NCBI GenBank assembly: GCA_015999985.1
Contig: JAECRA010000015.1
Coordinates: forward strand, 1-64,000
Direction of reading: 5' to 3'
Length of the DNA stretch: 64,000 nt
Source of the DNA: Comamonadaceae bacterium
Lineage (GTDB): Bacteria; Pseudomonadota; Gammaproteobacteria; Burkholderiales; Burkholderiaceae_C
Every line of letters begins with the position of its first letter. Position 1 is the first letter of the stretch. The notes under the pieces are model-generated. The model saw nothing but the letters and a program-made list of their open reading frames with translations, had not been told where the DNA came from and searched no databases. The position numbers and the translations under genes were made by a program. Below, in pieces: positions 1-64,000 of this stretch.

Positions 1-28
1 ATGGCAGCGTTTGCAGGGTTCCAGAATT

Positions 29-46
29 GCCAAGCTGGAGCTTGGC
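29..46. repeat. perfect 7-bp inverted repeat
   Basis: GCCAAGC, a 4-nt loop TGGA, then GCTTGGC. It lies about 90 bp beyond the stop codon of the minus-strand hydrolase gene that ends at 134. It could act as a stem-loop at the end of the mutS-anbu-hydrolase transcript, but no T-run follows on either strand, so a terminator call is not secure. Confidence 0.4.
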
Positions 47-133
47 GCTCCCGGGAAGTATCGAGTTTCCTCTGAAAGCGGCTCTACCTTCCGAGCACAC
101 AACCACCCCGGGTTCAATTCAGCGAAGAGCCGG

Positions 134-940
134 TCAAACCATTGCGCGCAAGCTGGCTTCAATAGCGCTGGCAGTGGCCAGCGGCTTCTCCATAGGAAAC
201 AGGTGCGTGCCTTCCATCATCATCACCCTTCCACGCGTGATGCGACGCGTGTTTTCCAGGCCACCCACTTGCTTCATCTCAGCAGATTGCAAGCCGCCGA
301 TAAAGGCTACCGGGCAGCGAAGCGGGTGAGCGCGCAGCAGGGCGCCAATGTTGTGCGGCAGCGTGTCGTAGATGGAAGATTCGACATCCCGATCAAAAGC
401 CAATTGCCAACTGCCATCCGAGTCAAGAGTGCCGTGATCCACGTAGTCGTGGAGCACTTGAGGGTCCCAGGACGCAAAAATCTTCTTGCCACGGAAGTAC
501 TCATAGACGGCCTCACGGTTGTCCCATGCTTGGCGCCGCTTGCGGCTGACCAGGCTGGGAGAAAAGCGCTTCATCAATGGTGTGCGCTTGGCGACACCCA
601 GGGCGCCCGCCCGCCAGCCACCGAGAACGGGTGAGTCCAGCAACAAAACGCCTCGTGCCAAATCCGGGTGCCTGGCCGCGCACATCAAGCTCAAAATACC
701 ACCCAGCGAGTGGCCAACCAGCCACGGCGCCTGGCCACCGTCCGCCTTGCGCTGGTTGTCGGCGAAGTCTGCCAACTGCTGCACCAGATGGGGCCAGTTG
801 TCCGTGACGGGGTACTTGGGATCGTGCCCGTATTTCTCGACCGCACTGACGGTGAAGCCGCGCGCGCGCAAGCTGTCCAGTACGACGCGGTAGGTGCTCG
901 CAGGGAAACTATTGCCGTGCGAAAAGACTAGAGAAAGCAT
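134..940 (-). CDS. alpha/beta hydrolase
   Basis: A 268-residue cytoplasmic protein of the alpha/beta-hydrolase fold. The oxyanion-hole HGN lies at residues 8-10, the nucleophile elbow GHSLGG has Ser78, and a C-terminal GTHLFPME segment supplies the likely catalytic His near residue 249. There is no signal peptide. The substrate cannot be read from the sequence; the family includes esterases, lipases and haloalkane-type enzymes. It is the third gene of a tight minus-strand run after mutS and anbu, with a 21-bp gap to anbu, so it is probably co-transcribed with them. Confidence 0.85.
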   Translation of the reverse strand: MLSLVFSHGNSFPASTYRVVLDSLRARGFTVSAVEKYGHDPKYPVTDNWPHLVQQLADFADNQRKADGGQAPWLVGHSLGGILSLMCAARHPDLARGVLLLDSPVLGGWRAGALGVAKRTPLMKRFSPSLVSRKRRQAWDNREAVYEYFRGKKIFASWDPQVLHDYVDHGTLDSDGSWQLAFDRDVESSIYDTLPHNIGALLRAHPLRCPVAFIGGLQSAEMKQVGGLENTRRITRGRVMMMEGTHLFPMEKPLATASAIEASLRAMV

Positions 941-961
941 GCGCTGTAGGGAAGAGCGGAT

Positions 962-1789
962 TCAGATAAGACGCTCGTCGGCCGAGGCAATCTTTTTCAA
1001 AGGCGGGTGGCGGGCCGAAGACACTTTGAGCGGAGACTCTGTCTCTTCCCCGTTCCACTGGGGGTCTTCTATGCTGTCGAACACCTGGCGCAAACGCTCG
1101 CCCCAAGAATCGTGCAGCATCTTGAAGTACGGATTTTCGTAATCTATGCACACCACGCGGTCTGTCTTCAACTGGTCGACTTCATACACCACCAGATCAA
1201 GTGGCAGCCCCACAGACAGATTGGATTTGAGCGTGGAGTCCATGGACACCAATGCGCATTTCGCAGCTTCCTGCAGCGGGGTCTCAGGGGTAATCACCCG
1301 GTCCAATACAGGTTTGCCGTATTTGGATTCACCAATCTGGAAATAGGGCGTTTCGGCAGTCGCTTCTATAAAGTTGCCGGCAGAATAAACCAGGAACAGG
1401 CGCATGGCCTCTCCGGCAATCTGGCCACCAAATATCAGCGATACGTTGAAGTCTAGCCCCGCCTGCCGCAATTCGTCGCCGTCTCGGTGATTGATATGAC
1501 GCACAGCGCTTCCCAACACTCTGGCAGCGTCAAACATGCTGCGAGCGTTCCAGATCGAAACGCCTTCGCCTGTCTCTGCGTCGATCACCTGCTCATTTTG
1601 AAGAATCTCGCGTACTGATTGGGAGATAGAGAGATTCCCCGCCGACAGCATCACCATGAAACGATCACCAGGACGCTCATAAATGAGCATTTTGCGGAAG
1701 GTGCTGATGGCGTCCAACCCGGCGTTAGTGCGAGAGTCAGAGAGAAATACCAAACCGGCGTTGGTCTTGATGGCGCAGCAATAAGTCAT
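962..1789 (-). CDS. Anbu-type proteasome-like peptidase
   Basis: A 275-residue protein matching the Anbu (ancestral beta-subunit) family, an NTN-hydrolase relative of HslV and proteasome beta subunits. I chose the ATG at 1789 rather than the longer reading frame from 1849: it leaves Thr directly after Met, so Met removal would expose Thr1 as nucleophile, with Asp17 (SDSR) and Lys32 (FRK) following at the family spacing. The longer frame would also overlap the mutS 3' end. The gap to mutS is 16 bp. Anbu proteins form ring or helical assemblies, but their physiological substrates are poorly known. In many genomes anbu sits with a transglutaminase, an alpha-E protein and a circularly permuted ATP-grasp gene; none is seen here. 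Confidence 0.88.
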   Translation of the reverse strand: MTYCCAIKTNAGLVFLSDSRTNAGLDAISTFRKMLIYERPGDRFMVMLSAGNLSISQSVREILQNEQVIDAETGEGVSIWNARSMFDAARVLGSAVRHINHRDGDELRQAGLDFNVSLIFGGQIAGEAMRLFLVYSAGNFIEATAETPYFQIGESKYGKPVLDRVITPETPLQEAAKCALVSMDSTLKSNLSVGLPLDLVVYEVDQLKTDRVVCIDYENPYFKMLHDSWGERLRQVFDSIEDPQWNGEETESPLKVSSARHPPLKKIASADERLI

Positions 1790-1805
1790 GAGCGGGGGCG
1801 CCTGG

Positions 1806-4454
1806 TCACACGGCGGTTGAGATTTTTTTGAGGGAGTAAAGGGCCTCAAGTGCCTCGCGGGGGCTCAAGGCGTCGGGGTTGATCTTGTCCAGCGCCGATT
1901 CTAAGGCGCCGGCCAGGGTTGGAATGGCGGCAGGGGGAGGGGCAAAAAGATCAATTTGCGCGCGACTTTGGCTGGCCCCGTCTTCCAGTGCTGCCAAAGC
2001 ATGGCGAGCATGGTTGAGCACGGCCGGTGGTACACCCGCGAGGCGTGCCACTTCCAAGCCATAGCTGCGGCTGGCAGGCCCGGGCTGGATTTCGTGCAAG
2101 AAAACGATTTCTGCTCCGGATTCTGCTGCGCTTACGTGGACGTTGACCGCAGCATGGTGCGCGGCAGGAAATTCCGTCAGTTCAAAGTAATGGGTGGCAA
2201 ACAGCGTAAATGACTGAGTCTTGTCGTGAAGATGAGCCGCAATGCCGGTGGCCAGAGCCAGGCCATCGAAGGTGCTGGTGCCACGCCCGATTTCGTCCAT
2301 CAACACCAGCGAAGCGCGTGTAGCGGTGTGCAAGATCTGCGCAGCTTCGGTCATCTCCAACATGAATGTCGATTGTGCGTTCGCCAGATCGTCGGCGGCG
2401 CCAATTCGGGTATGAATGGCATCTATGGGACCCAATCGACAGCTTTGCGCTGGAACATGGCTTCCCATGGCGGCCAGGAGCACGATCAAGGCCACCTGGC
2501 GCATGTAGGTGCTTTTACCGCCCATGTTGGGGCCTGTGATGACCTGCATGCGGCCCTTTAAGCCCAGCAAGGTGTCGTTGGGAATGAATGGGGTGCCCGT
2601 GGTTTCCTTCAGCCGCGCTTCAACCACTGGATGGCGGCCGCCACGGATCTCAATGCAAGGCTCTCGCACAAACTGAGGTGCACACCAGCCCAGTGTCAGG
2701 GATCGCTCTGCCAGTGCACACAGCGCATCAAGGCCGGCAATCGCTCTGCCAAAGCGGGTCAGGCGAGCAACGTGCGGTTGCAGTTCTGCCAGCAGATGCT
2801 CATAAAGCCATTTCTCACGCGCCAATGCTCGCTCTTGTGCAGACAGCGCTTTGTCTTCAAAACTTTTCAGCTCTGGCGTAATGAAGCGCTCAGCATTTTT
2901 CAAAGTCTGCCGGCGCCGGTAATCCGAAGGCACCTTGTCAGCCTGGCCTTGTGTGACCTCAATGTAGAAACCATGCACCCGGTTGAACTGCACCCGCAGG
3001 TTGGCAATGCCGGTACGCTGGCGTTCCCGGGTTTCCAGCTCCAGCAGAAAAGCATCGCAGTTGCTAGAGATGGCGCGCAGCTCATCCAGTTCAGCGTCCA
3101 GCCCAGCAGCAATCACGCCGCCGTCGCGGATCATGCTGGAAGGTTCGTCCAGTAGCGCCATCTGCAAAAGGCTTGCGGCATCGGTCGGTGGCGCCAGATC
3201 TTCGGATATCTGGCTCAAAAGCGGCTCAGACCCAGACGGCAGCAGTGCAAGCAAGTCCTGGTTTTGAATGGCGTTGCGCAGCGCGACCAGTTCACGCGGG
3301 CGGACCTGGTTAAGCGCCAAGCGCGCGGTGATGCGCTCAACGTCGCTGGTGCCTTTTAGCCGCGCGCGTAGCTTTTGCCACGAGCCGTTGGATTGCAGAT
3401 CTGCAATCGCGCCATGGCGTGCGGTGGCCAGTGCGCGGTCACGCGATGGAGACAAAAGCCAGCTTCTGAGCATGCGGCTACCCATGCCGGTCATGCAGGA
3501 GTCGAGCAAGGAAAACAGGGTGGGAGAGTCTTCCCCGCGCAGCGTCTGAACCAACTCCAGGTTTCGGCGCGTGGTCTGCGGTAGGTCTATCAGTTCGTCC
3601 GGCCGTTCCACGCGAAGGCCCCTGACGTGCGTCAGGGCTCGGCCCTGGGTGTGTTCCGCATAGGCGAGCAGAGCCGATGCCGCGGCATGAGCCTGCGGAA
3701 GCTCTTCCGCGTTCCAAGCCGCCAGATTGGCGGTCTGAAGCTGCTCAGCCAGCTTGCGGTGTCCCAATGCGGAGTCGAACTGCCAATCAGGTCGATAGGT
3801 GAGGGCAGGGGGGCGGCCGCCGGCCATACGCAAGCTCTTCAAGCGTTGCTCGAATGAAGGTGTCAGGTCGCTGGCCGCCAGAAGCTCGCTAGGCGCTATG
3901 CGGTCAATCCAGCCGGCCAGCTCGTCTGGGGAGCATTCAGCCAGATGCACTTCGCCTTGGGTGACGGCCAGCCAGGCCAGTCCGCAGCGATTGCGGGGAC
4001 CGGGGTGCAAGGCCAGCAAGACTGATTCGCTTTTTTCGGGCAGCAGTTCGGTGTCGGTCAAAGTGCCAGGCGTGACCACGCGCACTACCTTGCGCTCCAC
4101 AGGGCCTTTGGAGGTCGCGGGATCACCCACTTGCTCGCAGATAGCGACTGACTCTCCCATCTTGATCAGGCGAGCCAGGTAGCCTTCGACCGAGTGGAAC
4201 GGCACGCCTGCCATGGCGATGGGTTGGCCTGCCGATTGCCCGCGCTGGGTCAGCGTGATGTCCAGCAGCTCTGCCACGCGTTCTGCATCAGCGTAGAACA
4301 TCTCGTAGAAGTCGCCCATGCGATAGAACAGCAGCGTGTCCGGAAAGTCTGCTTTCAGCGTCAGATACTGCTGCATCATGGGCGTGTGACCCGACAGGTC
4401 GAGTTTGCCCACCTCCTGGTTGGTCTGGAGGTCTTTCTGTGGTCCCTTGGTCAT
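1806..4454 (-). CDS. mutS: DNA mismatch repair protein MutS
   Basis: An 882-residue mismatch-recognition ATPase. The N-terminal mismatch-reading Phe-Tyr-Glu is at residues 49-51 (GDFYEMF), the Walker A is GPNMGGKST, and the Walker B region is [13 protein letters not shown] followed by an ATHYFELTE switch segment. The start at 4454 is preferred; the frame stays open to 4511 but the extra 19 residues do not look like a MutS N-terminus. It works with MutL, which lies 43 kb away in this window. It leads a minus-strand unit with anbu and the hydrolase. Confidence 0.98.
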
Positions 4455-4780
4455 CAATCTTGGGTGTCGAATAGAACTTGCGAAGCGAACAGAGGATTGT
4501 CGCTGATGCACCGGATTGAAGCGACGCAGCTTTGTTTAGTTTGTTTGAATCTGTTGATCTCGTGTGCGATAGGCCGCCAGGCGTCGCGCCGGAGGAGCTT
4601 GCATTTGGAGGAACGGCTTCTGGGGCCATAGGTCGAGGTTGCCGCAAAAGTCCTCGATGGCGGCCATGTTTTTACTGCACGGATGCTTTTAATCCCGCCG
4701 TGCAGGCGCTCGGCGGGGATGCTTCACGACATGAAGAGTTGTTCAGTCTGCCATGCTTGCCGGAGTGCAGGTCACGGCGA
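4455..4780. other. intergenic stretch upstream of mutS
   Basis: About 326 bp between the mutS start and the 3' end of the IPTL-CTERM protein gene, both on minus. It should carry the mutS promoter. I see no convincing ORF, RNA gene, repeat or strong promoter hexamers in it. Confidence 0.5.
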
Positions 4781-6895
4781 TCAAATCGCTGCCCTGCGCA
4801 AACGCCCCCCGGCGAGTGCTGCTGCCAGAAAGCCCATCAGCATAAGAGCCCAGTGGCCCAATGTGGGCACGGACACAGCGCCTGCTGCGACGATTTGAGG
4901 CCTCTCGCTCAGCGAGATTGAATAAACGAGAGGTGGGGCGCTTTCGAACTCCTCATTACCCTCTTGGGTGATGGTCAAGGTGCACAAACCTGGAGCCAGC
5001 ATGTTCAGGGTAGAGCCAGTGACGCTGCAAATCGTGGGCGGACCGGCACTGTAAGTTACTGGCCTGCCGCTGGAGGCGATGGCGCTTAGTTCCACACTTT
5101 GTCCTTCGCTAAACGGGGGAATGACAGGTGGATCAAATGCGATCGCTTGAGTTTTCATGAACTCCGCCGTCACCGTGCACGATTCAGCAATCGTACCTGT
5201 TAGAAAGGTTCCGTCCTGTCCAGCGTTGCCGTTGCAGCCTGAAATAGCGCGAAGTTTGTAACCAGGGTTCGCAGCAATTTGGCAAGTCCCTGTATCGCCC
5301 AACTTAACCCAATTTTTTGATACTGTTTCTGAGCATGAGAGGGTGCCTGCGGCTGGAGGAGAAACTTCAGTCAAAACGAGCGAGCGTACCTGCGTATAAG
5401 CCTGGTACTTTATGTCGCAATCCCGGACAGCAGATATATTGAAAGTTTTGTCTTCAGCGAAAAACTGAGGGCGATCGTTCCCAATTAATAAAGGTGTTTG
5501 ATTGATCCTCGTAGGTACGCAGCTTGCGCTCACATATTGCGCGCTGAGGGTTACTGGGAATGTATCTCTCCAGTCAACGATGAACCCTTCGTCAGGCTGG
5601 CCAGAGCAAGTGACCATAGTTCCATAAGGCACGACTCCTGATGGCGTGCAGATGGTTTTCCCCCCGATGCCGTTGGTCGGCGTGATGGTAACTTGCGCGG
5701 GGGTGGCTGGTGGTTGTGTGAAGACGGAGGTTCCGCGAACGATGTGTTGAGTTATAAATACATTGTAGGTCCGTGCACGAGATATTTGGCCAGAACTGTC
5801 GGTGTAGTAGCGTCCGTAGCTTCCATCGTATAGTGGAGGAGTTTTAATTTCTTCTGGGTCTACGCCAACTTTCGATAATACAGATAGTTCCTGAATCGTC
5901 GGCACCCTCCAATCATTAAATCCTTTGTAGTTCATGAGGTTTAAAATCAGGGCATCATTGTCACTCAGGGGGCCAAATTGATATTGCGAGGATTGCCCCC
6001 GGCCCCCCGCCCAAAGAGATAGACGGGGTGACATGGGTTCGGCAGTCATGCTGCCAATGATAATGTTGGAATTGTTAGAATTATCACTCCATACGGGGCG
6101 GTATGGAAGTATGTATTGGTCTGAAAAGATCGCCGAAAAGTCGGGGCCTGCGAAATATCCGGCTTCAAATGCAATGCCGCGAGGTATCACATACCCTTCC
6201 GATAACCTCACTATATCGCTTGAGGCTTGAAAATCAGATTTCTCGCCGACTTCTGGGAAAGCAATCGTCTCTGTACCAAGCACACCCGGAAAATAGGTAC
6301 GATCAATCAGTGGCGTCTTTTCAAAATCCACTGTTGTGAGTAATTCGTTGTAATTGGGGACACGCCACTTGCTTGAATGCCCACACCGGTTGACAGATGC
6401 GTGCCCAGACAGGGGCCCCGTCGCCAGCTCTTGAGCCCACGGCCTAGGTGAGTCAGCGTCGCCTATGCGAACTTGCAGAGACCAAACCATGCCTGTTCGG
6501 TTGTCTCGCGTGCACGCCCAATCAACCGAGCTGCCAACAATGCGCGCATTCGAGTAATTTGGTACCAGTGCGCCTTGCGTGCACCCTACCTCGCCCTCTG
6601 CCTTGCCGTTCCAGCAAATGCGGGTGAAGGGAGAACTCGTGTCGCCGGTCTGCGCCTGCGCTGCACCAGCGGCCGCAAACTGAATTCCAAGGGCCAAGGG
6701 GGCCATGGACAACCATGTAAAACATCTCCCTAAGGCCGGTATACGGCGAGGGCGATTGCTTAGCTCGACGGGGGAATGTACGGTGCTGGGGTCCAGACTC
6801 GCTGCGGTAATCGGGCTTTCTCCAGAAGTGCGGTTGGTCCGCACTGAGAGACCCAACCATTGACTGAGAAATAGCTTCGATCCCAATTCCGCCAT
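4781..6895 (-). CDS. DUF1566 domain protein with IPTL-CTERM sorting signal
   Basis: A 704-residue predicted secreted or surface-sorted protein. Residues 64-83 form a hydrophobic export segment ending in AQA, preceded by an unusually long polar N-terminus. Two DUF1566-like repeats follow (WRVPNYNELLT near 170 and FNDWRVPTIQEL near 330), then extracellular beta-type segments with paired cysteines. The C-terminus (676-704) starts VPTLGHW, continues as a hydrophobic helix and ends in RLRR: the tripartite IPTL-CTERM signal, known to pair with exosortase H-type sorting enzymes. The ATG at 6895 has an AGGA 10 nt upstream. The gene is visibly more AT-rich than its neighbours, which suggests transfer or relaxed selection. 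No exosortase gene is in the window. Confidence 0.8.
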   Translation of the reverse strand: MAELGSKLFLSQWLGLSVRTNRTSGESPITAASLDPSTVHSPVELSNRPRRIPALGRCFTWLSMAPLALGIQFAAAGAAQAQTGDTSSPFTRICWNGKAEGEVGCTQGALVPNYSNARIVGSSVDWACTRDNRTGMVWSLQVRIGDADSPRPWAQELATGPLSGHASVNRCGHSSKWRVPNYNELLTTVDFEKTPLIDRTYFPGVLGTETIAFPEVGEKSDFQASSDIVRLSEGYVIPRGIAFEAGYFAGPDFSAIFSDQYILPYRPVWSDNSNNSNIIIGSMTAEPMSPRLSLWAGGRGQSSQYQFGPLSDNDALILNLMNYKGFNDWRVPTIQELSVLSKVGVDPEEIKTPPLYDGSYGRYYTDSSGQISRARTYNVFITQHIVRGTSVFTQPPATPAQVTITPTNGIGGKTICTPSGVVPYGTMVTCSGQPDEGFIVDWRDTFPVTLSAQYVSASCVPTRINQTPLLIGNDRPQFFAEDKTFNISAVRDCDIKYQAYTQVRSLVLTEVSPPAAGTLSCSETVSKNWVKLGDTGTCQIAANPGYKLRAISGCNGNAGQDGTFLTGTIAESCTVTAEFMKTQAIAFDPPVIPPFSEGQSVELSAIASSGRPVTYSAGPPTICSVTGSTLNMLAPGLCTLTITQEGNEEFESAPPLVYSISLSERPQIVAAGAVSVPTLGHWALMLMGFLAAALAGGRLRRAAI

Positions 6896-7117
6896 ACGAT
6901 AAGGTTCCTACGTGTCACAGGTTACGCAAAGTTGCTTAGTAAGTCTACTTGAGTTGGTTTACAAAAGTATTGCTATTACAAGTTTCCTACCTTAGATGAG
7001 CGCAAACACGTGGATTGATCTCCGCTTATGCGAGATTTTTTGGATGCCTTAACGTCTGCGAATAAAAAATGGGATCTGACCCCGTTAATACTGGCGCCGT
7101 AGATAGCGCCGGTCAGT

Positions 7118-7567
7118 TTAAGCCCGGTCGTGCAGGGATTGACCACCCGCGTCGATGACGGTGACCCGCACCGGGATGGCCTGGCGCACGCTCTGGGTGA
7201 CGGTGCAAAGTTCTTCGAACTGCGCGAGTGCGCGGTCCAGATGCTCCAGTGAACTCGCCACCACCCCCAGGGTGATGGTGGTGTGGATGCCCAGGATGCG
7301 CAGCCGGCCTTCGGGGTTGCGCCCCACCTCGGCCGTCACCTCGCAGCGCAGGGGCCCGGGTGCCTGCTTGAACTTGTGCAGCGCAAACAGCAACGAATCG
7401 CTCAGGCAGTTGCCTACCAATGCACACAGCAACTGCGCGGGGGAGGGGCATTCGCCTTTGCCCAAAGGCGCGGGTTCGTCGGTAATCAGGCTCGGGATGC
7501 TTTCACCGAAGCGGATCTCGAAGCGGTAGTCGGCTTGCTGCCGGAGCGAAACGGTGGCGGGCGTCAT
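7118..7567 (-). CDS. OsmC family protein
   Basis: A 149-residue OsmC/Ohr-fold protein. The segment with PSPAQLLCALVGNCL holds the helix with the family cysteine, and the C-terminal half has the second conserved region around LCTVTQSVRQ. Members reduce organic hydroperoxides or act on small thiol adducts. It is the last gene of the minus-strand arm of the sulfide regulon, after the MBL protein and the YgaP-type membrane protein, so a role on persulfides or oxidative by-products of sulfide is plausible but inferred. Confidence 0.85.
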   Translation of the reverse strand: MTPATVSLRQQADYRFEIRFGESIPSLITDEPAPLGKGECPSPAQLLCALVGNCLSDSLLFALHKFKQAPGPLRCEVTAEVGRNPEGRLRILGIHTTITLGVVASSLEHLDRALAQFEELCTVTQSVRQAIPVRVTVIDAGGQSLHDRA

Positions 7568-7649
7568 GCAGATGTCCTGGATGAGTTTGGGCTAAAGTTC
7601 GCCGGTGTTGTTCGACCCTGCTTGGCAGAGTCGAACAGCCCCCCGAAAC

Positions 7650-7841
7650 TCACTTCTTCAGGGAACAGGTGTTAAAGCCGAAGATGGCATAGGGTGGGCA
7701 CCAGCCGATCAGGCCGGTGAGCAAGGGAACAACCCCCAGGTAGCCCCACAGGCCGATGGTGCTGGTGGCTGCGGCCGCGATCAGGGCCAGCCCGATGACG
7801 ATGCGCAGGGTGCGGTCAATGCCGCCGACGTTCTTGGTCAT
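7650..7841 (-). CDS. YgaP-type DUF2892 membrane protein
   Basis: A 63-residue protein beginning MTKNVGGIDRTLRI and containing two membrane helices, with GWCPPYAIFG and a terminal NTCSLKK. This is the DUF2892 family, the same as the membrane part of the E. coli rhodanese YgaP. No rhodanese domain is attached here. It lies between the persulfide-dioxygenase-like gene (54-bp gap) and osmC. E. coli ygaP is likewise controlled by a BigR-type ArsR repressor (YgaV), which supports a sulfide/persulfide role. Confidence 0.88.
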   Translation of the reverse strand: MTKNVGGIDRTLRIVIGLALIAAAATSTIGLWGYLGVVPLLTGLIGWCPPYAIFGFNTCSLKK

Positions 7842-7895
7842 GTTGATTCTCCAAAAGTAAAAGATGGATGGCTAACTAACGACGGGTGCACTTGA

Positions 7896-8780
7896 TCAAA
7901 GTGCGTTCAGGGGGATCTTCAGGTAAGCCACGCCGTTGTCTTCCTTGGGCGGCAGCTCGCCCGCGCGGATGTTGACCTGCACCGAGGGCAGGATTAGCGT
8001 GGGCATCTCCAGCGTGGCGTCGCGCTTCGTGCGCATGGCCACGAAATCGTCTTCACTCACGCCGTCGTGCACATGGATGTTTTTCGCGCGTTGCTCGGCC
8101 ACCGTGGTTTCGAAAGCCACCGGCCGGTCGTTGGGTGGATAGTCGTGGCACATGAACAGGCGTGTCTCGGGCGGCAGGCTCAGCAGCTTGCGGGTAGAGG
8201 CGTAGAGTGCTCGGGCATCGCCACCGGGAAAATCGCAGCGCGCGGTGCCTACGTCGGGCATGAACAACGTATCGCCCACGAACACCGCGTCACCAAAGCG
8301 GTAGGCCGCGCAGGCCGGCGTGTGGCCGGGCACGAACATGGCATCGCCGGTCAATGAGCCCAGTGGAATGGCTTCTCCTTCCTGGAAGAGATGGTCGAAC
8401 TGCGAGCCGTCCTGCTGGAAGCCGGGCTCCAGGTTGAAGATGCCTTTGAACACCTTCTGCACCTGGGTGATGCGCCCGCCAATGCCGATCTTTCCGCCCA
8501 CCTGGGCACGCAAGTAGGGCGCAGCCGAGAGGTGGTCGGCGTGGGCATGGGTTTCCAGAATCCACTGCACCTTCAAGTCATGAGCATGCACATAGCCAAC
8601 CACCTTGTCGGCCGAAGCGTGTCTGGTGCGGCCGGATTTGGGGTCGTAGTCGAGCACCGAATCGATGACCGCGCAGTCGCTCCCCGGGCCGTTGTGAACG
8701 ACATAAGTCACGGTCCAGGTGGCGGGATCGAACATGCCGTGCACTTGGGGATGAGCGGAGGAGCGTGGAAGAGGAGACAT
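7896..8780 (-). CDS. blh: MBL-fold persulfide dioxygenase-like protein (Blh/ETHE1 type)
   Basis: A 294-residue metallo-beta-lactamase-fold protein. The metal motif HAHADH is at residues 78-83, followed by VPGHTPAC and VGDTLFMPDVGTARCDF, as in ETHE1-like sulfur dioxygenases and the BigR-regulated Blh protein. I chose the ATG at 8780 because the longer frame to 8933 runs through the operator and into the divergent bigR gene. It should oxidise glutathione persulfide to sulfite and glutathione using one Fe(II). No rhodanese domain is fused, unlike Blh of Agrobacterium and Xylella. It is the first gene of the minus arm and is divergent from bigR. Confidence 0.88.
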   Translation of the reverse strand: MSPLPRSSAHPQVHGMFDPATWTVTYVVHNGPGSDCAVIDSVLDYDPKSGRTRHASADKVVGYVHAHDLKVQWILETHAHADHLSAAPYLRAQVGGKIGIGGRITQVQKVFKGIFNLEPGFQQDGSQFDHLFQEGEAIPLGSLTGDAMFVPGHTPACAAYRFGDAVFVGDTLFMPDVGTARCDFPGGDARALYASTRKLLSLPPETRLFMCHDYPPNDRPVAFETTVAEQRAKNIHVHDGVSEDDFVAMRTKRDATLEMPTLILPSVQVNIRAGELPPKEDNGVAYLKIPLNAL

Positions 8781-8807
8781 GGCAGTTCCTTTAAATAAGT
8801 CAATAAC

Positions 8808-8842
8808 AATATATTGACAAATATATTGTTTGTCAATATATT
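8808..8842. promoter_or_regulatory. BigR/SqrR-type operator, 14-bp inverted repeat
   Basis: AATATATTGACAAA (8808-8821) and TTTGTCAATATATT (8829-8842) are perfect inverted repeats separated by 7 nt. They lie between the starts of the MBL gene (8780) and the ArsR gene (8898). AT-rich imperfect palindromes of this sort are bound by BigR and SqrR. One repressor could therefore control both arms. The pairing is read directly; the binding is inferred. Confidence 0.8.
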
Positions 8843-8897
8843 TACACCATTCGCTGGCGCTGCCTTGCGCCATATCAATGAACCGGAAGGAAGACCG

Positions 8898-9218
8898 ATG
8901 AAAACTCCGTTGCTGGATCTGGAGCAGATGCACCTGGGTGCCGAGCGCGCTTGCCGGCTGATGAAAGTGCTCTCCAACCCGGACCGTCTGTTGATCCTGT
9001 GCCAGCTCTCGCAGGGCGAGTGGCGCGTGGGGGAGCTGGAGGCGATGCTCGGCATCGTGCAGCCGACCTTGTCGCAGCAGCTCACCGTGCTGCGCGAGGA
9101 GGGTCTGGTGAGCACGCGCCGCGAGGGCAAGAACATCTACTACGCGCTGTCTAGCACCGAGGTGCTGGCGGTGATGCAGGTGCTGTACGAACAGTTTTGT
9201 GTGAAAGAAAAGGAGTGA
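8898..9218 (+). CDS. bigR: ArsR-family persulfide-sensing repressor (BigR/SqrR type)
   Basis: A 106-residue winged-helix ArsR protein. The recognition helix region is GIVQPTLSQQLTVLREEGLV, followed by the wing TRREGKNIYY. Cysteines are at 19, 35 and 101; Cys35 and Cys101 are 66 residues apart, the same spacing as the sensing pairs 42/108 of BigR and 41/107 of SqrR. This points to tetrasulfide-type persulfide sensing rather than metal binding. The ATG at 8898 has a GGAAGGAAG ribosome-binding site; the upstream ATG at 8814 lies inside the operator and is rejected. Confidence 0.9.
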   Translation: MKTPLLDLEQMHLGAERACRLMKVLSNPDRLLILCQLSQGEWRVGELEAMLGIVQPTLSQQLTVLREEGLVSTRREGKNIYYALSSTEVLAVMQVLYEQFCVKEKE

Positions 9219-9221
9219 GCC

Positions 9222-9659
9222 ATGACCATTGATTGGGCCAATTTCACGCCGTGGGCGTCACTGTCGGGCGGCATCCTGCTGGGTGTCGCGGCGGCCTTCT
9301 TCATCCTGGTCAATGGCCGGGTGTTGGGCATCAGCGGCATTCTGGGCGGCCTGTTGCCGCCGAAACCGGGCGACGCTGGCTGGCGTGTGGCCTTCCTGCT
9401 GGGCATGCTGGCAGCGCCACTGGTGTACGGCATGCTCGCGCCGGCCGGGTTTGTGCAGGCACCGCGCATTGATGCGGGCTTTGCCACCATCGTGGCCGCC
9501 GGGCTGCTCGTCGGCCTGGGCACACGCTACGGCTCGGGCTGCACCAGTGGACACGGGGTGTGCGGTCTCTCGCGCCTGTCGCCGCGTTCCGTGGTGGCCA
9601 CACTGGCCTTTATGGGCGCGGGGTTTGCCATGGTCTTCGTGGTTCGCCACGTTCTGTAA
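9222..9659 (+). CDS. YeeE/YedE (DUF395) sulfur-compound transporter subunit, first half
   Basis: A 145-residue membrane protein with about four helices and the conserved cysteine motif GSGCTSGHGVCG. YeeE/YedE proteins carry thiosulfate or related sulfur species across the inner membrane; in this two-gene form each half is encoded separately. Its ATG follows an AAGGAG ribosome-binding site three bases after the bigR stop, so it is translated from the same message. Confidence 0.9.
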   Translation: MTIDWANFTPWASLSGGILLGVAAAFFILVNGRVLGISGILGGLLPPKPGDAGWRVAFLLGMLAAPLVYGMLAPAGFVQAPRIDAGFATIVAAGLLVGLGTRYGSGCTSGHGVCGLSRLSPRSVVATLAFMGAGFAMVFVVRHVL

Positions 9660-9670
9660 GGAGTACACAC

Positions 9671-10096
9671 ATGCACCGCATTACCGAATTTTTTGTGGGC
9701 CTGCTGTTCGGCCTGGGGCTGCTGCTCTCCGGCATGACCGACCCAGCCAAGGTGCTCGGCTTCCTGGACCTGTTCGGCGTCTGGGATCCGTCTTTAGCCC
9801 TCGTCATGGGCGGCGCGATCGGCGTGGGCTTCTTCGCCTTTGCGCTGGCTCGCAAACGCACGGAGACCTTTCTCGGCGGCGCTTTGCACCTGCCCAAGTC
9901 GAGCCAGATCGACAAGCGACTGGTGCTCGGCGGCCTGACCTTCGGCGCGGGCTGGGGTCTGGCGGGCTTCTGCCCGGGGCCTGGCATCGTGTCCATGGCA
10001 TCCGGCGAGATGAAGGCTGCGGTGTTCGTGGCAGCCATGGTCGTTGGCATGGTGATCTTCGAGATCGCCGAACGTACACGGAATTCATTTCGCTAA
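9671..10096 (+). CDS. YeeE/YedE (DUF395) sulfur-compound transporter subunit, second half
   Basis: A 141-residue membrane protein with an N-terminal helix containing LLLSGMTDPAKVLGF and the second-half cysteine motif GFCPGPGI. It pairs with the preceding gene, 11 bp upstream, to make a complete YeeE-like unit. The ATG at 9671 is chosen; earlier in-frame starts overlap the first half. Confidence 0.9.
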   Translation: MHRITEFFVGLLFGLGLLLSGMTDPAKVLGFLDLFGVWDPSLALVMGGAIGVGFFAFALARKRTETFLGGALHLPKSSQIDKRLVLGGLTFGAGWGLAGFCPGPGIVSMASGEMKAAVFVAAMVVGMVIFEIAERTRNSFR

Positions 10097-10124
10097 CGTC
10101 AACAGCCTGAATACACCCGCACGC

Positions 10125-11861
10125 ATGAACCCATCGTCCAACTGGCGCCAGCTGTTGCCTTCCTTGCCCGTGTTGCATTGGGGTCGCGCGTACAACCGCG
10201 AGGCGCTGGTCAGCGATGGCATGGCCGCGCTCATCGTCACCATCATGCTGATTCCCCAGAGCTTGGCCTACGCCATGCTCGCGGGTTTACCGCCTGAGGT
10301 CGGCCTCTATGCCAGCGTGGCTCCGCTGTTGCTCTACGCCGTCTTCGGCACCAGCCGCGTGCTGGCCGTCGGGCCAGTGGCGGTGGTCTCGCTCATGACG
10401 GCGGCGGCCGTCGGTCAATACGCTGTGGCCGGAACACCTGAATATTGGGCAGTGGCCATCACGCTGGCTTTTCTCTCGGGCCTGCTGCTGCTGGCCATGG
10501 GACTGCTGCGCCTGGGCTTCCTGGCCAACTTTCTCAGCCACCCGGTCATCTCCGGCTTCATCTCGGCCTCGGGCATCCTGATCGCAGCGAGCCAGCTCAA
10601 GACACTTATGGGGGTGAAGGCCGACGGGCATACGTTCGTCGAACTGAGCCTGTCACTGCTGACGCAGATAGGGCAGGTGCACGCACTGACGTTGGCCATT
10701 GGCGCGGCCACGGTGGCGTTCCTGTTCTGGGTGCGCAACGGCCTCAAGCCGCTGTTGCATCGCACTGGCATCACCCCGCGTGCTGCAGACGTGGTTGCCA
10801 AGACCGGTCCGGTTGCGGCGATTGTGGTGACGACACTGCTCACCTGGGGCCTGGACTGGGAAGGTCAGGGCGTGAAGATCGTGGGTGCCGTGCCCCAGGG
10901 GCTGCCGCCGTTCACGCTGCCCCTGTGGGATCTCGGCCTGTGGCAGCAACTGCTGGTGCCGGCGCTGCTCATCAGCGTGGTCGGTTTCGTCGAGTCGGTG
11001 TCGGTCGGCCAGACCCTCGCCGCCAAGCGGCGCCAACGCATCGAACCCGACCAGGAACTGGTGGCACTTGGGTCCAGCAATCTCTCGGCAGCGTTCACCG
11101 GTGGCTTCCCGGTCACTGGCGGCTTTGCGCGTTCGGTGGTCAATTTCGATGCGGGTGCTCAGACACCGGCCGCCGGCGTGTTCACCGCCGCCGGTATCAC
11201 CTTGGCCTCGCTGTTCCTTACGCCGGCGCTGTACTACCTGCCGCAGGCTACTCTGGCCGCAACCATCGTGGTAGCGGTGCTGTCGTTGGTGGACTTCAGC
11301 ATCCTGGGCAAGACCTGGCGCTACGGCAAGACAGATTTTGTCGCGGTGCTGGCCACGTTGGTAACGACCTTGACCGTGGGAGTGGAGACCGGGCTGGTCG
11401 TGGGAGTGGGCGTCTCGTTGGCCTTGTATCTCTATCGCACGAGCCGCCCCCATATGGCCGAAGTGGGCCTGGTGGCAGGCACCGAGCATTTCCGCAACGT
11501 GCTTCGGCATGCCGTGCTGGTGAGTCCGCGTGTGCTGAGTTTGCGCGTGGACGAAAGTCTGTACTTCGCCAACTCGCGCGCGCTGGAAGACCGCATCAAC
11601 AACGCCGTGGCGAGCCGTCCCGATCTGGAGCACGTCGTGCTGCAGTGTTCTGCCATCAACTACATCGACGCCAGCGCCCTTGAGAGCCTGGAAGCCATCG
11701 ACGTGCGGTTGCGCGATGCCGGTTTGCGGCTGCACTTGTCCGAGGTCAAAGGGCCTGTGATGGACCGGTTGAAGTCGACCGAATTTCTGCACCACCTCAG
11801 CGGAGAGGTGTATCTTTCACACTATCAGGCGGTCCACGACCTCTCGCCCGAAGTTGGTTAA
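10125..11861 (+). CDS. SulP family anion transporter with STAS domain
   Basis: A 578-residue protein with a multi-helix SulP core (residues about 20-430, including the signature near PQSLAYAMLAGLPPEVGLY) and a C-terminal STAS domain (about 445-565, with INYIDASALESLEAI). Likely substrates are sulfate, sulfite or bicarbonate; its position after bigR and the yeeE pair favours a sulfur oxyanion, for example export or uptake of sulfite formed by the dioxygenase. It is 28 bp from the yeeE gene and probably the last gene of the plus arm. Confidence 0.9.
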   Translation: MNPSSNWRQLLPSLPVLHWGRAYNREALVSDGMAALIVTIMLIPQSLAYAMLAGLPPEVGLYASVAPLLLYAVFGTSRVLAVGPVAVVSLMTAAAVGQYAVAGTPEYWAVAITLAFLSGLLLLAMGLLRLGFLANFLSHPVISGFISASGILIAASQLKTLMGVKADGHTFVELSLSLLTQIGQVHALTLAIGAATVAFLFWVRNGLKPLLHRTGITPRAADVVAKTGPVAAIVVTTLLTWGLDWEGQGVKIVGAVPQGLPPFTLPLWDLGLWQQLLVPALLISVVGFVESVSVGQTLAAKRRQRIEPDQELVALGSSNLSAAFTGGFPVTGGFARSVVNFDAGAQTPAAGVFTAAGITLASLFLTPALYYLPQATLAATIVVAVLSLVDFSILGKTWRYGKTDFVAVLATLVTTLTVGVETGLVVGVGVSLALYLYRTSRPHMAEVGLVAGTEHFRNVLRHAVLVSPRVLSLRVDESLYFANSRALEDRINNAVASRPDLEHVVLQCSAINYIDASALESLEAIDVRLRDAGLRLHLSEVKGPVMDRLKSTEFLHHLSGEVYLSHYQAVHDLSPEVG

Positions 11862-12086
11862 GCGCTTCCAACGAAGGGTGTCTTCCGCATCCCAGGCCTG
11901 GACCAGTGCTATACGCGCTTGGTTGTCGAGCAGCTTCCGACTTGACCTGCTAGCCAGCTGCCGTGTACGGCCGGCGCATTGTGGATGGGCGCCGCATTGT
12001 TAGCGCTCCTCTGCGCGCGCACTTTATCGTCAGCCCATACAACTACTTCATGACAGCCCAAAGGCAGTTGCAGAAGGACGTGGCTG

Positions 12087-13490
12087 TCAGGGTTCTGAGC
12101 CCGACTTTCGAGGGCGGTATTGAAGCATTGATCTCGCAAATTTAGGGTCGACAACGTAGCCCACGTTGTAGCGGCTCCAGGCAGTGATGTGCCGTGGTTC
12201 AAGACCAAAGAACGCACCAGGGGCAAGAGCTACGTTGTCCGTTAACAAGTTTCTAGCGAGCGCCAGCGAATCGGGTGCCCAGGGAAACTCCGCCCACAGA
12301 TAGAGCGTATGGGAGGGTGTGCAGAACAAGTTGGCGCCTAGTCCTGTCAGGACCTTGGTCGCGTGTCGCGTGGCGCGTTCGACCTGGTGCTGCAACTGCG
12401 CCAATTGCCGCGGATACTCGGGCGCGCGCAGCACCGCGTCCACGGTGCGCTCAGCGAACTCCGAGGTGCTGACGTGAACTAGCATCTTCACGTCCGCGAG
12501 ACGCTCTGCGAGGCCGGCGTCGGCCGCGATGAACCCCACGCGCAAGGCGGCTGCTACGGATTTGGTGAAGCTGCCGATGTACACCGTGCGGCGCAGCTGG
12601 TCCAGGCTGCTCAGGCGCGACACCGCCGTCGGCTTGAGATCGGCCACCGCATCATTCTCCACGATGGTCACGCCGTATTTCTCCGCCACTTGCAGCAGGC
12701 GAAACGCCTTGGCTGGCGAGGTGTCCGATCCGGTCGGGTTCTGGCCGACAGACTGGGTGAAAAACACCTTGGCCTTGGTAGTCGCCACCAGGTGCTCAAA
12801 TGCCGCGACGTCAGGCCCGTCAGCCTCCCGTGGCACACCTACCACGATAGTGCCGTGAAGACGCAGCTTGCCGTAGAGCGGGTAATAGCCAGGTTCGTCG
12901 ACGAGAGCGATGTCGCCCGGTCGCATCAGGCAGCGCACCACGATGTCCAATGCCTCGTTGGCGCCAAAGGTCAACACGATCTGGTTGGCTCGCGCCTGGA
13001 TGCTCAAGTTAGCGAGCTTGCGCTCGAGAAGGTCGCGCAGGGGGCGGTAGCCGTACGGGTTGCCATACTGGAACATCGACTCCAGCGCCACGCGCGAGGT
13101 CCGCTGCTGAGCGCGTTCGAGCCGATTGTTGGCCAGCCACTGCCCGGGCGGAATGCCGTGACCCACGGCGAGATGCTCAGGGTCGTTGTTGACCTGCTCG
13201 CGCATCATCCAGACCGAATCCAGCGCGCGATCTAGCGAGCTGGGCTCGTCCTCAGCTGGTCGTTCGGTGGAGTGCTGGCTGACGTAGTAGCCCGAGCCAC
13301 GCCGTGCCTCCACGTGCCCGTCGGCAATCAGCCGCTCGTAGGCATCAACAATGGTGTTCTTCGAGAAACCGTACCGCTCTACCAGACGGCGGATGGAGGG
13401 CAGCCTTTCGCCGATCGCGTAGGCGCCTTCTGTGATCTGCTTGCGTAAGTCAGCGGCCACCTGGTTTGCATTCGAGAGATTCGGTTTCAT
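12087..13490 (-). CDS. MocR/PdxR-type GntR regulator with aminotransferase domain
   Basis: A 467-residue fusion. Residues 1-75 are a GntR winged helix ([23 protein letters not shown]). Residues about 105-460 are a fold-type I aminotransferase-like domain that keeps NPTG (251-254), Asp280 and the PLP Schiff-base Lys310 (GSFTKS). MocR regulators sense PLP or amino compounds, and other ligands in some cases, and typically control divergent genes. Here the divergent operon begins with HMG-CoA reductase, so it is the likely regulator of that operon. Confidence 0.92.
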
Positions 13491-13665
13491 TGGTGTTTTC
13501 CCTGCCTTGCGTGCCTACGTCCTGTTGCTTTGTGACGAGACAGCGGGGCCTGAATTGTCTTCAGACAGTTGTGGGTGTGTCCGGTCGAACTGTGCCTATT
13601 GGGACCCAGACGGTTTCCTTATAGTCGACGCCACTGTATCCCAACTGTTTCAGGAACACACGCAC
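13491..13665. promoter_or_regulatory. divergent promoter region between mocR gene and HMGR operon
   Basis: This 175-bp stretch holds several copies of the same half-site: ACAGTT at 13565-13570, AACTGT at 13588-13593, ACTGT at 13633-13637 and AACTGT at 13643-13648. A TGTCT-2-AGACA inverted repeat lies just to the left. Repeated half-sites are typical of MocR operators. The match is by eye and no binding is shown. Confidence 0.4.
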
Positions 13666-14949
13666 ATGCTGATCGACTCGACCCTCCCGGGTTTCCGCTC
13701 CCTGACACCGTCGCAAAGGCTGGGAGCCATCGCACAGAAGGCTGGTCTGACGGCGGCCGAGGTGGCGTCCATTGCCTCGCCCGGCGCGCTGTCGATTGGC
13801 ACAGCGGACGGCATGATCGAGAACGTGATCGGTACCTATGAATTGCCACTGGCAGTGGCTGGTTACTTCCAGCTCAATGGCAAGGACGTGCTCGTGCCCA
13901 TGGTGGTGGAAGAGCCTTCAGTGGTGGCGGCGGCCTCTTTCATGGCCAAACTGGTTCGCGAGAACGGTGGCTTTCAGACCTCCAGTTCGGGGCCTCTGAT
14001 GCGGGCGCAGGTGCAGGTGATCGGTGTGTCCGATCCGCTTGGCGCGCGCCAGACCATTCTGCGTCACCGTCAGGAAATTATCGAGATAGCGAACAGCCGC
14101 GACAAGGTTCTTGTCGGTCTGGGTGGCGGTTGCCGCGACGTCGAGGTGCACGTGTTTCCCGACACTCCGCGCGGCCCGATGGTGGTGGCACACCTGATTG
14201 TCGACGTGCGAGACGCCATGGGCGCAAACACCGTGAACACGATGGCCGAAGCCGTGGCCGGCCACATCGAAAAGATCACTGGCGGCGAGGTGCGCCTGCG
14301 CATCCTATCCAACCTGGCTGACCTGCGTGTGGCACGCGCTAGCGTGCGCATTCCGGAGGCGACGCTGGTAACCAAGGACTTCGCGGGCGATCGCGTGGTG
14401 GATGGCATTCTGGACGCCTACACCTTTGCGGCGGTGGACCCGTACCGTGCCGCTACCCATAACAAGGGCATCATGAACGGTATTGATCCCGTGGTCGTTG
14501 CGACGGGCAATGACTGGCGTGCGGTGGAGGCGGGTGCGCACGCCTATGCCTGCCGCAGCGGCCGCTACACCTCGCTGACCTGCTGGGAACGTGCCAACAA
14601 CGGTGATCTGGTGGGCTCTATCGAGCTGCCGATGCCTGTTGGTCTGGTTGGTGGAGCCACCAAGACCCACCCCTTGGCACGGCTCGCACTCAAGATCATG
14701 AATGTGCGGAGCGCGCAAGAGTTGGGCGAGGTGATAGCCGCGGTAGGACTGGCCCAGAACATGGCCGCCATGCGCGCACTGGCCACCGAGGGCATTCAGC
14801 GCGGACATATGGCCTTGCACGCCCGTAACATCGCGCTCGCCGCAGGCGCAGTCGGCGAAGAGGTCGACTGGGTGGCACAGCGCATGGCGGCCGACCGTGA
14901 CGTTCGCATGGATTTCGCGGTCAAGATCCTTGCCGAAAAGCGGCGCTAA
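13666..14949 (+). CDS. mvaA: class II (degradative) hydroxymethylglutaryl-CoA reductase
   Basis: A 427-residue enzyme, nearly the same length as the 428-residue Pseudomonas mevalonii HMG-CoA reductase. The catalytic residues fall at the same numbers as in that enzyme: Glu83 (VVEEPS), Lys267 (THNKG), Asp283 (GNDW) and His381 (RGHMALHA). [15 protein letters not shown] is the family signature. Class II enzymes run mainly in the oxidative direction, turning mevalonate, CoA and two NAD(P)+ into HMG-CoA. The ATG at 13666 gives the right length; the frame open back to 13432 overlaps the mocR gene. It is the first gene of an operon with an ABC importer, a CoA-transferase and an enoyl-CoA hydratase. 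Confidence 0.96.
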
Positions 14950-15019
14950 TGCATCGCGCCCCGAGACAGCCCACGGGCAGTCTCGACCCGGATTTCAACT
15001 ATCAGAAGGAGACATCGCA

Positions 15020-16321
15020 ATGAAACGTATCACCAGATTCCTCACCGCAAGCCTCGGCTTGTTGACGTTGGCGACCGCGTCGCTCGCGCAGACCGCCAAG
15101 CCAGCCGAGCTCAAGCTCGGCATGAGCACCTTCATGACCGGACCTGCCTCGGTTTTGGGTGCTCCAGCGAAGGTCGCGGCCGACATGTGGATCGAAGACT
15201 TCAACGCCGCTGGCGGCATTGATGGCGTTAAGCTTAAGCCGACCTGGATCGACGAAGGGCAGGGTGCGGATAAGTTTCTCTCGGAATACCGCCGTCTGGC
15301 CCAGGAACCGGGCGAGAAACTGATGCTTTCGGCGATCTCAAGTGGTTATTGCAACGCTCTGGCTCCTGTGGCCGAAGATCTGAAGATCATCAACATCCTG
15401 TGGGAGTGTTCCACCGAGAAGGTGCTCGAGGAACGCCGCTATAAGTACGTGTTCCGCACCGGCCCCAATGCCACCATGGAGATGGTCGCCGCTGTGCTGC
15501 ATCTGCTGAAGGTCAAGCCGGACTTCAAGACCATTGCGGTGGTGAACCAGGACTACGCCTGGGGGCGCGACTCCTGGGAAATATTCCGTCACACGCTCGC
15601 AGCGCTTCGCCCTGACGTGAAGGTGGTGGCTGAAATGTTCCCCAAGTTTGGCGCGCCCGATTTCTCCACCGAAGTGACGCGTCTGCAGGCGCTGCGGCCC
15701 GATGTGGTGCTCACCACCGCCTGGGGGGGTGACCTCGATACCTTCCTGCGCCAGGCTTCCCAGCGAGGTCTGCTTAAGACCTCGCAGTTCGTTCTGCCAC
15801 TCGCTGACTCTTCCCTGGAGCGGCTCGGCAAGGCCGTCCCACCGGGTGTCATTGTCGGATTCGTGGGTGATGGTTACTTTGCCGACCCCGAGTTCCAGAA
15901 CGACCCTGAAGCCAAGGCCTTCGTCCAGCGCTTCAAAGCACGCACCGGTGCGTACCCTAACTTCGCCGTTTACCACATGATTCAGGCGTTGAAAGCAGCC
16001 ACCGGCGCTTACCGTCAGGCCATTGCTGACAATAAGGGTAAGTGGCCCAGCACCGAACAGGTGGTGACGGCACTGCAGAAGCTGGAGTACCGCGGTTTGT
16101 CGCGCCCAATCCGGTTGCGCGAGGACGGCCAAGCCTTGCAAGGACAACTGTATGGCGTCACCCGCAATGATCCAGGGTATCCGTTCCCCATCGTTGGTGA
16201 CCTCGTCTATTACCCCGCCGAGATCGCCACCGCGCCGGTGGGGCAGAAGTCGGTCGATTGGGTCAAGACGCTCAAACCTTCGCTGATCGGCCATCCGCAG
16301 ATCAAGCGCGTGGGCCGCTGA
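15020..16321 (+). CDS. branched-chain-amino-acid-type ABC transporter, substrate-binding protein
   Basis: A 433-residue periplasmic protein. The signal peptide is residues 1-23 (MKRITRF..., cut after SLAQ). The mature part is a type I periplasmic binding fold of the LivJ/LivK family (ELKLGMSTFMTGPASVLGAPAK). AGAAGGAGA-type spacing is replaced by a good AAGGAG site before the ATG at 15020. It sits directly after the HMG-CoA reductase gene and before two permease and two ATPase genes, so its ligand is probably mevalonate or a related hydroxy acid rather than an amino acid. That ligand is inferred from context. Confidence 0.9.
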   Translation: MKRITRFLTASLGLLTLATASLAQTAKPAELKLGMSTFMTGPASVLGAPAKVAADMWIEDFNAAGGIDGVKLKPTWIDEGQGADKFLSEYRRLAQEPGEKLMLSAISSGYCNALAPVAEDLKIINILWECSTEKVLEERRYKYVFRTGPNATMEMVAAVLHLLKVKPDFKTIAVVNQDYAWGRDSWEIFRHTLAALRPDVKVVAEMFPKFGAPDFSTEVTRLQALRPDVVLTTAWGGDLDTFLRQASQRGLLKTSQFVLPLADSSLERLGKAVPPGVIVGFVGDGYFADPEFQNDPEAKAFVQRFKARTGAYPNFAVYHMIQALKAATGAYRQAIADNKGKWPSTEQVVTALQKLEYRGLSRPIRLREDGQALQGQLYGVTRNDPGYPFPIVGDLVYYPAEIATAPVGQKSVDWVKTLKPSLIGHPQIKRVGR

Positions 16322-16345
16322 GGAACGGTCGCCGCCGCACTGTCG

Positions 16346-17251
16346 ATGAACCTGAATCTGATCCTGCTGGCCGTGGTGGACGGACTGTCCTATGCGGGCC
16401 TTTTGTTCCTCATTTCACTGGGCCTCACTCTGATCTGCGGCGTCTTTGGCGTGATCAATGTGGCGCACGGTAGTCTATATGCCATAGGCGGCTACAGCGC
16501 CGCGAGCCTCGTGGCATGGTTGATGCCGCACGCGCCGCCTACATGGGTGCTTGTGGCGGCGCTCTTCGTGTCGTCGGTCGCGGTTGGCGCTGCACTGGGT
16601 GCCTTGCTAGAACGCGGATTGCTGCGGCATTTCCAGGACCGGGACCCGGTGCTGCAACTGCTCGTGACATTCGGTGCCTTCATGGTGCTGGAGGATGTGC
16701 AGCGCATGGTGTGGGGCGCCACGCCAGTGAACTCGGGGGAGATCGCCTCCCGCCTTGGCACCTCGGATCTGCTGGGCGTTACCTTCATGAACTATCAGCT
16801 TATGCTGGTGCCGGCGGTGGCATTGCTGGCCTATGTAGGGTTGCAATTCCTGCTTCGCCACTCTGTGGCGGGAAAACAGATTGTGGCCATCATCCACCAC
16901 CGCGAAGTGGCCGCGTCGCTAGGCATCAACGCGGCGCGCGTGGGCACACTCACCTTTGCGTTGGCGGGCATCCTAGGCGCGTTGGGCGGGGCACTCTCGG
17001 TGCCCATGACATCGTTCGTGCCGGGTCTCGGAGCCGAAATGATTGTCACCTCCTTCGCGGTGATCGCCACCGCAGGCCTGGGCCAGATCACCGGTGCCCT
17101 GGTAGCTGCGGTGCTGATTGGCCTGGCCCGTTCAATGGCGGTCTATACCCTGCCGGAGCTTGAAGTCGTGATGCCCTATCTCATGATGGTGCTGGTGCTG
17201 CTGATCCGCCCGAATGGTCTCTTTACGGTCGCGGCGGCACGGAGAATCTGA
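16346..17251 (+). CDS. ABC transporter permease, LivH type
   Basis: A 301-residue inner-membrane permease with about eight helices (LSYAGLLFLISLGLTLICGVFGVINVAHG at the N-terminus is the LivH signature region, read here as a landmark only in its first part). The stop codon TGA overlaps the next ATG by one base, showing translational coupling with the LivM-type gene. It forms the transmembrane dimer of the importer. Confidence 0.9.
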   Translation: MNLNLILLAVVDGLSYAGLLFLISLGLTLICGVFGVINVAHGSLYAIGGYSAASLVAWLMPHAPPTWVLVAALFVSSVAVGAALGALLERGLLRHFQDRDPVLQLLVTFGAFMVLEDVQRMVWGATPVNSGEIASRLGTSDLLGVTFMNYQLMLVPAVALLAYVGLQFLLRHSVAGKQIVAIIHHREVAASLGINAARVGTLTFALAGILGALGGALSVPMTSFVPGLGAEMIVTSFAVIATAGLGQITGALVAAVLIGLARSMAVYTLPELEVVMPYLMMVLVLLIRPNGLFTVAAARRI

Positions 17252-18201
17252 TGAAAATTTCCAGATTTCTCCTTCTGTTGTGCGCGGCGGCCACGGCTCT
17301 GTTGGCTGTCGGTGTCACGCTGCCCTGGGTCCGCGTGCCCGTGATCTCGTTCTTGAGCTATGGCATAGCCGCCCTGGGCCTGACTGTGCTCATGCGCGCC
17401 GGCCAGGTTTCGTTCGGCCACGCCATGTACGCCGCCATTGGCGGCTACGGGGTCGCTTTCGCCGGTCGCGCCTATCCGTCATTGGATGCTGTGTTCATTG
17501 TGCTCGGAGGGGTGCTCGCCAGTGTGCTGGCGGGATCGCTGGCTGCGGCGTTCCTGTCCCGCTACCGGGGCATCTTCTTCGGCATGCTCAATCTGGGCAT
17601 TTCGATGGTGCTGTTCGCCCTGGCCGGCAAGCTTTACCACTGGACCGGCGGCACAGATGGTCTGCGGTTCGAGCGCCCTCCGGTCCTCGGCATGGCGCTG
17701 GATCGGGGCACTTTCGAGTTGACCGTGTTGCTGATGGCGCTCGGTCTGGCGATCGTCGTGGCCTGGCTGGTACAGCGCTACTTTGCCTCCGCAGCTGGCC
17801 AGATGATGGCGGCCATCAAAACCAACGAGACGCGTCTGGAGTACATCGGCATCTCGGCACGTCGATCGCTGGCGGAGGGGTATGTCATCTCGTCAGCCCT
17901 GGTGGGTCTCTCAGGCTCGTTGATGGCGCTGGTACAGGGCCTGGTCACACCCGAGAGCGGCTACTGGATCCGCTCGGGCGAGTACGTGTTCATCGCTATT
18001 CTTGGTGGCGCGGGCCATGCATTGGGCGCCTTTCTTGGGGCCGGCGTGTTTGAAGTCATCAAACTGGTCGCTGCCGCCTACTTCACTAACGCCTGGCAGA
18101 TTCTGCTCGGCACCACGCTCATCGCTGTGATCTTCTTCGCCCCACGCGGAATGATGGGTTGGATTCAGCGCGACCCCGCGCAACGGGAGCGCAAACCATG
18201 A
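17251..18201 (+). CDS. ABC transporter permease, LivM type
   Basis: A 316-residue membrane protein of the LivM family; residues 60-90 carry the GQVSFGHAMYAAIGGYG signature. It pairs with the LivH-type permease. Its end overlaps the following ATPase gene in an ATGA. Confidence 0.9.
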   Translation: MKISRFLLLLCAAATALLAVGVTLPWVRVPVISFLSYGIAALGLTVLMRAGQVSFGHAMYAAIGGYGVAFAGRAYPSLDAVFIVLGGVLASVLAGSLAAAFLSRYRGIFFGMLNLGISMVLFALAGKLYHWTGGTDGLRFERPPVLGMALDRGTFELTVLLMALGLAIVVAWLVQRYFASAAGQMMAAIKTNETRLEYIGISARRSLAEGYVISSALVGLSGSLMALVQGLVTPESGYWIRSGEYVFIAILGGAGHALGAFLGAGVFEVIKLVAAAYFTNAWQILLGTTLIAVIFFAPRGMMGWIQRDPAQRERKP

Positions 18202-18962
18202 GACAGAATGCACTATCCGGCGAACCGCTGCTGCACACCACCGGCCTGACACTGAAGTTCGGCGGCGTCACGGCAGCCGACGACATCGATTTCGAGTTGC
18301 GGCGTGGTGAACGGCTTGCGGTGATCGGCGCCAATGGCGCCGGTAAGACCACCTTCATCAACATCTGCACCGGGTACCTGAAACCCTCGAGTGGCCGTAT
18401 TTTCTTCGGTGACACCGACGTCACCGGTATGGGGCCGCGCCGGATCGTGCAGCTGGGAGTGGGGCGTTCGTTCCAACTGCCCCAGCTGTTTCTGGAGCAC
18501 ACGGTGCAGGAGTGCCTTCAACTGGCCAGTGCTGGTCGGCAGGGCCGGCTCTCGCGCTTCGCGCCCCTGGCGGCCACGGCTGACCTGCGGGCGGTAGCGG
18601 CGATGCTCGAGCTGGTTGAGCTTGAGCACTGCGCCGCCCACCCCGTGACCGTGTTGCCCGAAGGGCATCGCAAGCTGTTGGATGTGGCGATCGCACTGAT
18701 GCTGCAGCCGAAGCTGGTCATCATGGACGAGCCCACCAGCGGTGTCGCCTCGGAGGACAAACATTCCGTTATGGGGACCATCATGCGTGCACTCCAGGAG
18801 CGCGATGTTACGGCCTGGTTCGTGGAGCACGACGTCGACATCGTTCTGCAGTACGCCACCCGCGTGGCAGCCTGGATCGATGGCCGCATTGCAGCTGACG
18901 GTGCCCCGGGAGATGTCTTCGCAGATCCCGTCATCCGGCGTGAAGTTCTGGGGGAGCGATGA
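18198..18962 (+). CDS. ABC transporter ATP-binding protein, LivG type
   Basis: A 254-residue nucleotide-binding subunit. Walker A is GANGAGKTT, the Q-loop is in GRSFQLPQLF and Walker B is LVIMDEPTSG with a later switch His (VEHDVD). The ABC signature is unusual: where LivG proteins have LSYGQQR or similar, this one has LPEGHRK. That is a real departure from consensus and may lower activity at one ATP site. It starts in an ATGA overlap with the LivM-type gene. Confidence 0.9.
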   Translation: MRQNALSGEPLLHTTGLTLKFGGVTAADDIDFELRRGERLAVIGANGAGKTTFINICTGYLKPSSGRIFFGDTDVTGMGPRRIVQLGVGRSFQLPQLFLEHTVQECLQLASAGRQGRLSRFAPLAATADLRAVAAMLELVELEHCAAHPVTVLPEGHRKLLDVAIALMLQPKLVIMDEPTSGVASEDKHSVMGTIMRALQERDVTAWFVEHDVDIVLQYATRVAAWIDGRIAADGAPGDVFADPVIRREVLGER

Positions 18963-19696
18963 AGCTTGTGATCGAATCACTGAACGTCGACTTGGCGGGC
19001 CACGCGGTTCTCCGCGATGTCAACGTGACTCTGGACGCCAGGCAGACCATAGCCGTGGTCGGGCGCAACGGTGCCGGCAAGACAACGCTGCTGCGCGCGC
19101 TCATGGGGCTGGTGCTGCCCTGTTCTGGGCGCCTGCTCCTTGATGGCGTGGACATCACCACGCACCCCGCGCACCAGCGTGCCTCGTTGGGCTTTGGTTA
19201 TGCGCCAGAGGATCGAGTCATTTTTCCTACCCTGACGGTGAGGGAAAACGTGACGTTGCCCTGCGATGTGCTACGGGTGGCGCCGGCCGAGATTGACCGA
19301 CGGATGGAAGCCGTGCTCGCCGTCGTACCCCAGCTCGAATCCCTGCTGTCACGCTCGGGCGCGGCGCTCTCAGGTGGGCAAGGGAAGATCGTCGCACTGG
19401 CACGCGCACTCATGGTGGGCACGCGTTTCGTCCTGCTGGACGAGCCTTTTCAGGGCTTGGCGCCGGCGCTGGCGCGACAGTACGGAGACTCGCTCAAGGC
19501 ACTTCGTAACACACGACCCGAGCTGTGCGTGGTGGTGACTGAGTCGAACGTCGCGCTGCTTGACGGGGTGCAGAGCTGCACGCTTCACATCGAGCGTGGC
19601 AGGGTCGCCGTGCTTCAGCCGGACGGGGCTGCTCAGGCACATTCGCCCTTGGCCTCCGCAGAAAATTTGAACGGAGAGTCTATTCATGGTAGCTGA
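18959..19696 (+). CDS. ABC transporter ATP-binding protein, LivF type
   Basis: A 245-residue nucleotide-binding subunit with Walker A GRNGAGKTT, signature LSGGQGKIVALARAL and Walker B VLLDEPFQGLAP. It completes the heterodimeric ATPase with the LivG-type protein. It overlaps the previous gene by ATGA and the following CoA-transferase gene by 11 bp. Confidence 0.9.
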   Translation: MKLVIESLNVDLAGHAVLRDVNVTLDARQTIAVVGRNGAGKTTLLRALMGLVLPCSGRLLLDGVDITTHPAHQRASLGFGYAPEDRVIFPTLTVRENVTLPCDVLRVAPAEIDRRMEAVLAVVPQLESLLSRSGAALSGGQGKIVALARALMVGTRFVLLDEPFQGLAPALARQYGDSLKALRNTRPELCVVVTESNVALLDGVQSCTLHIERGRVAVLQPDGAAQAHSPLASAENLNGESIHGS

Positions 19697-20915
19697 CCTG
19701 AACGCCCTGCCCACCCGTGAGGGGCCGTTGAAAGGGGTGATCGTCCTGGACCTCACCCGCGTGGTGGCCGGGCCATACTGCACCATGATGCTTGCCGACC
19801 TTGGGGCCATAGTCATCAAGATCGAGAACCCCAACGACCCGGATTACGTGCGCGGCTTCCCGCCCATGGTGAGCGCCGGCGACGAGGAGCGTAGCGGATT
19901 CTTTGCCCAGTACAACCGGCACAAGTTTGGCATCACGCTTGACCTGAAGGCGCCAGAGGGGCGGGATCTGTTTCTCCAACTGGTGGAGCGTGCTGATATT
20001 CTGGTCGAAAACTTCAGGCCCGGCACCATGCAGAAGCTGGGGCTGGATTTCGAGACACTGCACGCGGTGAATCCGCGCATGGTGTTCACTGCAATCAGCG
20101 GCTTCGGCCAGACTGGCCCGCACGCCTCGCGCCCTGCGTTCGACAACAGTGCTCAGGCCGCGGGTGGCCTTTGGTCCATGAACGGCGCGCCTGGCGAGCC
20201 AATGCGCGTGGGAACCATCATCGGCGACCTTGCCGCCTCGCTGTACGCTGCCTTTGGAACGTTGGCCGCGCTGCGCCAGGCTGATGCTCAAGGCTTGGGC
20301 CAATTGGTTGATATTTCCCAGCAGGACTCGGTCTTCACGCTGACCGAGAATGCGGTGGTGAATTACACGGCTGCGGGCAAGGTGGCGGAGCCATTGGGCA
20401 ACGACCATCCTTTCGTGCGACCCTACGGGCGGTATGCCTGCCGTGATGGCCATGTGTTCTTCGGCGCTTACACCGACAAGTTCTGGCATGAAGCCTGCCA
20501 TGCATTCGGAAATCCCGAATTCGCGGTCGATCCGGAAATCGACTCGATGGAGAAACGGTTTTCGCCCGATGTGTACGAAGGCCGTGTGCGGCCAATCGTA
20601 AACGCCTGGTGTGCCAGCCGCACCAAGCAGGAACTGGAAGACCTTGCCGCCGACCGTTTCCCCATGACACCCATCAAGGACATTGCCGAGGTTGTGGCTG
20701 ACCCGCACATGGCCGCGCGCCGCATGATCCGTGCGGTCGACTATGGCGCGACGCAGGCGCAGGTATTCGGCTCGGCGGTGCACTTGTCGTCGCTGACGGC
20801 TCAGGACGGGGCAAGGGCCCCCCTCGTGGGTGAACACAATGAGCTGGTTTACGCGCATTGGCTGGCGTTGGAGGCCGGTCACATGGAGCGGCTGCGCGCC
20901 CACGGAGTGATTTGA
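19686..20915 (+). CDS. family III (CaiB/BaiF) CoA-transferase
   Basis: A 409-residue cytoplasmic enzyme. The N-terminal LDLTRVVAGPYCTMMLADLGA is the CaiB/BaiF hallmark; Asp181 (IIGDLAA) aligns with the catalytic Asp of formyl-CoA transferase. These enzymes move CoA between carboxylic acids through an aspartyl-CoA intermediate. The family includes human SUGCT, which uses succinyl-CoA with glutarate or hydroxymethylglutarate. Next to an HMG-CoA reductase, HMG, mevalonate or 3-methylglutaconate are reasonable substrates, but this is inference. Confidence 0.92.
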   Translation: MVADLNALPTREGPLKGVIVLDLTRVVAGPYCTMMLADLGAIVIKIENPNDPDYVRGFPPMVSAGDEERSGFFAQYNRHKFGITLDLKAPEGRDLFLQLVERADILVENFRPGTMQKLGLDFETLHAVNPRMVFTAISGFGQTGPHASRPAFDNSAQAAGGLWSMNGAPGEPMRVGTIIGDLAASLYAAFGTLAALRQADAQGLGQLVDISQQDSVFTLTENAVVNYTAAGKVAEPLGNDHPFVRPYGRYACRDGHVFFGAYTDKFWHEACHAFGNPEFAVDPEIDSMEKRFSPDVYEGRVRPIVNAWCASRTKQELEDLAADRFPMTPIKDIAEVVADPHMAARRMIRAVDYGATQAQVFGSAVHLSSLTAQDGARAPLVGEHNELVYAHWLALEAGHMERLRAHGVI

Positions 20916-20916
20916 A

Positions 20917-21696
20917 ATGGGTATTTCTTACGAAACGATTGACGCGACCGCTGTAATCCGGTTCGACCGGCCAGCGAAGCTCAACGCGCTTACCTTGGCA
21001 ATGTACGAAGATTTGGGTCGAGCATTCGCGCAGGCCGGTCAGGACGACGCTGTGCGAGTCATTGTGCTGACTGGCGCGGGCGAGCGCGCCTTTTGCGTCG
21101 GCGCAGATCTGACCGAATCCATCCCCGCGCTGGCGCGAAACCAAATAGACATCTCGGCCTGGGACGCTGCCCACCTCAAGCACGTGCACATTGACAAGCC
21201 CATCATCGGGGCCATTAACGGTTTGTGCATGGGTGGTGGCTTCGAAATTATGCTGGCGACGGACATGCGCATTGCTGCCGCCACGGCGCAGTTCAGCCTG
21301 CCCGAAGTGTCACTGGGCATCGTGCCCGCCGGTGGAACGCTGGCACGGCTGACGCGCCAGATCGGCTATGCGCACGCCATGGAATTGCTGCTGACCGCAG
21401 GGCGCTTTTCCGCCGCCGACCTGCTGCGCATGGGTGTGCTTAACCAGGTGGTGGAGCCTGAAGAGCTGATGCCCACTACGTTGCGGCTGGCTGACCGGAT
21501 CTCGCGCCTGAGCGCTTCCGCTCTGGCCGTGACCAAGCGGGCGGTACGAGAACTGGCCGATCTACCGCTGGACAGTGCGTTCCGGCACGAGGCAGTGCTA
21601 GGCCAGGCGGCTTTCACTAGCAGCGACGCCCGGCTGGGGTTGGCGGCCTTTGCGCGTGGCGAGCGCATTGATTACCGCACGCTGCCGCAGTCATGA
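20917..21696 (+). CDS. enoyl-CoA hydratase/isomerase family protein
   Basis: A 259-residue crotonase-fold protein. The oxyanion-hole region is FCVGADLTE, and both glutamates needed for hydratase chemistry are present: Glu110 (GGGFEIML) and Glu130 (LPEVSLG). With HMG-CoA reductase as neighbour, a 3-methylglutaconyl-CoA hydratase (forming or using HMG-CoA) or a mevalonyl-CoA dehydratase-type role are the leading ideas. It starts one base after the CoA-transferase stop and ends the operon. Confidence 0.92.
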   Translation: MGISYETIDATAVIRFDRPAKLNALTLAMYEDLGRAFAQAGQDDAVRVIVLTGAGERAFCVGADLTESIPALARNQIDISAWDAAHLKHVHIDKPIIGAINGLCMGGGFEIMLATDMRIAAATAQFSLPEVSLGIVPAGGTLARLTRQIGYAHAMELLLTAGRFSAADLLRMGVLNQVVEPEELMPTTLRLADRISRLSASALAVTKRAVRELADLPLDSAFRHEAVLGQAAFTSSDARLGLAAFARGERIDYRTLPQS

Positions 21697-21707
21697 ACAC
21701 TTGGTGA

Positions 21708-21792
21708 AATCGCTCGCCATTCTCTTCCACAGTGGTAGTGCGTCATCGTGATCTGTGGGCGACATGAAGCCAGTCTTTAACGGAATTCACTG
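21708..21792 (+). repeat. 85-bp direct repeat, copy 1
   Basis: Begins AATCGCTCGC and ends CGGAATTCACTG. It is about 70% identical, with two 1-bp offsets, to copy 2 at 23548-23632 in the same orientation. It lies between the 3' ends of the ECH gene and the GlxA-type gene and includes the last codon and stop of the latter. Confidence 0.6.
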
Positions 21793-22770
21793 GAACTCCG
21801 ATTCACCGGAGGGGTACCTGTCTCGAAAGGTGCGTCTGTAGGAGGAGGGTGAAGTGTGTACCTGATGCGCAAAGTGCTGACGCAAGGACAGTGATGTTCC
21901 GAAGCCTGCTTCAGTCGCGACACGCTCTATGGGCATGTCAGTGGTTTCCAGAAGTTGCTGAGCTTTGCCAATGCGTTCGGCGGCCAGCCATTTGTTCACG
22001 GTGGTGCCGGTCGCCTCGCGAAAGCGCCGGGTGAATGTTCGCCGGCTCATGCGTGCCACGTCGGCCAGCGCGTCTAGCGACAAAGTATCTGAAAGATGCG
22101 CGCGGGCCCATTCCAGCACACCGGGCAAACGGTTCTCGCTGGGCAGGGCAGGTACGGGCTGTTCGATGTACTGGGCTTGCCCGCCCTGGCGATGTGGCGG
22201 CGTCACCAGCATGCGCGCCACGCGGTTGGCCACGTCAGCGCCGTGGCGCAAGCGCACGATGTGCAGGCAGCAGTCAATGGCTGCTACGGTGCCGGCCGAC
22301 GTGATGACTTTGCCATCATCGACATACAACACGTCGGGAAGGAAGATGGTCTTGGGAAAGCGCTGGGCGAAGAGTTCACGGCAGGCCCAGTGGGTGGTGG
22401 CCTGCCGCCCATCCAGCAGACCCGCGTCCCCCAATACAAAGGCACCCAGGCAAAGTCCGACGACATAGGCGCCCTGTGCGTGGGCCTGGCGCAACGCCTC
22501 CGTCAGCGCTGCCGGGGCGGCGATTTCAGGATGGTTCCAGGCAGGTACCACGACGATGTCGGCCCCGACCATCGCGTCCAGACCGCGAGGCACCTCCACA
22601 TCCATTCCCTGATCACATCGCACGCGACCAGGTGTGGGTGTGCAGTATTCGACTTCGTAGGGCGGCAGTCCACTGGGCGCCGGCTTTACGTCGAAGACGA
22701 TGCCGGGAACGGACAGATGGAACAGGCTGACGCCTTCGAAGGCCAGGACAGAGACACGGGTGGGCTGCAT
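21787..22770 (-). CDS. GlxA family transcriptional regulator (DJ-1/PfpI plus AraC HTH)
   Basis: A 327-residue two-domain regulator. Residues 1-190 are a DJ-1/PfpI-like sensory domain with a cysteine in VVGLCLGAFVLG. Residues about 220-320 carry two AraC-type helix-turn-helix motifs (DTLSLDALADVARMSRRTFTRRF and the second near MPIERVATEAGFG). GlxA-type regulators control catabolism of nitrogenous or osmolyte compounds. The divergent neighbour, an isochorismatase-fold hydrolase 191 bp away, is its likely target. Confidence 0.92.
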   Translation of the reverse strand: MQPTRVSVLAFEGVSLFHLSVPGIVFDVKPAPSGLPPYEVEYCTPTPGRVRCDQGMDVEVPRGLDAMVGADIVVVPAWNHPEIAAPAALTEALRQAHAQGAYVVGLCLGAFVLGDAGLLDGRQATTHWACRELFAQRFPKTIFLPDVLYVDDGKVITSAGTVAAIDCCLHIVRLRHGADVANRVARMLVTPPHRQGGQAQYIEQPVPALPSENRLPGVLEWARAHLSDTLSLDALADVARMSRRTFTRRFREATGTTVNKWLAAERIGKAQQLLETTDMPIERVATEAGFGTSLSLRQHFAHQVHTSPSSYRRTFRDRYPSGESEFQ

Positions 22771-22961
22771 GCAACGTATTTTGGCCCAATTCTTTCAAAT
22801 GTAGTAATTCAGGCCAATGGTGGGGTGCCGACGGATTCTTGAAAATTCAGGCTGCGCTGAACCCACATCCGGGTTCGCACGCAGGCAGTCCCGCCTGGAA
22901 ACAAGCGGATCTTTGATACCGCACCCCAGCAACCCTTCACCCGAAAGAAAGAGCCCAGATC

Positions 22962-23507
22962 ATGAACAAGCGCGCCATCATCGTCGTCGATCTTCAAAAC
23001 GAATACCTTCCAACGGGCAAGCTGCCACTGGTCGGCATCGATGCCGCGGTGGTCAATGCTGCCCGTGTTATCGCCGCAGCGCGTGCCAAAAGCGAGCTGC
23101 TCATCCATGTCCGACACGAGGGCGCACAGCCTGACGCGCCGTTCTTCACACCCGATACTGCCGGCGTGCAGATTATTCCTGCCGTGGCATCGGTTGAAGG
23201 TGAGCCAGTCATCGTTAAAAACTACCCGAATTCGTTTCGTGACACCAAGCTGAAAGAGTTGTTGGATGCACAAGGCGTCAAGGAAGTGGTGGTCATCGGG
23301 GCCATGAGCCATATGTGCATCGAAGCGACCAGCCGTGCGGCTGCTGACTTCGGCTATTCGGTCACCGTGGCGCACGATGCCTGCGCGACCATGAATTTGG
23401 AATTCGATGGCACCACGGTACCCGCAGCTCAAGTGCACGCCGCATCGATGTCTGCGCTGGCGTTTGGCTACGCATCCATCACCACGACAGACAAGTACCT
23501 GGCATAG
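22962..23507 (+). CDS. cysteine hydrolase, isochorismatase family
   Basis: A 181-residue protein with the isochorismatase-like triad: Asp10 (VVDLQNEY), Lys86 (VIVKNYP) and Cys119 (AMSHMCIEATSRAA). The family includes nicotinamidases, N-carbamoyl hydrolases and ureidoacrylate hydrolases; the exact amide is unknown. It is divergent from the GlxA-type regulator, a pairing that recurs in proteobacteria. Confidence 0.9.
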   Translation: MNKRAIIVVDLQNEYLPTGKLPLVGIDAAVVNAARVIAAARAKSELLIHVRHEGAQPDAPFFTPDTAGVQIIPAVASVEGEPVIVKNYPNSFRDTKLKELLDAQGVKEVVVIGAMSHMCIEATSRAAADFGYSVTVAHDACATMNLEFDGTTVPAAQVHAASMSALAFGYASITTTDKYLA

Positions 23508-23547
23508 AGTACGCGCACGCAGATGGGGATGCGGTGATTCCTCGCTG

Positions 23548-23632
23548 AATCGCTCGCGATTCTTGTCCAGCGTGCTGGTCAGTTATCGCAAATGCGGGCG
23601 CAGCGAAGCCTGGCTTCTATCGGAATTCGCTG
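23548..23632 (+). repeat. 85-bp direct repeat, copy 2
   Basis: Begins AATCGCTCGC and ends CGGAATTCGCTG. Shared blocks with copy 1 are the first ten bases, ATTCT, GAAGCC and CGGAATTC. It lies just upstream of the LysR gene. Together the copies bracket the GlxA/hydrolase pair. Confidence 0.6.
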
Positions 23633-23671
23633 CTGTTGCTAAACTCGCCCTTTCTTCCTGAAACGGGCTTG

Positions 23672-24592
23672 ATGACACCTTTTCGCGGCAAACTTCGTGC
23701 GAGACATCTGGAGGTTGTTGTCGCGGTTTCCGAATTGGGAAACCTATCGCGTGCAGCGGAGCAACTGCACATGACGCAGTCTGGCCTGTCGCGTGCAGTC
23801 GCGGAGGTCGAAGAGATTGTGGAAGGCCGGTTGTTTGATCGCACGGCCAAAGGCATGACGTGCACAGACTTGGGCTCAGCCTTGTGCCGGCATGCACTCC
23901 TGTTGCTTAGCGATATGCGCCACGCTGAGTTGGAGTTGAAGTCGATCTCAAGCGGTAGCACAGGCAATCTCGTGGTCGGGTGCTTTTCAATGTATGCCAG
24001 CGCGGCACTGGCGGATGGAATTACCCGTTTCATGGAGGCGGCCCCGCGCGTGCAAATCGGTATCGAAGTCGGCTCACATGAGACTTTGATCGAAAAGCTT
24101 GACTATGGAAGGATCGACCTTTTCATCAGCCGCAGCTTTCCAGGTATGTCTGGATCACAGTACCGCTATGTTGAACTGATCCGCGATGACGTCGTTCTGG
24201 GATGCCATCCTCAGCATCCGCTAGCCCATGCGCAAGCTACGCTTAGGGACTGCGTTCAGTACCCTTGGGTTTCTGCCCCAGCCGGAAGCATGATGCACGA
24301 GTGGCTGAACGAAAAAATTCGTGGTGAAGGGTTGGCATCTCCCCGCATTGTTGGCGTTCTCTCCCTGGAGTTAGGACGCAGTTTGATCATGCAAGGGCAA
24401 ATGATGTGGCTTTTGCCTGGCAGCATCGCCCGGCAATTGGCTACTCGCGGTGAGATCGTCGTACTGCCCGTCGCTCTGAACATGCAACTCGGCCCATTGG
24501 CCGCAGTTTGGCGTCGAGAGCGCAGCAGCACGCGTGCCATGCGCGAATTTATCGTGGCGTTGCGAAAGAGCATGGAGCACAGTCCTGCATAG
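23672..24592 (+). CDS. LysR family transcriptional regulator
   Basis: A 306-residue regulator from the ATG at 23672 (a TTG at 23636 would add 12 residues). The N-terminal winged helix reads LRARHLEVVVAVSELGNLSRAAEQLHMTQSGLSRAV in outline, starting close to residue 8; the rest is a two-lobe co-inducer domain. It resembles the GbpR/PcaQ branch that controls aromatic catabolism. The adjacent transporter and esterase, same strand and 348 bp downstream, are its likely targets. Confidence 0.92.
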   Translation: MTPFRGKLRARHLEVVVAVSELGNLSRAAEQLHMTQSGLSRAVAEVEEIVEGRLFDRTAKGMTCTDLGSALCRHALLLLSDMRHAELELKSISSGSTGNLVVGCFSMYASAALADGITRFMEAAPRVQIGIEVGSHETLIEKLDYGRIDLFISRSFPGMSGSQYRYVELIRDDVVLGCHPQHPLAHAQATLRDCVQYPWVSAPAGSMMHEWLNEKIRGEGLASPRIVGVLSLELGRSLIMQGQMMWLLPGSIARQLATRGEIVVLPVALNMQLGPLAAVWRRERSSTRAMREFIVALRKSMEHSPA

Positions 24593-24940
24593 GCTAGCTG
24601 GGCTTGGCCTTCTTCGAACAGTTCAGTGAACAGCATTTTTTGGTTGTGGGTGCTAACAACCCGTTCGCGCTGAGCCTGCCCGAGCGTTGCGCGAGGCTTC
24701 GACAGGCTCAGCCCGAACGGTTTTAGTTAATTCAAATGTCACCTTCTGCTTGGCCGAAACCAAGAACCTCAGGCCGAACGATGTTTTTTGGTTCGGAAGA
24801 CACAAGGGCTTGCGCAACTCGCATGGACATACGCAGAACGCGCATGTCTCCTGAACCTCCGTTGCCTCTACGATGCATTTCGCTATTCGCGAATGCGTTT
24901 GGCAACGGATTTTTCAGGACATTCCTTTTAAGAGGTAGAT
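24593..24940. other. intergenic stretch between LysR and MFS genes
   Basis: About 348 bp. It holds the inverted repeat at 24661-24720 and the presumed promoter of the MFS-esterase pair. No ORF worth calling is seen. Confidence 0.6.
24661..24720. repeat. intergenic inverted repeat of the CCGTTCGGGCTGAGC type
   Basis: CCGTTCGCGCTGAGCCTGCC at 24661-24680 pairs with GACAGGCTCAGCCCGAACGG at 24701-24720 (18 of 20 positions), followed by TTTTAG. This arrangement is a widely scattered intergenic element of proteobacteria, often called a REP-like sequence. It may also terminate the LysR transcript. Confidence 0.75.
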
Positions 24941-26290
24941 GTGAGTACAACCACGCTTTCTTCGGCGCAGCCGCAGTCTTCTACCCCCATTAATGGTTTG
25001 CTCAATGCGCCAGTGCCGGGTTGGCGCAGAGCGATCGTCGTCGCCTTGTGCTTCGTCATTGTGGCCATCGAAGGCTTCGATGCGGCCATCATTGGCTTTG
25101 TCGCCCCTCAAGTTGCGGAGCAATTTGGCGCCATGCCTGGACAGATATCCCTTGCCATTAGTGCAGGGATGCTTGGCCTGCTGTTGGGTTATCTGGTGGG
25201 AGGCCCACAGGCGGATCGACGCGGACGCAAACCAGTGCTGATTGTCGGTATCGCGATTTTTGGAATTGCGACTGTTGCGACCGCGTTGAGCGTTACGCTG
25301 ACACAGCTGATCGCGTGGCGACTGGTGACAGGCATAGGGATTGGCGCTGCTATGCCGGCCATGTCTGCTTTATTGGCTGAGATATTGCCTGCCACACGAA
25401 GAGCTTCGACCTTGTCAGCCGTATTCTGTGGATTTCTGTTCGGTAGCGCCGCCGCGGGCATTCTTACCGGTCAACTCATTGACACCATTGGCTGGCATGG
25501 CCTGTTTGTGCTGGGGGGGATTGCGCCGTTGGTAGTGTTGCCCTTGATGTTGATGTTGGTGCCCGAGTCTCCGCAGTTTTTGCTTGTGAGCGGAGAGACG
25601 CAAGAAAAGGTACGTGAAGCCTTGCGCAAGATCGGAATCACTTCCCCCTCCGGTACGGAGATCACATCAGTTGCCACAGGTGTGCAAGGTGAGGTGGGGG
25701 GCTTGCGTGCTTTGTTCGGCACAAACCTGCGACTGACTTCAATGCTCATCTGGGGATTGATGTTTCTGATCCTTGGCAGTTTTTATGTCATTGCCAGCTA
25801 CTTGCCGACCATGCTCAAAGCCTCTGGCGTTTCGCTGGCCATGGCCTCCAAGACATCGGCACTGTTTCAAACCGGTGGCCTGCTCGGGGCGGTGGTCGGT
25901 GCCATTGTGATTCGCAAGCTTTCTCCGATGAAGCTGGTTTGGATAGCGCTTCTCGTTGGGGCCGTGATGCCATGGATTTTGTCTGCACCAGCACAGAGTG
26001 GTTTGTATAACGCCAGCATTTTTGTGGCGGGCGTTTTGATCAGCGGCCCCATCGTCGTGATCAATGCGGTCATCGTCATGTTCTATCCGACCTCTGTTCG
26101 TTCGACGGGCGCTGGGTGGGCCAACAGCATGGGACGGTTGGGATCCTTTGTCTGCGCTGGTTCCATCGGATGGTTGGTGCAGCAAGGCATTTCTCTCCAG
26201 AACGTGATTGCAAGCGTCTCCATCGCCATCTTTATATGCGCGGTGCTGGCTTTCTTCCTCAGCCGCAACGTTCCAACTACACGAGATTAA
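24941..26290 (+). CDS. MFS transporter, aromatic acid:H+ symporter-like
   Basis: A 449-residue 12-helix permease. The GTG start at 24941 has an AGAGGT site 5 nt upstream. EGFDAAIIGFVAPQVAEQFG in helix 1 and GPQADRRGRKPVL between helices 2 and 3 are typical of the AAHS subfamily (BenK, PcaK). The substrate is unknown. The stop is 2 bp before the esterase gene, so transport and ester hydrolysis are probably one pathway. Confidence 0.88.
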   Translation: MSTTTLSSAQPQSSTPINGLLNAPVPGWRRAIVVALCFVIVAIEGFDAAIIGFVAPQVAEQFGAMPGQISLAISAGMLGLLLGYLVGGPQADRRGRKPVLIVGIAIFGIATVATALSVTLTQLIAWRLVTGIGIGAAMPAMSALLAEILPATRRASTLSAVFCGFLFGSAAAGILTGQLIDTIGWHGLFVLGGIAPLVVLPLMLMLVPESPQFLLVSGETQEKVREALRKIGITSPSGTEITSVATGVQGEVGGLRALFGTNLRLTSMLIWGLMFLILGSFYVIASYLPTMLKASGVSLAMASKTSALFQTGGLLGAVVGAIVIRKLSPMKLVWIALLVGAVMPWILSAPAQSGLYNASIFVAGVLISGPIVVINAVIVMFYPTSVRSTGAGWANSMGRLGSFVCAGSIGWLVQQGISLQNVIASVSIAIFICAVLAFFLSRNVPTTRD

Positions 26291-26292
26291 AA

Positions 26293-27765
26293 ATGGAAAT
26301 CGACAACAGTCAACCCGTAGTGCGCCTGCAGGCGGGCAAAGCACGTGGTCAATTGCGCGAAGGCGTAGCCGCATTTCGAGGTTTGCCCTATGGCCAGCGG
26401 ATCGACACCACTAGCCGCCTTTCAGATTTGAAGGCACCTGATTCCTGGCAAGGAGAATTGGATGCCACACAGCTGCCGGCTGTATTTCCCCAGAGCCGTT
26501 CGCGGCTAGCGCTTGTGATGGGAGAGGGCATCAAAGACAACCCCCAATCCGAAGACGCGTTTGTGGTCAATGTCTGGGCGCCGGCCCAAGCTGAGTCCTT
26601 GCCCGTTCTCTTTTTTGTTCATGGGGGGGCCTTTGTCTCGGGTGGGGGGAGCGCGCCTTGGTATGACGGGGAGCGATTGGCCCGAGAAGAGGCGATTGTG
26701 GTGGTGACCGTGAACTACCGCCTGGGTGCCCTGGGGCACTTGAGCCCCGAGACAGAGCCTCATGGCGCCAACCGTCCTGTACGTGATCTTCTTCAGGCAT
26801 TGCGCTGGGTGCAAGAGAACATTGCGGCCTTTGGGGGCAACGCTGATCAGGTCACGGTGGGTGGTCAGTCGGCAGGGGCCTGGTACGCCTGGTTATTGGG
26901 CCTGAGCCCGGCTAGCCAGGGACTATTGCACCGCAATATTTTGATGAGCCTGCCCAAGTTGCCGCCTATGAGCCAGGAAGAAACACAAGCGCTTGGCCGC
27001 TCATTCAATGAATTTTCGGGGGCCTTATCTATCGACGGCTCCTTGACGGTTGAGCAAGTACTTGCCGGGCAGGGGAAGGTCATGCAGGCTGCGGCCGCAT
27101 TCGGCGATGTCAGTGCGTCATTTCGACCCGCTTATGAAGAGTCTGTAGTACCAAAGTGGATGTTCGACATACCGGAAGCCGCGCGCAACTGCCATGTGTC
27201 TGAGACACTTCTTGGTTCCACCGCCGAGGAGAATGCCTCCTTCTTCTTTCGGTCTGAGGAAGCACTTGGTGCTAGCGAGCCGCGAGTGCGCGCCTGGTTT
27301 GAGAAGCACTTCGGGGCAGACGCTCATTCCGTGTATGAACGGTGTGCGAACAAGCGTCCGGGCCACACGCCCTATACGCAATTGGTGGACGCGAGTTCAG
27401 AGCTGATGTTTGGTCGAATCGTGCCAGAAATTGCTCAAGCCATTTCTCTGAACGGACGTGGTGCATATGCGTACAGTTTCAATGTTGCCAGCGGCCTGCC
27501 TCATCTGATGTCACCGCATTGCATGGAGCTTCCATTTCTTTTCGGCAATCGAATGGACTGGGATGATGCGCCCATGCTGACGGGCGTGTCAGAGCAGGTA
27601 TTTGAGGACGTGGGCAGGCAGATGCGCCAAGCTGTGGGTGGCTTTGTGCGTGAAGGCGTGCCCCGTGATTCGTCTGGCGCTGCTTGGCCGCGTTGGGATG
27701 AACATCAGCGCGTGCTGACCGAAATTACGGATAGCGGGGTGCGACGCCTGCCTTTTGTGGAATGA
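26293..27765 (+). CDS. carboxylesterase/lipase, type B
   Basis: A 490-residue alpha/beta-hydrolase of the type-B carboxylesterase family. The nucleophile elbow is GGQSAGA with Ser193; the usual GESAG glutamate is replaced by Gln. Acidic residue Glu312 (TAEENASFF) and His409 (SPHCMELPFLFG) complete the triad. The oxyanion loop is HGGAFVSGG (110-118). There is no signal peptide, so the ester is probably hydrolysed after uptake by the adjoining MFS protein. Confidence 0.9.
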   Translation: MEIDNSQPVVRLQAGKARGQLREGVAAFRGLPYGQRIDTTSRLSDLKAPDSWQGELDATQLPAVFPQSRSRLALVMGEGIKDNPQSEDAFVVNVWAPAQAESLPVLFFVHGGAFVSGGGSAPWYDGERLAREEAIVVVTVNYRLGALGHLSPETEPHGANRPVRDLLQALRWVQENIAAFGGNADQVTVGGQSAGAWYAWLLGLSPASQGLLHRNILMSLPKLPPMSQEETQALGRSFNEFSGALSIDGSLTVEQVLAGQGKVMQAAAAFGDVSASFRPAYEESVVPKWMFDIPEAARNCHVSETLLGSTAEENASFFFRSEEALGASEPRVRAWFEKHFGADAHSVYERCANKRPGHTPYTQLVDASSELMFGRIVPEIAQAISLNGRGAYAYSFNVASGLPHLMSPHCMELPFLFGNRMDWDDAPMLTGVSEQVFEDVGRQMRQAVGGFVREGVPRDSSGAAWPRWDEHQRVLTEITDSGVRRLPFVE

Positions 27766-27839
27766 AGCGCATTGGGCGGTAGGGATGAAGGTGTCAGGTT
27801 CGACGCGCCCATCCCATCGTTGCCGTCCTACATCCTGCT

Positions 27840-27865
27840 GTTGATAGCGACGCTACGCTGTCAAC
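27840..27865. promoter_or_regulatory. 10-bp inverted repeat upstream of the NHEJ operon
   Basis: GTTGATAGCG and CGCTGTCAAC, 6 nt apart, 9 of 10 pairs. It ends 17 bp before the DUF3606 start codon and could be an operator or a leader hairpin for the DUF3606-ku-ligD operon. No regulator gene adjoins it. Confidence 0.45.
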
Positions 27866-27882
27866 TTGGCATGGAGGCGCAT

Positions 27883-28065
27883 ATGAGCGACGACAAGAGT
27901 AAGACCGGGCACGATCGTAAGCTTATTCACTTGAGCGAACCCTACGAAATCCGAGACTGGACTTCCAGTCTCGGTGTGACGGAGGACGAACTGTGGCACG
28001 CCGTGGCACCGGTGGATAATTCAGCCGACAAGGTGCGTGAGCATCTGAAGTCGGCCCGGGCTTAG
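27883..28065 (+). CDS. DUF3606 domain protein
   Basis: A 60-residue acidic protein starting MSDDKSKTG with a GGAGG site 5-7 nt upstream. The core IHLSEPYEIRDWTSSLGVTE defines the DUF3606 family, a small helical domain of unknown role. It ends 9 bp before ku, so it is almost surely co-transcribed with ku and ligD. The frame open to 27772 lacks a ribosome site at its start and is not used. Confidence 0.85.
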   Translation: MSDDKSKTGHDRKLIHLSEPYEIRDWTSSLGVTEDELWHAVAPVDNSADKVREHLKSARA

Positions 28066-28074
28066 GGGAACGTC

Positions 28075-29085
28075 ATGGCGGACGACGGGCAAGCCCCCAC
28101 ATCTACACGGACCATGTGGAAGGGGGCCATCAGCTTTGGCTTGGTCCATATTCCCGTCGGACTATATTCTGCAACGGTCAGCTCTGGTATTGATTTTGAC
28201 TGGCTGGACAAGCGCTCCATGGAGCCTGTGGGCTACAAGCGTATCAATAAAGTTTCTGGCAAGGAAATCGCCACGGCCGACATCGTCAAGGGGGTGGAGT
28301 ACGAGGACGGCAAGTATGTCGTTCTTTCACCCGAAGAGATCGCTTCTGCATTTCCCAAGACAACGCAGACGATTGAAATCGAAGCGTTTCTCGATGCTGA
28401 CGAGATTCCGTTTGTCTATCTGGAACGCCCTTACTACACCGCACCGCTGAAGCGCGGTGAAAAGGTGTACGCGCTGCTGCGCGAGGCGCTACGTAAAAGC
28501 AATAAGGTCGGTGTAGCCAAGGTGGTCATTCAGACCAAGCAGCACCTTGCAGTCCTTATTCCATGCGGGCGCGCGCTCATTCTCAACCTATTGCGCTGGG
28601 GCGGCGAGATTCGCTCGTTCGAGCAGTTGAACTTGCCTCCCGTCGACTCCAAGGCAGCGGGTATCAAAGACGCAGAGTTGACCATGGCGATGCAACTCAT
28701 AGAAGACATGACCCAGAAATGGGATGCAGATAATTTCCGCAACTCCTTCGCTGATGAGATTCACAAGCTCATAGAAACCAAAGCGGAAGCTGGCGACATT
28801 GCTAACGTGGTGAAGGTTGAGAGCGAAGCTGATGCGCCTGCCAGCGCGGAAGTTCTGGACCTGACCTCTTTGCTTAAGCGCAGCCTCGCTGGCGGGACCA
28901 AAAAGCAGGCTTCGTCGCCTACCGGAAAGTCTGCTTCAGTTACCGAATTACCTTCCGCGAAGCGTTCACCTGCGAAGACGGTGGCCGCCAAGAAAGCCCC
29001 CAAGAAAAAGTCTCCCGCTAGCAAGGCTTCCGCGTCTGCCAAGACATCATCAAGCGCCAAGCCAAGTGGGCGCCGCGCGGCCTGA
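28075..29085 (+). CDS. ku: Ku protein, non-homologous end joining
   Basis: A 336-residue bacterial Ku, at the long end for the family. The Ku core begins at MWKGAISFGLVHIPV and runs to about residue 255; the tail from about 275 is rich in Lys, Ala and Ser, as in Ku proteins that bind DNA and recruit LigD through a basic C-terminus. It forms a ring-shaped homodimer on DNA ends. ligD follows 23 bp downstream. Confidence 0.97.
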   Translation: MADDGQAPTSTRTMWKGAISFGLVHIPVGLYSATVSSGIDFDWLDKRSMEPVGYKRINKVSGKEIATADIVKGVEYEDGKYVVLSPEEIASAFPKTTQTIEIEAFLDADEIPFVYLERPYYTAPLKRGEKVYALLREALRKSNKVGVAKVVIQTKQHLAVLIPCGRALILNLLRWGGEIRSFEQLNLPPVDSKAAGIKDAELTMAMQLIEDMTQKWDADNFRNSFADEIHKLIETKAEAGDIANVVKVESEADAPASAEVLDLTSLLKRSLAGGTKKQASSPTGKSASVTELPSAKRSPAKTVAAKKAPKKKSPASKASASAKTSSSAKPSGRRAA

Positions 29086-29108
29086 TGAGACGATAGCGGA
29101 AATGAGGC

Positions 29109-31637
29109 ATGGCTGACGCTCTCGAGCTTTACAAGAAAAAGCGGAATTTCGCCAAGACTCCAGAACCTGCCGAAGGCGGGGCGCCTGGTGTCGACGCCCT
29201 GCAGTTCGTCATTCAAAAGCATTGGGCCAGCCGCCTGCATTACGATTTGCGCCTGGAGCTGGACGGCACCATGAAGAGTTGGGCCGTTCCCAAGGGCCCG
29301 AGTTTCGACCCCGCAGACAAACGCATGGCGGTGCAGGTAGAAGACCATCCCATTTCGTACAACAACTTCGAGGGACAGATTCCGCCGGGGCAATACGGTT
29401 CAGGAAAAGTCATTGTCTGGGACAGCGGTTATTGGGAGCCCATAGGTGATGCTGCCGAAGGGTACCGTCAGGGAAAACTCAAGTTCGCGCTCCATGGCCA
29501 CAAACTCAAAGGACGCTGGACGCTTGTGCGCATGCATGGACGTGCGGAAGATAAGCAACCGCCCTGGCTCTTGATCAAGGAACACGACGAGTTCGAACGT
29601 CCGGCGGCACAGTTCAATGTGGTCGAAGAAATGCCTGACAGCGTGACCGCGTTGCCACCCCTGTCAGTTCCCAAGGCCACGCCCTTGGTCGCTCGTGCAT
29701 CGTTGGACCGCGCCGCCAGAGATCAGGGGAGGGCCGCCAAGGCAGCACTGCCAGAAAGTCTGGCCCCGCAACTGGCCACCCTTGTAGACGGTCCACCAGC
29801 TGACACTTCGGACTGGCTGTGGGAACTCAAATTCGACGGTTACCGGCTTGTGGCCCGCATCGAGCGCGGCACGATAAAACTATTCACTCGAAACGGCAAT
29901 GATTGGACAGCCAAGATGCCGGAATTGGCCAAGGCGGTAAAGCGCTTGCCGTTGAAGTCAGGTTGGCTGGATGGTGAAGTGCTCATGCTTGACGCACAAG
30001 GCATCCCGGACTTTCAGTCTTTGCAGAACGCATTCGACGGCAGCACGACCAAAGACCTTGTGTATTACCTGTTTGACATGCCGTATGCCGATGGTCGTGA
30101 CCTGCGCAAGCTGACGGTGGTTGAAAGGCGAGAACTGTTGCGTGAGGTAGTTGAAAAATCACCTACCGACCGCGTACGGTTCAGCGAAGCGTTCGAAGCG
30201 CGGCCCGGAGACCTGGTGGCGTCCGCATGCAAGCTGGGCTTTGAGGGTGTGATCGGTAAGCGCAAGACTGCGCCGTATGCATCGCGCCGAAGTGCTGACT
30301 GGATTAAGCTGAAATGCAGCCATCGGCAAGAATTTGTCATTGGTGGCTTCACCGACCCGCAGGGCTCGCGAACGGGTATTGGCTCGCTTCTGCTGGGTGT
30401 GCATGCCGATGACGGATCTTTGCAATATGCAGGCAACGTAGGGACAGGGTTCAATGAACGGAGTCTGAAGGAGCTGCGCGAGAAGCTGGGGGCACTGGTG
30501 ACGGACAAGAACCCATTCGCGGGCCATGGGTCTGTCAATCTTCGCGCAACTGGCAGAAAAGCACACTGGGTTCAGCCCAAGCTGGTGGCAGAGGTGTCTT
30601 TCGCTGAGTGGACCAAGGAAAACCGTGTCCGTCATTCGGTATTTCACGGCTTGCGAGATGACAAGTCTCCCAAAGTCATTACCCGTGAAAAAGCTCAACA
30701 CCTGGCGAAGGCAGATATGAAGAAGTCTGAAGAGAAGGGCGCATCACTTCCAACGTCGTTGCGTGTGTCGAACCCCGAGCGCGTCATAGACCCATCGACA
30801 GGAATCACCAAAATCGATTTGGTGCGCTATTACGCCAAAGTTGCACCTCTGATGATGGAGCACCTCAAAGCGCGGCCGGTGTCCCTCGTTCGTGCTCCCG
30901 ACGGCGTCAAAGGCGAGCTTTTCTTTCAAAAGCACCTGGACAAGGGCCACATGCTCGGTATTGAGCAATTGGATACCGATCTCTCCCCCGAACACCCCGC
31001 CATGTTGGAAGTGGCTCGTCCAGAAGGTCTGCTGTCCGCGGCGCAGATGAACGTTATCGAATTCCACACATGGAATGCCAGGAAGGACAAGATCGGCCGC
31101 CCTGACCGGATGACCTTGGATCTAGATCCAGGCGAGGGCGTGGAGTGGGCGCAAGTGCAGGAATCGGCCCAACTGGTTGCCGTGCTGCTCAAGGAACTGG
31201 GCTTGCCTGCATTCCTCAAGACCAGCGGAGGCAAGGGGCTGCACGTGGTGGTGCCCATCAAGCGCTTGCACGACTGGGACACGGTCAAAGGCTTTTCACA
31301 GGCTGCAGTCCAGCATCTGGCGCACACCATTCCGCACCTTTTTGTGGCCAAGAGCGGGCCGCGAAATCGTGTTGGAAAGATTTTCGTGGACTATCTTCGT
31401 AACGGTTGGGGTGCCACCACGGTGAGTGCCTGGTCAGCGCGCGCCCGTGCGGGCATGGGGATTTCTGTGCCAGTGAAGTGGACCGAGCTCGGCAAGCTCA
31501 CCGGCGGAGCGCACTGGAACATTGAAACAGTGGACGAGAGGCTGCGTCAAGGAAACGCCCCTTGGGATGGCTACGACAAGGCAGCGATATCGATTTCTTC
31601 GGCCATGAAACGTCTCGGGTACACAAACAAGCCCTGA
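29109..31637 (+). CDS. ligD: ATP-dependent DNA ligase D (PE-Lig-Pol)
   Basis: An 842-residue three-domain enzyme. Order: 3'-phosphoesterase (about 20-170, HWASRLHYDLRLELDG), ATP-dependent ligase (about 205-510, catalytic Lys241 in ELKFDGYR), primase-polymerase (about 545-835, metal site LDLDPGEG). This is the Pseudomonas-like order, not the Mycobacterium order. With Ku it repairs blunt or nonhomologous double-strand breaks. Confidence 0.97.
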   Translation: MADALELYKKKRNFAKTPEPAEGGAPGVDALQFVIQKHWASRLHYDLRLELDGTMKSWAVPKGPSFDPADKRMAVQVEDHPISYNNFEGQIPPGQYGSGKVIVWDSGYWEPIGDAAEGYRQGKLKFALHGHKLKGRWTLVRMHGRAEDKQPPWLLIKEHDEFERPAAQFNVVEEMPDSVTALPPLSVPKATPLVARASLDRAARDQGRAAKAALPESLAPQLATLVDGPPADTSDWLWELKFDGYRLVARIERGTIKLFTRNGNDWTAKMPELAKAVKRLPLKSGWLDGEVLMLDAQGIPDFQSLQNAFDGSTTKDLVYYLFDMPYADGRDLRKLTVVERRELLREVVEKSPTDRVRFSEAFEARPGDLVASACKLGFEGVIGKRKTAPYASRRSADWIKLKCSHRQEFVIGGFTDPQGSRTGIGSLLLGVHADDGSLQYAGNVGTGFNERSLKELREKLGALVTDKNPFAGHGSVNLRATGRKAHWVQPKLVAEVSFAEWTKENRVRHSVFHGLRDDKSPKVITREKAQHLAKADMKKSEEKGASLPTSLRVSNPERVIDPSTGITKIDLVRYYAKVAPLMMEHLKARPVSLVRAPDGVKGELFFQKHLDKGHMLGIEQLDTDLSPEHPAMLEVARPEGLLSAAQMNVIEFHTWNARKDKIGRPDRMTLDLDPGEGVEWAQVQESAQLVAVLLKELGLPAFLKTSGGKGLHVVVPIKRLHDWDTVKGFSQAAVQHLAHTIPHLFVAKSGPRNRVGKIFVDYLRNGWGATTVSAWSARARAGMGISVPVKWTELGKLTGGAHWNIETVDERLRQGNAPWDGYDKAAISISSAMKRLGYTNKP

Positions 31638-31762
31638 CAGCGAACATCTGCGCCTCGAAGAAGCTGTCCAACGCGACTCAAAGCCTAAGAAAAGTCACTG
31701 AAAAAGCTACCACACCCTTAACGTTGGACACGACCCTGGTCGTTAGGTCTGACGCTAGATGG

Positions 31763-31778
31763 CTGTTTAAATATTCAG
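31763..31778. promoter_or_regulatory. LexA-like box
   Basis: CTGTTTAAATATTCAG fits CTG-N10-CAG with an AT-rich centre and is followed by TA, close to the SOS consensus. The motif overlaps the gap before a TATTAT (31779-31784) only six bases ahead of the next ATG, which would place the promoter under LexA control. The match is by eye. Confidence 0.5.
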
Positions 31779-31790
31779 TATTATCCGCCC

Positions 31791-32072
31791 ATGACCCTCG
31801 ATCAAATTGCCATAGCCATCTTCGGCACAATTGCAGCGTGGCTATCACAAAGCCGGGATGATTCCGCTCGCCGATGGGCTCCTGTGATGGGGATGATCGG
31901 CCAACCGTTTTGGTTTTACGCGGCTTGGGTGGCTGATCAATGGGGCATCTTGGCCGTGAGTGTTTTGTACACGCTGGCGTGGATGCGAGGACTTTGGGTC
32001 CATTGGATTGCCCCCAAACCCGCGCTACGAGGAATGGGGACGCTGGAGTTTCCGCCGCAGAGCATTCGGTAA
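31791..32072 (+). CDS. small membrane protein of unknown function
   Basis: A 93-residue protein with two or three hydrophobic segments (residues 5-18, 36-52, 54-72), rich in Trp and Ala. I do not recognise a named family. No ribosome-binding site precedes the ATG, and a possible -10 lies only 6 nt upstream, so a leaderless transcript is likely if the promoter is real. A LexA-like box covers that promoter. It is convergent with the Bug gene at 32181. Confidence 0.7.
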   Translation: MTLDQIAIAIFGTIAAWLSQSRDDSARRWAPVMGMIGQPFWFYAAWVADQWGILAVSVLYTLAWMRGLWVHWIAPKPALRGMGTLEFPPQSIR

Positions 32073-32180
32073 GCCGATCAGTCTGAAAAGGGCGCTCGGT
32101 CAGCAGGTCAGGCTGCCAAAGAGCACCAGCGCAGTAGTAGCTACTCTGGGACCTTCCCCCTCTTTTTCCGTCAGTTGCCC

Positions 32181-33164
32181 TTATTCAGCCTTGATACCGG
32201 CCTGTTTGATTACCTTGGCCCACTTTTCGACTTCGACCTTTTGGTAAGCCGCAAGTTGGGTAGGCGTCATTGAAGATGGCTCCATTCCAAAGCCTTTCAG
32301 TCTCGTTTGGATCTCTGGCAGAGCCAGGACTTTCATGACCTCGGCATGCAGGCGATCGATGATGGGCTGAGGCGTGCCCGCAGGTACAAACATGGCTTGC
32401 CAAGACACCATGTCGAAGCCCTTCTGGCCACTTTCGCTGATAGTGGGCACGTCAGGAAAGCCCGGTACCCTCTGGCTGCCAGTGATGGCGATGGGGCGCA
32501 AGCGTCCGCTTTGGATGTGGGGTCCCACGACCAGGCTGGTGTCGAACATCATGTCTATCTGCCCGCCCACCAAGTCCTGCACGGCTGGACCGGAACCTTT
32601 GTAAGGTGCATGGGTGAACTTCACGCCCGACTGGCTGGCCAGAAGCTCCAGAGCCATATGCGGGGAGGTGCCGATGCCGGGAGAGCCCGAGGTCAAGCCG
32701 CCATTCTTGGCTCGGCTGGCCTTCAGCACGTCGTCAAGCGTACGCAGTGGGCCGGACGCAGGCACCACCAACAGCAGAGGGCTCACACCCAGCATCGCGA
32801 CTGGGGAAAACGACTTGACCATGTCGTAGCCGATGGGCGTGCTGTAGAGGCTTCCATTGATAGAGTGCGAACTGATCGTGCCACCGAGGAGGGTGTAGCC
32901 GTCCGCAGGCGCGCGGGAAGCGATGGCCGAGCCCACGCTACCGCCAGCGCCACCCTTGTTGTCAATGACGACCGGCGTGGCCAATGCATTCGACAGGGGC
33001 TGTGCGATCAAACGTGCAAGCGTGTCGGTATTCCCCCCAGGAGGAAAAGGTACAAGGTAGGTGATAGCCTTGCCTGTGGGCCAAGCGCCTTGCGCGAAGG
33101 CGGTCGGACCGGTGCCAGCGACCAGGCTGGCCGCGAGTGCTTGAAGTGCGGTTCTGCGTTGCAT
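32181..33164 (-). CDS. tripartite tricarboxylate transporter substrate-binding protein (Bug family)
   Basis: A 327-residue periplasmic protein. The signal peptide ends about residue 25 (FAQG). The Bug signature ITYLVPFPPGGNTDTLARL follows. An AAGGAG site precedes the ATG. It follows garD by 33 bp in the hexarate operon, so a sugar diacid such as glucarate or galactarate is the likely ligand. No TctA or TctB membrane subunits are seen nearby; Bug proteins are often orphans. Confidence 0.9.
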   Translation of the reverse strand: MQRRTALQALAASLVAGTGPTAFAQGAWPTGKAITYLVPFPPGGNTDTLARLIAQPLSNALATPVVIDNKGGAGGSVGSAIASRAPADGYTLLGGTISSHSINGSLYSTPIGYDMVKSFSPVAMLGVSPLLLVVPASGPLRTLDDVLKASRAKNGGLTSGSPGIGTSPHMALELLASQSGVKFTHAPYKGSGPAVQDLVGGQIDMMFDTSLVVGPHIQSGRLRPIAITGSQRVPGFPDVPTISESGQKGFDMVSWQAMFVPAGTPQPIIDRLHAEVMKVLALPEIQTRLKGFGMEPSSMTPTQLAAYQKVEVEKWAKVIKQAGIKAE

Positions 33165-33197
33165 GTCATGTCTCCTTGTTGGTCGTTTGAAATCAGT

Positions 33198-34754
33198 TCA
33201 GGTCACAGGTGCGGGGTTGAAGAGCACCAGTGCATTGGCAAGCTTCCATTGCTCGGCCCAGGTCTTGCGGCGGCCGCTTGCCACGTCGAGCATCATCTGG
33301 AAAAGCTCCCAGCCTGTCTCCTCGATCGTGGCCTCGCCATCAGCGATGCGGCCCGCGTTCAGATCCATCAGGTCGTGCCAGCGCCGCGCCAGTTCGGTGC
33401 GGGTGGCGACCTTGATCACCGGTACTTCAGCCAAGCCGTAAGGCGTGCCTCGTCCGGTGGTAAATACATGCAAATTCATGCCGGCGGCCAATTGAAGGGT
33501 GCCGCAGATGAAGTCGCTTGCCGGCGTGGCGGCGTAGAGCAGCCCCCGCTGGGTGGCTTTTTCGCCCGGACGCACCACGCCTGAGATGGCGGCAGTGCCC
33601 GACTTCACGATGGAGCCCATCGCCTTCTCCACGATATTGGAGAGGCCCCCCTTCTTGTTACCAGGGGTGGTGTTGGCGCTTCGGTCTACACGGCCTCGAT
33701 CCAGATAGGCGTCATACCATGCCATCTCTCTAATCATCGCTTGCGCCACCTCAGGGGTGCTCGCACGAGCGGTAAGCTGGTCAATGCCGTCCCGGACTTC
33801 CGTGACTTCGCTGAACATGACGGTGGCACCGGCTCGTACCAGCAGGTCCGTGCAGAAGCCGACCGCTGGGTTGGCGGTCACGCCACTGAAGGCGTCGCTT
33901 CCACCGCATTGCACGCCAACCACCAATTCACTGACGGGTACAGGCTCGCGGCGACGGGCGTTGAGACGGGCAAGGTGCACATCGGCCTGGCGCAGGATGG
34001 ATTCGACCATGGACATGAAGCCCACGTGCGTCTCATCTTGCAGGCAAACGACGTCAAGCGGGGTTTCTTCCTTTGTGCGTTCATCCACCAGCGGAATGCT
34101 TCCTGGGGGCAACAGGCGCTCGGGCTGCAGTTTTTCGCAGCCAAGGCTGACCACCATCACCTCGCCCCCGAAGTTAGGGTTCAGGCTGATGTTGCGCAGC
34201 GTGCGGATGGGAATCACCGCGTCCGGCGCGTCTATGGCTACTCCGCAGCCGTAGCTGTGCTCAAGCGCGACCACATCATCCACATGCGGATAGCGCGGCA
34301 GCAACTCTGCCTTGATTCGTTTGACCGCGAAGTCGGTGACGCCGGCTACGCATTGCACCGTCTGTGTGATGGCCAGGATGTTGCGTGTGCCGACTGACCC
34401 GTCAGCGTTGCGGAAACCCTCGAAGGTGTAGCCTTCCAGGGGCGCCATCGGAGGGGGCTTGACGGTGGCTATCGGCAAGCCTTCAAGTGACCGCGCCTCG
34501 GGCATTCGCAGCAAGCGCTCGTGGACCCAGGTGCCGGCCGCGATATCGGTGACTGCATAGCCAATCGGCACGCCGTAACGCAGCACAGCCTCACCGCTGG
34601 CGATCGATTGCAATGCGACTTTGTGCGCCTGTGGCACCTTGTCTATGAGCACGAGTCCGTCATCGAATGCCGTGCCAGCGGGCAGGCCCCCCTCATTGGC
34701 AACGATCGCGACGTTGTCGCGCGGGTCCATGACGATGCGAAGCGGTTTCATCAT
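33198..34754 (-). CDS. garD: galactarate dehydratase
   Basis: A 518-residue enzyme close to E. coli GarD (523). The SAF-like N-terminus (residues 8-95) is followed by the UxaA/GarD core: [29 protein letters not shown] and [12 protein letters not shown] are near-identical to GarD. It dehydrates D-galactarate to 5-keto-4-deoxy-D-glucarate and needs Fe2+. It starts 7 bp after the second glucarate-dehydratase-family gene. Confidence 0.95.
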
Positions 34755-34761
34755 GCAATGG

Positions 34762-36063
34762 TCAGTAGCGCGGCTGCACGCCAGTGAATGAGGGGTCGTA
34801 TTTTTTCATCTGACCCAGGTCGTCGCGCGCACGGATGCCGCATGAAAGATAGTTATCGTGCAGGCGTGCCAGAGCTTCCCGGTCCAAGGTCACGCCGAGG
34901 CCAGGGCCCGTGGGTACTCGCAGGCTGCCTTCATCGAAAGCAAGGCGCCCACCTTCGATTACCTCTTCGTCTTGCCAGGGGTAATGGGTATCGCAGGCAT
35001 AAGTGAGCAGCGGCACGCTCGCACACAGGTGCGTCATCGCCACCAGGCTCACACCCAGGTGCGAGTTGCTGTGCATCGACAGGCCCAGATCGAACGTGCT
35101 GCACAAGGTAGACAAGCGCTGCGTCGCGCGCAGGCCGCCCCAATAGTGGTGGTCGGAAAGCACAATCTTCACCGGACAGCCCATGTCGGCATTGCGGCGG
35201 AACTCGGCAAAGTCAGTCACCACCATGTTGGTGGCAAGCGGGACGTCGCTGGCGCGCGCTACTGCGGCCATGCCTTCCAGGCCAGGGGCGGGGTCTTCGT
35301 AATACTCAAGCACACCACGCAGCTTTTCAACAATGCGCAAGCTGGTCTCCACGGTCCAGTTGGCATTGGGGTCTATGCGAAGGGGAGTGCCGGGAAAAGC
35401 TTTCGCCAGTGCGAGCAGGTGCTCTGCCTCGTCATCCGGGGCGAGCGCACCGGCCTTGAGCTTGATGCTCTTGAAGCCGTAAGCGTCGATCATGCGTTGC
35501 GCCTGTGATACCAGTTGCGTGGAGGTCAAGGCTTCGCCCCAGGGGTCGGCCGGATATCCGGAAGAGGGGGGCGCGTCAATGTGCGTCGCGTACTTGTAGA
35601 AGAGATAGGCAGAGAAGGGCACGCGATCGCGCGCGGCGCCTCCGAGCAGGTCCACCACTGGTGCGTTGGCAAGTTGACCTTGCAGGTCCATCATCGCGAC
35701 CTCAAAGGCGCTCGTGACCTTGGCGACGGTTTTCGATACATGCGTGCCAGGCGCCAGCGACACGTGCGTACCCAAAAATTCCGACGCAGCCACAGCGGGC
35801 CTTACCAAGGCGGCAACACGGGCTTCCATGTCCGAGAGCGCCCAGGGCGAAAGCCCATCCAGGGCGGGGCTTGCCTTGGCCAGCGCCTCCAACATCGACA
35901 GATCGCCGTAGGTTTCGTTGATGCCGACCAGGCCAGAGGCTGTCTCGATTTCTATGATGGCTCGCAGCGCCCAGGGCTCATGGATGCCGGCTGCGTTAAG
36001 CAAGGGAGGGTCGCGGAACGCAATGGGCGTGACGCGGACGTGGCGGATGGCGTGGGAGGTCAT
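34762..36063 (-). CDS. glucarate dehydratase family protein (enolase superfamily)
   Basis: A 433-residue enolase-superfamily protein, a distant paralogue of gudD at 38294. KxK (SIKLKAG), the metal ligands [15 protein letters not shown] and NMVVTDF, and the catalytic His in SMHSNSHLG are all kept, so it should be active. The precise hexarate is unknown; D-glucarate, L-idarate or another diacid is likely. I used the ATG at 36063 with a GGTGGA site; a GTG four codons earlier is possible. It leads the minus operon with garD and the Bug gene. Confidence 0.9.
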
Positions 36064-36257
36064 TCGGCAGTCCACCCCACGAAGCTGGTTGAGTCGGCGA
36101 CAACTGAAGCCGCCAGGCCAAGCCGATAGCTGACGCGCTCGGTATTCTGAGGTCGTAAAGTGCGAGGCTTATTAGAAGCACTGGTAGCGGTCATGTCTCG
36201 TCGGGTTGATGTCTTGAGGCCTTCGGGTAGGCTATTCAAGCGATTCTTTGTTGTCAG

Positions 36258-36268
36258 TTGTCAGACGA
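36258..36268. promoter_or_regulatory. FadR/GntR-type operator
   Basis: TTGTCAGACGA fits the FadR-subfamily consensus TNGTNNNACNA exactly. It lies in the divergent promoter between the minus hexarate operon (36063) and the GntR gene (36294). A second, looser site, AGTTGT-N10-ACAACT at 37196-37217, lies upstream of kdgD. Confidence 0.65.
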
Positions 36269-36293
36269 CTGTTAACGCGATTATCATCAGGGT

Positions 36294-37151
36294 ATGGCAA
36301 CTGTGTCAATGAACGAGACTCCGGATAATCCCGTATCCCCGCCGGGATCGGTGGCGGCGTCGACTGTGGGATCTATTCCTCTGGTGCCTCCGATGCGCAA
36401 ACGCTCGCGGGGCTTGGCGCACGCGGTGGTTGACGATATCGCTCGGCGCATCGATGCTGGCCTGTTGAAGGCTGGCGACAAGTTGCCCACCGAGGCCGAA
36501 TTCATGCAGGCCCACGGCGTAAGCCGCACCGTGGTGCGTGAGGCGCTGTCTCGCCTGCAGGCGGGTGGCCGCGTGGAGACCCATCACGGCATCGGTACTT
36601 TCGTGCTGGAGACCTCTGGGCCTGTGGTGGCTATACGTCTGGAACCTTCTGATCTGGCTAACGCCTCGGAAGTGCTGGCGGTGCTGGAGCTGCGCATCAG
36701 CCTGGAGACTGAGTCGGCTGGCCTGGCTGCGCAGCGCAGGAGCGATGCTCAATTGGCGGCCATGCGCAGCGCACTCGATGCGTTCGAGGCGGGCGTGGCC
36801 GGGCAGGGCGAGACTGTCTCGCACGACTTTCGCTTTCACCAATTGATAGCGCAGGCGACCGGAAATCGGCACTTTGCCGACATCATGGGTCATTTGGGGG
36901 CGGCACTGATTCCGCGCAGTCGGGTGAATTCTCCGCGTCTGGCGCAAGAAGATCCCTCGGTTTACCTGCGTCGCGTGAGCCGTGAGCACGAAGAGATTTA
37001 TGAGGCCGTTGCCCGGCGCGACCCTGATGCCGCCCGGGCGGCCATGCGTCTGCACTTGACGAACAGCCGCGAACGCCTGCGCCGTGCTCAGGCGGCGTTG
37101 GCTGCAAGCTCACTGGCTGGCGAGTCTGCGGCCCGTACGAGCGGCAGTTGA
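36294..37151 (+). CDS. FadR-subfamily GntR regulator
   Basis: A 285-residue regulator: a variable 38-residue N-terminus, a GntR winged helix (LPTEAEFMQAHGVSRTVVREALSRLQ), then an all-helical FCD domain (about 115-255) with the Asp/His metal-site residues typical of hexarate regulators. It sits between the two arms of the hexarate locus and is probably their repressor, autoregulated through the site at 36258. Confidence 0.93.
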   Translation: MATVSMNETPDNPVSPPGSVAASTVGSIPLVPPMRKRSRGLAHAVVDDIARRIDAGLLKAGDKLPTEAEFMQAHGVSRTVVREALSRLQAGGRVETHHGIGTFVLETSGPVVAIRLEPSDLANASEVLAVLELRISLETESAGLAAQRRSDAQLAAMRSALDAFEAGVAGQGETVSHDFRFHQLIAQATGNRHFADIMGHLGAALIPRSRVNSPRLAQEDPSVYLRRVSREHEEIYEAVARRDPDAARAAMRLHLTNSRERLRRAQAALAASSLAGESAARTSGS

Positions 37152-37293
37152 GTATGGTGCTCAGGGTTAATACGAGGGCGCGTCATTTTCATTTAAGTTG
37201 TACGATGACTAACAACTGATTGATCTTTATAGATAGCCAACTGGTCATGTCATTCAACTGGATCCCTACCAACCTCTACCTATTCTTCCGACC

Positions 37294-38205
37294 ATGAACC
37301 CACAAGAACTCAAGTCCATCATGGGCAGCGGCTTGCTGTCCTTCCCGCTCACAGATTTCGATGCTGCGGGTGATTTCGACCCCAAAGGCTATGCTAAGCG
37401 TCTCGAATGGCTTGCACCTTATGGCGCTACAGCTTTGTTTGCGGCGGGCGGCACGGGTGAATTTTTCTCACTCACGTCGAGCGAGTACCCCGGCATTATC
37501 AAAACTGCGGTGGATGTTTGCCGTGGCAAGGTGCCCATCATCGCGGGTGCGGGCGGTCCGACGCGCTTTGCCATTGAGTGCGCGCAAGCCGCTGAGCGGG
37601 CCGGAGCACACGGAGTGCTGCTGCTGCCTCACTATCTCACGGAAGCGGGGCAGGAAGGCATTGCCGCCCATGTGGAGGCCATCTGCAAGAGCGTGAAGTT
37701 TGGCGTCATCGTCTACAACCGCGCGCAAAGCCGCCTGTCCCCAGAGACCCTGGAAAAGCTGGCAGAGCGCAACCCGAACCTGGTGGGTTTCAAAGACGGC
37801 ATAGGCGACATCGAGCTCATGAGTGCCATCTACATGAGGATGGGTGAGCGGTTTGCTTATCTGGGAGGCTTGCCCACGGCAGAGGTTTATGCCGCGGCAT
37901 ACAAGGCCCTTGGCACGCCGGTGTATTCGTCTGCGGTGTTCAATTTCATCCCCAAAACGGCCATGCAGTTCTACGACGCCGTACGCACCGACGACATGGC
38001 CACGCAGCACCGTTTGCTACGCGATTTCTTCATGCCTTACCTCACCATCCGCAACAAGGGGCACGGCTATGCGGTGAGCATCGTCAAGGCCGGTGCGAAG
38101 ATTGTTGGCCATGACGCAGGCCCCGTTCGGCCGCCGCTCACGGATCTGAAACCCGACGAATACGCGGAACTCGAGAAGCTGATTGCGGCGCTCGGTCCGC
38201 AGTAG
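37294..38205 (+). CDS. kdgD: 5-dehydro-4-deoxyglucarate dehydratase
   Basis: A 303-residue class I aldolase-fold enzyme of the DHDPS family. The Schiff-base lysine is in VGFKDGIGD, the proton-shuttling tyrosine in VIVYNRAQ, and [10 protein letters not shown] forms the carboxylate-binding loop. It dehydrates and decarboxylates 5-keto-4-deoxyglucarate to 2,5-dioxopentanoate (alpha-ketoglutarate semialdehyde). The final dehydrogenase to 2-oxoglutarate is not in the window. Confidence 0.96.
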
Positions 38206-38293
38206 GGCTGCACCTAGCCCTGCACGCCCTGAAACTCCGACGCACAGCCGATTTCTCTGTTTCTCTGGACTAGTTTGACTTGGCAATCCGTAC

Positions 38294-39634
38294 ATGACAC
38301 GTGATACCCCTGTGATCACCGCCTTGCGCGTCATCCCCGTCGCCGGGCGTGATGGCATGCTGATGAACCTGAGCGGTGCGCATGCACCGTTTTTCACACG
38401 CAACATTCTCATCCTGAGCGACAACGCTGGCCGCACAGGCCTGGGCGAGGTGCCAGGCGGGGAGGCTATCCGCAAGACGCTGGAAGATGCTGCAGCGCAT
38501 GTTGTCGGCCAACCGGTTGGGCAGTGGAGCGCCATGCTGCGGGCTACCGAGCGCGCGTTCGCTGAGCGTGATGCGGGCGGCCGGGGTTTGCAGACCTTCG
38601 ATCTGCGCGTGGCCATTCATGCACAGGCTGCCCTGGAGTCGGCTCTGCTCGACTTGCTGGGGCAACACCTGGAGGTACCTCTTGCTGCATTGCTCGGAGA
38701 AGGCCAGCAACGCGATCGTGTTGAAATGCTGGGCTACCTGTTCTTCGTGGGCGATTCGTCCAAGACCGGCCTGCCTTATGTGAAGGCCGCCGAGGAAGCC
38801 GGGGCCGACAGCGACTGGGCCCAGGTTCGCCACATGGCGGCCATGAACCCGGAGGCCATAGTGCGGCAAGCTGAGGCCGCGCACGCGCGCTACGGCTTTA
38901 ACGATTTCAAGCTCAAAGGCGGCGTACTGGCAGGTGAGGCCGAGGTTGAAGCGGTCACTGCACTGCACAGGCGTTTTCCACAAGCGCGTGTCACCCTGGA
39001 CCCCAACGGCGGCTGGTTGCTGAAGGACGCGATCCGACTCATGCGCGATATGCACGGTGTGCTGGCCTATGCAGAAGATCCGTGCGGCGCCGAAGACGGC
39101 TTTTCGGGCCGTGAGGTGTTGGCTGAATTCCGCCGCGCCACCGGTCTGCCGACGGCCACCAATATGGTGGCCACAGACTGGCGCCAGTTGGCGCATGCCC
39201 TGTCGCTGCAGTCGGTGGATATTCCGCTGGCGGATCCGCATTTCTGGACGCTGTCAGGTTCAGTGCGCGTGGCGCAGACCTGCCGTGACTGGGGTCTGAC
39301 ATGGGGGTCCCATTCCAACAACCATTTCGATGTATCGCTCGCCATGTTCACCCACGTTGGCGCAGCCGCGCCAGGCAAGGTGACGGCGATAGACACGCAC
39401 TGGATCTGGCAAGACGGCCAATACCTCACGAAAGACCCACTGACCATACGGGGTGGCTTTGTCGATGTGCCGAAGAAGCCCGGCCTTGGCGTCGAGCTGG
39501 ATATGGACGCTGTCGAGCGTGCGCACCAGCTTTACCTGCAGCATGGCCTGGGTTCGCGCGACGATGCCATGGCCATGCAGTACCTCATTCCCGGCTGGAC
39601 CTTCGATCCCAAGCGGCCCTGCATGGTGCGCTGA
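38294..39634 (+). CDS. gudD: glucarate dehydratase
   Basis: A 446-residue enolase-superfamily enzyme matching GudD in length and motifs: FKLKGG (KxK base), [15 protein letters not shown] and NMVATDW as metal and substrate ligands, DPHFWTL and GSHSNNHFD with the second base His. It forms 5-keto-4-deoxy-D-glucarate from D-glucarate. It follows kdgD by 88 bp on the plus arm. Confidence 0.96.
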
Positions 39635-39910
39635 CCATTTTTCCCGGGAAGAACTGGCAGGGGCCTAGGAGGCTCCTGGCTGAGCGAGCCCCTGCCTTTC
39701 ACATGAATTTCAGAGTTTTCTGGTCGAGCCTTGATCACAACCAGGGACAATAGCGCCCAAAGGAACTGCTGCAGGGGATTCTGACCGGTGGGCATGCGTC
39801 GTGCCCGCACTCCGGGGTGGCTTTTTGAGCTCTATTCAGGAATCTGTTGCAACTGCAGTCGGTGGGGTTTTGCATACCCACCATGGAGGATCAACAATTG
39901 GAGAACTCTC

Positions 39911-42703
39911 TTGGTAGCACATAAGGAATTGATCGAAGACATCAGGCTTTTGGGGCGCATCCTTGGTGAGGTCATACGGGAGCAGGAGGGCGCTGCAACC
40001 TTTGATCTGGTGGAGAAGGTCCGGACACTTTCAGTAGCTTTTCGCAGCACCGAAGACAATTCGGACGATCGTGCGCTGAAACAACTGCTAAAGGGGCTCT
40101 CCAACGCGGAGACGGTCCGCGTGATCCGTGCGTTTACCTACTTCAGCCACATGGCCAACCTGGCTGAAGATCGTCACCAGATCCGTCGCCGCACTGAAGC
40201 CGAGCGCACTGGTGAGGCGGTTGAAGGTAGCCTGGACGTTGCGCTGGAGCGCATTCGCAAGACAGGCGTCGGCGCTGACAAGGTGGTTGAATCGCTTGCG
40301 CACAGCTATTTGTCACCCGTGCTGACAGCGCACCCGACGGAGGTGCAGCGCAAGAGCATTCTGGATGCCGAGCGTGATATTGCACAACTTCTGGCCGCGC
40401 GCGACGAGATCCGCCAGCGCGAAAAACTCTTTTCGGGCGGTAAGGACGCACTCACCCCGCGGGAGCTTGCAGAAAACGAGGCGCAGATTCTCACGCGCAT
40501 CACGCAGCTGTGGCAGACGCGCTTGCTGCGCCGCACCAAGCTGCAAGTGGCTGACGAGATAGAAAACGCTCTCTCTTACTTCGAAGCCACCTTTCTGCGC
40601 GAGATACCGCGCGTGTACGCTGATCTTGAGAAAGCGCTGGGCCGCCAGGACATCGCGCCGTTCTTTCGCATGGGGCAGTGGATCGGTGGCGACCGGGACG
40701 GCAACCCCAATGTGAGCGCTGAGACGCTGGAATACGCCATGCGCTCCCAAAGCAATATGGCGCTGCGCCACTACTTGACGGAGATCCACCTTCTGGGTGC
40801 GGATCTGTCATTGTCTGCAACCCTGGTAGATGTCTCGCCGGAGATGCAGGCGCTGGCCGAAGCTTCCCCTGACCGAAGCGAGCATCGCCAGGACGAACCC
40901 TATCGTCGCGCCTTGATCGGCGTCTACGCCCGTCTCGCGGCCACCTTGAGCGAATTGACGGGCGGCGCTGCCGCGCGCCATGCGGTGAGCCCGCAAAACC
41001 CGTACCCGAACGCAGAGAGCCTTCTGGCCGACCTTAGAACCATAGAAGCTTCGCTGCGCGAAAAGCACGGGTCAGCCCTGGTTGAGTTAAGGCTGCGCCC
41101 CCTCATCCGCGCGGTGGAAGTGTTTGGCTTTCATCTTGCAACCCTGGATTTGCGTCAGAGCTCTGACAAGCACGAGGCCGTGTTGGCCGACTTGCTTCAG
41201 GTGGCGCGCATTGAGCCTGACTACTCCGCGCTTTCGGAGGCTGCCAAGCAGGCCTTGTTGTTGCGCCTGTTGGACGATGCGCGCCCGTTGCGCGTTCCCG
41301 ATGCCGCCTATCAGCCATTGACCGTGCGCGAACTCGCGATCTTTGCCCAGGCCCGCACCGCGCACCGGCTGTATGGCCGTTCCGCCATCCGCCACTACAT
41401 CATCAGCCACACGGAGACCGTGAGCGACTTGCTGGAAGCGCTGCTGTTGCAAAAGGAAGTTGGCTTGATGCGCGGCACCTTGCAGCTAGACGCGGTTTGC
41501 GATCTGATTGTGGTGCCACTGTTTGAGACCATTGAAGATCTGCGCAATGCGTCGCCCATCGTCCGCGCCTTCTATGAGCTGCCAGGCGTGCACGCCATGG
41601 TGCAGCGCTCCGGTGCCGAACAAGACGTCATGCTGGGCTACAGCGACAGCAACAAGGACGGCGGACTCTTCACCAGCAACTGGGAGCTCTATCGCGCGGG
41701 CAGAGACCTGGTCAAGTTGTTCGACGAGTTGAACAAAGGGCAGGGCGGGGCTATCCGGCTGCGCATGTTCCATGGCCGCGGCGGCACGGTGGGGCGTGGC
41801 GGCGGCCCCAGCTATCAGGCCATTCTGGCTCAGCCCCCAGGCACGGTACGCGGACAATTGCGGCTGACCGAGCAGGGCGAAGTGATAGGTTCCAAATACG
41901 CTAACCCGAAAATCGGCCGGCGCAATCTGGAGATGCTCGTCGCTGCGACGCTGGAAGCCACGTTTCTCACACCCGGTGAAGCGGCACCAGACGCCTTTGT
42001 GGAAGCTGCCGAAGCGCTCTCCCGCGCCAGCATGGCCACCTACCGTGCCATGGTGTATGAAACGCCCGGCTTCGTGGACTATTTCTTCGGAAGCACGCCC
42101 ATCCGCGAAATTGCCGAGCTGAACATTGGTTCACGTCCCGCGTCGCGCAATCCCAACCGCAATATCGAGGATTTGCGTGCGGTGCCCTGGAGCTTCAGCT
42201 GGGGTCAGTGCCGTCTGGCCATCAACGGGTGGTACGGGTTTGGCAGCGCGGTGACCTCGTTCATAGAGCAGGCTCCCGAAGGTCAGGAGCGCAAGGAACG
42301 TGAAGCCTTGCTGCAGCGCATGTATGCGCAATGGCCATTTTTCCGAACCTTGCTCTCGAACATGGACATGGTCCTGGCCAAGAGCGACCTGCGGTTGGCC
42401 ACGCGCTATGCCGAACTGGTGAGTGACCGGGCCCTGCGGCAAAAGGCGTTCTCCATGATAGAGGCCGAATGGCACAAGACCTCCAACGCGCTTGCCCTCA
42501 TTACCGGGGCGCAAAACCGGGTTTTGGACAACACTGAAATGCAGCTGTCGCTTCGCTATCGGTTCCCCTATATTGATCCCCTCCATCATCTGCAGGTCGA
42601 GCTGATGAGGCGTTACCGCGATGGTGACGGCGACGAGCGCCTATTACGCGGTATTCACCTGTCCATCAACGGTGTGGCTGCGGGGTTGCGCAATACAGGT
42701 TGA
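39911..42703 (+). CDS. ppc: phosphoenolpyruvate carboxylase
   Basis: A 930-residue anaplerotic enzyme that makes oxaloacetate from PEP and bicarbonate. The catalytic His is in [11 protein letters not shown], and [14 protein letters not shown] carries the active-site arginines; [24 protein letters not shown] is near the C-terminal third. I prefer the TTG at 39911, seven bases after GGAG, giving [16 protein letters not shown]; the frame is open to a GTG at 39788 but that region does not look coding. It is monocistronic by context. Confidence 0.95.
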
Positions 42704-42867
42704 GGGATTGAAGTTTCAGCAGGAGTAGGGTGCCCAACCATGTAGGCTGGGTACCTGATGCCCCCCGGCAGCTATTGAAGCCTTACCCTATGCCTGCTAG
42801 ACCCGGTTGAATGAGGGTCCAGGTCCGGCCTTGGCTTGATGGCAGCACCTCTGCGTAGAGCTTTCAA

Positions 42868-43716
42868 TCAGGGGGCCAGCTTGACGGAAGTCGCGAGGGC
42901 TGCAGCTTCCGCTGCGCAATCCGCGGCCGCTGGTACATGCCCTGCGGTGCGCGCTGTGGCGATTTCCCCCTTCGCAGCGACCAACTGGGCTCGGAAAACG
43001 TCGTTGTCGTGCAGGCGAGCCACCGTAGCGGCTCCCATCAAGCGGCCTGCTTCGATGTCGCTCTTCCAGTGCACGCCACAGACCCCGCGGCTTTGAATGT
43101 AAGAGCGCCCACGCTGAAGAAGGGCATCCGTGCGCTCCGGTGCCATTTCAGTCAGCACCAGAGCCCATGCCCAGCCCAAGGCTGAGTGGCCTGAGGGGTA
43201 GGACCCATCCTTTCGTAGCGAAGCTTCTTCAGCGGGCGTGCAACTCTGCTCGTTGAATGCTACGAAGGGGCGCGTGCGGTTGTAGTGATCCTTGGCTTTA
43301 TAGGTGGACAGCCCAGCATCGGTCAGTGTGCGGCGCAGCAACATGTTCAAGTTGGGCGTGTGCTGCTCGGAAATGCTCACGCCCAGGGCGCATGCGAAAT
43401 GGGCTGTGACGGTAGGTGGGCGGAGGCTGGCGTCCTTGGCTGCCTGTGCGCCGCGCGGGCCTTTTTGTAATGCGGTAAGTGCCCGGTAAGCCTCGCTGTC
43501 TGCCGCCAACAAAGCCGACCCTTCTGCAGGAGGAGGCGGTAACAACGCCAGGCTGTCGGGCAGTTCGCTGCGCTTGAGGTATCCGTTGACGAGGCCTGGG
43601 CGTATTTCCCCTACTTCTGCTGCAGTGACGGGTGCCTGAAGTGATTTAGGCGCGGTGGAGCAGGCGGTTGACAGTAGAGCAAGAACGCTTAACGTTAAAA
43701 CGGTTCTTGAGGACAT
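42868..43716 (-). CDS. class A acid phosphatase, PAP2 superfamily
   Basis: A 282-residue exported phosphatase. The N-terminus is a signal peptide ending in a lipobox-like STAC, so it may be a lipoprotein. All PAP2 motifs are present: K-x6-RP (KDHYNRTRP), GSYPSGHS and SR-x5-H-x3-D (SRGVCGVHWKSD). Class A nonspecific acid phosphatases hydrolyse phosphomonoesters in the periplasm. An AGGAG site precedes the ATG. Confidence 0.92.
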   Translation of the reverse strand: MSSRTVLTLSVLALLSTACSTAPKSLQAPVTAAEVGEIRPGLVNGYLKRSELPDSLALLPPPPAEGSALLAADSEAYRALTALQKGPRGAQAAKDASLRPPTVTAHFACALGVSISEQHTPNLNMLLRRTLTDAGLSTYKAKDHYNRTRPFVAFNEQSCTPAEEASLRKDGSYPSGHSALGWAWALVLTEMAPERTDALLQRGRSYIQSRGVCGVHWKSDIEAGRLMGAATVARLHDNDVFRAQLVAAKGEIATARTAGHVPAAADCAAEAAALATSVKLAP

Positions 43717-43941
43717 GGAAATGGTCTCCTGATTCTTTTTAATTGACGATTTGATCGCCCGCGCTGAGCTTGCAACGTATGCCGGCGTTCATACGAATGC
43801 TAACGCGTTCCAGCGCAGATCTGTCCGCCAATGACTTAGAAACAGAGCTCCACTGTGTTCTGACGGGTTCAATCCCTGCTTTGGGGAATTCTCATCCGAG
43901 CCGGCTTCGAATCACCAGCCATGACCGGCATCGCGCATGGG
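43717..43941. other. intergenic stretch upstream of the phosphatase
   Basis: About 225 bp between the phosphatase start and the end of a small minus-strand ORF. It should hold the phosphatase promoter. Nothing else is recognised. Confidence 0.4.
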
Positions 43942-44154
43942 CTACCTTGGCCGTTGCTGCCGACAGATGTTGGAACCCACAGTGGTTAACTGAAGGGAGC
44001 CGCCTGACCACTCCAGCCAGGAGAGCGACACCATATCGTCGATGACCGCCTCTTCGATCTCCCCAGCCCGACGGCGATTCAACAACTGGACAACATGGGG
44101 CAATTCGATGCGAAGGGCATCTTCCAGGAGAAGGGACGAAAGCACATGAGCCAT
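43942..44154 (-). CDS. small hypothetical protein
   Basis: A 70-residue ORF beginning MAHVLSSLLLEDALRIELP with alternating hydrophobic and charged residues, unlike the shadow frames around it. A GAAAGG site lies 5 nt before the ATG. The family is not recognised; helical with a possible beta end (WSGGSLQLTTVGSNI). It stands alone between FUSC and phosphatase genes. It could still be chance. Confidence 0.5.
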   Translation of the reverse strand: MAHVLSSLLLEDALRIELPHVVQLLNRRRAGEIEEAVIDDMVSLSWLEWSGGSLQLTTVGSNICRQQRPR

Positions 44155-44380
44155 GACGGCCTTTCATTTGAGGCAAGAGGCGAGGACGCCTTCTCAAACA
44201 TCATGTGCGCAAAATGTGAATCTACCTAGGGCTAAATCGACAGTAAGCCTCTAACGGCCTTATTTCGGACACGAAATGGGGACTTTTACGCTCGAATCGA
44301 GCAGATGCCCCGGATTTTTGGAGCTTACTGGTGTTGTTTCCGGTAAACGACCCGACGGGTTCGTGCCTGCGACCCCCTCA
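44155..44380. other. intergenic stretch with 13-bp palindrome
   Basis: About 226 bp after the FUSC gene on minus. It contains GCTCGA-A-TCGAGC at 44290-44302 inside a wider GGGG...CCCC frame, a possible operator for the small ORF or a stem after the FUSC gene. No ORF is called. Confidence 0.4.
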
Positions 44381-46669
44381 TTAACCGACTTTAGGTGCGA
44401 GCTGTTCCAGGGCCTGATCGGCATCCGCGCGCATCTGCTGGGCCAGCTCATGGGCCAATTCAAGACGGCGTATCAGCCAGGGGCTGATGTCGTTTTCGAA
44501 AGGGTCTGGCAGCGCTTCGATCGACGTAGGCATGTTGGCCGCAAGGCTCAAGCGGGACGCGGTCTTGTTGCTGGACTCACCCGTGAGAGCATGTTCGATG
44601 TGAGTAGCCGCGTGCATGAGAGGAACCTCAATCTCGTCCAGGCGCAGCTGATCTCGACGAAGCAGGAGCATGGACTTGGCTGCGCTCAATTGAGCCAACA
44701 ATTGATAGCCATGGGCCTGCATGTGCTCCAGTAAAGCGATGGGAGGCCGCACCGCGCGAGGTTCTGCCAGTGATCGTTCGGTGGCCAGCACGAGCGCGGA
44801 CAGGCTGTCGTAGGCTTCGCGCCGCGCCAGGCGCCAGGCCAACTCTGGCTGGGTATCAATCTCGTGCAGGGCAGATGCGGCCAACGCCATGCGTACGTGC
44901 TGTGCCTGCGCCGTAAGATTGCGGCGAATCAATGCAGCCAGTTGGCCGCGCTCCCATGAGGGCAGAACATAGCAGAACGCCCACGACAGCGCCGCCCCCA
45001 ACAGGGTGTCGCCTACACGCTCGAAGAACGCGAAGGTGGGACTTGTTCCAGCAAACAGCAGGTGTGCCTGCACGAGGCCCAGAACTGACGCGGCCACTGC
45101 TGTGATCAGATAGCGCCGCAGGGCAAACCCATGCGCCACCCCTTGGGCCACTGTGACGGTGAGAAGGAGAACGAAAGACGGCGGGTGCAGCACAAGCAGG
45201 CCTACCGCCAGCAGACTGCCGAGCACGGTTCCAGCCACACGGGCATCCCTGCGCTCCAAGGTCTGCGCCAAGCTGCCGCGAAGCACCACTACGATGGTGA
45301 GAAGTACCCAGTAGTCATGTGACCCCCAAGGCAGCAAGGTGGCAATGGTGTAGCCCGTACCAACCGCCAAGGCAGCGCGAATGGCATGGCGCAATGCGGG
45401 CGCTCTCCATGCCCAAAGGGACAGGAAGGGTCTCCAGGACCAGTCAGTGGGGCTCACAAAAAGGCGCCAGTTGTTGCGCACCAGCGTTAAATCGGGCGAG
45501 CGCGTACCGCTCGCCAGTGCCCCCAGCTCCTGCACACCGTTATTGAGGTGGGTCAGGCGGTAGGCAAGTCCTCGCACCAGGCCAGCTCGCCCTGAGTTAA
45601 ATTCAGTCGCTGTGGTCGGGGCTATGTCGGCTGCGTCATCGGACTCGGCTCTGTCAGCGGTGCCAAGGTTTGCGCCTAGTCTGAGCGCAGCCAACCTGCT
45701 GGCGTGGTCCACGGGAGCAGAGGGGAGGCGGCCTGTAAATAGTGCATCTGCCAAATGGGTCAGATCCTTGGCCATTTGTTCGAGAATTTCTCGTACCTTG
45801 TTCAGTACCGCGTGGTGCCCGGCATCCTCGCGCACCTGGTCAAGGTCAAGTTCGCTGGCCACCAGATGATCACGCATCTCAAGCATGGCCAACAGCATGC
45901 CCGCGCGACTTTGCCTGCGTGGCGTACGGGGTGATTCGAGCACGATGTCCCGCGTGTTTTGCAGTTGGTCGGCCAGCGCAGCTTGCTGGCGGAGCAGTTC
46001 GCTCAGTTCTGCACCTGCAGCCGGCACTGCGGAGTCGGGAACGCGTGGGGTAAACCGGTTGGCCTGTGCGCGCATCAGCGCAGCCATGGTCAGGAGCAGG
46101 TCTGCAGTCAGGAGCGTGCGGTACCGTGCGTTGCACAGCGTATTGGAGACCACCGAGTACAGCACATACAGAACAGCGCCGAGTGCAAAAAATCCAGTGC
46201 GTTGCAGGGCTTCTGCCAAGCTGGACGCCGCGGGAGTGGACATGCTGAATACGACCGAGAACATCACCGCAATGGCCACCGGTGCTCCGCGCTTACCCCA
46301 TGCCATGCCTAGAAAGCTCAGGAAAGTGGCTGCTACCAGGAGCAAGCCAAGTTCCAAGGGGTGAGGGCGCAGCAGTTGTACGGCAAGGAACAGCGGCAGG
46401 CCAATCAGTGGCGCCATGGCCATGTGCGATGTCTTGCCCCGCAGCGGCGACGCCATGTCTGGAGGGATGGTGGCTATCACGCCAACGACAGCCGCAGCGG
46501 CAGCCGCCTGTCCAAACAGGGCATGCACCAATGTCGACACGAGAAACAGCCCCAGGGCACCCATGGCGCCATTAAGCACGTAATAGCTGAGCATCACCCG
46601 CAATGCCGCGCGGCCACGGTTTGGCCACTCTGCCGGATTAAGCCGGCGCAAGGGGGTGGCGATATTCAT
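44381..46669 (-). CDS. FUSC family membrane protein (aromatic acid exporter-like)
   Basis: A 762-residue inner-membrane protein with two helix bundles (about 20-190 and 430-570) separated and followed by soluble helical regions, the YccS/AaeB layout. Such proteins are thought to export aromatic or other weak acids, usually with an MFP partner; none is adjacent. It starts 11 bp after miaA. Confidence 0.9.
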   Translation of the reverse strand: MNIATPLRRLNPAEWPNRGRAALRVMLSYYVLNGAMGALGLFLVSTLVHALFGQAAAAAAVVGVIATIPPDMASPLRGKTSHMAMAPLIGLPLFLAVQLLRPHPLELGLLLVAATFLSFLGMAWGKRGAPVAIAVMFSVVFSMSTPAASSLAEALQRTGFFALGAVLYVLYSVVSNTLCNARYRTLLTADLLLTMAALMRAQANRFTPRVPDSAVPAAGAELSELLRQQAALADQLQNTRDIVLESPRTPRRQSRAGMLLAMLEMRDHLVASELDLDQVREDAGHHAVLNKVREILEQMAKDLTHLADALFTGRLPSAPVDHASRLAALRLGANLGTADRAESDDAADIAPTTATEFNSGRAGLVRGLAYRLTHLNNGVQELGALASGTRSPDLTLVRNNWRLFVSPTDWSWRPFLSLWAWRAPALRHAIRAALAVGTGYTIATLLPWGSHDYWVLLTIVVVLRGSLAQTLERRDARVAGTVLGSLLAVGLLVLHPPSFVLLLTVTVAQGVAHGFALRRYLITAVAASVLGLVQAHLLFAGTSPTFAFFERVGDTLLGAALSWAFCYVLPSWERGQLAALIRRNLTAQAQHVRMALAASALHEIDTQPELAWRLARREAYDSLSALVLATERSLAEPRAVRPPIALLEHMQAHGYQLLAQLSAAKSMLLLRRDQLRLDEIEVPLMHAATHIEHALTGESSNKTASRLSLAANMPTSIEALPDPFENDISPWLIRRLELAHELAQQMRADADQALEQLAPKVG

Positions 46670-46680
46670 AGGCGTTTCAC

Positions 46681-47619
46681 CTAGAGAAATCCCAGTAACT
46701 TGCTTGCCAGACCATGGGCGCTTTCCTCACCTGTGATGCTGATGACTGTGCGGGCAGGCATGCCTCGTAACCATGTGATCTGCCGCTTCGCCAGTTGGCG
46801 AGTGGCCGCAATGCCGCGCTCGCGCATTTGTTCAACGGGTTCGCCGTTATCCAGCGCTTCCCAGGCCTGGCGGTATCCCACGCATCGCATGGAAGGCAGA
46901 TCTGGGGAGAGGTCGCCGCGTGCACGCAGCGCGGCAACTTCATCCATAAAGCCATCGGCGAGCATGGCATCAAAGCGCTGTTCTATGCGCGCATGCAGCC
47001 ATTTTCGGTCTGTGGGCTCAAGGGAGAAAAGCGGAAATTCCAGTCCTGATTCCACCAGACCTTCCTTACGGGGCGAGGCATGAAAACTGGAAATAGGCCG
47101 TCCGGTGATGCGCCACACCTCCAGCGCCCGTTGGATACGTTGGGTGTCTCCTGTGGGCAAGCGTGCTGCGGTGATCGGGTCGACTCGAGCCAGCTCGGCG
47201 TGCATGGCCAGCCAGCCATGGGCGAGCGCCTCGGCTTCCAGGTCTGCGCGTGTCTGCGCATTGGCTGGTGGCAGTTCGTCCAATCCATCACGCAGCGCCT
47301 TGAAGTACAGCATGGTGCCGCCTACAAGCAGCGGTAGCTTGCCACGCTCGTGTATCTCTGTAATGAGACGTCGTGCGTCGCGCACGAATTCTGCGGCGTT
47401 ATAGGCCTCCAGCGGGTCCCTGATGTCGATCAGGTGATGTGCCACCTGGGCACGCTCGGCAGGCGTTGGTTTGGCTGTGCCGATGTCCATGCCCTTGTAG
47501 ACAAGCGCGGAATCAACGCTGATGATTTCAACGGGAAGATGTTTTGCCAGCTCCATGGAGAGCGCACTCTTGCCACTGGCGGTAGGCCCCGCGATGGCGA
47601 TGACCTCAAGTGTTTTCAT
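46681..47619 (-). CDS. miaA: tRNA dimethylallyltransferase
   Basis: A 312-residue enzyme that adds dimethylallyl to A37 of tRNAs reading UNN codons. The P-loop is [11 protein letters not shown] and the family [16 protein letters not shown] and [18 protein letters not shown] segments follow. It lies 85 bp downstream of mutL, the common mutL-miaA order. Confidence 0.96.
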
Positions 47620-47704
47620 GTTTCCATGTCCAGCCAGTGATCACGTGTGAAGCAGCGCGCGCCGGCGCCGACAAAGAGCCGACGGTAAGGATTGAATTCA
47701 AAGC

Positions 47705-49660
47705 TCAACGCCCGCGCATGAACAAGCCATCTAGCTCGCGCATCGTGAGTTGGCGCCAGGTAGGGCGGCCGTGGTTGCACTGGTCCGAGCGATCTGTCGC
47801 TTCCATCTGCCGAAGCAAGGCATTCATTTCTTCGTGGGTCAGGCGTCTGTTCGCGCGAACCGCGCCGTGGCAAGCCATGGTGGCCAGCAGTTCGTGCTGG
47901 GCCCGCTCGACCACGGTGCTGGCCTCGTGCTGAGCCAGTTCGGCGAGCACACTGCGCGCCAATTCCACGGCGTCGCCGCTGGCCAGGGACGTGGGGACCG
48001 CGCGCACGGCCAGGGTCTTGGGTGAAAACGGAGAGATTTCCAGCCCCAGCCTTTCCAGCACACTGGTGCAGGCTTCGGCCGTAGCAACTTCGTGCGGTGT
48101 GGCCGCGAAGGTGGCAGGAATGAGCAGAGGCTGGCTTGAGATTCTGGCGCCGTCCAGTTGGTGTTTCAGGCGCTCATAGACAATGCGCTCATGCGCAGCG
48201 TGCATGTCCACCACAATCAAGCCCGTGTGGTTTTCGGCCAGGATAAAGACACCATGCAGTTGGGCGATGGCTCGGCCCAGCGGCCACTCGTGCGCTTCAC
48301 TGGCAGCACCCGGGGTGAAGTTGGGCGTGGGCTGAGCAGTCGGTGAGCTTTCAAGCGAGGGGTGGCTTGAGCCTGCGCTTGTGTTCGTGCTTGTGTCTGT
48401 GCTTTCGGTAGCGCTGCTGGGCGCAGGTGCCCACAGCGCCTTCAGCTCTTCAACTGCGTGGCGGCCGGAAGTCCGCAGATCCATTGAGGTTTGCCGCGGA
48501 AAGTTAGGCTGAAATGGTCTGAAATAGCTGGAACTCGGTGGTTCAAGTGGCGCGGCATTCCAGTTTGTAGTCGGAGAAGGCGACAACGGTGGCAATGACG
48601 CGGCAACCGCGCTGTCTGCCGCTGCTTGGGCAGCGCGTGGAGCGGCCAGGGCGTTTTCCACGGCGTGGCGGACCGCCTGGTGCACTTCGCGACTATCCCT
48701 GAAACGCACCTCGATTTTGGTGGGGTGGACATTGACATCCACTCGCGCAGGCTCCACGCTGACGTAGAGCGCATACACAGGCTGGCGATGCCCGTGAAGC
48801 ACATCTTCGTAGGCGCTGCGCGCGGCGTGGGTAATGACCTTGTCTCGTACGAAGCGGCCATTGACATAGGCGAACTGCTGGTCAGGTCTTGAGCGCGACA
48901 TGTCAGGCACTCCGGCACGGCCGGTGACCCGCACGGCGCCGTACTTGTGATCCACGGCCACGGAGCCCGCCAGAAAATCTTCTCCCAGTACATCTCCCAG
49001 GCGCTGCGCGAGTCCTTCGGGGCCAGGGTGGCTGCGCCATTGTTCTATGAGCTTACCGTCGTGCCAGATGGTGAAGGCCACATCCGGACGCGCCAGCGCA
49101 TGCCGACGCACCGATTCAATGCAGTGGGCCAGTTCCGTCGCGTCTGTCTTGAGGAATTTGCGCCGGGCCGGGACACTGAAGAACAGTTCCTTGACTTCTA
49201 CCGTGGTACCAATGCCGCGAGCACCGGGCCTTAATTCACCAGTGCGGCCATCAAGGAAATAAGCGTTGGGCTGAGCTCCTGAGCGCGAGAGCAACGTGGT
49301 TTCAGCGATGGAGTTGATGGCGGCCAGCGCTTCCCCGCGAAAACCCATGGTGCCCACAGACTCCAATTCGAGCAGGTTGGCGATTTTGCTGGTGGCGTGG
49401 CGCTTGAGGGCGATGGGCAGTTCCTCGGGGGGAATGCCCACGCCATCGTCTTCGATCGAAATCAGGCGTACGCCGCCGGCCGCAAGGCGCACGCTGATAT
49501 GCGAGGCGCCTGCGTCCAGCGCGTTGTCTACCAGTTCACGCACCACAGAGGCAGGCCGTTCAACCACTTCGCCAGCGGCGATCTGGCTGATCAGTTCGTC
49601 GGGTAATTCCCGGATGGAGCGGCGTGGGCGCTCGCCTAAGGTCGAGTCAGATGTGTGCAC
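47705..49660 (-). CDS. mutL: DNA mismatch repair protein MutL
   Basis: A 651-residue GHKL ATPase. The N-terminal nucleotide site is VDNALDAGA, DDGVGIPPEEL and GFRGEAL. A Pro/Ser/Thr-rich linker (about 350-460) leads to a C-terminal dimerisation domain holding VDMHAAHERIVYE, which fits the DxHA-x2-E-x4-E metal motif of endonuclease MutL proteins, as in Neisseria. That fits the lack of MutH in betaproteobacteria. Its partner mutS is at 1806. Confidence 0.97.
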   Translation of the reverse strand: MHTSDSTLGERPRRSIRELPDELISQIAAGEVVERPASVVRELVDNALDAGASHISVRLAAGGVRLISIEDDGVGIPPEELPIALKRHATSKIANLLELESVGTMGFRGEALAAINSIAETTLLSRSGAQPNAYFLDGRTGELRPGARGIGTTVEVKELFFSVPARRKFLKTDATELAHCIESVRRHALARPDVAFTIWHDGKLIEQWRSHPGPEGLAQRLGDVLGEDFLAGSVAVDHKYGAVRVTGRAGVPDMSRSRPDQQFAYVNGRFVRDKVITHAARSAYEDVLHGHRQPVYALYVSVEPARVDVNVHPTKIEVRFRDSREVHQAVRHAVENALAAPRAAQAAADSAVAASLPPLSPSPTTNWNAAPLEPPSSSYFRPFQPNFPRQTSMDLRTSGRHAVEELKALWAPAPSSATESTDTSTNTSAGSSHPSLESSPTAQPTPNFTPGAASEAHEWPLGRAIAQLHGVFILAENHTGLIVVDMHAAHERIVYERLKHQLDGARISSQPLLIPATFAATPHEVATAEACTSVLERLGLEISPFSPKTLAVRAVPTSLASGDAVELARSVLAELAQHEASTVVERAQHELLATMACHGAVRANRRLTHEEMNALLRQMEATDRSDQCNHGRPTWRQLTMRELDGLFMRGR

Positions 49661-49720
49661 TGTAGGATTTTAAGAGCCAGCTCTCAATATATTCACGCAT
49701 GACAGGGATAATGTGCCCCC

Positions 49721-50380
49721 ATGGATATTTTGATGCACCTCGTCGATTTCATTTTGCACGTCGACAAACACCTCGCCGCCTTTGTGACCCATTACGGACC
49801 TTGGGTATACGCACTGCTTTTCGTCATCGTCTTTGTCGAAACCGGCGTGGTCGTGATGCCATTCCTGCCCGGTGATTCGTTGCTGTTCGTGGTGGGTGCT
49901 TTGGCAGGAGTGGGGTTATTGAGTCTGCCAGTCGCGTGCGGGGTGTTGTTGGTGGCCGCAATTTTGGGCGATCAGTGCAATTACATGATTGGACGGTATT
50001 TCGGTCCGAAAGTCTTCCAGTGGGAAAACTCACGCTTTTTCAACCGCAAGGCATTCGACAAAGCCCATGCTTTCTATGAGCGCTACGGTGGGGTGACAGT
50101 CATTTTGGCCCGCTTCATGCCGTTTGTTCGCACTTTTGTCCCCTTCGTTGCAGGCGTGGCCGAAATGAACAGGGCCAAGTTCACGTTTTTCAACGTGATT
50201 GGCGCGCTGATCTGGGTTCTGGGCTTGTGCGTGGCCGGTTATCTATTCGGCAATCTGCCGTGGGTGCAAGCTAACCTGAGCAAAATCATTTGGGGCCTCA
50301 TCATTGTGCCGGGCCTCATCGCAGTCTATGGGGGCTGGAAAGCAGGACGAGCTGAAAAGAAGGCTGCTGCGTCCCTCTAA
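49721..50380 (+). CDS. DedA family membrane protein
   Basis: A 219-residue membrane protein of the DedA/SNARE-associated family. It has the paired motifs FVETGVVVMPFLPGDSLLF and ARFMPFVRTFVPFVAGVAEM. Members are lipid scramblase or flippase-type proteins needed for membrane charge balance. It is divergent from mutL by 60 bp. Confidence 0.93.
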   Translation: MDILMHLVDFILHVDKHLAAFVTHYGPWVYALLFVIVFVETGVVVMPFLPGDSLLFVVGALAGVGLLSLPVACGVLLVAAILGDQCNYMIGRYFGPKVFQWENSRFFNRKAFDKAHAFYERYGGVTVILARFMPFVRTFVPFVAGVAEMNRAKFTFFNVIGALIWVLGLCVAGYLFGNLPWVQANLSKIIWGLIIVPGLIAVYGGWKAGRAEKKAAASL

Positions 50381-50406
50381 GGGCGCTGATTTGATGTGAC
50401 GGCGCC

Positions 50407-50729
50407 CTAATTTGGCGACAAGCAGATCGTCAGCAGCAAGGATGCGTCTTGCCGGGCCGTGAGCGAATGCAACTCGCGCCCCTCCAGATGAAGGAAATCT
50501 CCAGCCTGCATGACACGCAGGCCATCCCCGGCGCGGAACTCGCCAGGCATTGAACCGTAATTTCGCCTGTCACTTGGTGCTCTGGCATACTTTTACCCGC
50601 CAGTAGAACCAGGCGCATGACTTCCAGCTGTCTTGCTTTGAGCAGGGCATAGGAGGGCGTGGTTCGCACGGCTGCGCCCAGAGGCAAAACGGTGCCGATC
50701 TGGCCTGATTGGAGATGGGGTTGGGCCAC
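50407..50729 (-). pseudogene. frameshifted cupin protein
   Basis: The first frame reads MAQPHLQSGQIG... to GEITVQCL (50729 to about 50544) and then runs into non-cupin residues. In the next frame, EFRAGDGLRVMQAGDFLHL and onward to LTICLSPN with a TAG stop at 50407, the C-terminal half of a cupin continues. The break at about 50541-50544 needs a net loss of one base, and a few residues also seem missing compared with relatives. It would be a small cupin of about 105 residues. A sequencing error is the alternative. Confidence 0.8.
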
Positions 50730-51022
50730 GGTAGATCGCTCCTGTGTTCTTCTGACACCCCTAATCTAGCGGGGCTCTCTTAGGAGTGCAATCAGGGTAA
50801 TTCCAAGCTTGAGTGCAAAATCGCGCTTGCATTGAACGCGGCAATGTTGACAGCGAGCGCTCCACGCACAAAGAAAAAGCGGAAACCCGTGCTGAAGGGA
50901 TTTCCGCTAAACCTTTGGAGACTCAACTCAACTATAGAACTACACAGGGCGCCCTGTTGTAGGACATTGCAGACAGCGCTTGTTCCGCATGCGCTGTGCG
51001 TTGCAGGAAGTGTGGGACGTTT
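50730..51022. other. intergenic stretch downstream of the amidase
   Basis: About 293 bp. It holds the amidase terminator at 50870-50907 and probably a promoter for the cupin pseudogene. No ORF is supported. Confidence 0.5.
50870..50907 (-). terminator. rho-independent terminator of the tsaE-amiC unit
   Basis: Read on minus: GCGGAAA, CCC-type inner pairs with one bulge, and TTTCCGC make a strong stem, followed directly by TTTTTCTTT (plus 50870-50878). It lies 116 bp past the amidase stop. Confidence 0.8.
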
Positions 51023-52498
51023 CTAAACCGAACGCGTCCGGGCCAAAGGCGGATTGGCGGCAAAGTACTTCTGAATACCCACAATCAGCGCATTCGCGAG
51101 ATCGTTTTGGTAAGCATCAGTGCGCAGCTTGGCTTCTTCCTCTGGATTGCTGATGAAGGCTGTCTCCACCAATACGCTTGGAATGTCCGGGGCCTTCAGA
51201 ACCGCAAATCCGGCTCGCTCAACCTGGCGCTTGTGCAATCGGCCTACACCGCCAATCTCGCGCAACATGGCGCTGCCCAGCAAAACGCTGTGGTTGATTT
51301 GCGCCGTGGTGCTCATGTCGAGCAGTGCGCGTTGAACATGGGCGTCTTTGGAGTTCACGTTGATGCCTCCAATCTGGTCAGCCTGGTTTTCATTGTTGGC
51401 CAGCCACCGCGCCGCAGTACTCGAGGCCGCGCCTTGGCTCAAAGCATAAATGCTCGCTCCGCGCGCATTGGGGTTGATGAAGGCATCAGCATGGATGCTG
51501 ATGAATAGATCCGCACCTACCCGGCGTGCTTTTTGAACACGGGTCTGAAGAGGAACAAAAAAATCTGCATCGCGCGTCAGGAAGGCTCGCATGGGGTTTC
51601 CGCCCACCGTGCTGTTGTTGATACGGTCACGCAACTTCAACGCCACTCGCAGCACGATATCTTTCTCGCGCGTGCCATTGGGGCCGATCGCACCTGGGTC
51701 TTCACCGCCATGGCCAGGGTCAAGAGCGACGATGATGAGGCGATCGGTGCCTGACGACTGAACCACTCGAGGTGGCGACGCAGGCGTGGGTGCAGGTGCA
51801 GGTGCAGGTGCAGGTGCAGGTGCAACCGCAACCGTTTCTTCGCGTTTGGTCGGTACCGGCATGCGCGCGGGAGGACCGTCCGGTCGGCGCGTGATGACGG
51901 TGGCGCGTTCGATTTGCTTGGCAATCAGGTCACCCAGCATGTCGGTGTTGGAGCCCGGTGGCGCTATGGGTGGCGGTGCTGCTGCAAGACCTGTAGATGC
52001 CGCCGCAGGGGCAGAAGTGGGAGCGTTGGATGGCGTGCCCAACTGCTTCATATGCTCTGCAATCAGGGCGTCCAGCGGGTCAGGAGGGTTTTCCGGGTAG
52101 AGATCGAACACCAGGCGGTGTCGGTACGCTGCGACTGGCGCCAGCGTGAAAACCTGAGGACTCGTGGCTTGTTTCAGATCAACGACCAATCTAACAACGC
52201 GAGGAGCGTTCTGGCCTACCCGGATGCCCGCGATGTTGGGGTCATCCGCTCGAACCTTGGCGACCAATTCGCGCAGCGATGGGTCCAGATCCAGACCTTC
52301 GATGTCCACTGCCAGGCGAGGGGGCGAGCCAATCATCTTGTGCGTCGCCTTGAGGGCTGTGTCAGATTCAATAGTGACGCGCGAATAGTCTTCGGCAGGC
52401 CAGACTCTCACCGCCACAATGCCCGCACCGCGTGCGATCTGGTGAGAGCCGATCAGCAGGACAAGTGCGCCCGAGTGCAACAATTGGCGGCGTTTCAT
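51023..52498 (-). CDS. amiC: N-acetylmuramoyl-L-alanine amidase with AMIN domain
   Basis: A 491-residue exported cell-separation enzyme. The signal begins MKRRQLL and is Tat-like, as in AmiC. An AMIN domain (about 28-135) targets the septum. A Pro/Ala linker includes a (PA)n run. The Amidase_3 domain (about 255-480) has the zinc ligands in LDPGHGGEDPGA, GTREKD, SIHADAF and a catalytic Glu in VLVETAFISN. Its ATG overlaps the tsaE stop (ATGA). Confidence 0.95.
   Translation of the reverse strand: MKRRQLLHSGALVLLIGSHQIARGAGIVAVRVWPAEDYSRVTIESDTALKATHKMIGSPPRLAVDIEGLDLDPSLRELVAKVRADDPNIAGIRVGQNAPRVVRLVVDLKQATSPQVFTLAPVAAYRHRLVFDLYPENPPDPLDALIAEHMKQLGTPSNAPTSAPAAASTGLAAAPPPIAPPGSNTDMLGDLIAKQIERATVITRRPDGPPARMPVPTKREETVAVAPAPAPAPAPAPTPASPPRVVQSSGTDRLIIVALDPGHGGEDPGAIGPNGTREKDIVLRVALKLRDRINNSTVGGNPMRAFLTRDADFFVPLQTRVQKARRVGADLFISIHADAFINPNARGASIYALSQGAASSTAARWLANNENQADQIGGINVNSKDAHVQRALLDMSTTAQINHSVLLGSAMLREIGGVGRLHKRQVERAGFAVLKAPDIPSVLVETAFISNPEEEAKLRTDAYQNDLANALIVGIQKYFAANPPLARTRSV
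51789..51824. repeat. six-copy hexanucleotide tandem repeat in amiC
   Basis: Six perfect GGTGCA units in a row, encoding Pro-Ala pairs on minus in the linker between AMIN and catalytic domains. Change in copy number keeps frame and would alter linker length only. Confidence 0.9.
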
Positions 52499-52965
52499 GA
52501 GCGCAGGCCTTCCATCAGTTGGATGCCCAAGGGAGTTGATGCACGCAGTGAGACACGGCGCACTTCTGCGGGCATGACATCAATAGTGAGCGCCAGATCT
52601 GCCGGCGGCAGTAGTTCCGCAGCTTTTTCGGGCCATTCTGCGAGCTTCAAGCCGTTAGAAGCGAACAAGTCACGGAAACCGGCGTCTTCCCATTCCTGTG
52701 GATCATTGAAGCGATAGAAGTCGAAGTGCCATATGGCCAGGCCATCGGGTGTTTCATGAGGTTCAACCACGGCGTAGGTAGGGCTCTTGACTCGTCCTGT
52801 CACGCCCAGTGCGCGCAGAAGGTGGCGGACAAAGGTGGTCTTGCCGGCGCCCAGATCCCCATGCAGCTCCACATAGGCGTTGCGAAGGCCCGGCAGCGTG
52901 GCCAAACGGTTTGCGAAGGTGCTGGTGTCGCTCTCGCTGCGCCAGTAAATTTCTAAGGGCGGCAT
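52495..52965 (-). CDS. tsaE: tRNA threonylcarbamoyladenosine biosynthesis ATPase TsaE
   Basis: A 156-residue P-loop protein: Walker A GDLGAGKTTFVRHLL, then SPTYAVVEPHE and HFDFYR, LKLAEWPEKA. It supports TsaB-TsaD in t6A37 tRNA modification. The start is ATG at 52965; the frame stays open to 54135 but that extension is antisense to queG. It overlaps amiC by 4 bp and is divergent from queG with 18 bp between. Confidence 0.95.
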   Translation of the reverse strand: MPPLEIYWRSESDTSTFANRLATLPGLRNAYVELHGDLGAGKTTFVRHLLRALGVTGRVKSPTYAVVEPHETPDGLAIWHFDFYRFNDPQEWEDAGFRDLFASNGLKLAEWPEKAAELLPPADLALTIDVMPAEVRRVSLRASTPLGIQLMEGLRS

Positions 52966-52983
52966 GTTTCCTACAATTGACGG

Positions 52984-54081
52984 GTGACTTTGCGAGGCAA
53001 TCAGATCGATCCTCTTTTCCTGGTGACGCGTATTCGTGCGTGGGCCAACGAATTGGGCTTTTCCCAAATTGGAGTGGCAGGCGTTGACCTGGCCAGTGCC
53101 GAAGCGGGCCTGCAAGCCTGGTTGGATAACGGATTTCACGGCCAGATGGATTACATGGCCGCGCATGGCCTGAAGCGCGCGAGGCCAGCGGAACTGGTGC
53201 CCGGCACGGTGAGTGTGATCACGGCGCGCATGGATTATCTCCCGCGCGACACGCCGGACAATTGGCAGGAAGTCGAATGGGCACGCCAAAGCAGGCCGGG
53301 GGAGGGTGTCATTTCGGTCTACGCCCGGGGTCGGGATTATCACAAGGTGCTGCGGGCACGGCTGCAAAAACTGCAAGAGCGCATTGCCGAAGCCATTGGA
53401 CCTTTCGGGCACCGCGTATTCACAGATTCGGCCCCTGTGCTCGAAGCAGAGCTCGCTTCGCGCAGCGGCCAGGGCTGGCGCGGAAAACACACCTTGATTC
53501 TCTCTCGCGAAGCTGGCTCCATGTTCTTTCTGGGTGAGATCTATGTCGATCTGGCTCTTGCGCCCACTGACCCCGTCACGTCGCATTGCGGCAGTTGTCA
53601 GGCCTGCATGGACGTCTGTCCCACCCAGGCCATCGTGGCACCGAGACGGCTGGACGCGCGAAGGTGCATTTCCTACCTGACCATTGAGCACGCCGGCTCT
53701 ATCGATGAGGAGCTCAGGCCGCTGATTGGCAACCGCATCTACGGCTGCGACGACTGCCAGAGCATCTGCCCCTGGAACAAATTCGCCGGCCGCAGCACGC
53801 TGCCGGATTTCGACGCGCGAGAAGGCTTGACGGGTGAGAGTCTGGTGCGGCTCTTCGCGTGGAGCGAAACCGAATTCCTGCGGCGCACAGAAGGCGGGCC
53901 CATCAGACGCATCGGTCACGTGCGATGGCTGCGAAACGTAGCGGTTGCGATGGGCAACGCCTTGAGCCAGTTGTCCGAATCTGATCCGCTGCGTGACGAG
54001 TTGCGCTCTGCCTTGACTGAACGCGCCACGCACCCCGAACCCATCGTGCGAGAGCACGTTCAATGGGCACTTGGGCGATAA
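52984..54081 (+). CDS. queG: epoxyqueuosine reductase
   Basis: A 365-residue cobalamin- and iron-sulfur-dependent enzyme for the last step of queuosine formation in tRNA. Two 4Fe-4S motifs are clear: CGSCQACMDVCPTQAI and CDDCQSICPWNK. The C-terminal HEAT-like part (about 290-365) binds tRNA. The start is GTG at 52984, only 18 bp from tsaE. Confidence 0.95.
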   Translation: MTLRGNQIDPLFLVTRIRAWANELGFSQIGVAGVDLASAEAGLQAWLDNGFHGQMDYMAAHGLKRARPAELVPGTVSVITARMDYLPRDTPDNWQEVEWARQSRPGEGVISVYARGRDYHKVLRARLQKLQERIAEAIGPFGHRVFTDSAPVLEAELASRSGQGWRGKHTLILSREAGSMFFLGEIYVDLALAPTDPVTSHCGSCQACMDVCPTQAIVAPRRLDARRCISYLTIEHAGSIDEELRPLIGNRIYGCDDCQSICPWNKFAGRSTLPDFDAREGLTGESLVRLFAWSETEFLRRTEGGPIRRIGHVRWLRNVAVAMGNALSQLSESDPLRDELRSALTERATHPEPIVREHVQWALGR

Positions 54082-54087
54082 GGAAGC

Positions 54088-54183
54088 GGCGTTTTCAGGC
54101 ATTTTGGGGGCCGGGCGTCGGTGCGGTGTCGCCAAACGCTGCTATTTTTATAGCGAAAACGCCCTGAAGTCAACCATTAGGGC
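54088..54183. repeat. nested inverted repeats between queG and the AEC gene
   Basis: GGCGTTTTC (54088-54096) pairs perfectly with GAAAACGCC (54155-54163), enclosing GCTAT-TTTT-ATAGC (54141-54154). GCCCT (54161-54165) can also pair with AGGGC (54179-54183). It lies between convergent genes and may act as a two-way terminator. Short GCTAT...ATAGC hairpins recur in Comamonadaceae intergenic DNA. Confidence 0.6.
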
Positions 54184-54255
54184 TTAAAAAATTCGTGACA
54201 AGATAAAGACTTGGGGCATTTATTTCATGCGAATTGGAGACCCGACCGGCATGCT

Positions 54256-55161
54256 TTACCCCAGCAACCCCAATGCCAGCCACAGGCTGGCTACGCCCAG
54301 CACAGTAGAGAGCGTTACCAACCCCGCCACAAAGGCACCGTCATAGCCCATTCGTGCGGCCAGCACATAGGCACTTGAGGCCGTTGGCAGGGCGGAGAAT
54401 GCGAGCAAGATCAGGGTTTCTGAGGCGCCAAGGCCAAACACGCGCGCCAGGCCCCAGGCCATCAACGGCGTTAGCAGATGTCGAATGGTCAGTACGCTCA
54501 CAGTGAGAACCTTGCCCTGCGCCATGCTCGTGAACTGCAGACCGGCCCCAGCCACCATCAAACCCAGTGCAATGGACGCAGCGCCGATGCGGCTGAGAGA
54601 TGGAGCCAGCCAGTCGGGAATTGAGAATCCGAGCAAATTGAGAGTAAGGCCGGACGCGGTCGCAATGATTAACGGATTACGGGCCAGTTCGCCCAGAAAA
54701 CCGCGTCCGGCATGTCGAGCCATGGGCCAAACGGCGGCAATGTTGCAAAGCGGGACGCACACACCGATCAGCACTGCCATAAGTTGGACGCCTGGCGCAC
54801 CTGCCAGCCGCTCTGCCAAAGCCAGGCCAATAAAGGAGTTGAAGCGAAACGCGACCTGGGAGGAGGCAGCATGGGCTCGTGGGTCGATATAGCGGCGCAA
54901 TATGGGCAGCTTGGGAAGCAACGCAGCCAGCAGGACTCCGCCCAGAACAAGGCCTAGCCCGGCGCCGATCAACCCAGATGCGGCCCGCAGATCCAGTGGT
55001 GTGCGCAAGATGGACTGAAAAAGCAGCACCGGGAACAGGAAGAAGTACACCAGTGATTCAGCGGACTGCCAGACAGGTCTGTTCAATGCCGTGTACCGGC
55101 AAAGAAGGTAGCCGATGGCGATCAGGGAGAAATCTGGAAAAAGCAGTTGGACGTAGTTCAC
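54256..55161 (-). CDS. AEC family transporter
   Basis: A 301-residue, ten-helix permease of the auxin-efflux carrier family. The GTG at 55161 gives VNYVQLLFPDFSLIAIGYLL as the first helix and the usual family length; an ATG at 55308 would add 49 polar residues unlike the family. Substrates in bacteria are malonate, malate and other small acids; this one is unknown. It is divergent from a Bug gene. Confidence 0.85.
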   Translation of the reverse strand: MNYVQLLFPDFSLIAIGYLLCRYTALNRPVWQSAESLVYFFLFPVLLFQSILRTPLDLRAASGLIGAGLGLVLGGVLLAALLPKLPILRRYIDPRAHAASSQVAFRFNSFIGLALAERLAGAPGVQLMAVLIGVCVPLCNIAAVWPMARHAGRGFLGELARNPLIIATASGLTLNLLGFSIPDWLAPSLSRIGAASIALGLMVAGAGLQFTSMAQGKVLTVSVLTIRHLLTPLMAWGLARVFGLGASETLILLAFSALPTASSAYVLAARMGYDGAFVAGLVTLSTVLGVASLWLALGLLG

Positions 55162-55331
55162 GCCCGGGAGAATAACTCCGCGCCATGGTCGCTTTGGCTT
55201 GCAGAGCGCGAATGGAAGCTTGATCCCAATGAAAATTCGGTAAAAGTCAGCGTTGAGCCTGGTTTTAGGTGAGGTTCTTAGGGAAATCCTGCACATTTCA
55301 CTGGGCAAAAGCAGGGGGTGCCGGGGTTAGG

Positions 55332-55351
55332 ATCAGTCACACTGATTTTTT
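55332..55351 (+). terminator. small stem-loop with T-run in the leader of the Bug gene
   Basis: ATCAGT, loop CAC, ACTGAT, then six T. It ends 27 bp before the Bug ATG. The six-pair stem is AT-rich and weak, so it may be an attenuator-like site or chance. Confidence 0.3.
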
Positions 55352-55377
55352 GACCTTTCAACTCAGGAGATTGCCTA

Positions 55378-56343
55378 ATGCATCGTCGCACCCTGATCGC
55401 GTTTGCCGCGGCCACCCTTGCAACTGGTTCTGTATTTGCCCAGGCATACCCCAACAAGCCTGTGCGCTTGATCGTGCCGTTCGCACCCGGCGGCACGACC
55501 GACATCATTGCGCGCGTCATCGCTGAACCTCTGGGCAGGGCGCTCGGGCAGGCGGTGGTGGTCGACAACAAGGCTGGCGCTGGCGGCGGCATTGGTGCAT
55601 TGGAAGCATCCCGCGCTGCGCCAGATGGCTACACCCTGAGCGTCGCCACGGCTTCCACTACCGCGGCCAACCCTGCGATCAATAAGAAGATCGGCTACGA
55701 CCCGGTCACTGACTTCGCGCCCATCATCAACATTGCGGCTACGCCGAACATCATCGCAGTCAACCCAAAGTTTGCCGCGCATGATTACAAGAGTTTCCTG
55801 GCGCTCCTGAAGAAAGAGCCCGGACGGCATTCATATGCTTCTTCTGGTGCGGGCGGCATCGGGCATCTTCAGACCGAGCTTTTCAAAAGCCTGACCAACG
55901 TATTCGTCACGCATATCCCTTACCGTGGTGCCGGTCCTGCGCTGAACGACGTGGTGGCAGGCCAGGTGCCCATCATGTTCGACAACTTGCCTTCTGCATT
56001 GCCCTTTATCCAGCAAAAGCGTCTGGTGCCTATTGTGGTGGCAGCGCCTCAGCGTCTTGCCAGCCTGCCGGACACCCCCACGTTCAAGGAAGTGGGGCTG
56101 GAGCCTGTCAACCGCATGGCCTATTACGGCCTGCTCGCGCCCAAGGGCACTCCAAAAGACGTCATCGACAAGATCCACGCCGGTGTTAAAAAGGCCCTGG
56201 ATGAACCTGCGGTTAAAAAACGCATTGAGGAAACGGGTTCGCTCATCATCGGCAATACCCCTGAACAGTTTGCGGAACAGATCAAGGCTGAGTACGAAAT
56301 CTATAAGCAAGTGGTTGCCAAGCAAAAGCTGGCCTTGCAGTAA
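55378..56343 (+). CDS. tripartite tricarboxylate transporter substrate-binding protein (Bug family)
   Basis: A 321-residue periplasmic protein. The signal peptide ends near residue 21 (VFAQAYP). VRLIVPFAPGGTTDIIARVIAEPLG is the Bug signature region in outline. An AGGAG site precedes the ATG. No TctAB genes lie nearby; its ligand is unknown. Confidence 0.9.
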   Translation: MHRRTLIAFAAATLATGSVFAQAYPNKPVRLIVPFAPGGTTDIIARVIAEPLGRALGQAVVVDNKAGAGGGIGALEASRAAPDGYTLSVATASTTAANPAINKKIGYDPVTDFAPIINIAATPNIIAVNPKFAAHDYKSFLALLKKEPGRHSYASSGAGGIGHLQTELFKSLTNVFVTHIPYRGAGPALNDVVAGQVPIMFDNLPSALPFIQQKRLVPIVVAAPQRLASLPDTPTFKEVGLEPVNRMAYYGLLAPKGTPKDVIDKIHAGVKKALDEPAVKKRIEETGSLIIGNTPEQFAEQIKAEYEIYKQVVAKQKLALQ

Positions 56344-56350
56344 GCTGCTG

Positions 56351-56390
56351 AACCGTGAACACACGTTCGGAGTGTCTTCACGGTTTATTC
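56351..56390 (+). terminator. terminator hairpin after the Bug gene
   Basis: AACCGTGAA (56351-56359) and TTCACGGTT (56377-56385) form a perfect 9-bp stem with a further ACAC/GTGT pairing inside, followed by TATTC. The stem is strong; the T-run is short. Confidence 0.6.
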
Positions 56391-56406
56391 AGAAATTGCT
56401 GCTCCC

Positions 56407-57330
56407 TTGTCATCGCCTTCCATTCCACCTCCCGCACCCGACGCGTCCATTGACGGCTTCATAGACGCCCTTTGGCTGGAGGATGGGCTCTCTCCCAATA
56501 CGCTGGCCGCATATAGGCGCGATCTGACCTTGTATGGCAAGTGGCTGAGTGAAACCCACCAGTTGCGGTTGCTGCAGACGCAAGAGCACCATCTGCAGGG
56601 CTACTTTGCGGTGCGCGCGCGCGGCAAGGCCACTTCATCCAATCGTCGGCTCACGGTATTCAAGCGCTATTTCCGCTGGTTGCTGCGTGAACGCGCCATC
56701 TCAATTGATCCTACGCTGAAACTGCTCACGGCCAAACAGCCGCTTCGGGTTCCAAAAACCATGAGCGAAGCGCAGGTCGAAGCGCTGCTGAACGCGCCAG
56801 ATCCGGATACGCCCTTGGGACTGCGCGACCGTGCCATGCTGGAACTGATTTACGCCAGTGGCTTGCGAGTCAGTGAGCTGGTGACCCTCAAGACCTTCCA
56901 TGTGGGTCTGAACGAGGGCGTACTGCGTATTCTTGGTAAGGGAAACAAGGAGCGCTTGGTGCCTTTCGGAGAAATGGCAGGCGAGTGGTTGCAGAAGTAT
57001 CTTGCTGCAGGCAGGCCCGAATTGCTTGGCTCACGCCAGACCGATGCACTCTTCGTGACCAGCTCCGGACCGACGCCAGGCACCGCGATGTCGCGCGTCA
57101 TGTTTTGGGGTTTGGTAAAGCGCTATGCATTGCAGGCGGGCATAGCCGCACCCCCGTCGCCTCATACCTTGCGCCATGCCTTTGCTACGCATCTGCTCAA
57201 TCATGGCGCGGATTTGCGTGCAGTACAGATGCTGCTGGGCCATGCCGACATTTCAACCACCACGATCTATACGCATGTAGCGCGGGAACGTCTTAAAGTT
57301 CTGCATGCGCAGCATCATCCGCGAGGCTAG
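56407..57330 (+). CDS. xerD: tyrosine recombinase XerD
   Basis: A 307-residue site-specific recombinase for chromosome dimer resolution. The SAM-like N-domain is residues 12-95. All active residues are present: Arg in SGLRVSEL, Lys in GKGNKERLV, His-x-x-Arg in HTLRHAFATH, His in LLGHADI and Tyr in TTIYTHV. The start is TTG at 56407. The next gene may overlap its 3' end. Confidence 0.93.
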   Translation: MSSPSIPPPAPDASIDGFIDALWLEDGLSPNTLAAYRRDLTLYGKWLSETHQLRLLQTQEHHLQGYFAVRARGKATSSNRRLTVFKRYFRWLLRERAISIDPTLKLLTAKQPLRVPKTMSEAQVEALLNAPDPDTPLGLRDRAMLELIYASGLRVSELVTLKTFHVGLNEGVLRILGKGNKERLVPFGEMAGEWLQKYLAAGRPELLGSRQTDALFVTSSGPTPGTAMSRVMFWGLVKRYALQAGIAAPPSPHTLRHAFATHLLNHGADLRAVQMLLGHADISTTTIYTHVARERLKVLHAQHHPRG

Positions 57331-57391
57331 GGAGCCTCCTAGGCGATACTTTGAACCCTCTTGCGCCCCAGATTTTGATGCAAAGAAATTC

Positions 57392-59254
57392 GTGAGTTCG
57401 ACGCCACCACCTCAATCTTCTGTTCCTTCCAAACATCCTGCGCCACCCGCTGGCTGGGAAGCTACTTTTTCCGAGGCTGTGCGCCTGCAGAGCGAAAATC
57501 GCTGGGAGCAGGCGCTCGCGCTACTCCTGCCATTGGCTGAGCAGATACCTCAGGAAGCAGCGGTGCAGAACCTGACCGCCGTGCTCCTGGCTCAACATGG
57601 TCGTCTGGCTGAGGCTGTGGTTTTATGGCAGCGGCTTTTAGTCGCAGACCCGGGCAACGTGGCATTGGTGGCCAATCTCGGCCGCGCCTGTTGGATGCTT
57701 GAGCGTAAGCAGCAGGCGCTGGAGTACTTCACCCTCGCGGTTCAGTTGCAGCCGCAAGACCCGCTGGCATTGCTCAATATGGGCGCGATCCATCAAGGCG
57801 AAGGCCGTTTTGAGGAAGCGCTTGCCTGGTATGAGCGTGTCTTTGCGGTAGACCCTAATCATGTGCAGGCACTCTTCAACTCTGCTCAGTTGCATGCAGA
57901 TGCAGGGCGTTTCTCGCGGGCTCACGAGTTGTATAGGCGCGTCCTTGCCATTGATTCCAAGCACGTGATAGCCCAGGCGCAGCTGATATTTACCCAGCAC
58001 TATCTCGAGCATCCTTCGCCCGCTCAGCTATCTGCGTTAGCGCGGCGGCTTGGCGCACAGTGCGCGGCGCAAAGTCCTGTGTTTTCCAGTTGGCTGGTGT
58101 CCTTTGAGCCTGAGCGGCCGCTCAGGATCGGACTGCTGTCGGCCGACTTGCGTGATCACCCCGTGGGCTATTTCATCGAGGGATTGCTGGCGCACTCGGC
58201 CGGCAAGGATGTGATCTGGATCGCCTACGCCAATCATGAAAAACGCACTGCGTTGACGGAGCGCATTGCGCCCGCATTTTCTGCCTGGAACGAGGTCTTT
58301 CGCTGGTCAGATGACCAGTTGGCAGCGCGCATACGAAGCGATCGTATTGACATCCTGCTTGATCTTTCTGGCATGAGCAGCGGTCACCGACTGGCGGTGC
58401 TGGCGCGTAGACCGGCACCGGTTCAGGTGAACTGGTTGGGTTACTTTGGCACCACAGGCTTGCCTGGTGTTCAGGCAGTCATAGCCGATCCGCGCTGTGT
58501 GCCTGTTTCAGAGGAGCATTGGTTCAGTGAGCGTGTATGGCGTCTTCCTGGTACCAGGTATTGCTTTACCCCACCCAAGAACGCACCAGAAGTGGCGGAG
58601 CTACCCGCTTTGCGACAAGGCGAGATCACCTTTGGGTGCTTTCAGACGCTGGCCAAGATCAACCCCAGGGTCATTGCCACTTGGGCGCAGATTGCGCAGC
58701 GTGCGCCCCAGGCCCGCTGGCGGATTCGCTGCGGCGTGAAAAGTACCGACGAAGAGCGGCGCGCACTGGCGGAGCGACTTGTGAAAGCAGGTATCGCTGC
58801 AGACAGGTTCAGAGTGGAAGCGCCTTTGGAGCGCCAGCGCTATCTGGCCAGCTACGGTGAAATTGATGTGGCGCTAGATACTTTTCCCTATCCCGGTGGC
58901 ACGACTTCGGCCGAGGCTCTTTGGATGGGTGTGCCCACATTGACTCTTTCCACGCCAGGCATGCTGGGCCGGCAAGGGGAGCAGATCATGAGTGCTGCTG
59001 GACTGGAAGAAGATTGGGTCTGCTTCGATGAAGGCATTTATGTGGATAGGGCGGTGGCGCTTGCCCAAAGCCAGGCGTGGCCTGCCCTGGCTGATCTGCG
59101 GCGGCGACTGCGTCAGCAGGCGGCAGGTAGCGCATTGTTCGACAACGCGCGATTCTCAAGCGATTGGCACGAATTGGTCCGCAATATCTGGCGTGATGCC
59201 TGTGAGCAAGCTGCCTCCAGGTCGTCTCAGGGAATTTCAGGGCCGAAGCCATAG
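57392..59254 (+). CDS. TPR protein with O-GlcNAc transferase-like (GT41) domain
   Basis: About 620 residues from the GTG at 57392, or 649 from an ATG at 57305 inside xerD; the upstream part looks less protein-like, so the later start is preferred. About four tetratricopeptide repeats (residues 60-215 of the long form) lead to a two-lobe SPINDLY/OGT-like catalytic region with GYFGTTGLPGVQAVIADP, FGCFQTLAKINP and FPYPGGTTSAEALWMGVP. It may glycosylate proteins such as flagellin or adhesins. Its 3' end overlaps the convergent regulator gene by 28 bp. Confidence 0.88.
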   Translation: MSSTPPPQSSVPSKHPAPPAGWEATFSEAVRLQSENRWEQALALLLPLAEQIPQEAAVQNLTAVLLAQHGRLAEAVVLWQRLLVADPGNVALVANLGRACWMLERKQQALEYFTLAVQLQPQDPLALLNMGAIHQGEGRFEEALAWYERVFAVDPNHVQALFNSAQLHADAGRFSRAHELYRRVLAIDSKHVIAQAQLIFTQHYLEHPSPAQLSALARRLGAQCAAQSPVFSSWLVSFEPERPLRIGLLSADLRDHPVGYFIEGLLAHSAGKDVIWIAYANHEKRTALTERIAPAFSAWNEVFRWSDDQLAARIRSDRIDILLDLSGMSSGHRLAVLARRPAPVQVNWLGYFGTTGLPGVQAVIADPRCVPVSEEHWFSERVWRLPGTRYCFTPPKNAPEVAELPALRQGEITFGCFQTLAKINPRVIATWAQIAQRAPQARWRIRCGVKSTDEERRALAERLVKAGIAADRFRVEAPLERQRYLASYGEIDVALDTFPYPGGTTSAEALWMGVPTLTLSTPGMLGRQGEQIMSAAGLEEDWVCFDEGIYVDRAVALAQSQAWPALADLRRRLRQQAAGSALFDNARFSSDWHELVRNIWRDACEQAASRSSQGISGPKP

Positions 59255-60648
59255 GGCGTAAAGCGACTCGTGTTTTCATCTACATCGAGCGCTCGGCCAA
59301 TGAAGGGGAAGGCGCGCTGAGGGCAGGCTTCGCGTTCACATACCTTGCAGCCCATCCCGATGGGGGTTGCGGCATCTGCGGCGTTCAAGTCCAGGCCACT
59401 GGCGTAGACCAGCCGTTGAGAGTGGCGCACGTCGCAACCCAGGCCTATGGAAAACACCTTGCCAGGTACGCCCCAGCCGCGCGCTCCACTGGAGACGGTG
59501 CGCGCAATCCACATGTAGGTTCGGCCGTCCGGCATGCGTGCGAGCTGCGGCAAGATGCGGCCGGGCTGGCCAAACGCTTCGTACACATTCCAAAGCGGAC
59601 ATGTGCCACCTGTCCGGCTGAAGTGAAAATGCGTGGCGGACTGGCGCTTGCTGATATTGCCTGCCCGGTCTACCCGCACGAAGAAGAAGGGTACGCCTGG
59701 CGAACCCGGGCGCTGGAGGGTGGAAAGGCGGTGGCAAATTGTCTCGAAACCCACACCAAATCTCTGGCTCAAGCGGTCAATGTCGTGGCGTAGCGTGTCT
59801 GCCGCTTGTAGAAACTCCCCATACGGCAGGAGCAGGGCTCCTGCGAAGTAATTGGCCAAGCCCACCCGTGCCAGGCGGTGCGCGTCGCCATCTTGCGTAA
59901 AAGGTGGGACATTGATCATGGAATCTATGGCGTCGCTGTGCTCCAGCAGGGCCAGCTGCGTGGCAAGCTGAAACGCCAGCTGTCCCGGTGCCAGGGTGTC
60001 AGAGACCAACACCGTGCGCCCGGTTCCGTCATAGCTGCGCTTGCCGGCGCTTGCATCCTGCGTGTAGAGCACGCGTACTCCGTGATTTTTTTGCAGCCGC
60101 CGAGTCAGCCAGTCGGCCAGATGAGTGCCGCGCGCCTGTGCCTCTGCGGACAAGGCTTCTGCCGCGCGGTCTAGCGTATCAAAGTGGTTCTGGTGCGAAA
60201 AGAAAAAGTCTCGCACCGCCTCAAACGCCATGGCACGGGGCAGGGCAGTGTCAGAGCGTTCGTCTCCTAATCGCAGCGAGACTGATTCGGCGCGGTCCAG
60301 CGCTTCAACGTTGCGCCTGTGGAGCGCCACCACCGCGCGAGCCAGCGCAGGCATTTGCGATGCCACTTCCTTCAGCTCCGGCAGCGTGATGGGCTGTGGT
60401 GCATCAGCAAGTGCCTCTTGCAGGGCTGCCACCATGCGCGCTTCTTCGTCCTCAGAAAACTGCTGTACATCGACCCCCAGCACCTGGCTGATCTTGAGCA
60501 AGACACCTACCGTCAAAGGTCGCTGGTTCTGTTCCAGTTGGTTCAGATAGCTGGGAGAAATGCCCAAAGTCTGCGCCATGAGGATTTGGCTCATGCCGCG
60601 CTCTGCCCTTAACCGCCGCAGCTTGACGCCCATGAAGGTTTTTTTCAT
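59227..60648 (-). CDS. XRE/IrrE-type short-chain fatty acyl regulator (ScfR/RamB type)
   Basis: A 473-residue regulator: an XRE helix-turn-helix (about 8-65), an IrrE/Zn-peptidase-like middle, and a C-terminal DUF2083 region with Cys clusters (SIGLGCDVRHSQ, GMGCKVCEREACPQRAFP). This architecture is that of ScfR, PrpR-like and RamB regulators that sense acyl-CoA and control propionate, acetate and glyoxylate genes. It is divergent from thioesterase-prpC-acnD. Confidence 0.9.
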   Translation of the reverse strand: MKKTFMGVKLRRLRAERGMSQILMAQTLGISPSYLNQLEQNQRPLTVGVLLKISQVLGVDVQQFSEDEEARMVAALQEALADAPQPITLPELKEVASQMPALARAVVALHRRNVEALDRAESVSLRLGDERSDTALPRAMAFEAVRDFFFSHQNHFDTLDRAAEALSAEAQARGTHLADWLTRRLQKNHGVRVLYTQDASAGKRSYDGTGRTVLVSDTLAPGQLAFQLATQLALLEHSDAIDSMINVPPFTQDGDAHRLARVGLANYFAGALLLPYGEFLQAADTLRHDIDRLSQRFGVGFETICHRLSTLQRPGSPGVPFFFVRVDRAGNISKRQSATHFHFSRTGGTCPLWNVYEAFGQPGRILPQLARMPDGRTYMWIARTVSSGARGWGVPGKVFSIGLGCDVRHSQRLVYASGLDLNAADAATPIGMGCKVCEREACPQRAFPFIGRALDVDENTSRFTPYGFGPEIP

Positions 60649-60723
60649 GGCTTTACGTGCCGTGTCTGGGCTGGTGGCAACTCAAGCGATGTGCCGTTCG
60701 TATGGATGTCTGGGAATTCACAA

Positions 60724-60809
60724 AATTCGCAGTTTCGCAGAAATTCATTCACTTTCATTCGCACTTTTAGCTCTTTATGGGTAGGCGTATTTTGCGTAAA
60801 TTGCGAATT
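60724..60809. promoter_or_regulatory. repeated TTCGCA sites in the methylcitrate promoter
   Basis: TTCGCA occurs at 60726-60731, 60734-60739 and 60758-60763, and its complement TGCGAA at 60802-60807. The left block AATTCGCAGTTTCGCAGAAA is close to the reverse complement of the right block 60790-60809, which ends at the thioesterase ATG. RamB-type regulators bind TTTGC-type motifs, so these are probable operators of the divergent regulator. Confidence 0.6.
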
Positions 60810-61208
60810 ATGACAAGCCCCCAAGGAACTACCGAGCTGCAAGAACTGGTTTTGCCTGCGATGGCAAACCATCACGGCACCCTGTTCGCAGGGCAAGGCC
60901 TGCAGTTGATGGCGAAAGCCGCCTTCCTGGCTGCACGCAGCCTGGCCCACCGGGAGGTGGTGATGGCTGGCGTGACCGGGGTCGAATTCACCGCCCCCAT
61001 CCCTGTGGGCTATACGTTGAGCTTGCGCGCGTGGGTGAGCCGGGTGGGTTGTAGCTCCATGACGGTGTGCGTCAGTGGCCATACAGAAGCACCTGCGGCT
61101 CCGCTTGAAGAGGCGCTGAAGGGGGTGTTTGAAATGGTGGCGGTCGACGGCAGAGGCCGTCCGGCGCCCATTGAATCCAACTATATGAAACAGGAGTTCC
61201 GATCATGA
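60810..61208 (+). CDS. hotdog-fold acyl-CoA thioesterase
   Basis: A 132-residue single hotdog domain. [20 protein letters not shown] is the helix that carries the acyl-CoA site in the YciA/ACOT-like group. It would free CoA from short acyl-CoAs such as propionyl- or methylcitryl-CoA. Its stop overlaps the prpC ATG (ATGA), which shows coupling. The ATG at 60810 follows directly on the repeat block, so the leader is very short. Confidence 0.85.
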
Positions 61209-62374
61209 GTGCCATCACTGCCGAAACCGTCGTGACAGCGACTTTCAAGCCCAAGAAGTCAGTCGCCCTTTCCGGGGTGACCGCCGGCAATACCGCGCTC
61301 TGTACTGTGGGGCGCAGTGGTAACGATCTCCACTACCGTGGCTATGACATTCTGGACGTCGCGCAAGTCTGTGAATTCGAGGAGATCGCCCATCTTCTGG
61401 TGCACGGCAAACTGCCCACGCGGGCGGAGTTGGCCGCCTACAAAGCCAAGCTGAAAGCCATGCGAGGCTTGCCGGTCAACGTGAAGCAGGCGTTGGAGGC
61501 TGTACCCGCCGGAGCTCATCCCATGGATGTCATGCGCACCGGCGTGTCCACGCTGGGCTGTGTGTTGCCTGAGAAAGATGACCACAACACACCAGGTGCT
61601 CGCGACATCGCTGACCGCCTGATGGCCAGCCTGGGCTCCATGTTGCTCTACTGGTATCACTGGAGCACCAATGGCAAGCGCATTGAAGTGGAAACAGAAG
61701 ATGACTCGATTGGCGGCCACTTTCTTCACTTGCTGCACGGGCAGGCTCCGAGCGACGAGTGGGTGCGTGCCATGCACACCTCACTCAATCTCTATGCTGA
61801 ACATGAATTCAATGCATCTACCTTCGCTGCACGTGTGATTGCTGGCACCGGTAGCGACATGTATTCCTGCGTTGCCGGCGCTATTGGCGCGTTGCGCGGG
61901 CCCAAGCACGGGGGTGCCAACGAGGTCGCCTTTGAGGTGCAAAAGCGCTACGACAGCCCCAACGATGCCGAGGCCGATATCCGCCGCCGTGTGGACGCCA
62001 AGGAAGTGGTCATCGGTTTCGGCCACCCTGTCTACACCATCAGTGATCCGCGCAACGTAGTCATCAAGGAGGTGGCCAGGCGGCTGTCTGAAGACGGCGG
62101 CTCCACCAAGATGTTTGACATTGCCGAGCGTCTTGAAACCGTCATGTGGGAGGTTAAGAAGATGTTCCCCAATCTCGACTGGTTCAGCGCTGTGAGCTAT
62201 CACATGATGGGCGTTCCGACGGCCATGTTCACTCCGCTTTTCGTCATTGCACGCACTAGCGGATGGGCTGCTCATGTGATTGAGCAGCGTGTGGACAACA
62301 AGATCATCCGTCCAAGCGCTAATTACACAGGTCCTGATGATCTTAAGTTTGTGCCGATTGAAGCACGCGGCTGA
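61205..62374 (+). CDS. prpC: 2-methylcitrate synthase
   Basis: A 389-residue citrate-synthase-family enzyme joining propionyl-CoA and oxaloacetate. Catalytic segments are [23 protein letters not shown] and [14 protein letters not shown]. Its length and the acnD neighbour point to methylcitrate rather than citrate synthesis. Confidence 0.95.
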
Positions 62375-62399
62375 AGCCGAGAAAATTTCCCGACTGACG

Positions 62400-64000
62400 A
62401 TGAACACCGACCACAGAAAAATACTCCCAGGGACGTCGCTTCAATATTTCGACGCCCGCGCCGCAGTTGATGAGATCCAAGGCGGTGCGTGGGAAACCTT
62501 GTCCTACACCGCGCGAGTCCACGCGGAAAATCTCGTCCGTCGTGCGGACCCAAAACGGCTGTCTGCCTACCTGGGCCAAATCATAGGGCGCAAGCGCGAC
62601 ATTGACTTTCCCTGGTTTCCGGTGCGGGTCGTGTGCCACGACATTCTGGGTCAGACGGCGCTGGTGGACCTGGCGGGCCTTCGTGACGCGATTGCCAAGG
62701 AGGGAGGAGACCCGGCAGCGGTGAACCCGGTGGTGCCTGTGCAACTCATCGTCGATCACTCCCTGGCCGTCGAGTGTGGCGGTTTCGATCCCAACGCCTT
62801 CGAGAAAAACCGAGCTATTGAAGACCGGCGCAATGAAGACCGGTTTCACTTCATCGAGTGGACGAAAAAAGCCTTTGCGAATGTCGATGTCATCCCGGCT
62901 GGCAATGGCATCATGCACCAGATCAACCTGGAAAAGATGTCGCCCGTGATCTACGTGCAAAAGGACAAGGACGGTGGCGTGGCCTTTCCCGACACTTGCG
63001 TAGGAACTGACAGCCACACGCCGCACGTCGACGCTTTGGGCGTCATTGCCGTGGGGGTAGGGGGCTTGGAGGCCGAGAACGTCATGCTGGGCAGAGCTTC
63101 CTGGATGCGCCTTCCGGAGATCGTGGGGGTGGAGCTCACAGGGCATCGTCAGCCCGGAATTACGGCCACTGACATCGTGCTCGCATTGACCGAATTCCTG
63201 CGCAAGGAAAAGGTGGTGGGTGCCTATCTGGAGTTCTTTGGCGATGGTGCGCGCACGCTGACCATTGGCGACCGCGCCACTATCTCCAATATGTGCCCCG
63301 AATACGGGGCGACGGCTGCGCTTTTCTTCATAGACCAGCAGACCCTGGATTACCTGAGGTTGACGGGGCGTGAAGAAACACAGGTCCGGTTGGTGGAGAC
63401 CTACGCCACGCACGCAGGCTTCTGGGCAGATTCTCTGCGCGGCGCGCAGTATGAACGCGTCCTGAAGTTTGATCTGTCCACAGTGGTTCGCAATATGGCG
63501 GGCCCCTCCAACCCTCACCGGCGCCTGCCTACCTCACAACTGGCCGAACGCGGAATTGCGGTGGACCTTGCCAAGGCGAGGGCAGAGGAGGCGCAAGGCC
63601 TCATGCCCGATGGTGCCGTCATCATTGCGGCCATTACCAGTTGCACCAACACCAGCAATCCGCGCAACGTGATCTCAGCCGCTCTGTTGGCCCGCAACGC
63701 CAATCGCTTGGGCTTGGTGCGCAAGCCTTGGGTCAAGACTTCGCTCGCGCCGGGCTCGAAGGCGGTGGAGCTGTACTTGAAGGAAGCCGGCCTGCTGACA
63801 GAGCTGGAAGCGCTAGGCTTTGGTATCGTGGCCTTCGCGTGCACCACCTGCAATGGCATGAGTGGCGCCCTCGACCCCAAGATTCAGCAGGAGATCATTG
63901 ACCGCGACCTCTACGCCACGGCCGTACTCTCGGGCAATAGAAACTTTGACGGCCGCATCCATCCCTACGCCAAGCAGGCGTTCCTGGCGTCGCCTCCGCT
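62400..64000 (+). CDS. acnD: Fe/S-dependent 2-methylcitrate dehydratase AcnD, truncated by window edge
   Basis: The frame runs open from ATG at 62400 to the window end (at least 533 residues of about 860). It is an aconitase-family enzyme: GIMHQINLEK, the cluster-ligand region ITSCTNTSNPRN and FACTTCNGMSGA. AcnD with PrpF converts 2-methylcitrate to cis-2-methylaconitate. The start lies 25 bp after prpC. The antisense frame at 62343-63518 is a shadow of this gene. Confidence 0.93.
   Translation, partial: MNTDHRKILPGTSLQYFDARAAVDEIQGGAWETLSYTARVHAENLVRRADPKRLSAYLGQIIGRKRDIDFPWFPVRVVCHDILGQTALVDLAGLRDAIAKEGGDPAAVNPVVPVQLIVDHSLAVECGGFDPNAFEKNRAIEDRRNEDRFHFIEWTKKAFANVDVIPAGNGIMHQINLEKMSPVIYVQKDKDGGVAFPDTCVGTDSHTPHVDALGVIAVGVGGLEAENVMLGRASWMRLPEIVGVELTGHRQPGITATDIVLALTEFLRKEKVVGAYLEFFGDGARTLTIGDRATISNMCPEYGATAALFFIDQQTLDYLRLTGREETQVRLVETYATHAGFWADSLRGAQYERVLKFDLSTVVRNMAGPSNPHRRLPTSQLAERGIAVDLAKARAEEAQGLMPDGAVIIAAITSCTNTSNPRNVISAALLARNANRLGLVRKPWVKTSLAPGSKAVELYLKEAGLLTELEALGFGIVAFACTTCNGMSGALDPKIQQEIIDRDLYATAVLSGNRNFDGRIHPYAKQAFLASPP

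What the first reader, a model, noticed from the sequence alone, without database searches (positions are those of the whole stretch)
13666..21696. Operon joining degradative HMG-CoA reductase, a Liv-type importer, a CoA-transferase and a crotonase
The class II HMG-CoA reductase has all four catalytic residues at exactly the P. mevalonii numbering, so mevalonate oxidation is likely. The known mva operon supplies HMG-CoA lyase; here there is none, but a family III CoA-transferase and an enoyl-CoA hydratase with both glutamates are in the same overlapping operon, together with a dedicated ABC importer. That suggests a different route: uptake of mevalonate or a C6 diacid, activation by CoA transfer (SUGCT-like), and interconversion with 3-methylglutaconyl-CoA. 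I know of no well-described pathway with this exact set.
Basis: partly seen in the sequence, partly recalled or inferred. Interest (0 to 1): 0.8.

Follow-up and report, generated by a model that had tools for sequence, protein, structure and literature searches.

The report
Mevalonate-oxidising operon with CoA-transferase and hydratase
An eight-gene bacterial operon appears to import a six-carbon acid, perhaps one released from fungal iron carriers, turn it into mevalonate with a CoA-transferase and a hydratase, and burn it through HMG-CoA; the same enzyme set recurs in distantly related bacteria.

Summary
In detail: window 13666-21696 (+) carries eight close-packed genes: class II HMG-CoA reductase (E83, K267, D283, H381), a five-gene Liv-type importer, a family III CoA-transferase (CoAT) and a crotonase with both glutamates. 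A divergent MocR regulator precedes them. The operon lacks HMG-CoA lyase, but the genome encodes one elsewhere.

The set recurs. Close CoAT relatives lie near a class II HMGR in 16 of 17 CoAT-seeded records (the window included), each time with a hydratase: the crotonase (14) or an unrelated hot-dog-type pair (2). In one other family CoAT occurs only with HMGR (8/8 vs 24/191, p=2e-7; 1e-6 without the centre genome). On an HMGR tree the association changed at least 9 times.

Best reading (inferred): CoAT and hydratase turn anhydromevalonate into mevalonate through CoA thioesters, as CaiB/CaiD do for crotonobetaine and carnitine; HMGR then makes HMG-CoA. Anhydromevalonate is the acyl group of fungal fusarinine siderophores. 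Two genomes of that other family carry a hydroxamate-siderophore importer, receptor and fusarinine-esterase-like gene next to, or 10 kb from, the cluster. The window itself has no such genes.

The parts
12087..13490 (-). MocR-type (GntR + aminotransferase-like) regulator, divergent from the operon
   Evidence: Pfam PF00392 and PF00155; a relative (32-53% identity) lies upstream of HMGR on the opposite strand in 37 of the 45 proteobacterial HMGR loci
13666..14949 (+). class II (degradative) HMG-CoA reductase, 427 aa
   Evidence: PF00368 377 bits; TIGR00532 416 bits over cut-off 260; E83 K267 D283 H381
15017..16321 (+). Liv-type periplasmic binding protein
   Evidence: PF13458 202 bits; 81% identical copy near CoAT-ECH-HMGR in L098
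16346..17251 (+). LivH-type permease
   Evidence: PF02653; 80% identical in L098
17251..18201 (+). LivM-type permease
   Evidence: PF02653; 76% identical in L098
18195..18962 (+). LivG-type ATPase
   Evidence: PF00005; 76% identical in L098
18959..19696 (+). LivF-type ATPase
   Evidence: PF00005; 76% identical in L098
19686..20915 (+). family III CoA-transferase (CoAT); proposed anhydromevalonate/mevalonate CoA-transferase
   Evidence: PF02515 393 bits; D153 invariant in 19 aligned sequences; below the cut-off of each of the 7 NCBIfam models it matches
20917..21696 (+). crotonase (ECH) with both catalytic glutamates; proposed anhydromevalonyl-CoA hydratase
   Evidence: PF00378 195 bits; E110 and E130 invariant in 15 aligned sequences
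21787..22770 (-). AraC/FtrA-like regulator, convergent; probably not part of the system
   Evidence: PF01965 and PF12833; no relative found in the other CoAT clusters; one 32% match in L011, which has no CoAT

Best explanation
A catabolic operon for a branched C6 acid that runs through mevalonate. Proposed order: the Liv-type importer takes up anhydromevalonate (5-hydroxy-3-methylpent-2-enoate) and perhaps mevalonate. The family III CoA-transferase makes anhydromevalonyl-CoA. The crotonase hydrates it to mevalonyl-CoA. The transferase passes the CoA on to the next anhydromevalonate and releases mevalonate, as CaiB/CaiD do for crotonobetaine and carnitine (recalled). Class II HMGR oxidises mevalonate with CoA and 2 NAD+ to HMG-CoA, and a lyase encoded elsewhere cleaves that to acetyl-CoA and acetoacetate. 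The likely natural source is the acyl group of fungal hydroxamate siderophores. Shown: gene content, catalytic residues, the HMGR-CoAT-hydratase association, a lyase gene elsewhere. Inferred: every substrate, the direction, CoA recycling and the siderophore source.
For: (1) In G836's family all 8 CoAT+ genomes have HMGR against 24 of 191 without CoAT (p=2.0e-7; 1.2e-6 leaving out G836). In the window's family 4 of 4 against 20 of 196 (p=1.6e-4); counting only class II, 3 of 4 (p=0.005); also leaving out the window's genome, 2 of 3 (p=0.03). (2) In 17 CoAT-seeded records a class II HMGR and a hydratase are in the stretch in 16, a lyase in 12. (3) Two unrelated hydratase types fill the slot: crotonase (14) or a hot-dog-type pair (G016, G774; also L018, L022, L080). 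Tested on L018: one member matches FAS1_DH_region; the other has no Pfam or NCBIfam match but weakly matches itaconyl-CoA hydratase 8khg, 38.6 bits. (4) CoAT presence needs 10 changes on the HMGR tree, 9 forced by supported branches. (5) HMGR uses free mevalonate (recalled), and CoAT plus hydratase would supply it from anhydromevalonate. (6) The idea was noted. Seen later: in G836, on the opposite strand 0.2 kb past HMGR-CoAT-ECH-HMGL, lie FhuB (728 bits, cut-off 554), an FhuD-like protein (180, cut-off 252), an ABC ATPase, an esterase and a TonB siderophore receptor (TIGR01783 294, cut-off 223.5). The esterase matches 11 distinct PDB sequences, most of them named siderophore esterases, among them the triacetylfusarinine C esterase (89 bits; best, 'BES', 101). 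G1141 has a 36-54% identical set 10 kb past its cluster. (7) Five clusters carry an M20 amidohydrolase. (8) Fusarinines are N-acylated by anhydromevalonic acid (PMC8781417, passages).
Against: No biochemistry. The siderophore set lies near the cluster in 2 of 17 CoAT-seeded records, and not at the window; G1018 has only weaker matches (29-36%) about 24 kb or more away. The window genome's own esterase relative sits with genes that look like siderophore synthesis (by eye). Esterase relatives in CoAT+ genomes (4 of 8 against 18 of 191, p=0.006) include G836, the source of the query; without it 3 of 7, p=0.03. The esterase barely matches its only NCBIfam hit (19 bits of 222). The crotonase is not specifically close to fungal SidH (41st of 177 PDB matches, 152 bits; best 203; LiuC 161). 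G090 has CoAT without a class II HMGR: its HMGR is 24% identical to the window's and on another contig. Some ferrichromes carry a glutaconyl-type acyl group, which fits the rival. Relatedness of genomes makes the Fisher p-values too small. Importer relatives (about 60%) occur in G131 and G133, which have no HMGR match.
Confidence: 0.42

Rival explanations
1. Two entries to HMG-CoA: HMGR oxidises mevalonate, while CoAT activates 3-methylglutaconate and the crotonase hydrates it to HMG-CoA. The source could again be fungal, since some ferrichromes carry a glutaconyl-type group.
For: Both branches would meet at HMG-CoA. The CoAT profile scores human succinate-HMG CoA-transferase well (264 bits). 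A glutaconyl-type acyl group is listed for ferrichromes (printed 'transb-ethylglutaconyl' in PMC8781417; methylglutaconyl in ferrichrome A is recalled).
Against: This route does not need HMGR, yet CoAT is tied to HMGR in 16 of 17 and to the lyase in 12 of 17 (that difference alone is not significant, p=0.09). The genome probably has another 3-methylglutaconyl-CoA hydratase (second crotonase in the leucine-like set). No PDB entry labelled as AUH or methylglutaconyl-CoA hydratase is among the best 60 of 177 matches.
Confidence: 0.26
2. CoAT activates free HMG (SUGCT-like) and the crotonase only interconverts HMG-CoA and 3-methylglutaconyl-CoA; the importer carries HMG and mevalonate.
For: Human SUGCT is within about 6% of the best PDB score for the CoAT profile.
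Against: It leaves the hydratase without a needed role, yet a hydratase of one of two unrelated kinds is present in 16 of 17 records. The window CoAT scores 257 bits against the succinate-glutarate CoA-transferase model, cut-off 750.
Confidence: 0.13
3. Plain mevalonate use by HMGR plus importer; CoAT and crotonase serve an unrelated short-chain acid imported by the same transporter.
For: 38 of the 45 proteobacterial HMGR loci have no CoAT in the flank; 25 of these 38 have a TctBA (19) or TRAP (6) importer beside HMGR.
Against: Repeated gain or loss of CoAT on the HMGR tree and the link of CoAT to HMGR in G836's family, with unrelated importers, argue for one pathway.
Confidence: 0.14

Closest known systems
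Pseudomonas mevalonii mevalonate-degradation operon (mvaAB; recalled) and HMGR-TctBA/TRAP operons of Proteobacteria
   Same: class II HMGR with the same catalytic residues; divergent MocR (37 of 45 proteobacterial loci) and often an importer beside HMGR
   Different: no lyase in this operon; adds CoA-transferase and hydratase
CaiB/CaiD carnitine system (recalled)
   Same: family III CoA-transferase plus crotonase acting on a substrate/product pair, allowing CoA recycling
   Different: both proteins far below the Cai models (134 of 413 and 145 of 500 bits); coupled to HMGR
Fungal SidI/SidH anhydromevalonyl-CoA synthesis (recalled; SidH structure 7oeq)
   Same: the proposed chemistry is the reverse: mevalonyl-CoA to anhydromevalonyl-CoA by a crotonase
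   Different: SidH is no closer to this crotonase than many others (152 bits against 203 for the best); activation here would be by CoA transfer
Leucine degradation (liu)
   Same: shares HMG-CoA and the lyase
   Different: separate genes in this genome with their own crotonase (L099); that these are liu genes is inferred
Deferrioxamine-degrading Mesorhizobium loti LU
   Same: a soil bacterium that uses a hydroxamate siderophore as sole carbon source (PMC5805875, whole text)
   Different: that siderophore has no anhydromevalonyl group (recalled); no link to this gene set was tested

Membership tests
Class II (degradative) HMG-CoA reductase | TIGR00532 over cut-off and catalytic E83/K267/D283/H381 | tested here: met
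   416 bits against 260; residues; the P. mevalonii numbering is recalled
mvaAB-type operon | HMG-CoA lyase in the operon | tested here: not met
   none among the ten proteins from 12087 to 22770, nor by tblastn in the window and the 8.5 kb after it; lyase in L099
SUGCT (succinate-glutarate/HMG CoA-transferase) | NF052585 equivalog score | tested here: not met
   257 of 750 bits
Family III CoA-transferase | PF02515 and catalytic aspartate | tested here: met
   393 bits; D153 invariant in 19 and aligned with the matching aspartate of the five PDB matches printed; that this is the catalytic residue is recalled
CaiB/CaiD | equivalog scores to carnitine CoA-transferase and crotonobetainyl-CoA hydratase | tested here: not met
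   133.7 of 413 and 145.4 of 500 bits; works-like only
3-methylglutaconyl-CoA hydratase (LiuC/AUH) | closest relationship to LiuC/AUH enzymes | tested here: inconclusive
   31% to the genome's other crotonase; LiuC structures rank 32nd-33rd and none labelled AUH is in the best 60 of 177 (that 5jbw/5jbx are LiuC is recalled); rank does not exclude the activity
Mesaconate/itaconate CoA-transferase pathways | NF041294 score | tested here: not met
   309 of 700 bits, the best of the 7 NCBIfam models matched
Fungal siderophore catabolism | siderophore uptake or fusarinine esterase genes with the cluster | tested here: inconclusive
   near the cluster in G836 and G1141; not beside the window cluster
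Anhydromevalonyl-CoA hydratase / CoA-transferase | enzyme activity | not testable with these tools
   needs assays

The most novel reading that the evidence does not exclude
A bacterial pathway, not found in print in my searches, by which soil and rhizosphere bacteria eat the acyl groups of fungal hydroxamate siderophores: anhydromevalonate is turned into mevalonate by a CoA-recycling transferase/hydratase pair and oxidised by class II HMGR. In its fullest form (G836, G1141) the neighbourhood would take the siderophore in, cleave its ester and amide bonds and burn the acid.
Probability: 0.37. Interest if true: 0.75.

Novelty: new variant of a known kind. Interest (0 to 1): 0.6.

Why it matters
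Bacterial class II HMGRs of the oxidising kind have mainly been explained by growth on mevalonate, whose natural supply is unclear (recalled). If the proposed route holds, it gives a subset of them a plausible natural substrate, adds a reaction (anhydromevalonate to mevalonate) to bacterial catabolism, and links bacterial carbon metabolism to the destruction of fungal iron carriers. It would also point to an importer and two enzymes for this class of compounds.

Tried and rejected
Considered and rejected: 'no lyase, so another route' (a lyase exists elsewhere); an acyl-CoA dehydrogenase between CoAT and the hot-dog pair in L080/L106 (the protein looks like a TRAP-type binding protein, by eye); SUGCT, mesaconate and carnitine identities for CoAT. 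Profile searches of the PDB did not single out a substrate for CoAT or crotonase. Binding-protein matches in the PDB were weak (best 65 bits). Importers 60-62% identical in G080, G131 and G133 sit with genes that look like aldehyde dehydrogenase and SDR (all three) and alcohol dehydrogenase (G080), by eye; this hints at an alcohol-type cargo but also shows that the importer family is not confined to this system. No structure prediction was run. Seven paper searches showed no title or abstract start about bacterial anhydromevalonate catabolism or this gene set; only open-licence PMC text was searched and some lists were cut (40 of 71, 20 of 1,094, 15 of 39 shown).

Full report
WHAT IS THERE. 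Window 13666-21696 (+) carries eight close-packed genes: class II HMGR, Liv-type binding protein, two permeases, two ATPases, a family III CoA-transferase (CoAT) and a crotonase (ECH), preceded by a divergent MocR regulator. HMGR passes the NCBIfam 'degradative' model and has E83, K267, D283 and H381. ECH keeps both glutamates and CoAT its aspartate. The genome, 79% complete, has one HMGR and nine matches to the broad HMGL-like family. One of these, L099:9428-10336, passes the HMG-CoA lyase model (457 bits, cut-off 246); the others were not tested with it. About 3 kb away, past two genes on the other strand, lies a set that looks like leucine degradation: a biotin carboxylase-type protein (by eye), a crotonase (best model 273 bits, cut-off 350) and a carboxyltransferase (328 of 999 bits). 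The lyase can therefore be supplied in trans.

IS THE SET REAL? HMGR-seeded: 80 HMGR loci were kept of at least 591. By their titles 45 are proteobacterial (L002-L044, L060, L080). CoAT relatives at 60-69% identity lie in the flank of 7 of 80: L010, L018, L022, L030, L040, L060 and L080. All 7 also have a hydratase: ECH in L010, L030, L040 and L060, a hot-dog-type pair in L018, L022 and L080. Of the 38 proteobacterial loci without CoAT, 19 have TctBA and 6 a TRAP set beside HMGR.

CoAT-seeded: searches (4 of 200 genomes; 2 of 399; 5 of 398; 8 of 199; 2 plasmid records) give, without repeats, 17 records: G000 (the window's genome), G016, G090, G116, G335, G774, G641, G836, G859, G1013, G1018, G1067, G1120, G1122, G1141, L110 (Rhizobium plasmid) and L111 (Rhodococcus plasmid). 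The cut was E<=1e-120 for genomes (1e-100 for plasmids), and only the best 4 or 9 candidates per genome were scored, so these are lower bounds. A class II HMGR is in the stretch in 16 of 17, a hydratase in 16 (14 ECH, 2 hot-dog pairs), a lyase in 12 (not G000, G090, G116, G335, G859). Stretch lengths differ (about 21-80 kb). G859 and L030 are the same Tardiphaga locus (equal contig length and layout). The exception, G090, has CoAT without ECH on its 36-kb contig and only a distant HMGR (24% identity) on another contig. L110's CoAT gene is broken in two.

G335 (L098), from another family of the order, keeps the whole importer at 76-81% identity next to CoAT-ECH-HMGR (61, 62, 73%), in a different gene order. 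It also has a second, plain MocR-HMGR-TctBA operon (L152).

BACKGROUND AND TREE. HMGR over cut-off: 32 of 199 genomes in G836's family and 24 of 200 in the window's family. All 8 and all 4 CoAT+ genomes are among them: p=2.0e-7 and 1.6e-4. Leaving out G836: 1.2e-6. In the window's family, counting only class II (G090 negative), 3 of 4, p=0.005; leaving out the window's genome too, 2 of 3, p=0.03. These tests ignore relatedness and assume that equal sampling requests drew the same genomes, which the listed handles bear out. On a tree of 60 HMGRs (21 with and 39 without CoAT; 'without' means not within the fetched flank), the label needs 10 changes, 9 forced by well-supported branches. It is also clustered (0 of 500 shuffles as low for 'with', 1 for 'without'); gains and losses are not told apart. 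G1122's HMGR was not among the rows.

WHICH SUBSTRATE? Sequence does not decide. CoAT profile against the PDB: YfdE 281, 10uh 276, 4ed9 266, human SUGCT 264, CaiB 135 bits. ECH profile: 3rsi 203, EchA19 196, 3-hydroxypropionyl-CoA dehydratase 193, LiuC 161, SidH 152. The argument is by context. A transferase and a hydratase that go with HMGR could most simply make HMGR's substrate, mevalonate; its unsaturated precursor is anhydromevalonate. That idea was written down.

Later finds agree in part. In G836, convergent with the cluster and 0.2 kb past it, lie FhuB, an FhuD-like protein, an ABC ATPase, an esterase and a TonB siderophore receptor. The esterase's PDB matches include BES 101, a putative siderophore-degrading esterase 92, the triacetylfusarinine C esterase 89, enterobactin esterase 84 and EstB 80 bits; NCBIfam gives only a trace of enterochelin esterase (19 of 222 bits). 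G1141 has the same set by tblastn (36-54% identity) 10 kb past its cluster, and G1120 has it on another contig. That G836's family is rhizobial is inferred from the nearest named HMGRs. Esterase relatives at the preset E<=1e-25: 4 of 8 CoAT+ and 18 of 191 CoAT- genomes (p=0.006). That count includes G836, whose esterase was the query; without it 3 of 7, p=0.03; at a threshold chosen afterwards (1e-70), 2 of 7 and 6 of 191, p=0.03. Five clusters (G836, G1141, G1013, G1120, G1018) carry an M20 amidohydrolase (77-84% identical to G836's), a peptide/nickel-type binding protein and a PNPOx-FAD-2Fe2S oxidoreductase; the domain calls were made on G836's and L110's proteins.

Against this: the window cluster has none of these. 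G000's own esterase relative (36%) sits with a permease, ATPase, AMP-ligase and NRPS, i.e. looks like its own siderophore locus (by eye). G774 and G016 have weak esterase matches elsewhere (38 and 37%, the latter with a stop); G116, G335 and G859 have none at 1e-10. For the window I therefore propose uptake of the free acid.

3-METHYLGLUTACONATE. The review (passages) names anhydromevalonic acid as the acyl group of fusarinines and, for ferrichromes, trans- and cis-anhydromevalonyl and a group printed 'transb-ethylglutaconyl'. It is the main rival (0.26).

LITERATURE. Seven searches listed no account of this gene set or of bacterial anhydromevalonate catabolism; most papers were seen as listings only. 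The Burkholderia cenocepacia 'oxidative, cooperative' HMGR paper was seen only as a title in a reference list. Mesorhizobium loti LU uses deferrioxamine B as sole carbon source, so siderophore eating by soil bacteria has precedent.

VERDICT. The operon is real and its enzyme set recurs; HMGR, CoAT and hydratase very likely form one pathway (my estimate 0.8). Anhydromevalonate as the substrate stands at 0.42, the fungal-siderophore source at 0.37.

Noticed in passing
L108:14015-16132; relatives in L040, G1013, G1067, G1122 and L096: A ribose-type ABC permease fused to a strictosidine-synthase/SMP-30-like domain (PF02653 with PF03088/PF08450, tested on L108), near the CoAT; possibly an importer with a built-in lactonase.
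   Followed up: partly
L111:7707-11956: In Rhodococcus pseudokoreensis, genes annotated hydantoinase/oxoprolinase precede CoAT-ECH, divergent from HMGR-HMGL; a cyclic amide may be an upstream substrate.
   Followed up: no
L110:9986-11214: The CoA-transferase gene on a Rhizobium sp. CC-CFT758 plasmid is split in two pieces and carries no annotated feature, while its neighbours are annotated as genes.
   Followed up: no
HMGRs of L060, L107, L111, L118, L120, L122, L127: A deep HMGR branch (53-58% to the window's) has a GAF-type regulator nearby instead of MocR (PucR-type HTH tested on L107). All 7 tree members have CoAT, but 6 of them were found by their CoAT.
   Followed up: partly
G090:C21 (L096) and C231 (L151): A same-family genome has the CoAT with the permease-lactonase-type importer but a very different HMGR elsewhere.
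   Followed up: partly
L167:8303-18410 (own genome, contig C30): What looks like a siderophore locus: permease, ATPase, esterase relative, MFS exporter, AMP-ligase and NRPS (by eye).
   Followed up: no
window 32181-38205: What looks like a sugar-acid catabolic set (Tct-type binding protein, dehydratase, enolase-superfamily member, DHDPS-like aldolase), by eye.
   Followed up: no
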